A stretch of 64,000 nucleotides of DNA from Medicago truncatula (lineage: Eukaryota > Streptophyta > Magnoliopsida > Fabales > Fabaceae): positions 48,650,494-48,714,493 of the forward strand of contig NC_053045.1 of assembly GCF_003473485.1 (NCBI RefSeq). Reading direction: 5' to 3'. This document shows positions 1 through 64,000 of the stretch, in pieces. Every line of letters begins with the position of its first letter. Positions within the stretch are counted from its first letter, which is position 1. The notes beneath the pieces were generated by a model. It saw only the letters and a list, made by a program, of their open reading frames with translations, was not told the origin of the DNA and made no database searches. Both the position numbers and the translations under genes were made by a program.

Positions 1-63
1 ACAAAAAAAAGTGTAAGGACCAAAGTTAAAATATAGTAAAAGTGCAAAGACAAATAACATATT

Positions 64-1799
64 GGCTTAATAGGTCATTTGGTCCCCTAATTAATTTTGC
101 AATTTTCATTTTGGTCCCATAACTAATAAAACTCATGTTTTGGTCCCTTAGGTTTATCTCCGTCGGTCAAATAAATCCATACTGTTAAGTTTAACCTCAA
201 ATGTATATGGTGGACCAACCTTAAGAGTGGTCTACCATAGATCCTATTAATTATTTAAATGTTAATCGTTTGATCTTTTTTTTACGAGGACCATTGGATT
301 ACGCTGGTGTATTTTATCTTACGGTGAGTCGATAACAACTAATTAATTTTCTTTTTCTTCATCTTCTTCCTTACTCTTATCATCATCTTCAACATCACAT
401 TCATGAACACCATCTTCATCTTCATTATTTTTTCAGAAAAATTCAAAAACATCAACAATCATCAACAACAACAACAACAACATCATCATCACCATCACCA
501 TCACCATCAATTGCTATCAATAACAACCCCGGAAGAACAAAACTCACTTCCACATCAATAACATCAACACAAAACAACAACCCAACTCTCATTTAACAGA
601 ATATAAATCAATCAAAGAATTCCATAAAACACAACCAACATAAACAAATTAACCAACATAACCCTCATCATCCTCATAATCTTCATAAAAAGCTCGAAAA
701 AATTTCAGCAATTCATCAAACTTTATAATTATCTCATTCTCTTAATACATTTACATAAAAAAAAAAACCAAAAATTAACGAAACAATTAATCGATTGTGA
801 CCATAAATAAGGAAGACCCTAGCTTAAGTAACTTCAATCTTCCACTAACAGCAAACTGAGTTGGATGAATTGCAACATTATCCTTGGAATATACAATTTT
901 AGCACCTTCCAGTTTATTAGACGATGAGCTGTGTTGGAAAAAACTATCTCAATGAGCATCTCACATAAACTTAATCTCATAAACCCTCATTATTGTCAAT
1001 CGAATCTCAGGATCTCCTTCCAGTTTATTTGTCGCACAAACCCTCACCACAATGAAAACCCATCAACGATTCCCTAACAACACCCATTGGGTCAATATTT
1101 TAATGGGATGAAATTAATGGCTAACTTAGTTTCTCAAAAAGAGGATCATAGTGACAAAAAATTAAGAGAGAAGTTGATGATTGGTGTTTTTCAAATCTTA
1201 TCAATCTATAAAATAAATGGGTGGTTTTTAAAGAGGGGGAAAAGAGGATTTCAATGGTGGCTGTGGTGTGGTGGAAGGAGGTCTAATGATGAAGTTGTGG
1301 TGGCTGAAAGTATTCGGCGGTAATGTTCAAGGAAAAAGAATAAGTCGCACAACAACAGATGGAATAGAATAAAGGAAAGAGTTTTAAATCAGTCCTTTAT
1401 TTCAAACAAAATATATTTGCATAAAAAGATTAAAAAAATATTTTATAGGGTGATGAAATAAAAAATACCATCAAATTTTATCTGAAATTATATATGAAGT
1501 TGGTGTAAAAAAAAATTTGGGTTGTTGTGATGAATGTATAATGATGAAGATGAAGAAAAGGTGAGGAAGAAGATGAAGAAAAGGAAACAAAGTTATATGT
1601 TGGTGGTACATCGCAAGATATAATACACATGCGTGATCCAACGATCAAATGATCATAGAGACATTTGGGATTAAACTTAACCATCATGGATTTATTTGAC
1701 TAACGGAGACAAACTTAAGGGACCAAAACATGAGTTTTATTAGTTGGGATCAAAATAAAAACTGCAAATTAATTAAGGGACCAAATGACCTATTAAGCC
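64..1799. mobile_element. Non-autonomous Mutator-like element (MULE) with long TIRs
   Basis: The ends are long inverted repeats: the left end begins ggcttaataggtcatttggt and the right end is its reverse complement, with similarity running inward for over 100 bp and weakly for about 300 bp (CT-rich near 355 mirrored by GA-rich near 1550). A perfect 9-bp target duplication, taacatatt, flanks it at 55-63 and 1800-1808, which is the MULE hallmark. The interior holds CAT/CAA-rich low-complexity sequence near 420-510 and no transposase ORF, so movement would need a helper in trans. The intact duplication suggests a fairly recent insertion. Confidence 0.9.
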
Positions 1800-1808
1800 T
1801 AACATATT

Positions 1809-3173
1809 TAAGCCTTTTAAATTTGCAGCGGCTGGTTAGTAGACATTTTTTTTATAGCAGCCGGTTAGCTTATGTTCAGGTTGGCTGCGATTTCAAATAT
1901 AAACACCGTCTTAGCAGTAAGGACGAATAGGATTTCGGTTTAATTTCTACTTCTAGAAAAAGTCATTAATCAAGTATTAAATTAGGTACTTTTTTGTGCG
2001 CTTGCACATTCTGGTAGTGAATAATATTTGCCAAAAAACTACAGTACTATTTTTTTTGTCAAGTAACTAGAAAGTGGGATGTTCGAGGTTTAAATCTCAG
2101 CACTTATATTTGTTAATACCATCTCTATCAACAACTGAACTAAGTTCACGTGATATTATCATAGATCACATTTGTTCAGTGCAGGTTCCGTGAGAAAAAT
2201 ACTATCAAAAGTTTTACGTATAATATATATGAGATTAATTTTTATGCACAAGCTGTATACATTTTTTTTAACCCGTGAGTCCAATGAAAACATATAAATA
2301 GATATTTCATATTTGTAAAGATATCAATTATGGAGTGATTTTTTTTTTCAAAATATTATTATGGAGTGATTTTTCGAATGTATGTGTAAATAAATTTAGT
2401 GTATAAAACAAAATTATAATAGAATATATTTTTGTTTTAGAGAAATAAATATATCTTTGTTATTGGCCTAGAATAATGAATATGACGTTTTTGATAGATG
2501 ATGATTATAGATGAAAGTGAAAGAAAATGTATGATTAATAGTATACAAGTGACCCAATCGATGGAAAAGATAGATGGTGGGCACACTCCCTCATCCATTT
2601 CTGTCGTCCACTAAGAGTGTAGTTCATTGTCTAAATTGGTTCAATGTTTTCTTTCATGGTTCATATCATATATTACATATTACGTACGTGCTCCATGCTA
2701 AACTCATTAAAGAACAACCATAGACTCCAAAAAAAAAAAAAAAAAACGACAACCACATACATTTTTTTATTTTTTGTTATAGAAAATTTAGGTTGAAGTA
2801 GTGACGTTGTAATTTAAAGTGCAAAAAAGCTCCGCATAAATAAAGCATTTACAAAGAGAAGTAAAATAAGTCTCACAACATATTTACAATCTTCTAATTC
2901 TAACTCTCTTATTCTCAAAAAAATAAGACTCTTAATAATCTGAAGTATGACTGAGGTAACACTTGACGTTAATCTATTGATTAACTTTTTTTGGAGACCA
3001 TTAGTTAACATGTTGATTATTAAACACACTGTACGTAGACAAGCTAGAATTTGTTACCGGATCAAATTATTTATTCCGATTAAAATATTTTTTTACATGT
3101 AATACAAAATAGAGGAAACATATGCTATTACTTTGGAAGTTTAATCGACCAAGTTTAGCAAAAGAAAATACTA
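1809..3173. other. Gene-free AT-rich stretch
   Basis: No coding exon or RNA gene is supported here. It holds a decayed SINE-like patch at 2050-2152 and A-rich runs (for example 2730-2747). Confidence 0.6.
2050..2152 (-). mobile_element. Decayed tRNA-derived SINE fragment
   Basis: Read on the minus strand it has a degenerate A-box region (gaacttagttcagttgttga), a B-box-like gagatttaaacctcgaacat, and a terminal A run seen as T8 at 2051-2058. It resembles the better-preserved SINE at 48803-48932. No target duplication was found. Confidence 0.45.
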
Positions 3174-4175
3174 ATGTACATTGCAATATTACAGCGTCAT
3201 GTGTCTTGCACCAATAGATGTTTGTGGTGTCACTGTGAGGAGGAAACAAATTGGCATGTTTTTGTTGGTTGTGAAGTGGCTAGTTGGTTTTCTGTTGGTC
3301 TTTCTGCTATGCTGCTACCCAGGGTTAGCCTATTTCAGTCCCTACCAGAGCTTATTTTCGATATTTGTTTCAAGGAGAGTGTTGATACGGGTGGTTGTAT
3401 TGCGGTTCTGTTATGGCAGTTATGGGCAACAAGGAATGATGTTGTTTGGAACTCTAGTCGTGACACACCATTGGAAATTGGGAGGTTGGCTTTGAGCAAT
3501 TGGCAGCAATGGAAATTTACCCAAGAGGTGAGTAGTTCGGGTCGTAATGTAATGTTAAGAGTCCCACATCAGATAAGTGGGGGAAATCCTCACCTCACAA
3601 GCCGGTTTTGTAGGATTGTGTTAGGCCCAACCACGATTTCTAAGATGTAGATCCCCCCTTTCCCGAACAGATTCGATGGGAAAAGCCTGCTAATGGCTGG
3701 CTGAAGTGCAATGTTGACGTTGCGTTCAATAGCTCTATTGGAATTTCGACGACATGTTGTTGCTTTAGGAATGCAGAAGGCGTATTTTTTGCTGGTCATT
3801 TGACAAAGATATACGCTCGTGTCTCAGTCCTTGAAGGGGAAGCTATGACCTGCAGAAAACAATTCAAGTTGCTATTGCCAAAGGTTGGGATAAGGTCGTA
3901 TTTGAGACGGATTCTCGTACTCTTGTGGATCGGATTTCAGCCCAGAGTAGTGGTGCTTCAGAGTTTAATGTTATAGTATCTATCATTAAGTCTGTGTAAG
4001 CTTTATTTTCCAACTTTGAGGTGAAGTTTGTTAGGCGTCAAGCGAGCATAGTTGCTCATACGATTGCTAGGGAGACATGTTTTTGGCCTAGTCGCCATGT
4101 ATTTGAGATTTGTCCTCCTTATATTAATGCTATTTTAATTAATGATATAAATTAAGTTTTCTTTTAGTAAAAAAA
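3174..4175 (+). mobile_element. 5'-truncated LINE (L1-type): reverse transcriptase zinc-binding and RNase H 3' end
   Basis: The + strand encodes the C-terminal part of a plant L1 ORF2. A zinc-binding-like segment comes first (CLWCHCEEETNWHVFVGC, about 3219-3272), followed by an RNase H (RVT_3) segment (GWLKCNVDVAFN, FETDSRTLVDRI, EVKFVRRQASIVAHTIA) ending near 4155. A short A-rich tail follows at 4170. The frame is interrupted: the zinc-binding ORF stops at 3650 and the RNase H part needs frame changes, so it is dead. The upstream polymerase domain is missing, as is usual for 5'-truncated LINE copies. A repeat patch interrupts the middle (3549-3650). Confidence 0.8.
3549..3650. repeat. Short LTR/TRIM-like repeat patch inside the LINE
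   Basis: This block (tgttaagagtcccacatcag and a following segment ccggttttgtaggattgtg) separates the zinc-binding and RNase H parts of the LINE. It resembles short terminal-repeat retroelement (TRIM) sequences common in legumes. Exact ends and target duplications were not resolved, so the family call is tentative. It is treated as an old fragment. Confidence 0.35.
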
Positions 4176-4561
4176 AATATTGAAATGTTTGACGTTTTAG
4201 TGAATAATTTCCTAATTAAAAATTATGAAATAGTATCCTTAAGACTCTCGTTCGCAAGACTTTTTCGGCCCTTCCTAATTATCATACTCCAAAATTAAAG
4301 TCACAACCGTGGACCGCTATATTATGTCCTAACAGTGCAAACAATGTAAACTGTAAGGTAGACCAATATAATTCAAATGTATATAAAACTTGTAAACGTT
4401 AAGTTACTGCTTTGAGTGCCTTGACATAATTAATTGAAGCCAACTTGCTAAGAGCATTTCTGGTGGTTTGTATTTGGAGTTCTGAAATTTGCATGCGGGT
4501 TGCATTGGGTGCTCGGGCAAATTTAAAGATGAGACAAGTTCGGTTCTCCTAATAAATCAAT

Positions 4562-5995
4562 GACTACTACTTTTCTCACCCTGCTGCCTCCTCGCATACC
4601 CTGCAAAATTTACTAAAATACCCCTGGTCCGGATTATACAATCTGGACCAGATTGTTAGTGATTTTCGGAAACAGAAATCCAGACCAGATGTTATGTTAT
4701 TTTCTGTGTCTTTCTTTGATGTCAATGATCTCTGTTAACCGTTATATGAACCCCACACAAGCTGCAATGCATTGCAATTGCAGGGTTCTTATGAACGGTC
4801 AACAATGACCATGACACCATCGACACCCCTAAAAAACTAAATTTTTATTTGAAGAAAATGTAAGAAAAGAGGTGATGTGAAGAATGAAGGTATTTGTTGA
4901 AGATGAAAGCCTATTTATAGCCTAAAACAAGTCCTAGGTCATTAATACAGTCAATGAAAACGTGTTAGTGGTTGTAACCATCCATACCCACATTAATGGC
5001 TATGAATCTTTCCGGATTTTATATTCCGGAATGTCCTTAGCCCTACAGGAAGTGCCAACTTTTTCCTCGTTCACCACCATTATCGTATTAATCCGGAAAA
5101 CATATTCCGTAAAACATATGTGCATTCCGGAATGTAGATTCCGGAATGCATCAATGATGGCCGGTGGTCTGCACCACACGTTTTTGTCGGTGGTCAAGTA
5201 AAAAAAACGTGGTAAAACGTGTTTTTCGACTGCATTTATGGCCTTCCAACCGTTTTTGACCCACCCCTCCCTATTAAATAGCCTTCCAAACCCCACCATT
5301 TCTCACACCAACCTCTCCCGCCCTCTCCTCCTCTTCTTCCTTCTACAACCATGGTTTTCCATCGTTGGCCTTTCATAGATAAGGGCCTCGTTGAAAACTT
5401 TCAGGGTTTGTATGAACGGTCAATGAGGATGGAACCACGCTGCAACGAAGCGCGATTCATCTGAGGGTCATGTGGGTCGGTGTGGTTCTTAGCTTGGCCT
5501 GTCTTGGCATAAGTTTGAACATCCCCCATCTCTCTCAGGGGCATTGTTTTCTTCTTCCCGCCCTCCTCTTCCTTCCTCCTCCGGTTTTCCTCCAATAGGG
5601 AAACTACTGGTATGTCCCATCACATACCAGTGGTTAGACTCTTAGGAGATTAGAATTAGGCCCATAGGAGATTAGAAATAGATTTAGGATCTTATGTAAT
5701 AAACTTAAAAAACTTGAAAATTATTGTAATGTATTGTTCATATATTAATAAAATGAGTTGTTATTATGTTTGTGTCTTTTTATTTCTGTTTTTTTTATTT
5801 TATTTGCATTTTATTTTACAAATTTTGAAGATTAAAATTGCAAAACTTCTGGGAGAACATTATTCCGGATTTTCAAATCTGGAAACATCAGCAAAATTTT
5901 GACAATACCATCCGGAAAACGAAATCCAAACCAGGGATAAAATTGGAAAAAATAGGGCGCACGAGGAAAGACATAGGGTGGGAAAAGTAGTAGTC
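4562..5995. mobile_element. Non-autonomous MULE
   Basis: The left end gactactacttttctcaccc is mirrored at the right end (gggtgggaaaagtagtagtc). A perfect 9-bp target duplication taaatcaat lies at 4553-4561 and 5996-6004. The interior has several repeats of a ccggaat-containing motif, typical of the family, and a TATA-like ctatttatag (minus-strand sense) near 4912. No transposase is visible. The segment at 37012-38470 is related to this element in inverted orientation. Confidence 0.9.
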
Positions 5996-6073
5996 TAAAT
6001 CAATTAGTCCAGTCAGTGGTGTTATGATGTTACATAATATAGACCATATTATTAATCTAGTAGTCTAATACAT

Positions 6074-6826
6074 GAAAATTGATTTTTTGACAATGAATAT
6101 TTCCTATTGACACAAGTAAATGACATTTTTACCCCCAACAATAGTTAACTATCATTCGGAGAACCGCCGACAGTTAACCCCCGCTGGTGCCAGCGGTAGT
6201 TTCTGTTCTCTATATTCTGTTATCTTCCCTCCCATCTCATCTCTGTTCTTCCATTTCCTCATTTATCCACCAAGGATTTTGCTTTTGTTTTTCCTTTTGT
6301 TGTTTTTTTAGCTTAATTTTCATATGTTGAATTGAATTGGCTTGGTCTGTAAGCTGAATTTCTCACTCTTATTTTTTATGAAATGGGTTTATGAAAAGTT
6401 TTTTTTTTTGCCACCCTTTTGATGGATCTTTCATAAATTCAATAACTTTTTTTTTTTTTGCAATATAAAAAAATGGTGATTCATTAGTAGCAGATTAGAT
6501 CTTTTCGGTATGATGGTTCTCCATAATTGATATGTGAGATTTGATCACAATCTGTAAATAATCATGTTACGATTTGTATTATTAGTTGATAGAATTTGAA
6601 AATGAAGAACAGAAAAGCAAGTATATCCAAACACATTGAATATGAAAGCTGGAAAACGAAGAAGAGAGATGGGAGGGAAGATAATAGAATAGAGAGAACA
6701 GAAAAGCAATTTTCCAGTGGTAGTTAACTGCTGCCGGTTCCTGAACGGTAGTTAAATACCGCTGGTGGCATTTAAGTATTTTACTTGTGTCATTGTGAAG
6801 TTTTCAATGTCAGAAAAGCAATTTTC
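6074..6826. mobile_element. MULE-type MITE, gaaaattg family, copy 1
   Basis: The termini gaaaattgattttttgacaa and the inverted cagaaaagcaattttc end in a perfect 9-bp target duplication ctaatacat (6065-6073 and 6827-6835). Subterminal stretches carry ccgctgg/ccagcgg and gttaac motifs, also inverted between the two ends. The 753-bp element has no coding capacity. It shares its ends with the element at 7429-9349. Confidence 0.9.
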
Positions 6827-6876
6827 CTAATACATAGAGTAAGATGTGCCACAATTTTACCAAAGGCAACGGTGAG

Positions 6877-7401
6877 TAGGGTTGGGAATAGGCCAGGCCG
6901 GCCTACAGGGGCCTATGGCCTGGCCTGTTTAAGCCTGGCCTGGCCTGGCCTGTTTATTAAAAAGGCTAGGCTTAGGCTTTTTAAAAAGCCTATTTAAGTA
7001 AATAGGCCAGGCTTAGGCTATAAAAAAAGCCTATGAATCCTAATAGGCCGGCCTGTTTATGCATGTTAGGCTTCATAGTGGACTTTTTAAATAGGCTTTA
7101 AAGCTTTATAGTGAAATATGTTTTTAAGGCCTTATAGTGATAGACAAATCTTACACTGGAATAGGCTTTGAAGCCTATTAAGCCTATTTAAAAGTAGATA
7201 AAATGGAATGTTTAGTGACTTTAATAGTAAGTAGGCCTGTAAATAGGCTTTCAGGCCAGGCTAGGCTTTTAAATAGGCCAGGCCAGGCCAAAATAATAGG
7301 CCTATGAAAGGCCATAGGCCAGGCTCAGGCCTGCAAATTTTTTCGTAGGCCAGGCTCAGGCCTATCAAAGCCTGGCCTGGCCTGGCCTATTCCCAACCCT
7401 A
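6877..7401. mobile_element. Non-autonomous hAT element (tagggttggg TIR)
   Basis: The inverted ends tagggttgggaataggccag and ctggcctattcccaacccta are flanked by a perfect 8-bp duplication acggtgag (6869-6876 and 7402-7409), as expected for hAT transposons. The body is made of many degenerate copies of aggcctggcc and aggctt, giving strong self-complementarity. No ORF was found. A diverged right-end fragment of the same family lies at 40069-40143. Confidence 0.9.
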
Positions 7402-7515
7402 ACGGTGAGTCTAATCTAAACCCATTTTGAAAATTGCTTCTTTGACATAGAATACTTCCTATTGACAAAAGTAAATGACCAAATTATCGCCAGCAGTAGT
7501 TAACTGCCTCTGGCA

Positions 7516-8196
7516 TAGAGCTGTCAAAACGGGCCGGCCCTGGCGGGCTTCGTGCTTTAGCGGGCCGGGCCAAAAAGCCCGGTTGACAAAACGGGCTTGA
7601 AATATACTACCCGAGCCCGGCCCTACACGGGCCGCGGGCTAAACGGGCCGGCCCATATTAAAAATTATATATTTTTTTATTTTAAAAAAGTACTATAAAA
7701 CACTACTATAATTTTTTTATAAATAATATTTTTAATATGTTTAAATAATGTCTAGCATAAAAGTAAATTGTAAACATTTTCGTACAAACGTCGTAAACTA
7801 AAACGACGAGGAAAATGATTTTAAATAAATTAGATATGTTATGGTTATAGATATTTATATATTCGATCTTTAAAACTATAAATAACGAAATGAATAAATA
7901 TGATTTTATATTACATTTATATTTGTGTTAATTCATTGAATTTTCACTTTTGTTTTTTACTTTGATAATCAACTAAGTAAATAATTATTTGAAAAATATA
8001 TATAATTTATAGAATTTTTTTTTGTTATGCGGGCTACCCGCGGCCCATTCGGACTAGCCCTAACGGGTAACGGGCTTTTAAGGGCCGGGCTAAAAAGCCC
8101 TATTAAAATCCGGGCTCAATATTTTAGGCCCAAGCCCTATATTTATTCGGGCTAAACGGGTCGGCCCATACGGGCCGGCCCGTTTTGACAGCTCTA
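7516..8196. mobile_element. Non-autonomous hAT element (tagagctgtcaaaacggg TIR)
   Basis: The ends tagagctgtcaaaacgggcc and ggcccgttttgacagctcta are inverted repeats, with a perfect 8-bp duplication ctctggca (7508-7515 and 8197-8204). It lies wholly inside the MULE 7429-9349, so it is younger than that host. GC-rich subterminal gggcc/ggccc repeats flank an AT-rich core. No ORF was found. Confidence 0.93.
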
Positions 8197-8258
8197 CTCT
8201 GGCATATGCGCCGGCAGTTAACTGCCGCTGGCTTTGCTGCTTTTTATTATGATTTTAC

Positions 8259-9200
8259 GCATTTCAGTCGAAAAATCAAAATAAATCGAAATTTATTCAG
8301 AATTCTACGAAACATTACAGGCCATATATATATATATATTTAGAGTTGTTTGCAAAAAATCAGATCAAAATTCAATTTCTAGGTCGACGTTTTGATGTTT
8401 TGGTTTCTTGAGTTATTGGCGCATTAAAAATTCATATTTAATCCATCCGTTGTCGAAAAATTATAATTTTTTGCGGGAAATGTTTTTTTTATGTTCTTAA
8501 TTTGTGTATAAAAAATAATGAAAAAATTCAACCTCTATATAACTTTTCTGGACGCGCAGTTAGAAAAATATTGCAATTTTACGCGTTTCAGTAAAAAAAT
8601 CAAAATAAATTGAGGATTACTCGAAATACTAAGAAATTTTTCAGATCCTCTATATGTATTTTTATAGAGGTGTCTGCAAAAAAACAGCTCAAAATTCAAT
8701 ATTTAGGTTGATGTTTTTGTGTCTTAAATTTTAGGCGCGTTAAAAATTCATATTTAATCTGTCCCTTGTCGAAAAATTCAAATTTTTTGTGGGAGATGTT
8801 ATTTTTTTTTCTTTTAAACATGAGTGCAAAAAAGCGTAAAAAATTTCAACCTTTAGGACACTTTTTCGGACTCGCACTTGAAAAAAATTGCGATTTTGCA
8901 TGGTTCGGTCGAAAAATCAAAATAAATCGAGACTTAGTCGAAATGCTATGAAACTTTATAGACACCTCTATATAAATACATATAGATGATGTGCAAAGTT
9001 TCGTAACATTCCGAATAAGTGTCGATTTTTTTTTATTTTTTCAATTGCGATTTTGCGCGTTTCGGTCAAAATATAAAAAAAATCGAGACTTATTTGGAAT
9101 GTTATGAAACTTTTCACATCATCTATATGTATTTTTATAGAGGTGTCTATAAAGTTTCGTAGAATTCTGAATAACTTTCGATTTATTTTGATTTTTCTAC
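8259..9200. repeat. About 320-bp internal repeats of the MULE
   Basis: A segment beginning cgcgtttcggtcgaaaaatc, followed by aaaataaatcgagactta and atgaaac, recurs in direct orientation at about 8259, 8582 and 8898. It recurs again near 9056, and in inverted orientation at 9000-9040 and 9150-9215. The last copies face each other and could form long hairpins. Confidence 0.75.
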
Positions 9201-12159
9201 CGAAACGCGTAAAATCATAGTAAAAAGTAGCAAAGCCAGCGGCAGTTAACTGCCGGCGCATATGCTAGAGGCAGTTAACTACCGCTAGAAGTAATTTGAT
9301 CATTTACTTGTGTCAATAGGAAGTATTCTATGTCAGAAAAACAATTTTCACCCATTTTTATGCCATTATAATCTAGAGACTAATAACTAATACTACAAAT
9401 ATGAGTGAGTGATAAGTGAAACCAAAGATTGAAATAACAACAGTAAAATGTTTGACTTGTTGTCCTAAGATAAAGGACAAACAGAAGACCCATGGAAAGA
9501 CAACCAATGAATGTGTACAAGTGTGCCTTTCAACATGGTATAAAAAAACAGGTCATTGTCTACCTCAACCTTCTTCACCTCACAATTCACAAATCACAAT
9601 ACCTAAGTAAAATTTTGCCCCATAGAATGGATTTTCCTGATAAAAATTTGGTCACGATGTTGATGTTTATTAAAAATTGGGTGGTAGTGGGATCTGACAA
9701 TTTAAATAGTCTTTAGAATAAATTTTGTGTAGAGAAAATAACACCTCATGAGGGGATAATTACTTTAGTGCTCTAGTGCGTAAGAAGATTCATAATCTGC
9801 TTTATGATGCTTGTTACTGTTGATAAGTCAGTTACATGGGAGTAATACGAGCACTTCCATTTCATAGCCAAAGTTGCTAACTTGTTAATCATAATGGAAG
9901 ATTGGAAAATTTGCTTATTTGAAGTCTTGTCTCCTAAACTTCTATTTGGTCTACAATAGATATCCTTAATGTGAGATAATTTATTCGAAGATAACGTTAG
10001 GTACTAAATGTGAGTTTTAATTAGTTCATCATGTTGTAAGAGACTATAATCTTCCGCTACATCCGAATTCTTGTTGGTTCGTATTTGAACAACAAACTTG
10101 GTTCAAAAGATTAAAGTGTTAAGTAGACTTGAATCTCACTCTCAAAAGTTAACTCAAATAATAAGAATGTAAGTACATATATACATTCATCATTCAGATA
10201 ATCATGTCAACGTGGAACTTCAATACAACTTCTATACACATCCTCACGCCCAGCCTGATTCTTGTGTCTAATTACCACACTATCAATTCTTAATTCGATT
10301 CTGGTATCATGTTAAACAAGCATGGATTTAACTCTCAAGAGCTAGTTTAAAGAATGATGATGCCAAATCACATATATACATGGGAACCCTTACTTTAATA
10401 TAAAGAAACAACAAATGCAAAAGAACACAGATTGGTAACGAAGATCAGCCAATTTTGCATATGTCTGTGACTCAAAGCGACCACAATTCCTTTATATTGT
10501 GATTTCAAACTTATGGTGACATGGTACAACTTGTATATGATACTACAATCAAATTTACAAGATTACCAATTCTACGTATTAATAATTATGAGAGATACTC
10601 AATTGTTCTTTTCTATTAGTTTGATCTTACTATTAATACATATTGGAAAGGCCGGACCCTTGGGGTGCAAGCAGCTCTACAGAACCGTGCCTCCAAAATT
10701 TGGGGCCCGAAATATTTTATTATTTTCATAATGCAGGTTGGAGTAAGTATGTAGTATTAATGCTTAAAGATTTTCAAGCTTGCAAATATGCTCTAGCGGT
10801 TGCAATTTGTGTTGATCCATCCATGGTTGCTAGGTTCAACTCTCACCTAGGATAATTTCATAGGAACAGCCCTGGAAAGCACCAAGAATGCCAACTAGCT
10901 CCCCTTCTCAAACCAAATTAATCACGTCTTTGATACCACTTATTGCGAAGTCTTGATAATACTGGAATCATTACAAACAATTAATGATGCGTAAAAAAAC
11001 TCTGATACCACATCTTCATACAAAATATTATGACATAGATTATATGTGTTTGTTTTTTATATATCATTCATTTAGCTTGATCCTTTGAACTCACGTAAGA
11101 CTAATCGGTCACACTTGAATTCCAACACCACCATCCCTCACCTTTGATATTGGCATCATCTTTAAAAAGCAGATGTTGTAAAATGTAATGGCGATAGTCT
11201 TTTGCATGAATTGACTTGGCATCACTTTAATTTCTTTTTGGCCATAGTTATTCCAACAATGCAATCATACTTTTGTCATGACCTTCCATGCATTACACCC
11301 CACATAATTTGTGATAATGGTAATCTTGCTTTATCACCTAGTTTTTCTCTTATCATTTTCATCTGCACAAAACAAGGATATTGGAGTTTGTTTGATCATG
11401 TGTGCGTAACAGTTGTACCCCTTGAAATTAACATGACCTTTTTTTACATTCTAATTTTAACTTTTGCACAAAATGCTATCTGAATTGGACATTGGAGAGT
11501 TCCTTTAAAAGAAGTGAATCTAATATGTCCTCTCTAGTAGAAAATCTATCACCAATATAACACAAACAAGATAAAAGGTGCATGTACTTTAAGTTTGGCT
11601 AAATTAAGCTGGAATTGGACTTTACTGAGTTGAGCTTATGTGTTTCCCCTCCCTCTGTTACTTTAAAAGGAGTAAAAGTAAACAAGTAGCCAAATCTGAT
11701 TTGTACAAGTTTTTTCCATTACTTTTTTGGATTGGAAAGTTGATAGAATTAAGAATTAATCATATCTTAAGAAAATGATCATGTCACACTGTAGTACATG
11801 TTGCTGATGTATAATGCATATTTGACCTATTATGCTAGTTGTTAACTGCATTGTCTCCTCATAAAACAGTTAGTGGAAGAAAAAAAAGCTCTTAGAAGTT
11901 TTGTAACCTCAAGATAATGATTTTATATACTTTTTTATTTTAAATAGTTGTTCCCAGGGAACAGAGAGTACTTACTTTATCATCATCAATCTTATATTAT
12001 TCTATTAAATGGATTTTCTGTTTTCTATATATCATTGAAGAAAAACATTCACTACGGGACATAATTTTGTTAGGAAAAATGCTGAATATGGTCATGAAGG
12101 ATATAAAGTGAAAATTGAATACACAATTTTGTGGAATATGTTGGTATGTCTAATGTAAG

Positions 12160-12510
12160 TTAGAAGTTTTATATTATATTGCAAAGTACATAGTGATATA
12201 TAAGTGAGATGACTCAGATCTAATTTAAGGTGATGTGATGTTAATCCGACCACTTATATTATACAGCAAAGTACATGTGATATATAAGTGAGATGACTCA
12301 GACCTAATTTAAGGTGATGTGATGTTGATCCACCAACTTATATTATATGTCAAAGTACATCTGATATATAAGTGAAATGACTCATACCTAATTTAAAATA
12401 ATGAGATGTTGGTCCTTATATTATATAGGAAAGTACATGCGATGTGATATATCTGTGAGATGACTCATATCTAATTTAAGATGATGTGATGTTGATCAAT
12501 CCATTTATAT
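12160..12510. repeat. Tandem repeat, about 84-bp unit, four copies
   Basis: The unit contains gcaaagtacat, gatatataagtgagatgact and taatttaaggtgatgtgatg. The word caaagtacat or a close variant recurs near 12181, 12265, 12350 and 12428, giving a period of about 78-85 bp. Copies are somewhat diverged and the last is the most altered. Confidence 0.85.
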
Positions 12511-13258
12511 GATTGTTCTTAAGTTAATACGAAGATCCACACCTCACTCATCATGGTGTTAAATTATGGGAGCAGCCTTACCACAAGAAATGCAAGTATG
12601 CCAACTTGTGTGATTTTACTTGTCTTAAATTTTATTTTCAACTCATCATATATTCCTATCTTCATATGTTACTATGCATAGTTACACTGACTGATTATTC
12701 ATGTGTCGTTCTATTCCATGGGAAATGATTTCTCGTCGAATAGCAACACTTGTCGGTGTTACTAGAGCATCTCAGGCAAAGAGACTTATAAGAAAGCTTA
12801 AACAATTTTACTTCACTGTAAGATCTGCATTTTTATGTACACTTATAAGATTGAACTCGCAATGTTAATTTTTTTAACTTAAACACTTTTTTAATCTTTT
12901 ATTTCTATTGTGAGGTTCATATTCATCTCTTAATAAAAAAAAATGCATTTGGTCATTTAATTTGATTAAATAAGTTAGTCATTTTCATCCATTTTGTTGG
13001 TCGAAGTCAAAATTTGTGACACCTGACTTTGATATGAACCCTCAATCACCATGCATGTACTTTGAGCGACAAAATAAATAGAAATGACTAGCTTACAACT
13101 ATTTAATCAAATTAAATGATCAATGTGCATATTTATTTTTGTTAGGAGATCAGTATCAACCTCACAATACAAATAAATGACTAAATATTAATGTGTTTAA
13201 GCCAAATTTTTTGATAAAATTTATGGAAAATAATTCATAGATAAAACTAAAATAATTG

Positions 13259-13279
13259 TGAGAGAGAGAGAGAGAGAGA
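13259..13279. repeat. GA microsatellite
   Basis: About ten uninterrupted (GA) units. Confidence 0.9.
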
Positions 13280-15382
13280 TGCATTTTAAGTATTTACATT
13301 GCAATATTACTTGCCACGTAATATCAATGATAGTGAAATGAAATTAAAATACAAACAAAACTAACTTCCTTCCTAATTATCGTTTTTTTGGTACACATTA
13401 CCTTTCAAACTCTAGTTGTTTAGGTGGTTGGCTGGAACATATAGTTTTTAAAGCATGTAATTATTCTAATAGTAGTTTCATTAAATATATTCTTTCTATA
13501 TTGAGATATAGTTTTAAGCACTGTTAAATGGTTAACTAATTACGTAATCCACAAGTTGCATTCAATTCAAATTAGATGATCCTATCTTATTTGTATGTCA
13601 AACTGGTAAAGAATGTCCCCAACTTTATGGATAGAGAAATTCAATGAATTGAATTGCAGATGTCCGTTTTCATATGTTTCTATGAATCAGAAACTCAATT
13701 TGAGCACACAAAGCATTAAACTCGAGGGTCTCTCCATCATATAGCCGAATCATATGTTTTTTTTTGTTTTGTTTATAAATCAACCTTCATTAATAATTGT
13801 CTTTCTTTCTTTCTTTTTTTTTTGATAGAAAAGACTTATCCTACTTTTCTTTCAGCCAAGTGTACCAACTCATTAATGACTAGGACTCCATCAAGAATTA
13901 AGACAGTTCAAATATTATTATGAAAGCATATATATAATTGAATATTTATAGTTTATTTATGAAATTAAATTAATAATAATCAGTTATTGTATTGATAAAT
14001 ATTTCACTAATAAATTCTTTAACAAAAAAGAAAAATTAATACCCATAAAAAATACACCTATTAATTTGAAGATTAAAAGAAAAATGAATTATTGCTAAAA
14101 ATTGAAGGAAAATTAAAAGATCAAGATTTTATGTGGGTGCTAGAAAAGACATTGACCTGCCGTAAATTTCAGCCCAAAAGAAAATTCTTTGCGGTTATCA
14201 ATAGTTGTCATTTGATATTTCAATGTGATGATAGTACTTCTCATAAAAAAAGTGATATAAACCTTTTAAAAAATGATATAATAATCCTTTTTGAATTAAA
14301 ATAGTTATTAATTGTAACAAAATAATTTCCTTTTGATTACAAATTTAATTAAATGTTTTTGCTATACCAAAAAACATTAAAAGTTCGTATGGCATAGATA
14401 AACAAACTTAAAATTGAAGATTTTTTTTTTTTTAAAACTTTGTTACGTGATTTTGAACTCTTACTACTAAAAGATATATATATATATATATGATAGTCTT
14501 GCTCTTAGTAAAACATCGTGAAAAGTGTATGCTTAAAAATATCTTGTTACTTATGGAAGAATAATGTTATTGGAACACACTTGCTTGACAATATATACAC
14601 ACCATATACTATTCAAGTATTTATAAACAAACAATACCGCTAATTTTTGTTTAAATTTTTTTCTAAAATATTAATAGAAGTGTTTTTTTTAACAAAAATA
14701 CGGATTGAGGAGTGTTAGAAACATTTCTTTTAACATTTACTATAATATTTATTCTTTTATTGAGTGAAATTTATGTGAGTCTAATACTTTATTTTAAACC
14801 TATTTTGACATTATTCCTAACACTCCTCATACGCATTTGTGTTGTTAACCAATTAAAGTACCACCTAAAACATCCACAATGAAAACATCTATTTTTAGAT
14901 ATTTAAATACATCTAACATGTACACGTCACTATAAATAATGATACCTAATAAACACTCAACACTTCAGGTAAATGTTTTAAACGAGATCCATTAGTTATC
15001 TAATAACTCTATATTATTATATTTCAGCATTATAATATTTTAAAAATATATTTCATTTAAGATTAGAGGTCTTCATTGAAACATTGTTGCCGTTAAATTC
15101 TCAAAATAACTTTTTTTGATAGGGGTACCTCGGAGATACCAAGTCTTAAAAGGGAGAGATTTCATGAGAGATGGTCTTAGACTAATATATAAAAGGACAC
15201 TAATTACCATTTTACAAGCATCCATTAGATTTGAATTTTTTTTCCACTTCAAATTGAGTATATTGTTTGTACTCATTTTTTTTGAAATATTTGTTAGGTA
15301 GACATGGAGGAGTATGACACGTTGGATGTCCCCACAATGGTAAATTTGAAATCTGTACCGTTCATGCGATTCTTTCTTCCTC

Positions 15383-15390
15383 TATATATA
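15383..15390 (+). promoter_or_regulatory. Probable TATA box of the NPF gene
   Basis: The sequence tatatata lies 142 bp upstream of the NPF start codon. A CT-rich leader (from about 15410) follows. This is placement by position and consensus only. Confidence 0.55.
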
Positions 15391-15531
15391 GTGAATACTT
15401 CCACACACTCTGTTTCATCATTAAATCTCCTTGTCTTCGGCTTTCATCCAAATCAACAACAATCTTCCTCTGCTTCATCATTTTTCTCACTCTTTTTCTT
15501 CCTTTTTGTCTTTGAAACTTTGTCATCACCA

Positions 15532-18142
15532 ATGGCTTGCTTAGAGGTCTGCAAAGAGGTAACCATAAATAGAACTTATCCATATTATTTATTCATTCTT
15601 TCTAATATTTTCTATCTGTCAAATGAACTGATACATTTTCTTACCTTAAAGTTTTGTTGTAATGATAAAATATAATGTTCCAACATTACTAAATTAAAGT
15701 CCAAAATACAGATATATCCATCCTATTGGACCTCTGTTTTTTTTTGTTTGTTGACAAAACCAAATTCTGTTGATCACTGGCAATATGCAATATTTGAGCA
15801 TGCTCTTACAGCTTATTATATAGTTAAACTAGTGATATATTACGGGGTTAACTTATGTCGTTAAGGCAGAAGTTAATGAGTTAAAAGTTAGAAGTAACTA
15901 ATTAAAATAGTGCAATTTTGCTGAAAACTTTTTGCAGGGGAAGTTCAAAGAAGAAACAGAAGAGTTAACTCTTGATGGGAGTGTTGATTGGCATGGTCGC
16001 CCATCAATCAGAGCCACATCCGGGAGATGGTTTGCCGGAACTATTATACTCTGTAAGTTCCAAACATCTATTTTATGAACCTGGTGTATTATATTTTTGC
16101 TACACTGGATTATTCTTGTATGATACATGAACGAATATAAATTTCTAAGGCATTCCCGTAAAATATTAGTTCTCCTTTTATTCCACTAATTATTTAAAAA
16201 TAAACAAGAAATCAATTCTATATTTTAAATTTTTGTGAATGTGTAAGATTTATGATCATAGTTTTGTCATTACGGAAGACTTTATCTTTTAAAAAATACT
16301 AACAAGTGCCTTTGAAATACTTGTTAAAGAAGCCAAACAAAGAAGTTTTACGTTAAAAACGATTTTTTTTTTTTGAATACACAATTTTAAATGCAATATT
16401 GATATATTTGATAACCTTAACAAGTGCTACAGAGCTATATATATTGTTAGCCTGACCTTATCTTAAATGATCATACATATGGCCCTTAATTTATAATACC
16501 ATATTCATCATAAATGTGTCCCTGTGTAGCGTTAAAACCGTATTTTATATGATGTGGATTAAGGTTTTAAGTTAGGTCGCAACTAGTGTTACTAATTAGG
16601 TCAATTTTGGTAGTAGTAGTATTTTAATGATTGATGTTAGTTTAAATTTCTAAACTCTTTTCAGCGTCTCTTTAACTCATCCAATAAGCTATCTATTTGA
16701 TATACATCGACTTCAATTAGTTTGTTTAGACAATGACTTAACCGTAATCATATATGTTATTCAAGTAAATACAAAATGTAATTTTCCAAAAAAAGTAACA
16801 AAAAATGATTATATAGATGAATTTTGAGTGTGCACGGGGGAGTGATACGTCTACGTATAATTTGATGATGATAGGATTATAAAAGAGTCGTGGCAAATTT
16901 TAGAGCCGTAGAAGATTCAAGAACCTTGTCCAGCTATTATTGAATATGCAATGCAATTAATCGGTGGTTTATAGACTATGATAGCTTATCAGTACAAAAA
17001 GTAGGACTTTTTGTCCACAAAAAAACAAACTATGATCTCTTGTTCATCTTATCAGTTTTCACATCTTAGAAAATTTTAAGAAAACGACAACTTTAACAGG
17101 ATCATCATGTGCTTCATTCAGTTCACATTTAACAATGAGCTATAGTTTTTATTTTTTTAATTTTTTTATATTTAGGGTTTTGATTTGTTGGCTGATTCTT
17201 ACTCGACCGTTTTGGTTTTAGATAGAACAAAATAAAGTACATATTACAGCAATAGAAGAAGATACAGATTCTGAATCCTTATAAAACGACAGGAGACAAA
17301 AAATAGGAAAAAAAAGGAGAGATTGTTGTGTTGAGTGTAAAAATATTTGAGCATGCATTTGAGATTGTATAAATTGTTGCCGACACGTAATTGCAAACAA
17401 GATTAACCATGACGTAGGTATTTGCCACGTGTTATGATGCATACATGCATACACTTTCAATACTTATGGACATGAGTGTAAGAAAGAGTGAAATTCTATA
17501 TTTAGTGCACTAAAGTTGAGTTGAAGACAGCCCATAATTAACACTAGCTTTTTTAGATACGACAATATTCCAAATTTTGTCACTATTTACTATATCTTTT
17601 TTTCTCTTTTAATTATTAAAAGATTATGATAATATTATAATTATAAGCCACAATCTCATGTAAGGCTACTGAAGGTCACCAATAAGGTTAAGAATATGGT
17701 AGGTTAGAATACACTTTATATAAGTTTTTTCTTTCAAAAAAAGATAGACTTTGTAAGGTCTTATTTTGTTCTAAAATTATTAGGTATGGGTTTGGTCTAT
17801 TATTGTCATAAATCAATTTTTAAGGTTCGAATTGACATCTATAAAAAAAAGTATGACAAGATTTGAAATTAGTTTGTATATATAAAAATTAAATCATACT
17901 AATTTTTTTCAAAGCTTTGCACCACACAAGTGGTGAGTTGTTAAACTTTATTGATAGACTAGCAATCTAAATCAACCGAGGAGATTAATTCTATTTTAAG
18001 TTTTTTAATGATAAATATTAATAATTAGTTGTTAGATTAATCTTAAAAGTTATAACACAATCGTTTAGATAATCCAACATTACATGATATTCTAGTTAAA
18101 TTAATTATATTTTATAACAGTAATAATAATAATAATAATGAT

Positions 18143-18190
<48 letters not shown>

Positions 18191-21100
18191 TTTGAATATG
18201 TAAAATGTATATAGGTAATTCTATGATTTAACGCAACATCCAAAATTTAATTTAATTTTCTTTCAAATTGAACATGTCAAATTATATTTGAGTTCTTAAA
18301 TATTACATTTTTTTTTTGATAAGTTCTTAAATATTACATTTTTTTTTGAGGGAAAAGTTCTTAAATATTACATGAAAATTGTTTTTGAACTAATTGATAA
18401 TCGTTTTGAATATTCTTTTACCAAATCAAGAAATATTTTTCATTTGGCCGTATCCAGAATCCACCAATTGTAAATGCTAAAACAAATAAAAAAAACAAGT
18501 CCTATTAGTTAGGTCCAGAACTAAGATATCAAAGGTGAAAGAAAGTTTGAAGGTCACAATCATAGAAGTATCAGAGTCATACATAGGTAGGATATTTCCG
18601 AACCTTTTCGCGTGTACAAAGAAAAAGTACACAAAAACAACGTCGTGTGTGCATGTACATGTGCTCAAGTGCGGTTCATTTTTATTATAAAAACAAATAA
18701 ATTTAGGTTAAGAGAGGGACATCCTAATATAATATGTTCTTAGAATTTTATATATGAATCCAAATTACACCATATTTGGTCAGAAGATCTAACAAACAAA
18801 CGTGGTTGATTTTCATTTAAGCACCAAAAAATAATATGTTTTTGAATTTTAGAAGATAAAATATTGTTGCATATTTATTTAGCCATCCTAAGTTAAAATG
18901 TTTGAATTTAAAATTTACCCTTTCTAATGAATTAAATATTTTCATACGAAAATACAATATTTTAGTTATAAAAAATTTATAATTGAATTTTAATTCATGA
19001 AAAAAAAAGTTTATGTGTTTTATTTTTGGTAGAAGAACTTATTATTAACTTTAAGATATATTTTTGATGAAGATATAAATATTTCATGATGCTAACAATC
19101 TTAATGTTGTTGATATATTTGATCAACCAGTGAACCAAGGTCTAGCAACCTTAGCATTCTTTGGAGTTGGAGTGAACCTAGTTCTGTTCTTGACAAGGGT
19201 GTTGGGTCAAGATAATGCTGCTGCTGCTAACAATGTCAGCAAGTGGACTGGCACAGTTTACATCTTCTCTCTTGTTGGTGCTTTCCTTAGTGATTCTTAT
19301 TGGGGAAGATACAAAACATGTGCTATCTTTCAAGGCATTTTTGTAACCGTAAGTAATATACATTCAATTCTATGAAGCACGAATACGACATGGACACTGG
19401 ATACGACACGGACATTGAAACGCCGACACCATTAATAATTTGAGAAAATCATATAATCTAGTGTAATTATATGTGTCGATGTCGTGTCGGTGTCAGACAC
19501 GTGACCGACACAGGAGAATTGTCCGTGCTTCATTATTTCAATTTCATTTTTCCACTTTAATTAATTTCTTACCAGTACATTATATTAATTTGTTCCTTTA
19601 TGCAATGGTTTGATATAACAGGGTCTAGTATCTTTGTCCGTTACAACATACCTTGCTTTGCTTAGACCAAAAGGTTGTGGAAATGGAAAACTTGAATGTG
19701 GGGAACATTCAAGTTTGGAAATGGGAATGTTCTACCTATCAATCTATCTGATTGCCTTAGGAAATGGAGGGTATCAACCAAACATTGCAACATTTGGTGC
19801 TGACCAATTTGATGAAGATCACTCAAAGGAGAGTTATTCAAAAGTGGCATTTTTTAGCTACTTTTACTTGGCATTGAACCTTGGTTCACTTTTCTCAAAC
19901 ACTATTTTGGGCTATTTTGAAGATGAAGGATTATGGGCTCTTGGGTTTTGGGCTTCTGCTGGGTCTGCCTTTTTGGCTCTTGTACTTTTTCTTGTTGGCA
20001 CCCCAAAATATAGACACTTTAAACCTTGTGGCAATCCTCTTTCTAGATTCTGCCAAGTGTTTTTCGCTGCTTCAAGGAAATTGGGAGTTCAAATGACTTC
20101 AAATGGAGATGACTTGTATGTCATAGATGAAAAGGAGTCTTCTAACAACTCCAACAGAAAGATTCTCCACACACATGGCTTCAAGTAAGTTATTTGAATA
20201 CTTCCAATAATGATTTAATGTTTACACTTCTATAGCAGCTACATTGCCGTTTGGACCACGTCAAAAACCATTATGTCGTGGTCAAGATTGTGGTCGCAGA
20301 CTTTTATTTAAAATCCTGCGGTAGATTAATTAAACAATGGAACTTCGGAAAATAATGAGACTTGGAAGATAATATTCTTTTTATATTTCTTCTTACATAT
20401 AAGTCATAATTGCATTTAGGAGAAGTTCATCTAGAGTGCTTATTGACCAATTTTCCATTTATCATCTATATTGCAGGTTTTTGGATAGGGCAGCTTATAT
20501 AACTTCAAGAGATTTAGAGGTCCAAAAAGGAGGCCAACATAACCCATGGTATCTGTGTCCTATTACTCAAGTTGAAGAAGTAAAATGCATACTAAGACTT
20601 CTTCCAATTTGGCTTTGCACAATAATCTACTCAGTAGTTTTCACTCAGATGGCTTCCCTTTTTGTGGAGCAAGGTGCTGCAATGAAAACCACAATTTCCA
20701 GTTTCAAAATACCACCAGCAAGCATGTCTAGCTTCGATATCCTCAGCGTAGCCATCTTCATTTTCTTCTACCGTCGAGTACTTGATCCACTCGTCGGAAA
20801 ACTCAAAAAATCAAGTTCCAAGGGACTCACTGAACTTCAAAGAATGGGAATCGGTCTCGTTATAGCTATAATCGCAATGGTTACAGCTGGAATAGTTGAA
20901 TGTTACAGGCTTAAGTATGCAAAACAAGGTGACACAAGCTCTCTAAGTATCTTCTGGCAAATTCCTCAGTATGCACTTATAGGAGCTTCTGAGGTTTTTA
21001 TGTATGTAGGACAATTAGAATTTTTCAATGCTCAAACACCTGATGGATTAAAGAGCTTTGGAAGTGCACTTTGCATGACAAGTATCTCACTTGGGAACTA

Positions 21101-21332
21101 TGTGAGTAGCTTAATTGTTAGTATTGTTATGAAGATTTCAACTGAAGATCACATGCCAGGATGGATCCCTGGAAACTTGAATAGAGGTCACTTGGATAGG
21201 TTTTTCTTCCTATTGGCTGTTTTGACTTCTTTAGATTTGATTGCTTATATTGCATGTGCAAAGTGGTTTCAGAATATTCAGATGGCATGCAAATATGATA
21301 ACAATGACGAGCCTAGTAGCTGCAAAGTTTAA
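15532..21332 (+). CDS. NPF7.3: NRT1/PTR family transporter, NPF7.3 (NRT1.5)-like
   Basis: This is a plasma-membrane MFS transporter. The Arabidopsis NPF7.3/NRT1.5 counterpart works in root-to-shoot nitrate (and K+) transport by xylem loading; the same role here is inferred. Exons are 15532-15558, 15938-16052, 19131-19348, 19622-20184 and 20477-21332. All have GT-AG borders and compatible phases, giving 592 aa. Visible features are an N-terminal MACLEVCKE, the DGSVDWHGRPSIR stretch before TM1, and the PTR signature FFSYFYLALNLGSLFSNT. The C-terminal half contains VFTQMASLFVEQGAAM and IPPASMSSFDILSVA. About 12 hydrophobic segments are evident. The TM1 region reads LNQGLATLAFFGVG and lacks the ExxER/K motif of most NPF members, as in Arabidopsis NRT1.5. 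Intron 2 is long (3.1 kb) and holds a TAA microsatellite; intron 3 carries a hAT-like MITE. No break in the reading frame was found. Confidence 0.95.
18112..18190. repeat. TAA/AAT microsatellite in NPF intron 2
   Basis: A run of aataat units with small interruptions lies inside the long second intron of the NPF7.3-like gene. Confidence 0.9.
19370..19535. mobile_element. hAT-like MITE (ctatgaagcacggacac family) in NPF intron 3
   Basis: The ends ctatgaagcacgaatacgac and ttgtccgtgcttcatt are inverted, and the core has gacac/gtgtc repeats. Flanks attcaatt and tttcaatt look like an 8-bp duplication with one change. The same family occurs at 51058-51205 and 60764-60905, and perhaps at 27597-27745. 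Confidence 0.75.
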
Positions 21333-23269
21333 TCATTTCCAATATGGAGAAGTTTTAACATTATATATTATGAATAAGAGAAGGAAGGGAGCAAGTACTA
21401 TTGAAGAAAATGTGATGGTTTGGATCAAGAGAATGCCTTTTTACATGAGTCTCTTTAACTGTATTCAGTATAGTTTTTACTCCTGACTAAGATTTTCAGT
21501 TTATGTACTTTGAAATTCATGGTTGTATCCATGGTTGTATAAATTGAACTTTTTGAAGAGACAATGATAGTTTTAGGGCCTCTCTTAGTCTTCCTTGTTC
21601 CTTCTTTCATTTTTTGTAAGTTCCATTGCTAATGGTGGACATGTTAATATGTTATTTTGATTTATGTGTGTGAAATTGCATGTTTCAATTTCTAATTGAT
21701 TACATATCTTGCCAACAAAATGTGTATGTTGTTAATATCTGAAACTAATGTTTTAGTAGACAAATATAGGAAACACCCCGGCCATGACTTTAAATGAAGG
21801 TCTGGGACCGCGATTTGGTCAACAAAATCGGTTTTTGCTATCTCTTTAACTGTAACTTTAATTTGGATTAATGTTGCATCAATCACATTTGACTGTGATT
21901 CCTTGCAAAATGAAAAATTGTAACAGGACCATTGCCGCAATCACTTTTTCAAACCTTGCTACCAACTACCAAGTGAAGCACTATAGTTTCAAAAGAATCA
22001 CATAGTTTAACTTTGTACGGAATTTCTTATGTATTTGTTATATTCAAGGCCGACCCAAGAATAAGGCTACTAAAACTCTCGTTTTAGGCCTTCCAACAAA
22101 AAAATATTTTTCATTAGATTTTATAAACAAAAAAGCCTTATATATTAAAACTTGTTTTAGACCTCACCTACAAATAAAATTGATTAGACCGGAACTGGTC
22201 GTATTCGCAGACATAAATCCAAACAAAGAGTGGTAAATCTGATTTTCAAGTCAGGTTGTAATGTGGTGAGCCAAAAACATGATTGTCTCCAACAGTTTCT
22301 AAGCACACATAATAAAACATACAGTGGAAAAACATTGCATGGGATCAACTACATATCTTAGCCATTTAAAAAAAAAAAATCACCAATGGGCAAAGGTGTT
22401 TAATTATTGAAGTCTATTCAAGCTCCATATAATCTTTCACCAGAATCCTTGTATTTCTACCAAGCCTCCGCAGGCTATGTATTCTTTGTCAAAGCCTCAT
22501 CAGTCTCTCTATATTATCAAGTCTTAACAGACACCATGCATTCTTTACTATGCCTATTCAGGCTCACAATACTATAAGCCTCTCAAGGCTCTACTGATTC
22601 ACTCAAAATGGCATAATCCCTTACAGGCCTTTGAGAGGTTCATCCTGCCACTACCTAGCGGATTACAATTATGTTTTGTGTGTTAATAATAACACAATCT
22701 AATAACTCTCAGTCTCAACTAAAAGAATATAACAATACAAATCAAATATCAACCATAGTTATCACTCTTAGAGAGACAATCAAACTAACTAGATTTGATT
22801 GATTTACAACAAGATGACGAGCTCTCAATGAGAAAGGATATACACTGAATATCTCGTGTTCTAGGCCTGATTGACTGCCCGCCTTCATTACAGTATTTTC
22901 TTTGCCATTTTTAGTCCTTTGCTGCATTTGTTTGCGGTTTATTTGTGGCAACCTTAATCATATATTGTTTTTGGGTTGTATCATCCTCAGTTGCAACTAT
23001 ATCCACCATGTTCCGGCCAAATCTGCTGTGTTCGATCGTGAATCATGTCCCATCGTCGATACCCTCACAACCATCATGAAAAACTGAGACGTGTGATACC
23101 AGAACCAATTCTGTCGGAGCATCTACACCCTCACACGCCTCCTTCATCCGATGTGTGATATGTGACACCCTAATTATTGTTATTTGAAGTCTTTTTTTTT
23201 TCTTTCTTTTTTCTCTTGAGCAAAATTGGTTGATCAATATGTCATGTGATAAGCTACTTATATAGGCTC
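21333..23269. other. Intergenic region downstream of the NPF gene
   Basis: The 3' UTR of the NPF gene should occupy the first few hundred bases. The rest has no gene. A word ggccgacccaagaataaggc at 22049 recurs at 24064 inside the copia remains, so both probably come from an unresolved repeat. A series of short gcctccgcaggc-like palindromes lies at 22460-22640. Confidence 0.5.
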
Positions 23270-24690
23270 CAGAAGTACTCATGGGTACTTGATTCTTGTG
23301 TCACTCATTACATGACATTTGACTCCCAACCTTATACTACTCTTGCAGACGGTTCTCATATTCAACATTCAATCTTTTTAATTGAAAGATGTGATTTATG
23401 TTTGTCTTTAGAAAAATCTTATCTCGACTTACAATCTTACAAAGGCTGATAATTGTGTAGTAATATTTTTATTTATTTTATTTTTGTTGTTCTTATTAGG
23501 ATCTTGCATCTGAGATGACAATAGAGGAACTGCAAGAAATAGACTTATGACTAGGACTAGGATTAGGAGTAATTCAATCACAGTGTTTGCCGATGACTCA
23601 TATTTAGAAATAGGACTTGGGTTTCTAGTGGGTTATTGATCAAAAACTCAAACTCGGAGTCGATTTCATTTGTAGGATGCATTTTCATGAAAAGTAACAT
23701 CCTTTGTTGTGATGTATTTATGACTAGGAAAATGATAACATTTGTAATTGTAACCTTTATTTGGGCTATAAGAAAATCCAAAGGGATCATACTCTGTTTT
23801 TGGGAATTATAAGTAGAGTTTGAGATGAAGGATCTCGAGGAACTCAAGTATTTCTTGGAAATTATTGAGATAAACTACTCAAAACAATGCTTTTCTATCT
23901 CTTAGAGAAATTATGTGTTTAATCGTTTGCAGGAAATAGGAAACCTTGAATGCAAACTTACAAGTGTTTCCAATGAGTAAAATCACAAGTTGGGCTTTGA
24001 GGAAGAAAATGCCAAAGTTGACTAGGGTTAGTATCAAAGGTTAGTGAGAAAATTGATTTACTTGGCCGACCCAAGAATAAGGCTACTAAAGTTCTTGTTT
24101 TACTTCGCAATTACAGACCATAGACCGTGTTCACAATATCTCAAAGCCAGTCCAGAGAGAATAGTATTGTTTAAAAGAGGTGGAAACTTAATTAGGGAGG
24201 CTTACATTGATGTTGATTATGCAGGTTCAACGAGATATAAAGGATTTACTTTAGGATATTGTACCTTCTTGTGTGAAAAAATTGTTGCTTAGTGGAGTAG
24301 GAAGCAAAGTGTAATAGGTCGATCTAGGGCTAAAGTAGAATTTAGAGCTATGGGACAAGGAAATATTTGTGAACTATTATGGATGAAAAAAATGACAGAA
24401 AATTTGATGATATAATGTGAAGGCTCTATGAAATTGTTTTGTAACAATAAATCGGCTATTAGTATTGCATACAATCTTTTTCAACATGACATGACAAAAC
24501 TCATTAAGATTGACCGACATTTCATCAAAGAATAGATAGATATCGGATTGATAACTAAAAGCTACATTAATCATGTGGAATATGTGTTCATGAAGGGTCT
24601 ACTAAAAGAGCAATTCAACCAACTTACTTACAAACTTGTAATGATTGATATTCATTCACCATCTCAAAAGAGAGTGTCGTAAATATTAGA
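23270..24690 (+). mobile_element. Ty1/copia retrotransposon pol remains
   Basis: Translated pieces on the + strand match copia polyprotein landmarks in order. A protease-region stretch lies near 23270-23390, reverse transcriptase-like scraps follow in the middle, and a copia-type RNase H region lies near 24190-24600. The element is fragmentary, with several breaks, and is an old fossil. No LTR pair or target duplication could be recognised. Confidence 0.7.
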
Positions 24691-24699
24691 TCAAGATTT

Positions 24700-26528
24700 G
24701 TCTCTATTTAAGCTGGTTAATTATAGCATTGTAGTTACAATATTCACGTAGATTAGAATACTTTCTGCCGGAAATGATATGGACAATGTCTACTAAAATC
24801 AGATGAAGTAATTCAACTTTGTTTAGATGACTACTTGATTCAATGTTTTAGATGTTGGAATCTCGTTGTACCATAACATCTTATGTTTCTCTTATGTCAA
24901 CAAATAGTGAATCATTAGATGAAGTTAGCTCCTTAGTAAAATACTTCAATGTCACCTTCATTGTATTAACACTTGTGGTAAAAACTACTCGTAGAAATAG
25001 CACTTATGTGCTTCACTTGAGTTCGCACGCATACCGTGAATCACTGGACATTGTTATGTTATGTTTATACTCAAAATGTTAGAGGATAAATTGTTCCTTA
25101 TATTGATGTCATCAAAATATCTAAATTCAGAATGATGCTTGGACCCATTTGGTTTCAACAATATGAAAATAGATGAATCTATTTCGTCTTACACGAGAGA
25201 CATACATAGATATTATATCTTTAATAACTTAACAACGCATAAACCAATAACGGAAAAGAGTTTGTCACTAATTTCGTCTCTGACATGTTTTGAGATGGAA
25301 ATTTTAAATTTAATTGAGAGAATATATATTATTCATATTGAGAGAAGATGAATTCTATTTTTTTACGCATTAAAAATATAAAAGTAATGGAATTGTAGTT
25401 TTTCTTTTTTTGAATTTCAGCCTATATCAAAATTGATTTAGTAAATAAATAATATTGGTAGATATCTATTTATATTTATGTTGATAAGGTAACTAAAAAT
25501 ATTTTTAATTAAATAAAAAAACATTGATAATTTAAAAAAATCATTTACAAAATATAGAAAACACTGTATAAAACTTATAAGAAAATACATGAATATGTGA
25601 GAATGAATGAAAATATTCAGATATTTGCTCCTCTAAAAAAAATCAGATATACCTCACTCGAAAATATAAATCTATAATTATATTTTATCATAGTTTATTG
25701 GAAATTTCCAGACATAATTTTAGGTGAGTGTACCCTAATAATTTCTTCATAATATAAAAAAAGGAAAGGTAAAAACCAAAAAGAGGAAAAAGAGAATATC
25801 AAACTACTATTTGGTGGATGAACTTGAATATATTCATTTTGGGAAAATGACATAGTAGCATACATCGAACCACATTTAAAAAAAAAAAAATACATCGAAC
25901 CAATCGGTCAAAAAGAAAAATATTCATCGAACCAAAATCAGAATAAGGACTCCTTCTCTCAACCAAGAACATGCATTTTTTTCTTCTTCTTTCCTTCCCT
26001 TGCCTCATAACAAAACCATGCATTTTTTCCAGAACAGATAAAATAACGTGTATGAGTCATTAAGATTTTGTCTAACCCAAAATAGCACCCTTTTATCTAA
26101 TAATAATACACAAGATGACCACCTTTTTATCTAGATGGTGTAAATTGAATGTATATGAATAAATAAATGTTAATGTTCTTATCCTCTCACTTAATATTTC
26201 TGCAAAAATTGATTTTATTTTATTTTAGATTTTGACTGAAGATTGATTTTATTTATTATAAAAAGGATTTTATTTAAATTTTAATTGAAGATTGATTTTA
26301 TTTTTCATAAAAAGGATTTTATTTAAAAAAACAGGAAATATATTATATGAAATATTAATGGAGATCTTCATACCCAAAATAATTATTCAAATAAATACCA
26401 CATCTTCCCTAAAAAAAAAAAATACCACATCTCGGTTTTAAAATATTAAAATTGTATAAAATTAAATATTATTCGATGTACCTTAATAACTGTAACAAGA
26501 AAAAAAGATATACCTTAATCCGTTGTAT
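24700..26528. other. Gene-free AT-rich stretch
   Basis: No gene, RNA gene or well-bounded mobile element was recognised. Several short ORFs have no family features. Confidence 0.55.
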
Positions 26529-26606
26529 TTTTTTTTTGTGACCGAAATTTGAACCCGGACTTTGCATATTTTAAGCATTGTCCATATCAATTGAGCTTGG
26601 ATGGAC
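26529..26606 (-). mobile_element. Short tRNA-derived SINE with 12-bp target duplication
   Basis: On the minus strand it reads an A-box region (ccaagctcaattgatatgga), a B-box-like gggttcaaatttc and a terminal A run. It is flanked by a perfect 12-bp duplication aatccgttgtat at 26517-26528 and 26607-26618. This is the signature of LINE-mediated retroposition. The insertion lies about 500 bp upstream of the PRS start. Confidence 0.85.
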
Positions 26607-27121
26607 AATCCGTTGTATAAACACTTGGTTTAAATAGGATATTTTCTCAAATTAAAAAAGATTTCTAATTGTACTAAAAAAAATTAATTCCTTTCTAAAA
26701 TGAAATTTAATTTAGTCAAATGATTGAACTTAATTAGTTAATGAAATTAACCAAAAATACGAATGGTTATGAGAATCTAAGTTGATTCTTGAAGGAAATA
26801 ATTATTGAACACAGTTTATTTTTTTTATTTTTTAAGGATGGACACATTTTAATTTTACTTACCTCCAAACTCTAAATAAAGTTAAACATAGGTACGCCGC
26901 ACGCTGACTGTTTAGTATAACGACGTCGTATTAAAAAAATCGAATCCTCTCATTTCCTCCCTTTGCGTTAAAACCCCACACACCCGCCACTAGCTGCAAA
27001 CAGAGCTCGCCAATCCCTCTGTTCAGCCTCTTCAAACCTCTCTCTCTTTGAAGAGAAAACCCGAAGAAGAAGAAGAAGAAGACAAACCCTAACCGAGACA
27101 CGTGTCATTTCCCCTCAGCAA

Positions 27122-30100
27122 ATGGCTTCGTCCCTCTTTCAACTTCAACACACTTCCTCATCAACCATGCCTTTTGCTCCTTCTTCTTTTTTTTCCGGCG
27201 TCTCTCATGGCCTCACTTTTCCAACATTAGGTTTTGTTGACCTTTCTCGCTCTCGAACCGTCGCGTATAATACAGTGGTAATAACCTTTTTTCTTTTCTT
27301 TATTTTATTATGTTTTATTTTTGTTTTTTTCTTCACATTTTTTATTTTTTTGTTAGAAATGTGATATGTCGGAAGCATCAAATGTTGTTAACGGAAAACC
27401 GATTGTTCCCGTTATCAATGAACAAACACTGCCCAAGTTCATGGAATCTGAGAAAACCGTTAGTAGAAACGGTAACAAGTTGAAATTGTTCTCCGGCACC
27501 GCTAATCCTGCTCTGTCCCAGGTACAACTTCCACTTTAATTTACTTTCATTTTTACATGTATTGTTTACTTAGTTATGTTGCTCCGACATTTCTGATCGT
27601 AGAAGTGTTTAGTGTTTGACACGTAACACATGTCCATGACACTGACACGACTCCACACAAGCAATTACATTTAATTATGTCATTTTTTAAAATAATTATG
27701 GGTATCTGTGTTAGTGTCATGTTTGGTGTCTGTGTTAATGATTCATATTTTCATCCAGCATCAAAAATTATGTACAATTTTTTTTTTTTTTGTGTGTGTG
27801 TATAAATATGTACAAACATGTTAGGTACGGTAAAAGACATGTTGGTGTTTATAGAACTAGTTGGTCCCTTGCAATGAAACATGATTTGCATGACCCATCT
27901 TTTTATTGGGCAGGTTTCAGATGAGAAATCTTTGTTCTTTTATAACTTTGTGTTGCTTCAACTAGGAAATTGCTCGGTACATGGGACTGGAACTTGGAAA
28001 AATAACCACAAAGCGATTTGCTGATGGTGAAATCTATGTCCAGTTACAAGAGAGTGTTAGAGGTTGCAATGTGTATCTTATACAGCCAACTTGTCCTCCT
28101 GCTAATGAGAATCTCATGGAGCTTCAAGTAATGATTGATGCTTGTCGGAGAGCATCGGCCAAAAATATCACTGCTGTGATTCCGTACTTTGGATATGCTA
28201 GAGCTGATAGAAAGGCAAGTATATGCAAGAACTGTGTAATTTTGTTCGGTGATTTGTGATGTATTTGTCTGCATTGACCTGAAACCACACCCCTCGTGTT
28301 TATAAGCAATTAATGAAGCATCTTTTGTTGTTTTCCTTAACAGACTCAAGGGCGTGAATCGATTGCAGCTAAACTTGTTGCTAACCTTATTACCAAAGCT
28401 GGGGCAGACCGTGTTCTTGCTTGTGACCTTCATTCAGGGCAGTCCATGGGTTACTTTGATATTCCTGTGGATCATGTGCATTGTCAGGTAAGTTATTATC
28501 TCCTCAGAATGGTTGTAATTTGTTTCATCAATCTTCAATGTGTTTTCTAATGTTATTGTGTATGATGTTTCCACTAGCCTGTGATCCTTGATTATCTTGC
28601 TAGTAAGACAATAAGTTCAAATGACTTGGTGGTTGTTTCCCCTGATGTGGGCGGCGTTGCGAGAGCACGTGCTTTTGCAAAGAAATTATCTGATGCACCT
28701 TTAGCTATTGTAGACAAAAGGCGCAGTGGACACAATGTAGCTGAGGTAATAACCACAACAAAATCCGTGCATTATCCATTGTTGTATATCTTTTGGAATT
28801 GCCATTATATAAGCTATTATACTTTCAAGCAACGGTTATCTGGCTTTTATTGGTGATCAGTATCTATAATTACATATATTATAAGTTTCCTCTCACTGGT
28901 ACACTTGGCTTAACCAACAATGCTGGCTATTGGCAATGCCTATTTGGTGTGTACAATGTTAAATTTTACCTGCGAAAGATATAAGTTTTAAAGAAATATG
29001 CTTTACTATTCTATTAGCTGCTTAGTAATGTTGTAGGGTTGGAATATGTATGTTTGGTCCTGCATGAGATGCATAGTGGAGTATGGCCATGCTATTATGC
29101 AATTCACGATGACATTTCTAATATTTCTAGCTTTTGTCTGTTTTGCATACCATTTATTGTTCTTCTAGGTTGTCATAATTAATACATTGGAACCTGTTAG
29201 GAATGTTGTAGTCCTCATACAAGACAATTTCGCCCTGTTATCCGGTTTCCTTGATTTTGACAAGCTTATGAGAATTCAAGCTCTCGAGGGGATCGCAATA
29301 AGTTGATTGTTATTTACTTAGGGTCAGAGGTCCTTGTTCTTTTATTGTTACTTTTTGTATGTGCACATGGTTTAGCATGATATAATATTACAGTGTGTTG
29401 ATTCTCCTCAGGGATTAATTACAGTAACTATACGGATCATGTATATTTATTTGTGTTATGTTCCCCTGCAGGTGATGAATCTGATTGGTGATGTAAAAGG
29501 AAAAGTTGCAGTAATGGTGGATGATATGATTGACACTGCTGGTATGCCCTTCTTCAATGCACAATTTAACATTTAAACAGATTTTTTTCATGTGCTTTTT
29601 TGCTGGGTGAAAGACATCTAAATCTAACTAAGATTTTTTTTTTTTTTTTTTTTATATTTTTTTATCTTTCCTTCATGATTCAATCTTTATTTATGTACAT
29701 CCCAGACGTTTTCCCAAACGTTTTTCTTGATGTGCGTGCGCGCGCGCACCCAAACACACATGCATACAGTCTCTGTAATTCTCTGCTGCAGCACTGCCTA
29801 TATATTTTGTTTAGTGCATTTTCCATGACGGCTATGTCTTGAGATTGTATTTATACCCATTTTTATTTTTTTTCATGAACTTTTATCCAACAGAATGACA
29901 GATCCCAAATGCTTCTGTAGCATATTTTGGTGTTACTTATTTGTAACGTATTTGCATCAGGATTTTCAAAAGCATTTTTATTCTTTAAAAAAATTGCTTA
30001 ATGTAACTTTGGGTACTGGACTTTATCATATAGTTAAAACTATCTTAAGACAGTAATTGAGATTTACAATTATTCTATGATTCTATCCCTTGCATTTGGC

Positions 30101-30932
30101 TGAGAAGGTGGTCGGTTGCTTATTGAAAGGTTCGGTTTTCATGACATTTATGGTGTTTCCTCATTATTGTGTAGGAAAGCACGATAGGTATGATTGCGTA
30201 CATTTTATTTCTTCCTTTTGTTGACGGATATCTGTTTGACATTTTGGATCTCAGGAACCATTGCTAAGGGTGCAGCACTATTACATGAAGAGGGTGCTAG
30301 GGAAGTTTATGCTTGTTGTACTCATGGTGTTTTTAGGTATTGCTGTTAAATTTTCAATACAATTTTGTTTTTAATCTTTGGTTATTTCAATCCCCTAATT
30401 AAGTCAATGAAGTTTCAGAGTTGACATTCTGCATCCTAAATTTGAAGCATGTTATACCTGTTGAATATCATGTTCTTCGATTTCCTTTAGCATACATAAT
30501 AATGAAGCTGTTAACTGTAATCGCAAATTATTCAGTCATTGGTGTTATTACTCAACTTACTGGTGTCATGTTTTTTGTTCTCCACATCGAGGAACCTTAT
30601 TATTCAGCTCATAAATATGTAGCTAGGCACTTATGTTCTGTATTATGGATATTATGGATGAATCTGTAGTTAACCAGTGTAACTAATACATAACTAACTT
30701 TTTTACATGGCTAGTAATAGTCTCATTATGTTTGTTTTGCTTTATTTGCAGCCCTCCTGCAATCGAGAGGCTGTCCAGCGGCTTATTTCAAGAGGTGATA
30801 ATCACGAACACTATTCCGGTAGCAGAGAAGAACTATTTCCCCCAGTTAACTATTCTTACCGTAGCAAACCTGTTGGGTGAAACTATTTGGCGTATTCATG
30901 ATGATAGTTCTGTCAGTAGTATTTTTCAGTGA
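27122..30932 (+). CDS. PRS: Ribose-phosphate pyrophosphokinase (PRPP synthetase), class I, probably plastidic
   Basis: It makes PRPP from ribose 5-phosphate and ATP for purine, pyrimidine, NAD, His and Trp synthesis. Exons are 27122-27277, 27357-27521, 27966-28214, 28344-28487, 28578-28745, 29472-29541, 30255-30336 and 30752-30932, giving 404 aa. The first ~60 residues are Ser/Thr-rich without acidic residues, consistent with a plastid transit peptide. The mature enzyme begins near [15 protein letters not shown] (residues ~93-107). Visible motifs are [21 protein letters not shown] (end of exon 3), [14 protein letters not shown], the catalytic-loop sequence [11 protein letters not shown] (~284-294), and the PRPP/ribose-phosphate loop [10 protein letters not shown] (~310-319). 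Intron 3 has a GC donor. Length and sequence fit Arabidopsis PRS1/PRS2; gene order favours PRS2. No lesion was seen. Confidence 0.96.
27597..27745. mobile_element. Possible degenerate copy of the ctatgaagcacggacac MITE in PRS intron 2
   Basis: The stretch has gacac/gtgtc-rich arms (tgtccatgacactgacacga and gtgttagtgtcatgtttggt) in inverted orientation around an AT-rich core, as in the MITEs at 19370, 51058 and 60764. The ends are too decayed to place exactly. Confidence 0.4.
28215..28343 (+). other. Non-canonical GC-AG intron in the PRS gene
   Basis: The exon ends ...gatagaaag and the intron begins gcaagtatat. The next exon starts after cttaacag with actcaaggg. The conserved protein DRK-TQGRE requires this junction exactly at phase 0, so no GT donor fits. 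Apart from the C at +2, the donor matches consensus strongly (AAG|GCAAGT), as is typical of GC-AG introns. Confidence 0.85.
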
Positions 30933-31890
30933 ACAATATAAATTGCCTTCTGCAGTTTTTTTCAATGAATAAATGTAGTTTATCACAGGCCTATAACCAT
31001 TTTTCACCTCGTTAGTGGACCTTTATCTTTATATATAATAAAGTTTAATATACACTTTTGGTCTCTTAAAATACAACTACGTTTTTGCTTTGGATCTTTG
31101 ACAAGTTTTTCATGCATTTTTGGTTTTCTTTAGGTTTTGTCGGAACATTTTGGTCCATGTTATGTTAAATATATGCTCCTTTATCGCTTACATGGTCAAT
31201 GAATCTATGACAAATGTTTTTGGCGCCATGGCCTTTTTAGTATGATTTCCACCCTTTCAAGCAAAATTTTCAAATTTTGATTATAATCTCTGATAAAAAT
31301 CCAATTTCAATTTAAGTTATTTGTTACTCAGGTTTAGTCTTTTATGAAGCAACATTAGAGCAGAAAAATGCAAAGAACATCAAAATGGAAAATTTTAAAG
31401 CACAAAATGAGAATATGTACCACATCACAAAGAAATTACCGAATAACAAGATATGAATGTGATTAAAGTAACAAAATAGCGTATTAGCATTTCTTGTTTG
31501 TCTTTCTTTGTCCCTTCTAGTGCTAGTTAGAAGTAAAAAATCGCAATGCTGAATATGTGTTTTTGGTATTCTATGCCACTTTTATTTTATTTATTTACAT
31601 AATAATACAAGGACAAAACCTACGTGCATTAATGTTTCTCTTAACAAAGAGATCCCCCTACGTGTAGGGCGTCACGTAGAGGGACAAAACCTAAATGTAG
31701 GTTTACATGTAGGTTTTGTGAAGAAAAAGTTGCATCCTAACCCTAAAAGGGAACTTAGTTGCTCATTATTATAAACAAAATAAAGGAGAAAAATAGAAAC
31801 TCTAAAGAAGATCAAATTTACTTCAAAATTTAGAACACCTTACTTCAACCCCAAGAACTCCTATAGTCTCATCTGTTTCAACCTCTAATA
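30933..31890. other. PRS 3' region and unassigned repeat-like DNA
   Basis: The PRS 3' UTR starts here (an aataaa-like caatgaataaatg lies at 30964). Beyond 31030 the sequence has ttttggtc-type words common at MULE ends, but no matching inverted end was found. Nothing else is supported. Confidence 0.45.
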
Positions 31891-31899
31891 TGATTTTTC

Positions 31900-32520
31900 A
31901 GTTCAGTTACATGTGCAACACACTGTTTCACGCACGCAAGCCTCCCTTCAATTTCATGTTTGATCTCTTTTTATATTCTCGTGAATCACCCTTTTTCAAT
32001 TTTAGTAAACCGTTCTTTGGTTTGGACCAGAGGTTTGTAGGATTTTGGGGTTGACATCAAAATTCAACAATGACAATGTCTGCTCTTCACTAGAGATTTA
32101 TCATCTGCATTCACAATTGACATACCAACTGGTTGAATGTATTGATATAGCTGCGAAGAACTCCTAACCTTAATTTTGATTTGACATTGCTCCATCTTCG
32201 ATTTATCAGCAACTTCAACACATAAATGATCCAGAGCTTCTCCAACAAAGCCTTTGGCTTTGTCTCCTTCAATACGTAGTATTTGATCTTGGGAGCTAGA
32301 ACAAGAACCAATAGAATCATGCTTGCAACCTTTCCTTGGATTCTACCCCAATCGTCGATAGTTATGTTTGTTGACTCTCTTAAGATTGATCAAGACCTTG
32401 TTGCACCAAAATGTCTTGAATAGTATGCCAAATTGTAAGGTTTATCTTCCCATCAAACAATGGCATCTCAAACTTTGGTGTGTTTCACGCCATAACATCT
32501 GATACCATTATGGGGAAATC
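31900..32520 (-). mobile_element. Ty1/copia retrotransposon 5' remains (primer-binding site and gag)
   Basis: On the minus strand a primer-binding-like tggtatcagatg (initiator-Met tRNA type) lies near 32505-32516. It is followed directly by a gag (UBN2-type) reading segment running to about 32110. It is broken and incomplete, and no LTR pair was found. Its orientation is opposite to the pol remains at 23.3-24.7 kb, so it is a separate fossil. Confidence 0.6.
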
Positions 32521-32754
32521 TGTTTACACCTAAGATCTTACATGGAAAAATACACTACAAAAGGAAAAAAAGGAAAAAGATGTCACACACCAATATATGT
32601 TGTTTGTCATGTTTTAGCTACATCTACGTGAATGTCTCAGCAATTATAGTATTTGTTATCTCAAATGAGATTACGCAAATTTTTATCCCAACGAAATGGT
32701 GTATCACTCTACAAATTTAGCTACTCTTACATAAGAGTTACAATAAAAATTATA

Positions 32755-32937
32755 GAGAAATGATATTTGTACAACCATTTTCTAACAATTTTTTGATAAT
32801 TTTCTCTCTCATACTCACATTATCTTCTTATTCTCTCTCTTCCTTTTTCTCTCTCTATTATTTTTGACCAATCAAAGAAGAGAAAATCAAAGTTGTCCAA
32901 AGAGTTGTACCAAAAAGTTGTTCAAATATCACTACTC
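32755..32937. mobile_element. MULE-type MITE (gagaaatgatatttgtacaac family), copy 1
   Basis: The left end gagaaatgatatttgtacaa is mirrored at the right end (ttgttcaaatatcactactc). A perfect 9-bp duplication aaaattata lies at 32746-32754 and 32938-32946. The interior has CT-rich and GA-rich arms that pair. A second copy is at 63037-63221. Confidence 0.88.
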
Positions 32938-33020
32938 AAAATTATAATACATTCACTATGCTAGACTCTCTTACACAACACAAGTGGTCATAAACATAGA
33001 CACTTGCAAACTTTTTTCTT

Positions 33021-33023
<3 letters not shown>

Positions 33024-33065
<42 letters not shown>

Positions 33066-34400
33066 GTTAAAGACAAATTCATTAATGAAAGTCTGATGAT
33101 AAATCAAATGTCAAGACTGCAGAAATACAAGGCGGAGTTTCTTTGATCCATATGCAATCTAAATTCTTAAGAGCATATTTTGCTAAATAATGAGCAGTTT
33201 GGTTGACTTCACGCCTAACATGCAAAAAATTTAAACTACAAAAATTACCCTTAAAACTAATACAATCTCGAATAATAGAGCCAACATAGTTGGGAGATTG
33301 TTGGTGAGCATTCAACGCTGAAATCCCATAAGAAGCATCTGATTTTGCTATAAGATTCAGAAAAGACATGTCTTTTGCAAATTACAATCCCTTCTACATA
33401 GCTAAAGCTTCCGCAACCTCTGAATCTGGTAATGAAAATACTTGTCAGGAACTAGCACCAACGACAACACCTTCATTATCTCTCACCACAACACCAATAT
33501 CCCATTTATCACCCTCTATCGGACCTGCTGCATCAACATTAAGCTTGTAGAAACCACTAAAAGGAGGTGTTCAATGAACATAAGATATTGGCAAAATCGG
33601 ACCTTCACTTAGTGTCTCCACCAACACCGTACTAGCACTCTTAAAACTCCCAATAGATCTTTGTGCCTTTTGAATAGTGGCAGCCACATCAACATCAGTC
33701 CCCTCAAAACATTTCTTATTTCTAGCACACCATATCTCATAGCACAAGGCCAAAACATGGACTATAATATCCTCATCGACATCAATAATATTTTCCTCCA
33801 ACCACTTATGAAAAGGAACGTACCTGGAATCATGCGAATTAAATACCATGCCTAAAGTGGAAGCAAATCATATCTACTTGACCAATAACACTTCATAAAG
33901 AGGTGTGAAATTGTCTCATTATGTTACCCACAAAGAACACACAAGGATTGCTACTTATTCCTTTTTTAAAAAGATTATTTTTTACCGGTAGTTTTTTATG
34001 TAGAATCCTTCGGAAAAAATGGATGTGTCTTGAAATACTTTTTATTTTCCAGAATTTTTTCCACACTTGATGATTATTGTCTTACATTGAGCCATGTGAG
34101 CCATCTACTTCACGACTTGACTTTAAAAAATGGTATGAACTCTTCATAAAAAAAAGTAGCTGACCGTGAAGCACCCCACGCAAATTCATCTTGCAATTGA
34201 GAGAAAGAAATTGACAATTGAAGAATTTGTTGAGCCTCAAAAGGGAGAAAAATTTCATTAATTAAAGTAGCATTCCAACATCGAATATCATGGTGAATGA
34301 GATCTAAGACAAACATAATATCACAATTAGGGGGTTTAAGAGACAAAATCTTATGCCCATTTTGATAAGAAAGCCAATTATCCTCCCATAAATTAAATTC
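33024..34400 (-). mobile_element. 5'-truncated LINE (L1-type), zinc-binding to RNase H, with poly(A) tail
   Basis: The minus strand reads a zinc-binding-domain downstream segment (IIVHVLALCYEIWCARNKKC near 33720-33780) and then the RNase H C-terminus (FLHVRREVNQTAHYLAKYAL near 33160-33220). It ends in a poly(A) tail seen as a T run at 33024-33063. A candidate 11-bp target duplication tttttcttgtt flanks it at 33013-33023 and 34401-34411. The frame is broken into several ORFs and the polymerase domain is absent, so it is inactive. Confidence 0.82.
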
Positions 34401-34579
34401 TTTTTCTTGTTCTTTGAAAATACATTGTTATGCTAAAACACCTCACAATACTATTATTTTCAAGAGAAGAGTGTTGCTTCTTCTAAAAGTGATTAATGGA
34501 GGTGAATTAATCTTCACAATTTGGACTGATCTCTACAAATACGAAATTCATTCTTCCAAGTTAAATATGCATGTCTTTG

Positions 34580-34932
34580 AGCATCCACGATGAAGACTCT
34601 CATCTTTGAGGTCTTAAATGAGTCTCACATTGACACATAACTTTTTAATATTTTTTTTAATAAGAATACCTAATATGTACTCAACCACTTTAATGGAGAC
34701 CCTCTAATAAAAGGTCTAATTGGGTCCCATCAATATTATTTATTTAATACACTATCTATTTTAATACATTTTTTAATTATTATTTTAATAAAAAGGTGAT
34801 GTGGACCCATTTAAGAATGAGGTCTTAATGTATCTTTTAAGATCCTCAATTTTTTTTCTCCACAATGGGGTACCTATTAGGTACCAGGTCTTAAATATTT
34901 AAGAATTAAGACTCTCCCCCATTGTGGATGCT
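34580..34932. mobile_element. MITE with agcatccac inverted ends
   Basis: The left end agcatccacgatgaagactc is mirrored at the right end (gactctcccccattgtggatgct). The interior has ggtacc and ggtcttaa words inverted about the centre. The target duplication is not clear, so the superfamily is not assigned. A more degenerate patch begins with catccacaatga at 14871. Confidence 0.65.
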
Positions 34933-35072
34933 TAAGGTTCAACTACTAGTATTAATTTGTAAGAAGACAATGGAATCAAATTTAATTTAAATTAATTTTA
35001 AAATATTTGAATAAAAAACATGATTTTGTATGATTATAAACACAATACGGGCCTAACAGCTCAATCATCAAT

Positions 35073-35156
35073 TGGGCCTAAAAGTACCCGACCCAACTCC
35101 TTCGGAGCCGAACCCTAACCTGAAATTGATAAAACCCTAGTTTACATCTATAAATA
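35073..35156 (+). promoter_or_regulatory. Promoter of the snoRNA cluster: site II element, telo-boxes, TATA
   Basis: A site II element TGGGCC lies at 35073-35078, telo-box sequences at about 35111-35119 (aaccctaac) and 35132-35139 (aaaccctag), and a TATA box tataaata at 35149-35156. This combination is characteristic of plant snoRNA and ribosomal-protein promoters. The first snoRNA begins about 170 bp downstream of the TATA box. Confidence 0.75.
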
Positions 35157-35325
35157 ATCGCCAAATTCCTCTTATTCTATCGAAAACGTTTCAGCTGTCG
35201 GCTATCTCCTTCGTTCTGAACTCGCCTTTTGTTATTTTTATTTTTTATTTTTTATTTTTTATGCTTTTCTCTTCTGTATTCAATGAACAATTTACTAGTT
35301 CTTATTTGTTTCATTCTTTTTATCT

Positions 35326-35396
35326 GAGCTATGACGAAAAAAACTGTGCTGGAGCTCGTCGATGATGGCGCAATCCTCTAAGAAGTTCTGAGCTTT
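35326..35396 (+). ncRNA. U61: Box C/D snoRNA, U61-like
   Basis: Box C is ATGACGA at 35331-35337 and box D is CTGA at 35388-35391. Flanking gagct and gctt form a short terminal stem, and an internal C'-like gatgatgg lies at 35361. The 13 nt before box D (cctctaagaagtt, 35375-35387) are complementary to AACUUCUUAGAGG of 18S rRNA. The +5 rule selects the second U of that CUU, the site methylated by U61 in animals (human Um1442). The sequence match is direct; the name follows from the target. Processing from a polycistronic precursor is inferred from the tandem neighbours. Confidence 0.8.
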
Positions 35397-35502
35397 AATT
35401 TTCAGCTTTTTTTAACTATAAATTATTGCATGAATAAATTGATTCATGATTCTACTTTATGATATTTTATTTATTTGAATGATTAATTAAGAGGGAATAA
35501 GA

Positions 35503-35594
35503 GAAACCGAAGTGACGATAAAATTCATTTGTCTGTCAATCCTCTGATTCTCATTGATGTAATTTATGAATCCCGACAGGTTCTGATCGTTTTC
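35503..35594 (+). ncRNA. U33: Box C/D snoRNA, U33-like, copy 1
   Basis: Box C is GTGACGA (35512-35518), D' is CTGA (35544-35547), C' is ttgatgt (~35554) and D is CTGA (35583-35586). The terminal stem gaaaccga/tcgttttc has one mismatch. The guide before D' (gtctgtcaatcct, 35531-35543) is complementary to AGGAUUGACAGAC in 18S rRNA. The +5 rule picks the first U of GAUUGAC, the site of yeast snR55 and human U33. No confident target was assigned to the guide before D (cccgacaggtt). Confidence 0.88.
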
Positions 35595-35652
35595 TCATTC
35601 CCTCTTAAATTGGATCTAGTTGAATGATTTGTATTGATATCAATATTATGAA

Positions 35653-35742
35653 TGGGTACGTGATGAATCTAAGTTTGTGTAAATGGGTAATTTGCATCTG
35701 AATATCATTGATGTTATTATCACCTTGGAGAACTGATACCCA
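35653..35742 (+). ncRNA. U16: Box C/D snoRNA, U16-like, copy 1
   Basis: Box C is GTGATGA (35660-35666), D' is CTGA (35698-35701), C' is ttgatgt (~35708) and D is CTGA (35733-35736). A perfect 6-bp terminal stem tgggta/taccca closes it. The D' guide gggtaatttgc (35685-35695) is complementary to GCAAAUUACCC of 18S rRNA and points to the first A after GC, the site of U16 (human Am484, yeast Am436). The D guide atcaccttggagaa has no target I would assign. Confidence 0.88.
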
Positions 35743-35978
35743 TAATTTATATACTTATTTTTTGTTTTGTCTATTGCATAGAATTTGCTTTAGTCTCTTG
35801 AAAATAATTTTATGCTGAATTTGCTTTAGTCTCTTGTATCAGATTGTGGAATATCAGGTCTTATGCATCATGGTTATCAATTATATTTGTCTTAGAAATT
35901 GTCTAATCTTTTATTCAAAATGAAACTATTGAAAACCTATATGTTATTAAGTTGATATTGATTGATGAGAGGGAAAAG

Positions 35979-36070
35979 AAAAGCGAGGTGATGATAAAAT
36001 TCATTTGTCTGTCAATCCTCTGATATTCTTTGATGTTATTTATGAATCCCGACAGGTTCTGATCGCTTTC
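35979..36070 (+). ncRNA. U33: Box C/D snoRNA, U33-like, copy 2
   Basis: This is a near-copy of the 35503-35594 snoRNA with a better box C (GTGATGA, 35988-35994) and a stronger terminal stem (aaagcga/tcgcttt). The 18S guide gtctgtcaatcct and the D-side guide are unchanged. Sequence outside the snoRNA is much less similar, so the RNA has been conserved after duplication. Confidence 0.88.
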
Positions 36071-36166
36071 TTAAACCCCTCTAACACTGTTTTTTGTTAA
36101 TTGTTTTTTTTTTTTAGTTACTTGGTTTTGTTTAAATATTATGTTCTCTATTTGAGTCTATTTTAA

Positions 36167-36256
36167 TGGGCATATGATGAATCTAAATTTGTGTAAATGG
36201 GTAATTTGCATCTGAATATTATTGATGTTAAAATCACCTTGGAGAACTGATGCTCA
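36167..36256 (+). ncRNA. U16: Box C/D snoRNA, U16-like, copy 2
   Basis: Box C is ATGATGA (36174-36180), D' is CTGA near 36212, C' is ttgatgt (~36222) and D is CTGA (36247-36250). The terminal stem tgggca/tgctca includes a G-U pair. The 18S guide gggtaatttgc and the D-side guide tcaccttggagaa are the same as in copy 1. Confidence 0.87.
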
Positions 36257-36391
36257 ATATCTCTCTCTTCTATAGCAAACCATTGCATCCTTTTTTTAAT
36301 TTGATCTGATAGAGTAATGTGCTGTCTTTATATTTATTGAATATATAAATTGAATTTTTCACTAATCACCTGGCCCCCCTTACTACTTGAT

Positions 36392-36478
36392 GTGCTAATG
36401 ATGACAAACTAGACAGGGACATCAGATCTCCTAATTAGAGAAAATGCTGATTTGTCTGTGGGAATCTCTCTGATGCAC
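36392..36478 (+). ncRNA. Box C/D snoRNA, predicted 25S rRNA guide
   Basis: Box C is ATGATGA (36398-36404) and D is CTGA (36470-36473); the closing stem is gtgc/gcac. The guide gtgggaatctc (36458-36468) is complementary to GAGAUUCCCAC in 25S rRNA and points to the A at the yeast Am2220-equivalent position (snR47 target). A second stretch, tagacagggaca (36410-36421), is complementary to UGUCCCUGUCUA just downstream in the same 25S segment, before a weak D' (caga). The paired neighbouring targets strengthen the call; the name is left open. Confidence 0.75.
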
Positions 36479-37011
36479 AATTTATCACAAATTTCATTTC
36501 ATTGACAAAAACTAATATTGTAAGTCGTACTAAAAATATTAAAAATGGAAATGATAAATTCAAGGATAATATGGAATGAAATAAAGAGTGTGGACCTGTA
36601 AATGGAAAGCTTAAAGTTAAAAATCGTTGATGGAATAGTAATGTTTATGATAAAAAAATATATTAATATCCAAGACCTAATGGTGTATCAAGTGATTTCT
36701 ACCGTCGACTATAAAGACCGATGTATTGTCTGAGCAAATTGGAGATGAGGTTGAATGAAGAGGGAACACTCACTATGGAAAGATGTTTTAGCTAGCAAGC
36801 GGCAATCGTATTTGTCAGTTGTTGGACGGTAATGTGGTATCTTGGCCGCTTCTAGGTGGTGGCAAGATAAGGAGGTGTTGGTGGGTCAAAATTGGTTTAA
36901 TAGAAGAAGAAATAATACTTGAACAATCTATTTTTGACAACTTTTGAAACAATCCTCAATCTTATATTTACATTTGTTTTTATTCTCTCTTCTATTAGAG
37001 GATTGATATTT
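36479..37011. other. Region 3' of the snoRNA cluster
   Basis: No further box C/D pairs with a closing stem, and no gene, were recognised. The end of the polycistronic transcript should lie here. Confidence 0.45.
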
Positions 37012-38470
37012 CCTTGCGCGCCCTATTTTTTTTTTCAATTTTACCTTTGGTCAGAATTTTGTTTTCCGAATTGTATTGTTAGAATTTTGCAGATCTTTCT
37101 GGATTTTTAGAATCCGAAATGTTTTACCATAACTTTTAATCTTCAAAATAGATAAAAAGACAAATATAAAAACAACTGATTTTATTAATATATGAACAAT
37201 ACACTACAATAATTTTCAAGCTTTTTAAATTTATGCTGCTTGATAGGGCTAGGACATATCAGTAGCTTTGGTGTTGGTGGGGAGACACAGGGGCCTTTAA
37301 GGAACAAGAGAGGCCTATTTCTATGAAAGGTCAACGATGGAAACACATCGTTGCAGAAGAGGATAAGAGGAGAAAGAAGAAGGTGTGACTATTTTTGAGA
37401 AAATGAAGTCTATTTATAGGGAGGGAAGGACCAAAAAAACGTGTAAAAACACGTTTTTCAATTTGACCACTGCCCAAAACGTTTGAAAAACGTTTTCTTT
37501 GTGGTGCAGACCACCGGCCAAAAGCTTCTGGTGTAATCCGGAATATATAATCCGGAATACACATATATTCTAGATTTCATATTCCGGAAACATACGATAC
37601 TGAGGTGAACAAAGGGAATCTTGGGAATTTGAGTATGGTGAAGGTTGGTTCAGATTTTAGAATCCGAATTTATTCAGCATTGGATTCTTTTGTGTGTTCC
37701 ACATTGCACGTTTTCATTACAAGTAAACTACATCAGACAAAACAACATGGAATTCCCTGGCTTTGATCCGAACACCAAGCTAGCGGCAGTCTACTACAAC
37801 GGTGGAACACCACCCCATCTGTTTAGGATTCGAGACAATGTCACCCTCTCCGGGCTGAAGGATGATTTGGATCAAATCAACCGTCAACTCAACCACAAAG
37901 ACACGAGGAGGGTTGACGGAGTTCAATATCGATGTCCATTATCCGACTTAGCCGAATCTCTTCGCTTCAGCCGGATGAAACTCAAGAACGACAACGATGT
38001 GCGAACTATGTTCTCTGTCTTTGGTCAGCACAATACAAGAGGATCGATCGAGTTGGACTTTTCGTTGGTTAGATTTGCTGAACAAATTCTGAAAAGTTTG
38101 CACCGAACCAGGAACTACGAAGAGATTCGGGCTTTGCTAGAGGGACCAGAGGAGGAAGAAGTTAGTTTAGATGATTCGTGATAATGTGCTATGTTTTACT
38201 TAATCGTGTGTTTTATGTTGTTTTAATTGCGTGTTAGTTATGTGTTGTTGAATTAAGTAGTTGCATTATGTTTTAATTTACGTCAAATATGTTCATTTAT
38301 TCGATAAAATAACCAAAGATATGATTTTCGAATTACGAAATCCGGATTTGCCTAGGGCGTATGTGTGTTCTGGAAAACGAAATCCGGAATACCTCAGCAT
38401 AGGATTCTTTTGTACGGACCACATTGCACCAGGAGTTTATGCGTTCCACAACATCCAAGGACCTCTATAA
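37012..38470. mobile_element. MULE-related segment with internal ORF (ends not resolved)
   Basis: The left part (ccttgcgcgccctatttttt, then attttgttttccgaattgta and agaatccgaaatg) matches, in reverse orientation, the right part of the MULE at 4562-5995. Both share ccggaat repeats, a ctatttatag word and a ggtggtctgcaccac-type block (37490-37515 and 5163-5177). A second internal repeat links 37672-37710 (cagcattggattcttttgtg) with 38394-38432. Neither the gtagtagtc terminus nor a target duplication was found, so this is a rearranged or decayed relative. Confidence 0.6.
37747..38181 (+). CDS. PB1-like domain protein resembling MULE transposase N-termini
   Basis: An open frame of 144 residues starts at the ATG at 37747 (MEFPGFDPNTKL); the frame is open upstream to 37645, but the family-like sequence starts only here. 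The order of motifs is VYYNGG (residues ~14-19), NVTLSGLKDDLDQI, VDGVQYRCP, MKLKNDNDVRTMFSVF and SIELDF, ending in an acidic tail (EGPEEEEVSLDDS). This order matches the PB1-like N-terminal domain of plant MULE transposases. It has no catalytic DDE domain, zinc finger or SWIM motif, so it cannot be a transposase. It may be a transposon-carried gene fragment or a small domesticated protein; expression is unknown. Confidence 0.5.
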   Translation: MEFPGFDPNTKLAAVYYNGGTPPHLFRIRDNVTLSGLKDDLDQINRQLNHKDTRRVDGVQYRCPLSDLAESLRFSRMKLKNDNDVRTMFSVFGQHNTRGSIELDFSLVRFAEQILKSLHRTRNYEEIRALLEGPEEEEVSLDDS

Positions 38471-38473
38471 ATA
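38466..38473 (+). promoter_or_regulatory. TATA box upstream of three microRNA-like hairpins
   Basis: The sequence ctataaatac is followed about 30 bp later by an AC-rich, leader-like stretch (cttcaacatcatcaaaacac). The first hairpin starts about 65 bp downstream, consistent with a short Pol II primary microRNA transcript. Confidence 0.5.
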
Positions 38474-38535
38474 CATCTTCTCTGGTTTTCAGCTTCAACA
38501 TCATCAAAACACACAAATACAACAAAGAATACCAT

Positions 38536-38644
38536 GCAATTTTTTGTCATTAAGCTGAGGATCTTTCTCTTGCGGTCGCAAATAGATGAGTTAACTCTCT
38601 ATTTGATTGCATGATGAAGATCCTCAGCATGCTGTCAAAAATAC
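38536..38644 (+). ncRNA. MicroRNA-like hairpin 1
   Basis: The 5' arm gctgaggatctt (38554-38565) pairs perfectly with aagatcctcagc (38617-38628). Pairing extends outward (attttttgtca with tgtcaaaaat) and inward (aaatagag with ctctattt) with small bulges, giving a stem of about 45 bp and a short loop. The duplex region near gctgaggatctttctcttgc has the few-mismatch pattern of a plant miRNA/miRNA* pair. No known miRNA family is recognised. Confidence 0.6.
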
Positions 38645-38668
38645 AAACAAGCACACCAAAGAGACCAT

Positions 38669-38776
38669 GCAAATTTTTGTCATTGTGCTGAGGATCTTTC
38701 TCATGCTATTTTAAATATATAGATCTCTATATAACCGCATGATGAAGATCCTCAGCATGCTGTCGAAAATATATAA
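38669..38776 (+). ncRNA. MicroRNA-like hairpin 2 (paralogue of hairpin 1)
   Basis: The same 12-nt arm gctgaggatctt (38687-38698) pairs with aagatcctcagc (38745-38756). Outer arms atttttgtcat and gctgtcgaaaat also pair, while the loop side (ctattttaaatatatagatc) is different from hairpin 1. Conservation is concentrated in the duplex arms rather than in the loop, the pattern expected of duplicated MIR genes. Confidence 0.6.
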
Positions 38777-38817
38777 ATACTCCTTGATGCCTCCTTGATA
38801 CATAGATAACTCAAAAA

Positions 38818-38914
38818 TATCAAGAGGTTGCTATGAGTTAGATCTTGCTGCCTGTCAGATGAATATGTCATTTGGCAAGGCAACTTGATCTAACTCAAAG
38901 AAATCCTCTTGAAA
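38818..38914 (+). ncRNA. MicroRNA-like hairpin 3 (different sequence)
   Basis: The stretch gagttagatc (38835-38844) pairs with gatctaactc (38887-38896). The stem continues on both sides (tcaagagg with cctcttga; cttgctgcctg with ggcaaggcaac) to about 40 bp, with an atgaatatg-type loop. It lies 42 bp after hairpin 2 in the same direction, so all three may be cut from one transcript. Confidence 0.55.
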
Positions 38915-38924
38915 ACACCTTCCG

Positions 38925-40060
<1,136 letters not shown>

Positions 40061-40068
40061 CATGGTCA

Positions 40069-40143
40069 TTCTCAGGTTTGTAAATTTTTTCGTAGGCAAG
40101 ATTCAGATCTATCAAAGTCTGACCTGAGCTGGCTTATTCTCAT
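40069..40143. mobile_element. Diverged right-end fragment of the tagggttggg hAT family
   Basis: The stretch tttgtaaattttttcgtagg, followed by attcagatctatcaaagtct, aligns with 7334-7395 of the intact hAT at 6877-7401. It is truncated on its left, ends near ttattctca, and adjoins the exon 6 remnant of the 5-phosphatase pseudogene. Confidence 0.65.
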
Positions 40144-40255
40144 ACGTGACTGAAAGACATACATGCTAACTGAAAGAGACCCTTGCATCAATGATAGTTT
40201 GTACATCTTATGAGGATGTTCATACTATAAATAAGTGCACATACAACGAGTCTTC

Positions 40256-40794
40256 CAAGGCCGTTATTGAAATTTTGATGGTCCAGGACGAATCTACAAT
40301 CTTGGTCAAAAATAATGATTATATAAATAAAATTAATGTCCAAAGTATGAAAATAATTTATTTGAAGAAAATAGTTTTTACTACGTTAAAAAATATCTAA
40401 AAACAAGCTTCATACAAAAACATTGAATTTATTGAATTTTTATTAGTATTCAAATCCTCATACAAACAATACAAACAATTCATACTGCCATTTCTGAATG
40501 CAAAGTCATTAATAATTGTGTCTACTTCAATATATTATATCATATCTTTCTTAATACATAAAATGGATAGTTCATTCAACTTTTTGTGACATTGACAATC
40601 TCAGATAATTTTTCAATAATTTTAACTTCAAAAATCTTCTTTTGTAGATGACACACTCATTGATATAATTAAATAATTGTTTTTTTTTTTTGGCCTAATG
40701 AACCCTACTTTTTTTTTTTTTTTTTTTGTTAGGGCCAAATTTCTCTTTTTTGGGGTCTAAGACAGTCACCCTACCCACCTCAAATACGGCCCTG
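40256..40794. mobile_element. Non-autonomous hAT element inserted in the pseudogene
   Basis: The ends caaggccgt and acggccctg are near-inverted repeats, with a perfect 8-bp duplication gagtcttc (40248-40255 and 40795-40802). The sequence joining both sides (cgagtcttcttatga) is uninterrupted at the same site of intron 5 in the 45-49 kb paralogue, confirming the insertion. T runs lie at 40680-40690 and 40711-40728. Confidence 0.85.
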
Positions 40795-41855
40795 GAGTCT
40801 TCTTATGATTGATCAATATGATATACTGTCATCAATCAATTCTAGTAGTTGAAGTAAGATTGGTTTGTATTTTAAATTTGTATTTGAAATCTCATGTCCG
40901 AACCAAAATAAGAGAAACAATCTTAATCTAATGACTGCAAGATGTTTTGATCATATACAACTCACGAGCAAGCTGACATATATGTGCACAACAAAGACCC
41001 TTCCACAACTGGAAGTGATATAATATGTGATTAAGAAAAAAAACTGCATTATGCCATTACCTTATTCCAACAGGAGAAACTATCAAATGATGAATGTGCT
41101 TTTCAGCTTCCTTTGCACCCAAACAGACACATATATTCCTACCATCTGCTTACTCACAATCCGAACATACTTAGGCTGTGATTTCACACTTCCTATTCCA
41201 TTTATCTTTGTCAATTGGTAATTCGAAAAAGTATCATTTCTTCATTTGCAAGGGAATCAAATACTTGAGGCACCATTTCCTTTTGCTTTTTTCTCCATAA
41301 CAAACTCAAAATTCCATAACTTCGGTGTGAACGTTTCATTTCATATATACAATGAAACACTATCTATCAAGTTAAATCCTATTCTAACCGAGCTGCATAA
41401 TACTTTGCAAAATTTTGGAAATGAATCAACATGATGGATTGCATCTAATGGAAGTTCAGGCCAATTATACTTTAGATGAGAACTGTCTAATGTTTGTATA
41501 CAGTTCTCATCTACCATATCAAGTGGATTAATTTGTTCTAACAGGAGAAGGAGGGGGACTGTAGCTTTTAAGTTTAGTTTCCGGTTCAGATGCTGCTTTT
41601 AGAGTTCTTCTTATCCTCTGCTCCAAATACATTTCCATCATTCAATGGAACTAAATCTTGAAAATTGTTGAGCAAAATATGAATGAATCAACTTTGTTAT
41701 TCGCACTAAAATTTAACTCACTAGAGAAGATTTGTTTAGAGCTCTTCTAATCCAAACACATTTCCAGCATTCAATGAAACAACTTCTTGGAAAATGTTAT
41801 GGAACAACACATAAGAATGAATTAAAGAAATTAAAAAAAATTGAACTTGAATTGT

Positions 41856-42008
41856 AGGGCTTTACCCCGTGGGGAGCCCTTCCAGAAATTCTCGAAGGCC
41901 AAGGATAAACCAAGGCCTAAGAGGGGGTTTGGAAATAGTTTTCAACCAGCAATAGACGCGCCTCGGTTAGAACCTCATTAGCTGCGTCATTGCCCCAAGC
42001 GCAAAGAT
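41856..42008 (-). ncRNA. U4: U4 spliceosomal snRNA, copy C (in intron 4 of the pseudogene)
   Basis: U4 pairs with U6 in the tri-snRNP and is released on spliceosome activation. The RNA starts atctttgcgcttggggcaat and is about 153 nt long. It shows the 5' stem-loop with the 15.5K/Snu13 kink-turn (aatgagg...ccgaggcgcg), the single-stranded ttgaaaactatttcc region, an Sm-like aatttctgg, and the 3' terminal stem ggctccccacggggt. Its control elements are intact: USE gtcccacatcg (42073-42083), TATA (42034-42041) and 3' box caattcaagttcaa (41841-41854, matching CAN3-10AGTNNAA). It remains whole although the surrounding exons have decayed. Confidence 0.92.
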
Positions 42009-42033
42009 GCTTTATACTGTATCAAGCTTAGTT

Positions 42034-42083
42034 TTTTATAATAGTTTAAACATATGTTGTTTATGATATCAGCGATGTGGGAC
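42034..42083 (-). promoter_or_regulatory. snRNA promoter (USE + TATA) of U4 copy C
   Basis: The USE is a perfect RTCCCACATCG (42073-42083) and the TATA box ttataaaa is at 42034-42041. The 31-nt gap between them is the Pol II class spacing; Pol III-type plant snRNA genes have it about one helical turn shorter. Confidence 0.88.
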
Positions 42084-42649
42084 ATCACATACTAACCCAA
42101 TAATGTAAATTTCTGATGGTTCCTCAGTACAAAGCCAACCCTCAATTTCAAGATCATTACATGGATGTAGTCCAGCAACATTCCAGGTACCAATTGTTAC
42201 CCTGGAAGTTCAACATTTATTAATGAACATAATCAATATCTTTGAAGTTAATGACATGTTACATATTCAGATTAAAACAAGACCTCACTTCTTTCGTATT
42301 TATGCATTGAACACGCAGAGTTTCTGAATTTAATCTTCTGTGTCGTCTCGTCTTGTACAAATATCAAATCACATATATACTGATTTTTACAAAACAGTCA
42401 TGTTAATTTCATATAATCTTGGTTCGTAACTTATTTTCCAAGGAACATTTAAGCTTCATACTTGCATCATAAATGCCAACAAGTAACGTAACTTGGCCTC
42501 TTTGTAAATTTAATAAGAAGCTACTGTACCATTCTAATAACAAGAGAAAGCAATTGTAGAAGGTCCTTAAGAGCAAAAAGTACATATCCACACAATGAGA
42601 CAATCTTAAATAAAGTTAGCGGAATGAGTGTTTTGTTTTCAACTATCTC

Positions 42650-43000
42650 ATTTACTTTAAAGTAACTGGCTATGCTATGGAGACGCCAAAGAGGCGCACC
42701 CAAGCCAATCCGGTGATTCTATTAGTGTCATCCGATGACAATCACACGTTGATCCATGAGGTCATATCCAATGCAACACAATGGTAGAGTATGCCCTATA
42801 AATACTAACACATGTCCCAAGTCAAGTCTAAAACCTCTAAAACCTCACACCCTTGATCTAAGGCTAACTTGATCATCACAAGTTTGCAGGTACACCATCA
42901 TCTCTGAGGAGCTTCTGTTGTTCTCAAGCGCACTTCCACCAATCCGGCTGCCGAATTAGGTCCACTTCAGATCAAATAGAATTCTAAAAATGAAAGATAT
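42650..43000. repeat. Possible Ty3/gypsy LTR fragment
   Basis: The stretch has an LTR-like order: a TATA-like ccctataaatactaac at 42793-42808, ctaacttgatcatcac, ttgcaggtacaccatcatc and ccaatccggctgccgaatta. This matches the general layout of plant gypsy LTR 3' halves. Its ends and any partner LTR were not found. It interrupts homology between the pseudogene and the 5' part of its paralogues. Confidence 0.35.
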
Positions 43001-45131
43001 TATTATTTTCTTTTGATTCTGTAATTTTTTTTTCAACTTAATTAAAAAATGAAAGATAGTAAATGGTGTAATTTTGTTTATAAAATTCAGGATATCCTAA
43101 CTAACTAATAGATCCTCTCAATTAATAAAACAAAGCTGAAGTCATATTTGTTTTTTATATGAACAATTTGAATTATTTAAGTGCACAATAGAATGGAGAT
43201 CCTAATGTCCCTTGATCCTATTTATCCACCTTAAAAATGGGAATTTTTAGTCATTAAACTGCTTGACAAAAAAAAAAAGAGATCCTAATAGAACAGAAAA
43301 AGACAGACAAATGTGTGATATACTGATATGACTATTAGCAAGATATCCACAGCCACAATTTTTTTTTTTTGAATAAACAGACACATCTTTCTTAAGGGGT
43401 ATACACACACACTAATGGTCCTCACACATCATAAAACACAGGAGAATATACTCTCAACAATTGAAATTTAGGCCTAAATCAGACCGCAGTACAACCTGAG
43501 ATCAAACGAACCCGGAAACTAGCCTATCCACAGTTCAACCGGTCGAGTCAGCCAATTCAGCTTGGTTTTTAAAACAATGGTTGAAACTCAAAAGGAAGTC
43601 CAACAATAAATCTCTCTTTCAAGAGAGAAAGAGACATATTTCTAAAAAAAAATAAAAAATCAGTGAGTCAGTGCCAAAATTAAAAAAAAAATCTGTTCAT
43701 TACAACAATTGTTTTTAATCTTCAGTCAAGCAACTAGCTGATAGAAAAAATAGTTAAAACTATAAAATAATTCAAATGGCTAGATATTTTTTCAATTTCC
43801 TTAGAACAATAATGCACAAACTAATATATATCTACTTCATTTTGCAGATTCACTGCAGCTACAAAATATAGATGTTAACACATCAGTAATTACACTATTA
43901 GGAAGAGTCTGTCTGAGTAGAACATACCAAATCCAATTATAAAAATACTTCATCTTATTTGTTAAAATTCGGGCAAGCAACTAGCTAATAACAAAAAGTA
44001 ATAATGTAAAATGTAAATCATAAAATAACCAAATATTAGACTTCAATAAATGGATGATTAGCTCAAATAGGCGTGCAGTTTTTTGTAGGCAAATATTAAT
44101 TAGTTGTTACTTGTTGGACACGTTATCTTTGTAACCATAGTTTAAATCGTGATTTTACTTCTCAAAATTGGATTTGGATCCACAACACTTGAAAAAAACA
44201 TGCAGATACACGTATTAATCGATCATGGCCATTGATCTGAGATCAGTTTCTTACATTACAACTTCACAGAATCATCATTAAATCATCTCCTCCATCAATC
44301 GGTCAAAACGAGTAATTGTATAATGCAGTTATTGCGTAAAATCCAAATCCAGCATACCTGCTCAGGTGTCAGCTTAACCACTTGAGCTATCCTTTGGAGG
44401 AGAAATCGACTTCAATTAGTATTGGTATTCATTAATAGCTACAGATTAGAGTAGACACTAGATAATATTTTCTATTATCTTTACAATATGTATAGAATTG
44501 ACAACCTCAGCAACATATTTGTTTTGTTAAATTGATCCATAAAACTGAATGATGGTTTGAGAAAGTGAGGCCACAGATGTCGGGCTAGCGTACTATTTGT
44601 GAAGAAGGTAACAGTTTGACAAAGAAGATTGAATATGCCTTCAAGTGATGGTACTATATTGTAATCCTTGATTTTTTCCTAATGAGTTTGCTTTTACTAT
44701 AAGGAAATATATATACTTTTTTGGTAGAATGAGAAGAAAAAAAGGGAAAAAAAACAAGAACACTAAGAGCAAGGTTCGGTCTGGGTATCAAGCCTCAACA
44801 CTCTTTCCAATTATGATGGGGAACCTGCCAATAGGTCACACCTAACCGTGAAGAGCGTCCGAGCTTGGCCAAGAAATTCGTGCAACAGTTCTATAAAAGA
44901 AATATATATTAAAGACTTTCAACTGAAGTTATAACATATAATTTTGAAATGTACAATGGACTATTACTCTTTATCTGTATTAACCAGAAGTATATATTTC
45001 CTATACAAAAGTTCTCATGAATTAGAATCTGGATATAGTTAGTACTCTTGAAGAGAGAAATAAGATGATGGAATGGAACTGTATTTATCACTGATGGTAT
45101 GTTCCTATACCTTAATCTTTGTTTGGTATAT
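43001..45131. other. 5' flank of the pseudogene copy
   Basis: Blocks here match the upstream DNA of the intact genes: 43590-43630 resembles 57275-57320, 43780-43880 resembles 57415-57515 and 50020-50115, and 44500-44625 resembles 59090-59205. The triplicated unit therefore included over 2 kb of upstream sequence. Exons 1 and 2 were not found. 44660-45131 has no gene. Confidence 0.6.
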
Positions 45132-48100
45132 CTATTGATATGACAAGTCCTCATCCTCATCCTCTTTAAGGAAAACATCAGGATGTACAACTGCACTTGC
45201 GAAATATATAGCTCGTTCTAACTTCCGGTGGTCAATTACTTCAACATCAACCAAGAAGATTGAACTAACTGGTCGATGATCTGAAAGCTGATTTTCTGCA
45301 CTCTGATACTTTAGTTGCTTTATTCCTTTTCCAAGCCACAATATGCGATCACACCTGCATAATCTTACGCATAATTATAGTGTCTAATTCATGCAACAAC
45401 AAAAAATTCACATGCTTGCACTTACCATGCTGGAGCTCTCCTTTTTTCACCTTCTTGTGTGTTCCCACCCACATGTTTATCAGAGTTAAATTCATATTTG
45501 TATGTGGGTGGGAAGTTTATTAACCCCTCTTTCCATCCCTCAAATACATGTCCCTTACATAATTCATTGCTTAGCTGCAAATTAAGCGAAGCAATTAGAA
45601 ATTCTCACGGATCATGGAAAACAATTATATTATATGTAGATTAACATTTGAATCTAAGTTTGGTATTAACACTTGAAACCAACTTTGGTCTAGATAAAAA
45701 TTAGAATATATCATATTGGAGACTCCAAGTTTCATATTTCTCACCTGATCGAATTTCATGAGCTCGTTCCACTTCTTTAGATCGACTAGCTTTCGAATCT
45801 CACCATCCGACATATTGATACGATAATTCAAATCCCCGAACCAGAATATTTTACTGTTAGCAAAAGGCAAGTCATAAATGAATCCAAAATCTTCATTCAC
45901 AATACTGATAAGCCAATATATCTTAATCAAAAAGATAAAATTAAGTGAACATGCAACTTGCGATCGACATCGAATTCACTCATTATGGTTGTTTATCAAA
46001 ATGTTTGAAAATCGCAATCCTTTAATTACTTATCATATGTACATTTTTCTAAAGGCTACTTGCTTTTGTTAAGCTCTTAAGATGATTTTTAAGGATAATT
46101 TTTAAAGTAAACCAAAACAGCTGGCTTACTCATGTGATGGAATTTTCTGTGGTTGATCTGTATCAAAGACTGATGAGAAACGAGTGCGTTGTAGAATTTC
46201 ATGTACATCTGAGTTTCGTCTTTGTTCCGCTCCATCTTTCTGACCTGAAGCCAGATGGGAACAAACAAAGCACATACGTGACTGAAAAACAGACATGCTA
46301 ACTGAAACAGACCCCTGCATCAGTGATATTTTGTTACCAGTTACCACATATATGAAGGTTAAAATGAGCATGTTAATACTATAAATGAATGCACACATAT
46401 AACGAGTCTTCTTATGATCAACATATAAAATTGCAGATTTGATATACACTATCGATAGATTTTAGTCTTTGAATCAAAATCAAATGTTTTGTATTTGAAA
46501 AATCTTATTTAGTGAATCAAATATGAGATAGACAATCTTAATCTAACGACCGAGATCTATCATGTATACGATATTTTGATCACATGCAATTTGTGAACAA
46601 GTACCCTACCACAACATGACATGATGTACCCAAAACTGTGCAACCTAAACATTTTATGGTACCTTTGTTAACATTTGATGTGAAACTCATAGTTAGCACA
46701 TGACACATGAAAAAACCTATTTTGATCAATTCTCTTTTGGTTTCATCCATTTTATGGAATCAACATGACTTTAATTTTGTTCGATTTATATAAAAATGCA
46801 CAAAACATAGCACAATCCTCAAGGTTTGTTAAATATTATGTACCAATGCTACCTTAATATCCTGGAATACATTAAATATACACCTATACTATGATAAATA
46901 ATGTTCAATTCAATATAAAAGAGGTGCAAGGTTACCTTGTTTCCCATGTAGCCCATAAGACCAACACCAACTTGAGAAACTTTCAAATGATGAACATGCC
47001 TTCTCAGTTTCCTTTGCACCCAAACAGACACATATATTCCTACCATTTGCTTGCTAACAATCCGAACATACTTAGGATGTGATTTCACACTAATGATTCC
47101 ATTAGCATCTTCATTATTTGCTAATTCGGAGAAAGTGTCATTATCTTCATCAGATAACATGTCAGATACATCAAGATGGGAATCAAATACTTGAGGCACT
47201 ATTTCCTGTTGCTTTTCACTCCATAACAAACTGAAATTTCCAGAACTTTGGTGTAAACTTTTCATTTCAAAACCATACAAGGAAGCACTATCTGAGGTGC
47301 TTTGTACTCTGCGCATTTTTGGAGATGAATCAACATGATGGATTGGATCTAACCGAAGTTCAGGCCAATCAAGTATAGTTTGAAGATCAATGTCATATAT
47401 TTTACTCAATTGAAGATTCTTTTCTATAGAAATTATGGTTTTTATTTCTTCCTTCTTGTCTAAAGCACTATCTAGTGGATTAATTTGTGTATTAAAAGAA
47501 GAAATTCTTCTAATAGGAGAAGGAGGGGCACTATTGCTTTTCTTTTTAGTTCCGGGTTCCGAAGATTTGTTTAGAGTTCTTCTAATGAGTGCATCCCATT
47601 TTGGGATTGGTTTACTATCTTCTGCTCCAAACACATTTCCAGCATTCAATGGAACAACCTCTTGGAAACTGTTATTGAACAACAGATAAGAAAGAATTAA
47701 AAAAATTGAACTTAAATTGTAGGGCTTTACCCCAAGGGGAGCCCTTCCAGAAATTCTCGAAGGCCAAGGATAAACCAAGGCCTAAGAGGGGGTTTGGAAA
47801 TAGTTTTCAACCAGCAATAGACGCGCCTCGGTTAGAACCTCATTAGCTGCGTCATTGCCCCAAGCGCAAAGATGCTTTCTAGTGTATCAAGCTTAGTTTT
47901 TTTATAATAGTTTAAACATATGCTGTTTATGATATAAGCGATGTGGGACATCACATACTAACCCAATAATGTAAATATCTGATGGTTCCTCCTCGGTACA
48001 AAGCCAACCCTCAATTTCAAGATCATTACATGGATGTTTCCCAGCAACATTCCATGTGCCAATTGTTACCCTGAAAATTATCCAATTGTACAATTAATTT

Positions 48101-49584
48101 CATTAATATCTTTATAGTTAAGGACATGTCACATGATAATATTAGCATCATACCTCACTTCCTTGGTATTTATGTATTGAGCACGCAAAGTTTCTGATTT
48201 TCTTCTTCTGTGTCGTTTCATCTCGTAGTCCTTACAAGATGTATCTGAGTTACAATATTAAAACACACATATATCAAAAAAAAACTTTGTGACCTCATCA
48301 CGATAACAATCAATCATTTAATTTTACAGAACAGTTATATTAATTTCATCTACTCTCTTGGTTAGTTGCACGAATAATATGACTTCAAACTTAACTCAGT
48401 TGAGTTGGTTTGGTGGTGTTAGCTTGGGGCTTTGAAGTGTGGTTTGTCTCAATTTCGATTAATTTAACTTGAAAAAACACACGACTTCAAAACATATCAT
48501 TTCTTTTTCAAGGAACAACTTTAGCTTCATAAAAAGCTACCATTCTAATACACAGCAAAATATGATCGACTGTGTTTTTTTTCAAAATACACACTTTAAC
48601 TTTGCCAAGTTTTTTTTTTTCCTTCAGTCATCTCATTTAATTTAAATGATCAAAAAATTAAAATATATCAATAATTAATAAGGATAATTTAATAAAGTCA
48701 ATCTCCCTCTCTCATTTATCATCTTCTCATAATATGTAAAATGATCAAATACGACATTCATTTTAATATAGAGGAATTATATTGAAAATTGAAACTGACA
48801 TCTTTTTTTTGGTCAAGTAGACTATCGACTAAAAATTCACACTTCTAAGGTGAATAAGTAGGATATTCGGGGTTCAAACGCTAGCCCCTGTCTATATTAT
48901 GTATTGTCCCTATCAACTTAGTTAAGCTCACAATTTTATTTGAAGACAATATTTTATTTTACAAGTGTGACAAAGAGGGAGTATAAAATAGTTTGGGGGA
49001 GTAGAAAACTAATTCAAAGCATTGACATAGTCTGGAACACAATATAGCACACAAATTTATGAATCCATAACTATAACTCATGATATATAAAAAATTAATT
49101 TAGAAATTCCTTCTTTGTAAACTAAACCAGGACAATCACAATCACAATCACAATCACTCTCGATATAATACTAACAGTTTAAAGAAAATAGACTAGTAAA
49201 GAATTGCTTTTTTATGTTCTGGTTCACTCATATTAGTCAAAACAGAATATTTAATTAAAATATCTATATATCCTCTCTTTTCTTCTATTCATATCTCATC
49301 AATTAAACCAACAATTAAATGAACAAATAAAAGGAAGGAAAAAAATGATATATAGTAAATAATGAAGCACATACATACCATCATCTTCACTTTCATCAGT
49401 TTCAGTGTTAGCTTCATCTTCACTAAAATCATACACCTTTTGTTTTACATTCAACCATTTCTTCATCACTGTGGAGGGCCAAAACACCTGCATTAATCAA
49501 ACAAAATTATATATGTATCCTCATAGAATAGAATAGAAGTTTACAAAGCATGTCAAAGCTTACCTCTGAGCGTTTTCCCTTCAT
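45132..49584 (-). CDS. Type I inositol polyphosphate 5-phosphatase (tandem copy B)
   Basis: This enzyme removes the 5-phosphate from soluble inositol phosphates such as IP3 (and from phosphoinositides in some members), damping Ca2+/phosphoinositide signalling. Nine exons from 5': 49564-49584, 49379-49487, 48154-48244, 47963-48070, 46936-47668, 46130-46314, 45745-45853, 45426-45574 and 45132-45354. All borders are GT-AG and phases agree, giving 575 aa. Motifs are [13 protein letters not shown] (N-terminus), [50 protein letters not shown] (catalytic), PAWCDRILW and LSDHRPVSS. Exon 5 carries a long non-conserved insert, as in plant IP5P1/IP5P2 relatives. Intron 4 is occupied by a U4 snRNA gene. 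Exon 7 has a possible in-frame alternative acceptor 51 nt upstream. Substrate preference cannot be read from the sequence. Confidence 0.93.
47721..47873 (-). ncRNA. U4: U4 spliceosomal snRNA, copy B (in intron 4 of 5-phosphatase copy B)
   Basis: The RNA starts atctttgcgcttggggcaat at 47873 and runs about 153 nt to ...gccct. The kink-turn 5' stem-loop, central ttgaaaactatttcc, Sm-like aatttctgg and the 3' hairpin ctccccttggggt are all intact. The USE lies at 47939-47949, the TATA box at 47900-47907 and the 3' box caatttaagttcaa at 47706-47719. It has the same orientation as the host gene. The USE begins 13 nt into the intron and the 3' box ends 37 nt before the acceptor, so the intron is little more than the U4 unit. 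Confidence 0.94.
47900..47949 (-). promoter_or_regulatory. snRNA promoter (USE + TATA) of U4 copy B
   Basis: Perfect USE gtcccacatcg at 47939-47949 and ttataaaa at 47900-47907, separated by 31 nt (Pol II class spacing). Confidence 0.9.
48803..48932 (-). mobile_element. tRNA-derived SINE in intron 2 of 5-phosphatase copy B
   Basis: On the minus strand it starts gtgagcttaactaagttgat (A-box region), then has a B-box-like gcgtttgaaccccgaatat, and ends with gtctacttgacc and an A run (T8 at 48803-48810). The order and 3' end match a common legume SINE type. No clean target duplication was found. Confidence 0.75.
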
Positions 49585-51771
49585 TGTGCTTCAAGTCAAA
49601 ATACTATTAACTCAAGTCAAAGCTAAAGCTCTTAAATATGAAAGGCGACAACTTTTAGCCACTATCTCTAATATGTCTTCACATGTTGTAATAATTAACA
49701 AAACAAGAAGATCCTAATAGTATAGAATAGAAAACGACACAAATGTGTGACATGACAATTTCAGCAAGATATCCGCAACCACAACTTTCTTAAGGACAAA
49801 AGGAAAGAACAAAATAGAATACTACTAACGGTCCTCACCCAACATAACATTCTGATGATGAAACATAGACAAACATACCCTCAACAGTTGATATTTTGTC
49901 CAAGGTGTTAGAAAGAAAAAAAAAACTGTCATTGCACCAATAAAATGTAGTGTTTCATAGTGAAGCAACTAGGCAATAAAAAGAATAGTTTATATTAAAA
50001 CTATAAAATAATCGAAGTGGCTAAGTTTTTTTTCTATTACTTTAGAGAAGTAATGCAGAAACTAACATCTGCTTCATTAGCAGATTCACCACAGCCACAA
50101 AATGTAGATGTTAATACATCATCAGTAATGCAGAAAGTAGTATCTACTATAGGATCAGAACAAACTGCTGCCACAAAATGTAGAAGTGAAAAATACAAAT
50201 TAAGTGTGCATGATTAGTTAATGATCCCCACAAAGGAGGAATTCCCCTAACGAGTAACGATCTTTATAGTAACATCTTCAAGGGGATTGGTTTTGCTATC
50301 TAAAAAGGATAAGTGGTGCAACTTATTTTCCGTTTGCCCTACATTCCTGCGTAATTTTCCAGTTTATAGCCTAACTAGCCCAAATATTCGACTAGCGAGA
50401 GTGTAATTATAATTCAATAATAGCTATAGAGTAGAGCTTAATTAATTCAACAAACAAAAATAGTTATAGAGTAGAGTAGGTAGTTTTTCTAAATTAAAAA
50501 AAAAAAAAAAAAGAGTAGGTAGTTTTTATGAAAGGAATAGAGTAAATTAGACAATGGGATTTAGATTTAGTGCAATTTGTTCGCATGCATTCATCACATC
50601 TGGACCGTCCATATTTTAATGTGCCGCAAGTAAGAGTTTTGAGTTTTCATCCATCTATTCTATTTTAAGTCAAATGGACAAGCAAGTTGGTGGGGGGAAT
50701 AAGAATAACATGTTGACAAGAAGATACCTCTCTTACTCATGTGTTTCAACTTTCAATTTCTTTAACTTAACTGAACCAAATACATGAATAATGTTGAAAA
50801 CTTTTAGTAAAACTGGAATTTAGTGATGATAGGTAAATAAAAGCATCTTCCAATCTTATCATGGCAACGTGGAAAGCCAATGCCAGCGGCAGTGTCAATC
50901 CTGTTGGTGTTAGATATTCTTTAACCATAAAAATGAATGTTTATGCATAAGCCATTAGATATTTACATAAACAAATCATTTCTTATACTAATAGAATCTA
51001 CAACATGCTTGATTAGAATCATTTATATCAATACTTATCTGAAATGATAGATTGGATCTATGAAACACGGATACAGACACGGATACCAGACACGACACAT
51101 ATACCAATACGCCGACTTTGCTAATAATTTTATAAAATCAGATAATTCAATGTAATTATATGTGTCCGGAACACGTCTAATCCGAGTAGTGTATGTGCTT
51201 CATAGGATAGGATTGGATCCGTTAATAACTTGATATTGATCACTTATCTGAAGTACTAAGAGGTTTCAAGCAGTGTAGTAAAACTGTTCTTATCTCAAGA
51301 CATTCCTTAGTTAAGTCTACTAACATACCAGCTTTATGAGTGAATCTAATGTAACAAAAAGTTTACAAGTCAAAATATGGAAGAGCTCATTACACTCACA
51401 ACCGATGGGACCAAAACTGTATAATGGTCAACACATATTACGGTTAAAAAAACAGTAATTTATACACATTTTTCTGTTTTAAACTTTCACTTAACTAATT
51501 CATATTCAGAGTGTTACTCTCAAAAAGTAGGCTTGATGGTTTGTGCTAGCAAACTGGAACTGTTAATTGTGCAAATCAGTTTACAAACAGTTCACCATAG
51601 CTGTCTTTCTTTATCAACTCAACCTCAAAACCAAAATGATAACTCCCTGCATAAGAATAAACGAATAGTATTTAGCGAAATCATATAAACATATCGAATT
51701 TAACTTTTTCTCTTCAACTAAATTAATTAGATATACCTCGGTATACCACAATTTTTTGCTATATATGGCAT
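49585..51771. other. Spacer between 5-phosphatase copies B and A
   Basis: It contains the 5' flank of copy B (blocks at 50020-50115 and 50640-50880 match 57415-57515 and 59225-59420 upstream of copy A), then a MITE at 51058-51205 and the 3' end of copy A. No additional gene was seen; the small ORF at 50017-50217 is flank sequence shared by the paralogues. Confidence 0.6.
51058..51205. mobile_element. hAT-like MITE (ctatgaagcacggacac family)
   Basis: The ends ctatgaaacacggatacaga and tagtgtatgtgcttcatag are inverted. The flanks gattggat and gataggat form an 8-bp duplication with one change. Same family as 19370-19535 and 60764-60905. Confidence 0.78.
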
Positions 51772-54700
51772 CTAACATGCCAAGTCCCTGTCCTCTTCAA
51801 GGAAAATCTCAGGATGTACAACTGCACTTGCGAAATTTATAGCTCGTTGTAACTTCCGGTGGTCAATTACTTCAACATTAACCAAGAAGATTGAACTAAC
51901 TGGTCGATGATCTGAAAGCTGATTTTCTGCACTTTGATACTTAAGTTGCTTTATTCCTTTTCCAAGCCACAATATGCGATCACACCTGCATAATCTTACG
52001 CATAATTATAGTGTCTAATTCATGCAATAACAAAACATTCACATGCTTGCACTTACCATGCTGGAGATCTCTTTTTTTCCCCTTCTTGTGTGTCCTCACC
52101 CACATATTTATCTGAGTTAACTTCATACTTGTAAGTAGGTGGGAAGTTTATCAGCCCCTCTTTCCATCCTTCAAATACATGTCCCCTACACAACTCATTG
52201 CTTAGCTACAAATAAAGTAGCAAATTGCCAATTAGAAATCAAAGTATTATTGGGAAAAATCTGAATATGAAGTTGAAAAGAAATAAGGCCTAAGAAGTGT
52301 ACATATTTATAAACTTATGTCTCCTTAAAAGCTTATGTTATAAGTTAAATCATGTACAAAATCTAATTTGATAATCAAAATCTATCTATTTGTGCCACCT
52401 ATACCAAACTATCGATACACCAACTCAAATCATGTTGGATGTATATAAAAGTCTAATCAGAATCAAATGTGGGTAACTACGTAGGCAGATCCTTGTGTGA
52501 ATGTGGATTAACATCTGAATCCAAGTTTGGTGACAGCACTTGCAATCCGTTTGACAACTCTAGGATTAGGCCTTGATAAAAATTAGAACAACATATTGGA
52601 GACCAGTATTTTAGTCCAAGTTTCATGATTCTTACCTGATCATAGTTCATGAGTTCATCCCACTTCTTCAGAGCTACTCGCTTCCGAACCTCGCCATCCG
52701 ACATATTGATACGATAATTCAAATCTCCAAACCAGAAAATCTGACTGTTAGCAGAAAGCAATCCGTCAATGAATTCAAGATCTTCATTCACAACACCACT
52801 CAAAAGATGCAAATAAGATGATTGTAATCTGTAGTCCCAAGTAGGTAGCTCGAATGGTGCGAGCTAAGGGACACTGAAGGAGCTTTAAGTAGGAGGTTTA
52901 GGGTTTGAACCCTAAAAGCTAACATAACTACTAACTTACTAACATGTACCTATCCATAACAAAAGATGATAGTAAAAGGACAACTTTTTAAGTAAAGATA
53001 AACTTGCTTACTCGTGCGATGGAATTGTTCGTGGTTGATCTGTATCAAAGACTGATGAAAAGCGAGTGCGTTGGAGAATTTCGTGAACATCTGAGTTCCT
53101 TCTTTGTTCCGCTCCATCTTTTTGACCGGAAGCCAGATGAGAACAAACAAAGCACATGCGTGACTGAAAAACGGACATGCTAACTGAAACAGATCCCTGC
53201 ATTAGTGATAATTTGTTACCTCATCCACTAAGGTTAACATGAGCATGGTAGTATTATAAATAAATCATAGATGTACAGATAAAGTAACTTTTCTTATGAT
53301 CAGCATAAAAATGCAGATTCGATATGCTATCAATAGATTTTAGTCTTTCAATCAAGATCAAATGATTTGCATTTGAAATCTTTATGTAGCAGGTGACACA
53401 CTTGAGAAAACCTATTTTGCTCAACTCTCTTTGGTTCCATCCATTTTAGTTTGGAATCAACGTATACTTTTTTCCAAAAGGGAACATAAACTTATTATGT
53501 CCTATTTTATCATGCGCAATAACATAGAACAAAACTCATGGTTTGTAAAAGCTCATGTACCAAATGCTACCTTATAGTATTATAAACCTACATTATGGTA
53601 AATAGTGTTAAACTCAATCATAGAAAAAGCTGCACTACACCATTACCTTGTTTCCCATGTATCCCATAAGACCAACTCCAACAGGAGAAACTTTCAAATG
53701 ATGAACATGCCTTCTCAGCTTCCTTTGCACCCAAACAGACACATATATTCCTACCATCTGCTTACTCACAATCCGAACATACTTAGGCTGTGATTTCACA
53801 CTTCCTATTCCATTAACATCTTTGTCAATAAGTAATTCGGAAAAAGTATCATTTTCTTCATCAGATACATCAGCAAGGGAATCAAATACTTTAGGCATCA
53901 TTTCTTGTTGCTTTTCTCTCCATAACAAATTCAAATTTCCAGAACTTTGGTGTGAACGCTTCATTCCATAACCATACAAGGAAGCACTATCCATAAGGTT
54001 TAAGCCAATTCTAGCTGAACTGCTTAGTACTCTACGCAATTTTGGAGTCGAGTCAACATCATGAATTGCATCCAATGGACGTTCAGGCCAATCAAGTATC
54101 GTTTGAAGATCAATGTCATATATTTTCCTCAATTCAAAATTCTTTTCTATACCAATTATGCTTTTCTCTCCCTCCTTTTCTAGTGGATTAATTTGTGTAT
54201 CGAAAGAATTTGTTCTAATAGGAGAAGGAGGGGCACTATAGCTTTTCTGTTTAGTTTCGGGTTCAGAAGATTTGTTTAGAGTTCTCCGAATGATTTCTTC
54301 CCATTTTGGGATTGGTTTATTATCCTCTGCTCCAAACACATTTCCAGCATTCAATGGTACTACCTCTTGAAAACTGTTAGGAGCAAAACATAACCCTTGT
54401 TATTAACAATGATATTAAACTTGAATTGTAAGGCTTTACCCCTTGGGGGAGCCCTTCCAGAAATTCTCGAAGGCCAAGGATAAACCAAGGCTTAAGAGGG
54501 GGTTTGGAAATAGTTTTCAACCAGCAATAGACGCGCCTCGGTTAGAACCTCATTAGCTGCGTCATTGCCCCAAGCGCAAAGATGCTTTCTACTGTATCAA
54601 GCTCAGTTTTTTATAATAGTTTAAACATATGTTGTTTATGATATCAGCGATGTGGGACATCACATACTAACCCAATAATGTAAATTTCTGATGGTTCCTC

Positions 54701-55526
54701 AGTACAAAGCCAACCCTCAATTTCAAGATCATTACATGGATGTTTCCCAGCAACATTCCATGTGCCAATTGTTACCCTGAAAAATTAACCATTTATAATT
54801 AATTTCATTAATCAATAGTTTAAAGTTAATGACATGTCACATAATCAGATTAACATCAGACCTCACTTCCTTCGTATTTATGTATTGAGCACGCAAAGTT
54901 TCTGATTTTCCTCTTCTGTGTCGTCTTATCATATTGTATCCCTTACAAGATGTGTCTGAATAAATATCAAATCACGTATATAGTAATTTTCACATTACAT
55001 TTCATATACATATTGGTTAAAAAATATATTAACAAATTACTTTAAATTTCCTATCTTCTTTTGCAAGGAACATTTCAGCTCCATATTTGCATCACAAATA
55101 CCGACAAGTAATGTTTCTAGATTTCATATCAAGCTACCATTCTAATAAGCAAAGACAGCAATGGTAGAAGGTCTTTAAGAGTGTGCATGTGTGTCAATCT
55201 TTAAATAAATAAATTTAGCAAAAAGAGTCTCTGTGGAACATATTTAGAATTTCTTGCACTAATGGCCACATAAATTTCACACTATTCCCTCTATTCCATT
55301 TTACATGTTATTTTAGCAAAAATACTTATATCTTTTTTTTTATTTTACAATAAATGTAATAAATTTTCTTCTTCTTATTAATATTTTTGTATCAATTTTT
55401 TTCCAACTTAATTAAATGAAAGATAGTAAATGTTGTATTTTTTTTTAAATCCGTGATATTAATCATATTCCTCAACTCTTACCATAATTGTCACACTTCT
55501 TATTTTACACTGATTAAGAAGAAAAA

Positions 55527-55563
<37 letters not shown>

Positions 55564-56760
55564 ATTCTACCAAATTAACATTATCTTATCAGTTACACGT
55601 GTGTTCACATTATTACCTTAAGTGTAAAGTAAAAAAAATTATTTGAAAGTAACGCAAATAATATTAATTAGGCTTAATTCCAATTTTGATCCTCCTATTT
55701 TATTAAATTTATGGAGATAGTCATCCTTTTTTGAAATAAAACTTGTTTGTCCTCTATTTTCATATTTGTTGCAATTTTGGTCACTTACCCATATTTTTTT
55801 CTTTAAAAATGATGACTTTTGGCGTCGAAAGATGTGAATTTAAGTCTCAAAAATGATATTTTGTTTTTAGACTCAACATTGGGGAAATGAATCACTTTTT
55901 TAAAAAAATAAAAAATATAGGTTGGAACCAAAATTACAACAAATATAAAAATAAAGGACCAAAAAGTTTAAATTTGAAAATGGATAACTATTTTTGTGTG
56001 TTTGATAAAATAGACACCTAAATGTGAAATCATTGACATTTGAGATGGTCAAGAACACAAAATATACACATAAATCATGACATCAATGGTTGTATAAAAA
56101 TAATGACATGAAAGCCTATAAATGTATAAATATATTAATTTTAAAATTCGTTTTTTCAAACTAAAACTGGACAATTACGGCCACGGTATACATAATTCAG
56201 TCGATATGAAAAATGCATTATAATTTATAAGGTTTGGGTTCAAACCTCAAATACCATCATTATTCGCTGAAGATTAATTCTAGCGACTAGCCTACTAAAA
56301 AGCATAACAATCACAACCGCTCCAAACAATTCTGCTAATTCCTTTAAAACAAATTACATAAAGAAACAAGTTCACTCCTATTAATCAAAAGAGAGGAATA
56401 GAACGAAAATATTATATATCCTCTCTTTCCTTCTATTCCTTTCTCATCAATTAAACTAACTACTTCAGAGCAATATGCATGCAAAATGAAAGAGAAAAAA
56501 AAAGGAAGAAGAAAAAAAGAGAGAAGCACATACCATCATCTTCACTCTCAGTTTCAGTGTCAGCTTCATCTTCACTAAAATCATAAACCTTTTGCTTTAT
56601 ATTCAGCCATTTCTTCATCACTGTGGAGGGCCAAAACACCTGCATTAATCAAACCAAATGATAAAGTTTTAACAAAATGCAGCTGATATTTATATAGAAG
56701 TTTACAAAGCATGTTAAGGTTAAAGTTTACCTCTGAACGTTTTCCTTTCCTTGCTTTCAT
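51772..56760 (-). CDS. Type I inositol polyphosphate 5-phosphatase (tandem copy A)
   Basis: This is the paralogue of the 45-49 kb gene with the same role and nine-exon structure. Exons from 5': 56731-56760, 56534-56639, 54862-54955, 54672-54776, 53647-54373, 53012-53196, 52636-52744, 52057-52205 and 51772-51985, giving 572 aa. Landmarks are TWNVAGK (82-88), a variable Ser-rich insert in exon 5 (about 135-300), VCSHLASG in exon 6, the catalytic [11 protein letters not shown] (~419-429), PAWCDRILW (~500-508) and LSDHRPVSS (~525-533). The N-terminal [10 protein letters not shown] differs slightly from MKGKRSE in copy B. Intron 4 holds a U4 snRNA gene, intron 6 a SINE, and intron 2 a TA repeat and MULE-like repeats. 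An in-frame alternative acceptor lies 54 nt before exon 7. No lesion was found. Confidence 0.94.
52838..52945 (+). mobile_element. tRNA-derived SINE in intron 6 of 5-phosphatase copy A
   Basis: An A-box-like ggtagctcgaatggtgcgag at 52843-52862 and a B-box-like gggtttgaaccc at 52901-52912 lie about 45 bp apart, as in tRNA-derived SINEs. Intron 6 of copy B has no such block. The 3' end is not precisely placed. Confidence 0.6.
54430..54583 (-). ncRNA. U4: U4 spliceosomal snRNA, copy A (in intron 4 of 5-phosphatase copy A)
   Basis: It starts atctttgcgcttggggcaat at 54583 and runs about 154 nt. It agrees with copies B and C through the 5' stem-loop, kink-turn, central single strand and Sm-like site. 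The small differences are in the 3' half: ttaagcc for ctaggcc-type positions, and an extra base in the 3' hairpin (ctcccccaagggg). The USE lies at 54648-54658, TATA at 54609-54616 and the 3' box caattcaagtttaa at 54415-54428. The extra base keeps the hairpin and need not harm function. Confidence 0.93.
54609..54658 (-). promoter_or_regulatory. snRNA promoter (USE + TATA) of U4 copy A
   Basis: Perfect USE gtcccacatcg at 54648-54658 and ttataaaa at 54609-54616, separated by 31 nt (Pol II class spacing). Confidence 0.9.
55531..55560. repeat. TA microsatellite in intron 2 of copy A
   Basis: About fifteen TA units. Confidence 0.9.
55660..56025. mobile_element. Decayed TIR element (MULE-like) in intron 2 of copy A
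   Basis: The left arm (gatcctcctattttattaaa ... catatttgttgcaattttgg) is mirrored on the right (caaaattacaacaaatataa ... tttgataaaatagacacct). These words resemble the ggtcc-type MULE ends at 64-190. No exact target duplication was identified. Confidence 0.5.
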
Positions 56761-57083
56761 TGCACTTTCAAGTCAAAATACTCAAAGTTTACTGTGCCAT
56801 ACTTTCAAAGCTCAAGCTCTTAAATATGGAAGCTGACAAATTAATAGCTAGCTAATAAGTAACTAACTAATAGTTCCTCTCAAATTGTCGCAATTAATAA
56901 AATAAAGTTGCAGTTATTAATTATTATTATTATTTTTATATAAAAAGTTGGAGTTGTTTAAATGCACTATAGAAAGGAGATCCTGATAGAACAAACAGAA
57001 AAGGACATACGAATGTGTGACATGACAATTTCAGCAAAGATATCCACAACCACAACTTTCATAAGGTGTGTCTATATATAATA

Positions 57084-57227
57084 CTCCCTCCGGTCCTATA
57101 TATAAGAAACAATTTACTTTTTTGATTCATTCAATAGTTGATGTATTTAATCTATTTTTAAACTAGATACATCAATTATTGAATTAATTTAAAAAGTTAA
57201 TTTTCTTATAAATAGGATCGGAGGTAG
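57084..57227. mobile_element. Stowaway MITE (Tc1/mariner)
   Basis: The terminal repeats ctccctccggtcctatatat and the inverted aaataggatcggaggtag are flanked by TA duplications (57082-57083 and 57228-57229). The 144-bp length and the CTCCCTCCG end are diagnostic of Stowaway elements. It lies about 320 bp upstream of the copy A start codon. Confidence 0.9.
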
Positions 57228-57685
57228 TACTAATTGTCCTAACAAATCAAAACATTCTGATATAAAACACTGGCAAAAGAAAGTTCAACAATAAATTTCG
57301 TTTTCAAGAGAGAGAGAATTTCTAAAAGATATATCGGTGAATCAATGCCAAAAAATCAGAACTGTTCATTACAATCAACTAGCTAATAAAAAAAATAGTT
57401 ACATTATAAATAATCCAAATGGCTATTTTTTCTATTAATAATTTATAGCAATAATGCACAAACTAATACTACTTAATTAGCAGATTCACTACAGCCACAA
57501 AATGTAGATGACAATACAGAAGCCAGACCAAAATTCATGAATAATAGGTAAAAAAAAAATCTATATATTCATAACATACAAAATTCATATTATTTTTCTC
57601 AATCGGGCAATCAACTAGATAATTAACAAAAAATAGTGTAAATCATAAAATAGTCCAAATAGGGTATTGTCTACTATTTTTGTTT

Positions 57686-57858
57686 TTTTTTGTTTTCGCA
57701 CCGGTTTCCGACCCACCAAAGGTGGACGACTAATCCGGCTCATGCGTAGAGGCATGCGCACTGACCAAGCGTTGTTCCCCTTGAGAATCGAACCCGATAT
57801 TTTCCGAATACGTCCTTAAAAGAAGCTCCTTGCCACTGGAGCCCAGACAACTTGATTT
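57686..57858 (-). mobile_element. tRNA-derived SINE with 12-bp target duplication
   Basis: On the minus strand it begins with the A-box region gtctgggctccagtggcaag, followed by the B-box-like cgggttcgattctcaagg, and ends with ggtcggaaaccggtgcgaaa and A-rich sequence. A perfect 12-bp duplication ctatttttgttt lies at 57674-57685 and 57859-57870. Confidence 0.85.
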
Positions 57859-58210
57859 CTATTTTTGTTTCTGGTTAGAATAATATTGCATAAACTAAAA
57901 AATAAGTGCTTCGGTATCAGAATTAACTCCTGCCACAAAAAATGTGTAAGTGAATACATCAGCAGAAACCAAAACATAAATTGATGACGAGTGGTGGCCA
58001 AAAAGAATAGATACTTACATATCAAGTGTGCAAGATTTAGCATTGATCCCCACAATGGAGAAGTTTCCCTAACAAGTAAAGATCTCATAATACAAATAAA
58101 GATCCGGATTAGAGACTTTATAAATGGATGATTAGCTCAAAGAGGCGTTTATAAGACTACAATTTTTTTTACTCCATTCGTACCTTTTTATAAACACTCA
58201 TATTTCACAC

Positions 58211-58385
58211 GAGAAATGCTAACGAGTGCCTTTAGAATACTTTTTAAAGATAGCTAATAAGTTTTTATGGAAATCTATGCATTCAATGCATCAGAAATTA
58301 AAGCATTAAACTTTTTCAATAAATAATTTTCTTACTAATTTATAATCCTTAAAGAGTGCCCTTAGGGCACTTCGTTAGCAAGACC
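58211..58385. mobile_element. MITE with gctaacgagtgcc inverted ends
   Basis: The left gagaaatgctaacgagtgcc and right gggcacttcgttagcaagac are inverted repeats around an AT-rich core. A similar left end (aatactaacaagtgcctttg) occurs at 16297 in NPF intron 2 with a possible right end near 16420. The target duplication is not clear. Confidence 0.65.
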
Positions 58386-60148
58386 CTTAACATATATTAA
58401 GAAAAAGTTGACAACATAATTAATATTTTACATATGATATCATTCTTTTTATACAAATTTTTTTAGACGAGTTGGACCCTGGGGACTCACCAAAGTCGGG
58501 ACAGATTACAAGGCTCAAAGATTTTATATTTTTTACAACTTTTTTCATATAAGTTGGACTTTGGAGGCTTACCATAGTCACGGTAGGTTCAAAGAGTGCT
58601 TACACACCCATCAAATATGCTAACACATTGACAACGAGAGTTAAACTCACAACCCAGCAGGTGAATCAATTTTTTTATCAATTAAGTCAATCTTCATTGG
58701 TTGTGTATGACTATTATTAAATCACTTTGTGTGTATAGGTGTATACAATATTTATTTTTGATATTCAAAAACAAATTAGTAGTATTTATCAGAATTATAT
58801 ATATTTGAAAAAAATAGAATAAATATCTAATATATAATTAAGAACTTGAGGAGTATAAGCAAATGTTTTTTTTTAGGTAAGGAAATGTGATTGGTTACTT
58901 GTAAGAAATTTCTTAAACTAACACATAAAAATACAACCGTGAGATTTTAGATAAAGATGTTCAACTTAACAATATCGACATTACTAGTTGAGTTAGGTCT
59001 TACGGACAGTATAATTATTAAAATTAGTGTAGGTCGGTAGACAAGTATTCTCTTCTATTTTTCCCTCTATTTCTCTTCTGGTAAAAACAGGTATAGAATT
59101 GACGTCCTCAGCAGCATATTTGTTTTTATTAAATTGACCCACAAAACTGAATGATGATTTGACAAAGTGAGGCCATGTCGGGCAAACGCACTATATGTGA
59201 AGGTAACAGTGTTGAGAGCATGCATCCATCTCAAATCTATTCTATTTTATATCAAATTGACAAGCAAGTTGGTGGGGAATAACAACTCGATCATGTGTTT
59301 CAACTTTAAATACTTATTTTAACTTAACAAACACATTAATAATGTTAAAAACTTTTGGTAAAACTGGAATTTATCGAGTGAAAGCAACTTCCTAGTAAAT
59401 ATTATCTTGGCAACATGGAATTCTTAATGTTAATGGCGACAACAATCATGTTAGTGTTAGATATTATTTAACTATAAACATGAATACAAAAGTAATAATC
59501 GATCTCAATCAAACAATCGATGAATAAAGTTAAGTAATTAGTGGCTTTGTGATTCTTCCTCAACCAAATCCTCTAGTTATCGTTGGAACTTTCAAACATT
59601 ACAACCATGAAGAGAAATTGAGACTAATTGTGCACTATTGTTGATTTATTTTTTTTCAAAATAATTACCAACTAATTACGATTTCAAACAATTGCCAATA
59701 ATCATTTACTAAAAAGTTGCATCAGTTTTTTTTTATCACATTACACCGAACCGATTATTACCACGCAACTTTAGCACACAAAAAAATAAACACCAGAATG
59801 AAGGTTATGTATTTTAAATTGTGAGGTAGTAGCTTTACATAGATACATTCAACTCAAATTTAGGGCAACATAAAGCACCGATTTCGACCCCAAATTACTG
59901 ACAACACTGCGTTTAACATCTTCATTTACTCCCTAAACTATGGTGATGTTTTCTCAACTCAACAGAATGTTACACACAACAAAATGAAGATGTGTTTTCA
60001 TGTCATGGAAAAAAAGTGATGGAGATCCACAGTAGTGTGAATGATAGACAAGTTAAGCAAAATACATTTTTTTGAAAAACTTCTAGCCTCAAATTCATTG
60101 CCCACAACAACAATCTTTGAAATTCAGCCAGCTGTGGCTATGGAGTGC
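58386..60148. other. Spacer between copy A upstream region and the tetraspanin gene
   Basis: 58690-59460 includes sequence shared with the upstream flanks of the other 5-phosphatase copies, marking the right edge of the triplicated unit near 59.45 kb. No gene was seen. The last few hundred bases should include the tetraspanin 3' UTR. Confidence 0.55.
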
Positions 60149-63142
60149 TCACATTATGGTACAACGGCTCCTCTCTTCAGCTGGTTGTGAGTTTACTTGC
60201 TGGAACCTCTGTGACTCGGATGGATTGTATGTGAATTCCGATGTATCCAGCCCATACTGCAGAAGGAGCACCATTGGTGTCAGGTAGTCATACACAATGC
60301 AATAATCATTTTACAAAGCACAAGAATAATAATGTGACCCTTTCAATAGTCTCTTGCAACAATCGGAGATAGTCCTAAACAGAGCTATGTATAGAAGTAA
60401 ATAGACATTGATTGTGAAAATACCAATGCAAAAAGGATGGCAAATAGACGGTTATTGTGAAAATATCAATGCAAAAAGGACATCATGCTTTACATAACAC
60501 GAAAAACACAGTACAATCAGGTTTAGCCATTCATTATAGACATGAAATCAACAGAATGATCAAAATACTTCATAATGACTTGCTATGAAGCTTGGATACT
60601 TTATACAACATGGGTGCCATATGGCCCAGATACTAACTACCTAGATCCAACATATGGAAAAAGTTGTCCTTATACGGTTTGGCCAATCCCACCTCTTGAG
60701 CTACTTTTTGAGTTGAATTAGGCATAAACTAGTCCCTATAAAAATAGCAGCCAGAGATACAGTCTATGAAGTATGGACACCGACATGTCGACGCCGATAA
60801 TAATTTGAGATAATAACATAATTCAGCGTAATCATATGTGTTGGTGTCGATACCAACGTGTGACACCGGGACACACCTAATCCGAGGAGTGTCCGTGCTT
60901 CATAGGATAAAGTGCATGTCGGCGTGTGCATGGGACGTTCAAGATGAACCTTAGGCGGAAGGTAGATCGGAGGGAGACACTGGAAATGGCGGTATCATAC
61001 TAGATACTCCAAAGATGGAGGAACAAGGTGGAAACCAGGAAATCAGAAAGGAAAACGGTTCCAAAAAAAAGTGTGTTGATGGATAGCGAGTCCACCGAGT
61101 AGGCATAAATTAAGATTTTTCGTTAGGATCTGAATACTATCTTTGAATTTGTACTATAGACCTAATTCAACCCCAAAAGCAAGCTCAAAGGGTGAGGATG
61201 AGGACTGCCCAAATCTTATAAGGAAAACTTTGATCAAATCTCTGGGTGATGTGGAATCTCAACACGCTCCCTCACAAACAAGACTACAACACATTTGGTG
61301 TGTGGACAAATGCAAGTGGAATAATAGGAATTACAACAGATATGTTGTACAAAATTAATAAAAGAAAGTATAAACATATAATACAAATGCATAATATTTG
61401 TAAAGAAACATTGATATTTTCATAATATTTGATGATCAGAACTTACAACAAGACATGTGATCATAACAAAAAAGCATAAAAACATATCTTCACTTATCCA
61501 TATAAGAAATCTATTTGTTTACTTCTAAATATGTCACAAAGGTATCTTTCAATAACCAGTGTCAAAATGTTGCACAAGAGCATCACTGGTCCTATTCAAA
61601 ACAAGTCTTGCACTCTATTCAGGTGCTTTATGCTTACTTCATAAACCAAGAGAAGAGATAATTCTGTTCAATTCAAACATTTGATCACCACCATCCTCAA
61701 ATGGATCATGTAGATATCCACTAACATCCCACAACCAAGTCAAGTCACTCCTTTTATTTCCTCAAAGAATGAATAGAGTACGTATTCCATTCTTTTCACA
61801 ACGTGATGAATAACGAGCCTAATCCCCCATTTACTTAATATGAAATTATGTTACTAAAGACAACCACTAGTACCTATTTCCACATGTACTATACTTTTAA
61901 TACTGACTAAACAAGGAAATAAATCATGAAATGTACCGAATCTGTAAAACTAATCCTAAGATTAAGATATGATGTTATGTCCTAAGATATTGTAGGCTAA
62001 AATGTTGATGTTATGATAAATTTTTCATATATTCTAACAAGGTCAAACTATTGCAAGTTCCCAAGGGCCAACAATTTATCACTAGATTTTAAAAGTATTC
62101 TCGAGAAGGTGAGCCAGCGGTTGGGAATCTTTTGGGGAAGGAAAGAAATACACATTTACAAATTAAAACTTACGACAAACAAATGAAAAATTCTCAACAC
62201 AAGAATAATAAATAAAGTGAACTACAGAGACAAAAGATTGCACCTTCTCCCTCATCCTTGTACTCCATGCATCATTTCTGTTGGAACGTGGATCAGTTGT
62301 GCCTGTAACTGGTACACCTGGTGCAGGTCCTGCTGGTCTATTGAGCAAAGGCTGACGGGCTTGCTGCCTTGGGTTAATGAACTCTTCATCACTATCGTAA
62401 TCTACTGGCCTATTTGCAGCCCGGACAATAAGGGCTAAGATGAAAAGAAGTGCCTACAATTCCATAAGCATAACAATTGGCACATCACATTCACATAATA
62501 CATGTATAAAACTTTTTATCTTACTGTGTGCCTCTGCAAAATCCTGGTGGTAGGTAAGTAGGGTACGGTGAGAGGAGACATTTTCAATACGGTAAAATAC
62601 ATTTAAGTATATCAGAGCAATACTAAATTAAACAAATGATATGTTAAGGGTAAGGCACTTCGTTTCCAAGACATTTGAATTTCAAAGCTGAAGACAAGAC
62701 AACTGAATTACTCAAATATGCCTATTTTAACTTTATATTTACTCCCTTACCATTTTATCTTCTTCTTTCTGCTTTCTCAGAATTGATTAATAAATGTTTT
62801 TTCTTCAATCCTTCCCTGTGAAACTATATCCTTATGATTTCACTTTTAATCGATAGAACATACTATTAAAAGCATGGCCAAAAAATTCATTTACTAGAAG
62901 TTGACTCCGGTGTAATAACTACCAGGATGTTGGTTACAATCAACTTGGCTGTATGGTAGGTGTTTCTATCAATTGAAAAATAATCTATTTCTCTGATCAT
63001 GAATTCAAACATATTCAGAATAAGTTATTAGTTCTTGAGTAATGTTATTTGGACAACCATTTTGTGAAAACTTTTGGAACATTCTTCTTCTCTTTTCTTA
63101 TTGATTAAAAAGAATAGAGAGAGAGTAAGAAGGCAATGAGAG

Positions 63143-63178
<36 letters not shown>

Positions 63179-64000
63179 GTACAACGGTTGTCTCAAAATG
63201 GTTGTACAAATATCATTTCTCTTAGTTCTTAGCATATTTTCAATCATAACGGTTCTTGCTTACCTCAAAGATAACAATCCCAAGAGCAACCCATTTCACA
63301 ATAGTCCAGTTCTCTCTCAGAAAGTTATATACCATATCAAAATCTCCAGTTTTGTCCCTTGGAATCTCCTGAAAAGAAGATAATTATAAGATGGAAAATA
63401 TAACTTTTAGTATTTCATATCATAAAATATGAGTGACAACTTACCTCTTTCCAGCTTTTGTCAAAAAATATAAAGGCTGCACATCCAAGCTCTACTAAGA
63501 TCAACAAGACCACCAAAATTGAATACTTTGTTGGGTTAAGAAAAACTAAAATAACAATTCCTATAAGATTAATGCATGCACACAGTTAAACACAAACACA
63601 CACATAGAGGAGGGAGAGAAGGTGGAAAAGATGCTTAAACTCATGCTTTTGCATATTAGTAGAAATTTTAAGAACACAATAAATATGTTAGGTCATAGCA
63701 TAAGACATTCTAGAAGGATACACAGCTCAGGCAGCAACCATTCCGTGTCATAGATGCAATACAACCAAAACAAGAAATGACAAAGAGAACTGCCCCAACT
63801 CCAATGAATAAGTAAATAAACCTGCCAAACATAAAATACACAATCAGCTTAAGCAAGTGAGAAGATAAAGTAGTACACGATGTATATTAAAGTAACAATT
63901 GTGGTGAATATAATCCATTAGGGCGAACTATGACAGAAAGTATCAAGACAAAAAAAAAATACATGTGACGTTTTGCCCATGACTGTCTCTTGTAAAACAA
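60149..64000 (-). CDS. TOM2A: Tetraspanin, TOM2A-like (partial, first exon outside the window)
   Basis: This is a four-pass membrane protein. The Arabidopsis TOM2A counterpart is a tonoplast tetraspanin required for efficient tobamovirus multiplication; its own cellular role is less clear. Exons in the window from 5': 63722-63821, 63445-63525, 63264-63368, 62244-62453 and 60149-60256, about 200 residues, all GT-AG and phase-compatible. The first exon here (after a TG carried from the previous exon) reads FIYLFIGVGAVLFVISCFGC (TM2). CCLSCYSILVVLLILVELG (TM3) follows, then the large-loop segment FDKSWKEEIPRDKTGDFD, TM4 WVALGIVIFEALLF, and a Pro/Arg-rich tail ending EKYGLDTSEFTYNPSES...SRCTIM. 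TM1 lies beyond base 64000. Intron 4 in this list (60257-62243) carries a MITE and the preceding one a MULE-MITE. Confidence 0.93.
60764..60905. mobile_element. hAT-like MITE (ctatgaagcacggacac family) in the tetraspanin intron
   Basis: The ends ctatgaagtatggacaccga and gagtgtccgtgcttcatag are inverted. The flanks gatacagt and gataaagt form an 8-bp duplication with one change. Confidence 0.8.
63037..63221. mobile_element. MULE-type MITE (gagaaatgatatttgtacaac family), copy 2
   Basis: The ends gagtaatgttatttggacaa and ttgtacaaatatcatttctc are inverted. A perfect 9-bp duplication ttagttctt lies at 63028-63036 and 63222-63230. The right half contains an AG microsatellite (about 63145-63176). 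It lies in a tetraspanin intron and is the sister of 32755-32937. Confidence 0.88.

Follow-up and report, generated by a model that had tools for sequence, protein, structure and literature searches.

Predicted Pol II U4 snRNA genes lie in sense within intron 4 of tandem 5-phosphatase genes in Medicago truncatula

Three U4-like stretches in a 64-kb window of the Medicago truncatula genome (the window is the whole stretch of DNA analysed, 64,000 nucleotides) lie in what is, or once was, intron 4 of an inositol polyphosphate 5-phosphatase gene. This raises the question of whether they are U4 genes in their own right, and how a transcription unit with its own promoter and 3' box can share an intron with a host transcript. 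We suggest that they are quite probably independent Pol II U4 genes, placed in sense in host introns and duplicated in tandem together with the hosts. This view is based on features of the DNA, listed in Table 1.

Table 1. Coordinates of the U4 units and of their host genes in the window.
Feature	Position	Strand	Remarks
U4 snRNA copy A	41856..42008	-	~153 nt; Rfam span 42008-41858; RF00015, 109.8 bits; 3' end approximate
U4 snRNA copy B	47721..47873	-	~153 nt; Rfam span 47873-47723; RF00015, 109.8 bits; 3' end approximate
U4 snRNA copy C	54430..54583	-	~154 nt; Rfam span 54583-54432; RF00015, 106.7 bits; 3' end approximate
USE of U4 copy A	42073..42083	-	exact match GTCCCACATCG
USE of U4 copy B	47939..47949	-	exact match GTCCCACATCG
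USE of U4 copy C	54648..54658	-	exact match GTCCCACATCG; 13 nt inside intron 4 of host C
TATA box of U4 copy A	42034..42040	-	32 bp after the USE
TATA box of U4 copy B	47900..47906	-	32 bp after the USE
TATA box of U4 copy C	54609..54615	-	TATAAAA
3' box of U4 copy A	41841..41854	-	CAATTCAAGTTCAA
3' box of U4 copy B	47706..47719	-	CAATTTAAGTTCAA
3' box of U4 copy C	54415..54428	-	CAATTCAAGTTTAA; fits CAN3-10AGTNNAA
Host B	45132..49584	-	span of the coding sequence in nine exons; inositol polyphosphate 5-phosphatase, uninterrupted frame of 592 aa
Host C	51772..56760	-	span of the coding sequence in nine exons; inositol polyphosphate 5-phosphatase, uninterrupted frame of 590 aa
Host A remnant	40141..42357	-	pseudogene; found by tblastn and alignment; pieces of exons 3, 4, 5 and 6 only
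Intron 4 of host B	47669..47962	-	294 nt, GT..AG
Intron 4 of host C	54374..54671	-	298 nt, GT..AG

The first-pass annotation had proposed three U4 snRNA units, together with a search using the Rfam U4 model (RF00015). This search bears the proposal out, as the full model (positions 1-138) was covered at all three loci with scores of 106.7-109.8 bits against a cut-off of 46. The U6-pairing region, comprising stems I and II, is common to copies A, B and C, and the predicted duplex with U6 is identical in each at -31.6 kcal/mol, using an assumed U6 sequence. The Sm-like site reads AAUUUCUGG in all three copies and is one letter apart from the Rfam consensus, AAUUUUUGG. Differences between the U4 bodies are few, and most of them are found in the 3' terminal hairpin. 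When U4 is folded alone, the minimum-energy structure of copy C is unlike those of A and B and is weaker (-50.0 vs -53.5 and -52.6).

Plant snRNA promoters for Pol II and Pol III are reportedly told apart by the distance between USE and TATA box, which is about four helical turns for Pol II, and in dicots the sequence upstream of the USE is reported to be without importance (PMC9845283). The consensus of the plant snRNA 3' box is given as CAN3-10AGTNNAA (PMC545797, PMC5079582). By these signals, namely the USE (RTCCCACATCG), the TATA distance and the 3' box, all three copies are predicted to belong with the plant Pol II snRNA genes. The gap between USE and TATA box is 32 bp in each (43 start to start), the TATA box starts 32-33 nt upstream of U4 +1, and a 3' box of the form CAN5AGTNNAA is found 3 nt past the Rfam end. 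An exact USE occurs three times in the 64 kb, each time at a U4 copy; five matches are obtained with one mismatch or less, where shuffled sequence gave a mean of 0.64 and at most 3. The perfect USE, Pol II-spaced TATA box and consensus 3' box seen in the first-pass annotation are thus present in every copy. As a separate observation, the sole A-specific change in the U4 unit, at -6, creates a second TATAAAG at -8 to -2 (42010-42016).

We did not find any other spliceosomal snRNA at the Rfam cut-off in the 64-kb window, or in the region 34500-57500 at E values up to 0.5. A U1-U4 cluster was rejected, since U1 gave no match in either search. Matches to other small RNA families were found elsewhere in the window. 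The region 35326-36479, on the plus strand, holds six C/D-box snoRNA matches (snoU61, snoR14, snoZ101, snoR14, snoZ101 and snoR44_J54), in which the snoR14-snoZ101 pair occurs twice. A MIR2587 precursor is matched at 4719-4817 on the minus strand (90 bits, cut-off 75.5); MIR2587 is a family from Medicago. Four plant MIR models match positions 57078-57233, three of them on both strands and all below cut-off, and this stretch resembles a MITE-type palindrome more than it does a miRNA gene.

In hosts B and C all introns are GT..AG, and exon 7 of host C starts at 52798, after the acceptor GAG. The host B protein, the only one compared with Pfam, matches PF22669 (E=2e-71; best PDB relatives: OCRL, type II inositol polyphosphate 5-phosphatase). 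The host C protein, in a 589-aa version with exon 7 from 52795, gave no match in NCBIfam. Such hosts are sometimes named 'type I' plant 5-phosphatases. Intron 4 splits a coding stretch, and its removal restores an open 5-phosphatase frame in both B and C, whereas its retention is computed to give a stop 10-21 codons past exon 4.

The U4 unit lies wholly between the donor and the acceptor of intron 4 in hosts B and C. In both, 13 nt of intron are followed by the 244-nt U4 unit and then by 37 nt (B) or 41 nt (C) between the end of the 3' box and the acceptor. The hosts and the U4 copies are all on the minus strand, and the first-pass annotation, which described the U4 units as lying in sense within intron 4 of tandemly repeated 5-phosphatase genes, is therefore correct in this. 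The same description had placed the USE 13-14 nt past the 5' splice site, which agrees with the 13 nt measured in all three copies, and the end of the 3' box about 40 nt before the acceptor in the intact copies, which agrees with the distances above. It had also given intron 4 a length of about 295-300 bp in all three copies; this holds for B and C and does not apply to A, where the acceptor has been lost.

Host A does not have the open phosphatase frame that is found in hosts B and C. Exon 5 contains frameshifts and stops, and a tblastn search of positions 37500-44700 at E values up to 10 did not find exons 1, 2 or 7-9. The acceptor dinucleotide AG of intron 4 is now AT (41795-41794), and the intron is therefore unusable. 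The U4 unit of copy A looks intact though the host gene has decayed.

A fourth nested copy was considered and rejected: when the proteins of hosts B and C were used as tblastn queries over all 64 kb, matches at E values up to 0.01 were confined to the three host loci already described. It should be mentioned that positions 59070-59485 are similar to sequence on the downstream side of host B (44469-44619) and of host C (50653-50938). The tblastn search at E values up to 0.01 showed no host exon in the neighbourhood of 59.07-59.49 kb, and this sequence may flank a fourth unit that has been lost or lies further away.

Exons 3-5 of A, B and C were aligned in order to compare the copies. Between copies, the U4 body is 98-99% identical and the promoter, from the USE to -1, is 95-97% identical. 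The corresponding values are 67-80% for intron 3, 61-73% for the stretch from the 3' box to the acceptor, 78-88% for exon 5 and 85-91% for exon 3. Exon 4, which is outside the U4 unit, is promoter-like in this respect (93-98%), and the 17 nt from the Rfam end to the end of the 3' box are only 82-94% identical. Divergence from the donor to the U4 start differs from that of intron 3 in all three pairs (Fisher p 0.003 to 2e-6). Changes specific to A are found at 1 of 256 ungapped sites in the unit, counted from the donor to the 3' box, against 118 of 940 outside (Fisher p 4e-12). For B the counts are 5/256 and 68/940 (p 0.001), and for C 4/256 and 38/940 (p 0.057). Slow change is thus centred on the U4 unit, with the adjoining exon 4 also changing slowly.

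No A-specific change is seen at 55 sites in the second half of exon 4 either, and this suggests gene conversion in preference to selection on its own. With a tract set to begin midway through exon 4 and to end at the 3' box, sites where B and C agree against A are the commonest pattern outside (118/231 variable sites) but make up 1 of 13 variable sites inside (Fisher p 0.002). Inside the tract, the commonest grouping is A with C (7/13, p 0.053). A permutation scan for a conversion tract gave p 0.015, with tract limits picked after inspection of the data. Based on these patterns, gene conversion between A and C is likely, and the U4 unit would be either held by selection or refreshed by conversion, or both. 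Hosts B and C appear constrained as well, as dS between them is 0.29-0.31 and dN is 0.076. With a dS of about 0.3, their duplication does not seem to be very recent.

We suggest the following course of events. A complete Pol II U4 gene, with USE, TATA box, body and 3' box, would have arrived in sense in intron 4 of a 5-phosphatase gene, and after this single insertion the host was presumably duplicated in tandem together with its U4. Each U4 copy would have a transcription of its own, driven by its USE/TATA promoter without help from the host, and the DSP1/CPSF73-I complex of plants would cut the precursor ahead of the 3' box. Splicing of intron 4 would rescue the host transcripts, drawing on the only free sequence of the intron, which is the 13 nt ahead of the U4 unit and the roughly 40 nt behind it. 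Most likely, the units have since been kept by selection, by gene conversion or by both. Independent transcription is the simplest reading, because the plant Pol II snRNA signals and the U6-pairing region have been kept, and an unspoiled U4 unit in the dead host A fits it. As a counterpoint, conversion could also spread an inactive copy.

It is unlikely that the U4 copies are silent snRNA pseudogenes carried along passively, with a good appearance owed only to recent tandem duplication or conversion. Arabidopsis is reported to have 11 U4 copies, nine of them judged likely active (PMC545797), and with so many copies in plants silent ones do occur. The A-C-like tract also starts inside exon 4, about halfway along, and such a start would be expected of a conversion tract. 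However, the B-C divergence speaks against a very recent duplication, the promoter and 3' box fit the consensus in all three copies, and the few differences in the body fall mostly in the 3' terminal hairpin.

It is more doubtful still, indeed very improbable, that U4 is a by-product of the host, set free like many snoRNAs from the spliced-out intron or from a cut host transcript, so that host transcription drives U4. The sense orientation would allow it, as would 3'-end cleavage that in plants is reported to work without the snRNA promoter (PMC5079582, PMC6670113), and one review asserts that U4atac expression depends on its host CLASP1 (PMC10228655). Human RNU4ATAC is nevertheless reported to be bound by SNAPc, GTF2B and Pol II (PMC3499247). 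All three Medicago copies, including the one in the dead host A, have a complete USE/TATA promoter. Moreover, a 5' end made by processing has no snRNA cap, and a U4 released from its host in this way would be without one. Independent transcription is thus the reading that we retain.

Under independent transcription, the 3' box would still be part of the host transcript. In plants, cleavage at the 3' box is reported to be separable from initiation and not to need the snRNA promoter (PMC5079582, PMC6670113); in metazoans, 3'-box processing is reported to require it (PMC5079582). Interference between host and snRNA is therefore possible. The first-pass annotation had raised such interference, which is credible as a possibility and is adopted here as that only. 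Host transcripts may thus carry a live cleavage signal that splicing must outrun. A stronger version, in which the 3' box of U4 serves as a regulated premature end of the host and DSP1/CPSF73-I cuts intron 4 unless splicing is faster, is in our judgement rather improbable. It would accord with the distance of 37-41 nt from the 3' box to the acceptor in hosts B and C, with the early stop computed for intron 4 retention, and with the reported separation of plant 3'-box cleavage from initiation (PMC5079582, PMC6670113). However, U4 depends on these signals too, and the fact that they have been kept therefore does not argue for a role in the host. If this switch were real, every host transcript would be a race between splicing of intron 4 and cleavage by DSP1/CPSF73-I, the U4 gene would set the output of its host, and a loss of splicing capacity would shut the host off.

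The first-pass annotation had treated the arrangement as undescribed. As a kind it is known from animals, with cases on record in fly (fas2), human (CLASP1) and worm, and nested snRNA genes are therefore not new. In Drosophila, U5:23D and LU snRNA genes are located in introns 3 and 2, respectively, of fas2 (PMC4053861). As in Medicago, these are Sm-class snRNA genes in introns of a protein-coding gene, and LU has its own PSEA/PSEB promoter; unlike in Medicago, the promoters are of the PSE type and two different snRNAs occupy neighbouring introns, according to the same source (PMC4053861). The Medicago family instead has a single kind of snRNA, U4, at the same intron position throughout a tandem array of hosts. 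In humans, RNU4ATAC is antisense to CLASP1. It likewise is a U4-type gene in a host intron (PMC10228655, PMC13400782), and the SNAPc, GTF2B and Pol II binding reported for it indicates a promoter of its own (PMC3499247). In contrast to the Medicago U4, it encodes the U4atac of the minor spliceosome, and metazoan 3' processing is reported to need the snRNA promoter (PMC5079582).

In Caenorhabditis elegans, snRNA loci are described as lying 'within coding genes', as they do here, and a supplementary table is said to have a column for intron location (PMC6390993). When snRNA 3' processing fails in the worm, chimeric snRNA-mRNA with the downstream gene is reported; processing is Integrator-based, and the available part of that report does not mention a tandem nested family (PMC6390993). 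Arabidopsis U4 genes are multicopy and share the USE, TATA box and 3' box consensus with those of Medicago (PMC545797). They differ in that seven U1-U4 clusters are reported among the 11 copies, with U4 downstream of U1 and 180-300 nt between them, and an intronic location is not mentioned in the available part of that source (PMC545797). Among the matches listed in a search of the open-licence literature, none reported an intron-nested snRNA gene of plants in its title or the start of its abstract.

A search of genome contigs with the 24-nt 5' end of U4 gave a single contig, L001, titled as an uncultured Trichormus MAG. This contig encodes a plant-like U4 (3597-3751, minus strand, 101.9 bits) with USE-like and TATA-like stretches, and is likely plant contamination. 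The host 5-phosphatase gave no match on it at E values up to 1, and it thus provides no second nested case. In viral contigs, the 24-nt U4 5' end was not found, and none of 12 stretches was confirmed as a relative of the host B protein.

What appears to be new, judged from the sequence, is that the U4 genes are nested in sense, fill most of their intron and are tandemly repeated. A further novelty would be that they occur in a lineage where the 3' box reportedly works without its promoter. In brief, the window appears to offer a plant example of a core spliceosomal RNA gene in sense orientation inside a host intron, present in three copies of which one has a dead host. The dead and intact hosts together offer a ready natural experiment. 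With them one could ask directly how the same DNA can function both as an intron that has to be excised whole and as an snRNA gene that brings its own cleavage signal, and whether 3'-box cleavage in plants affects host transcripts in vivo.
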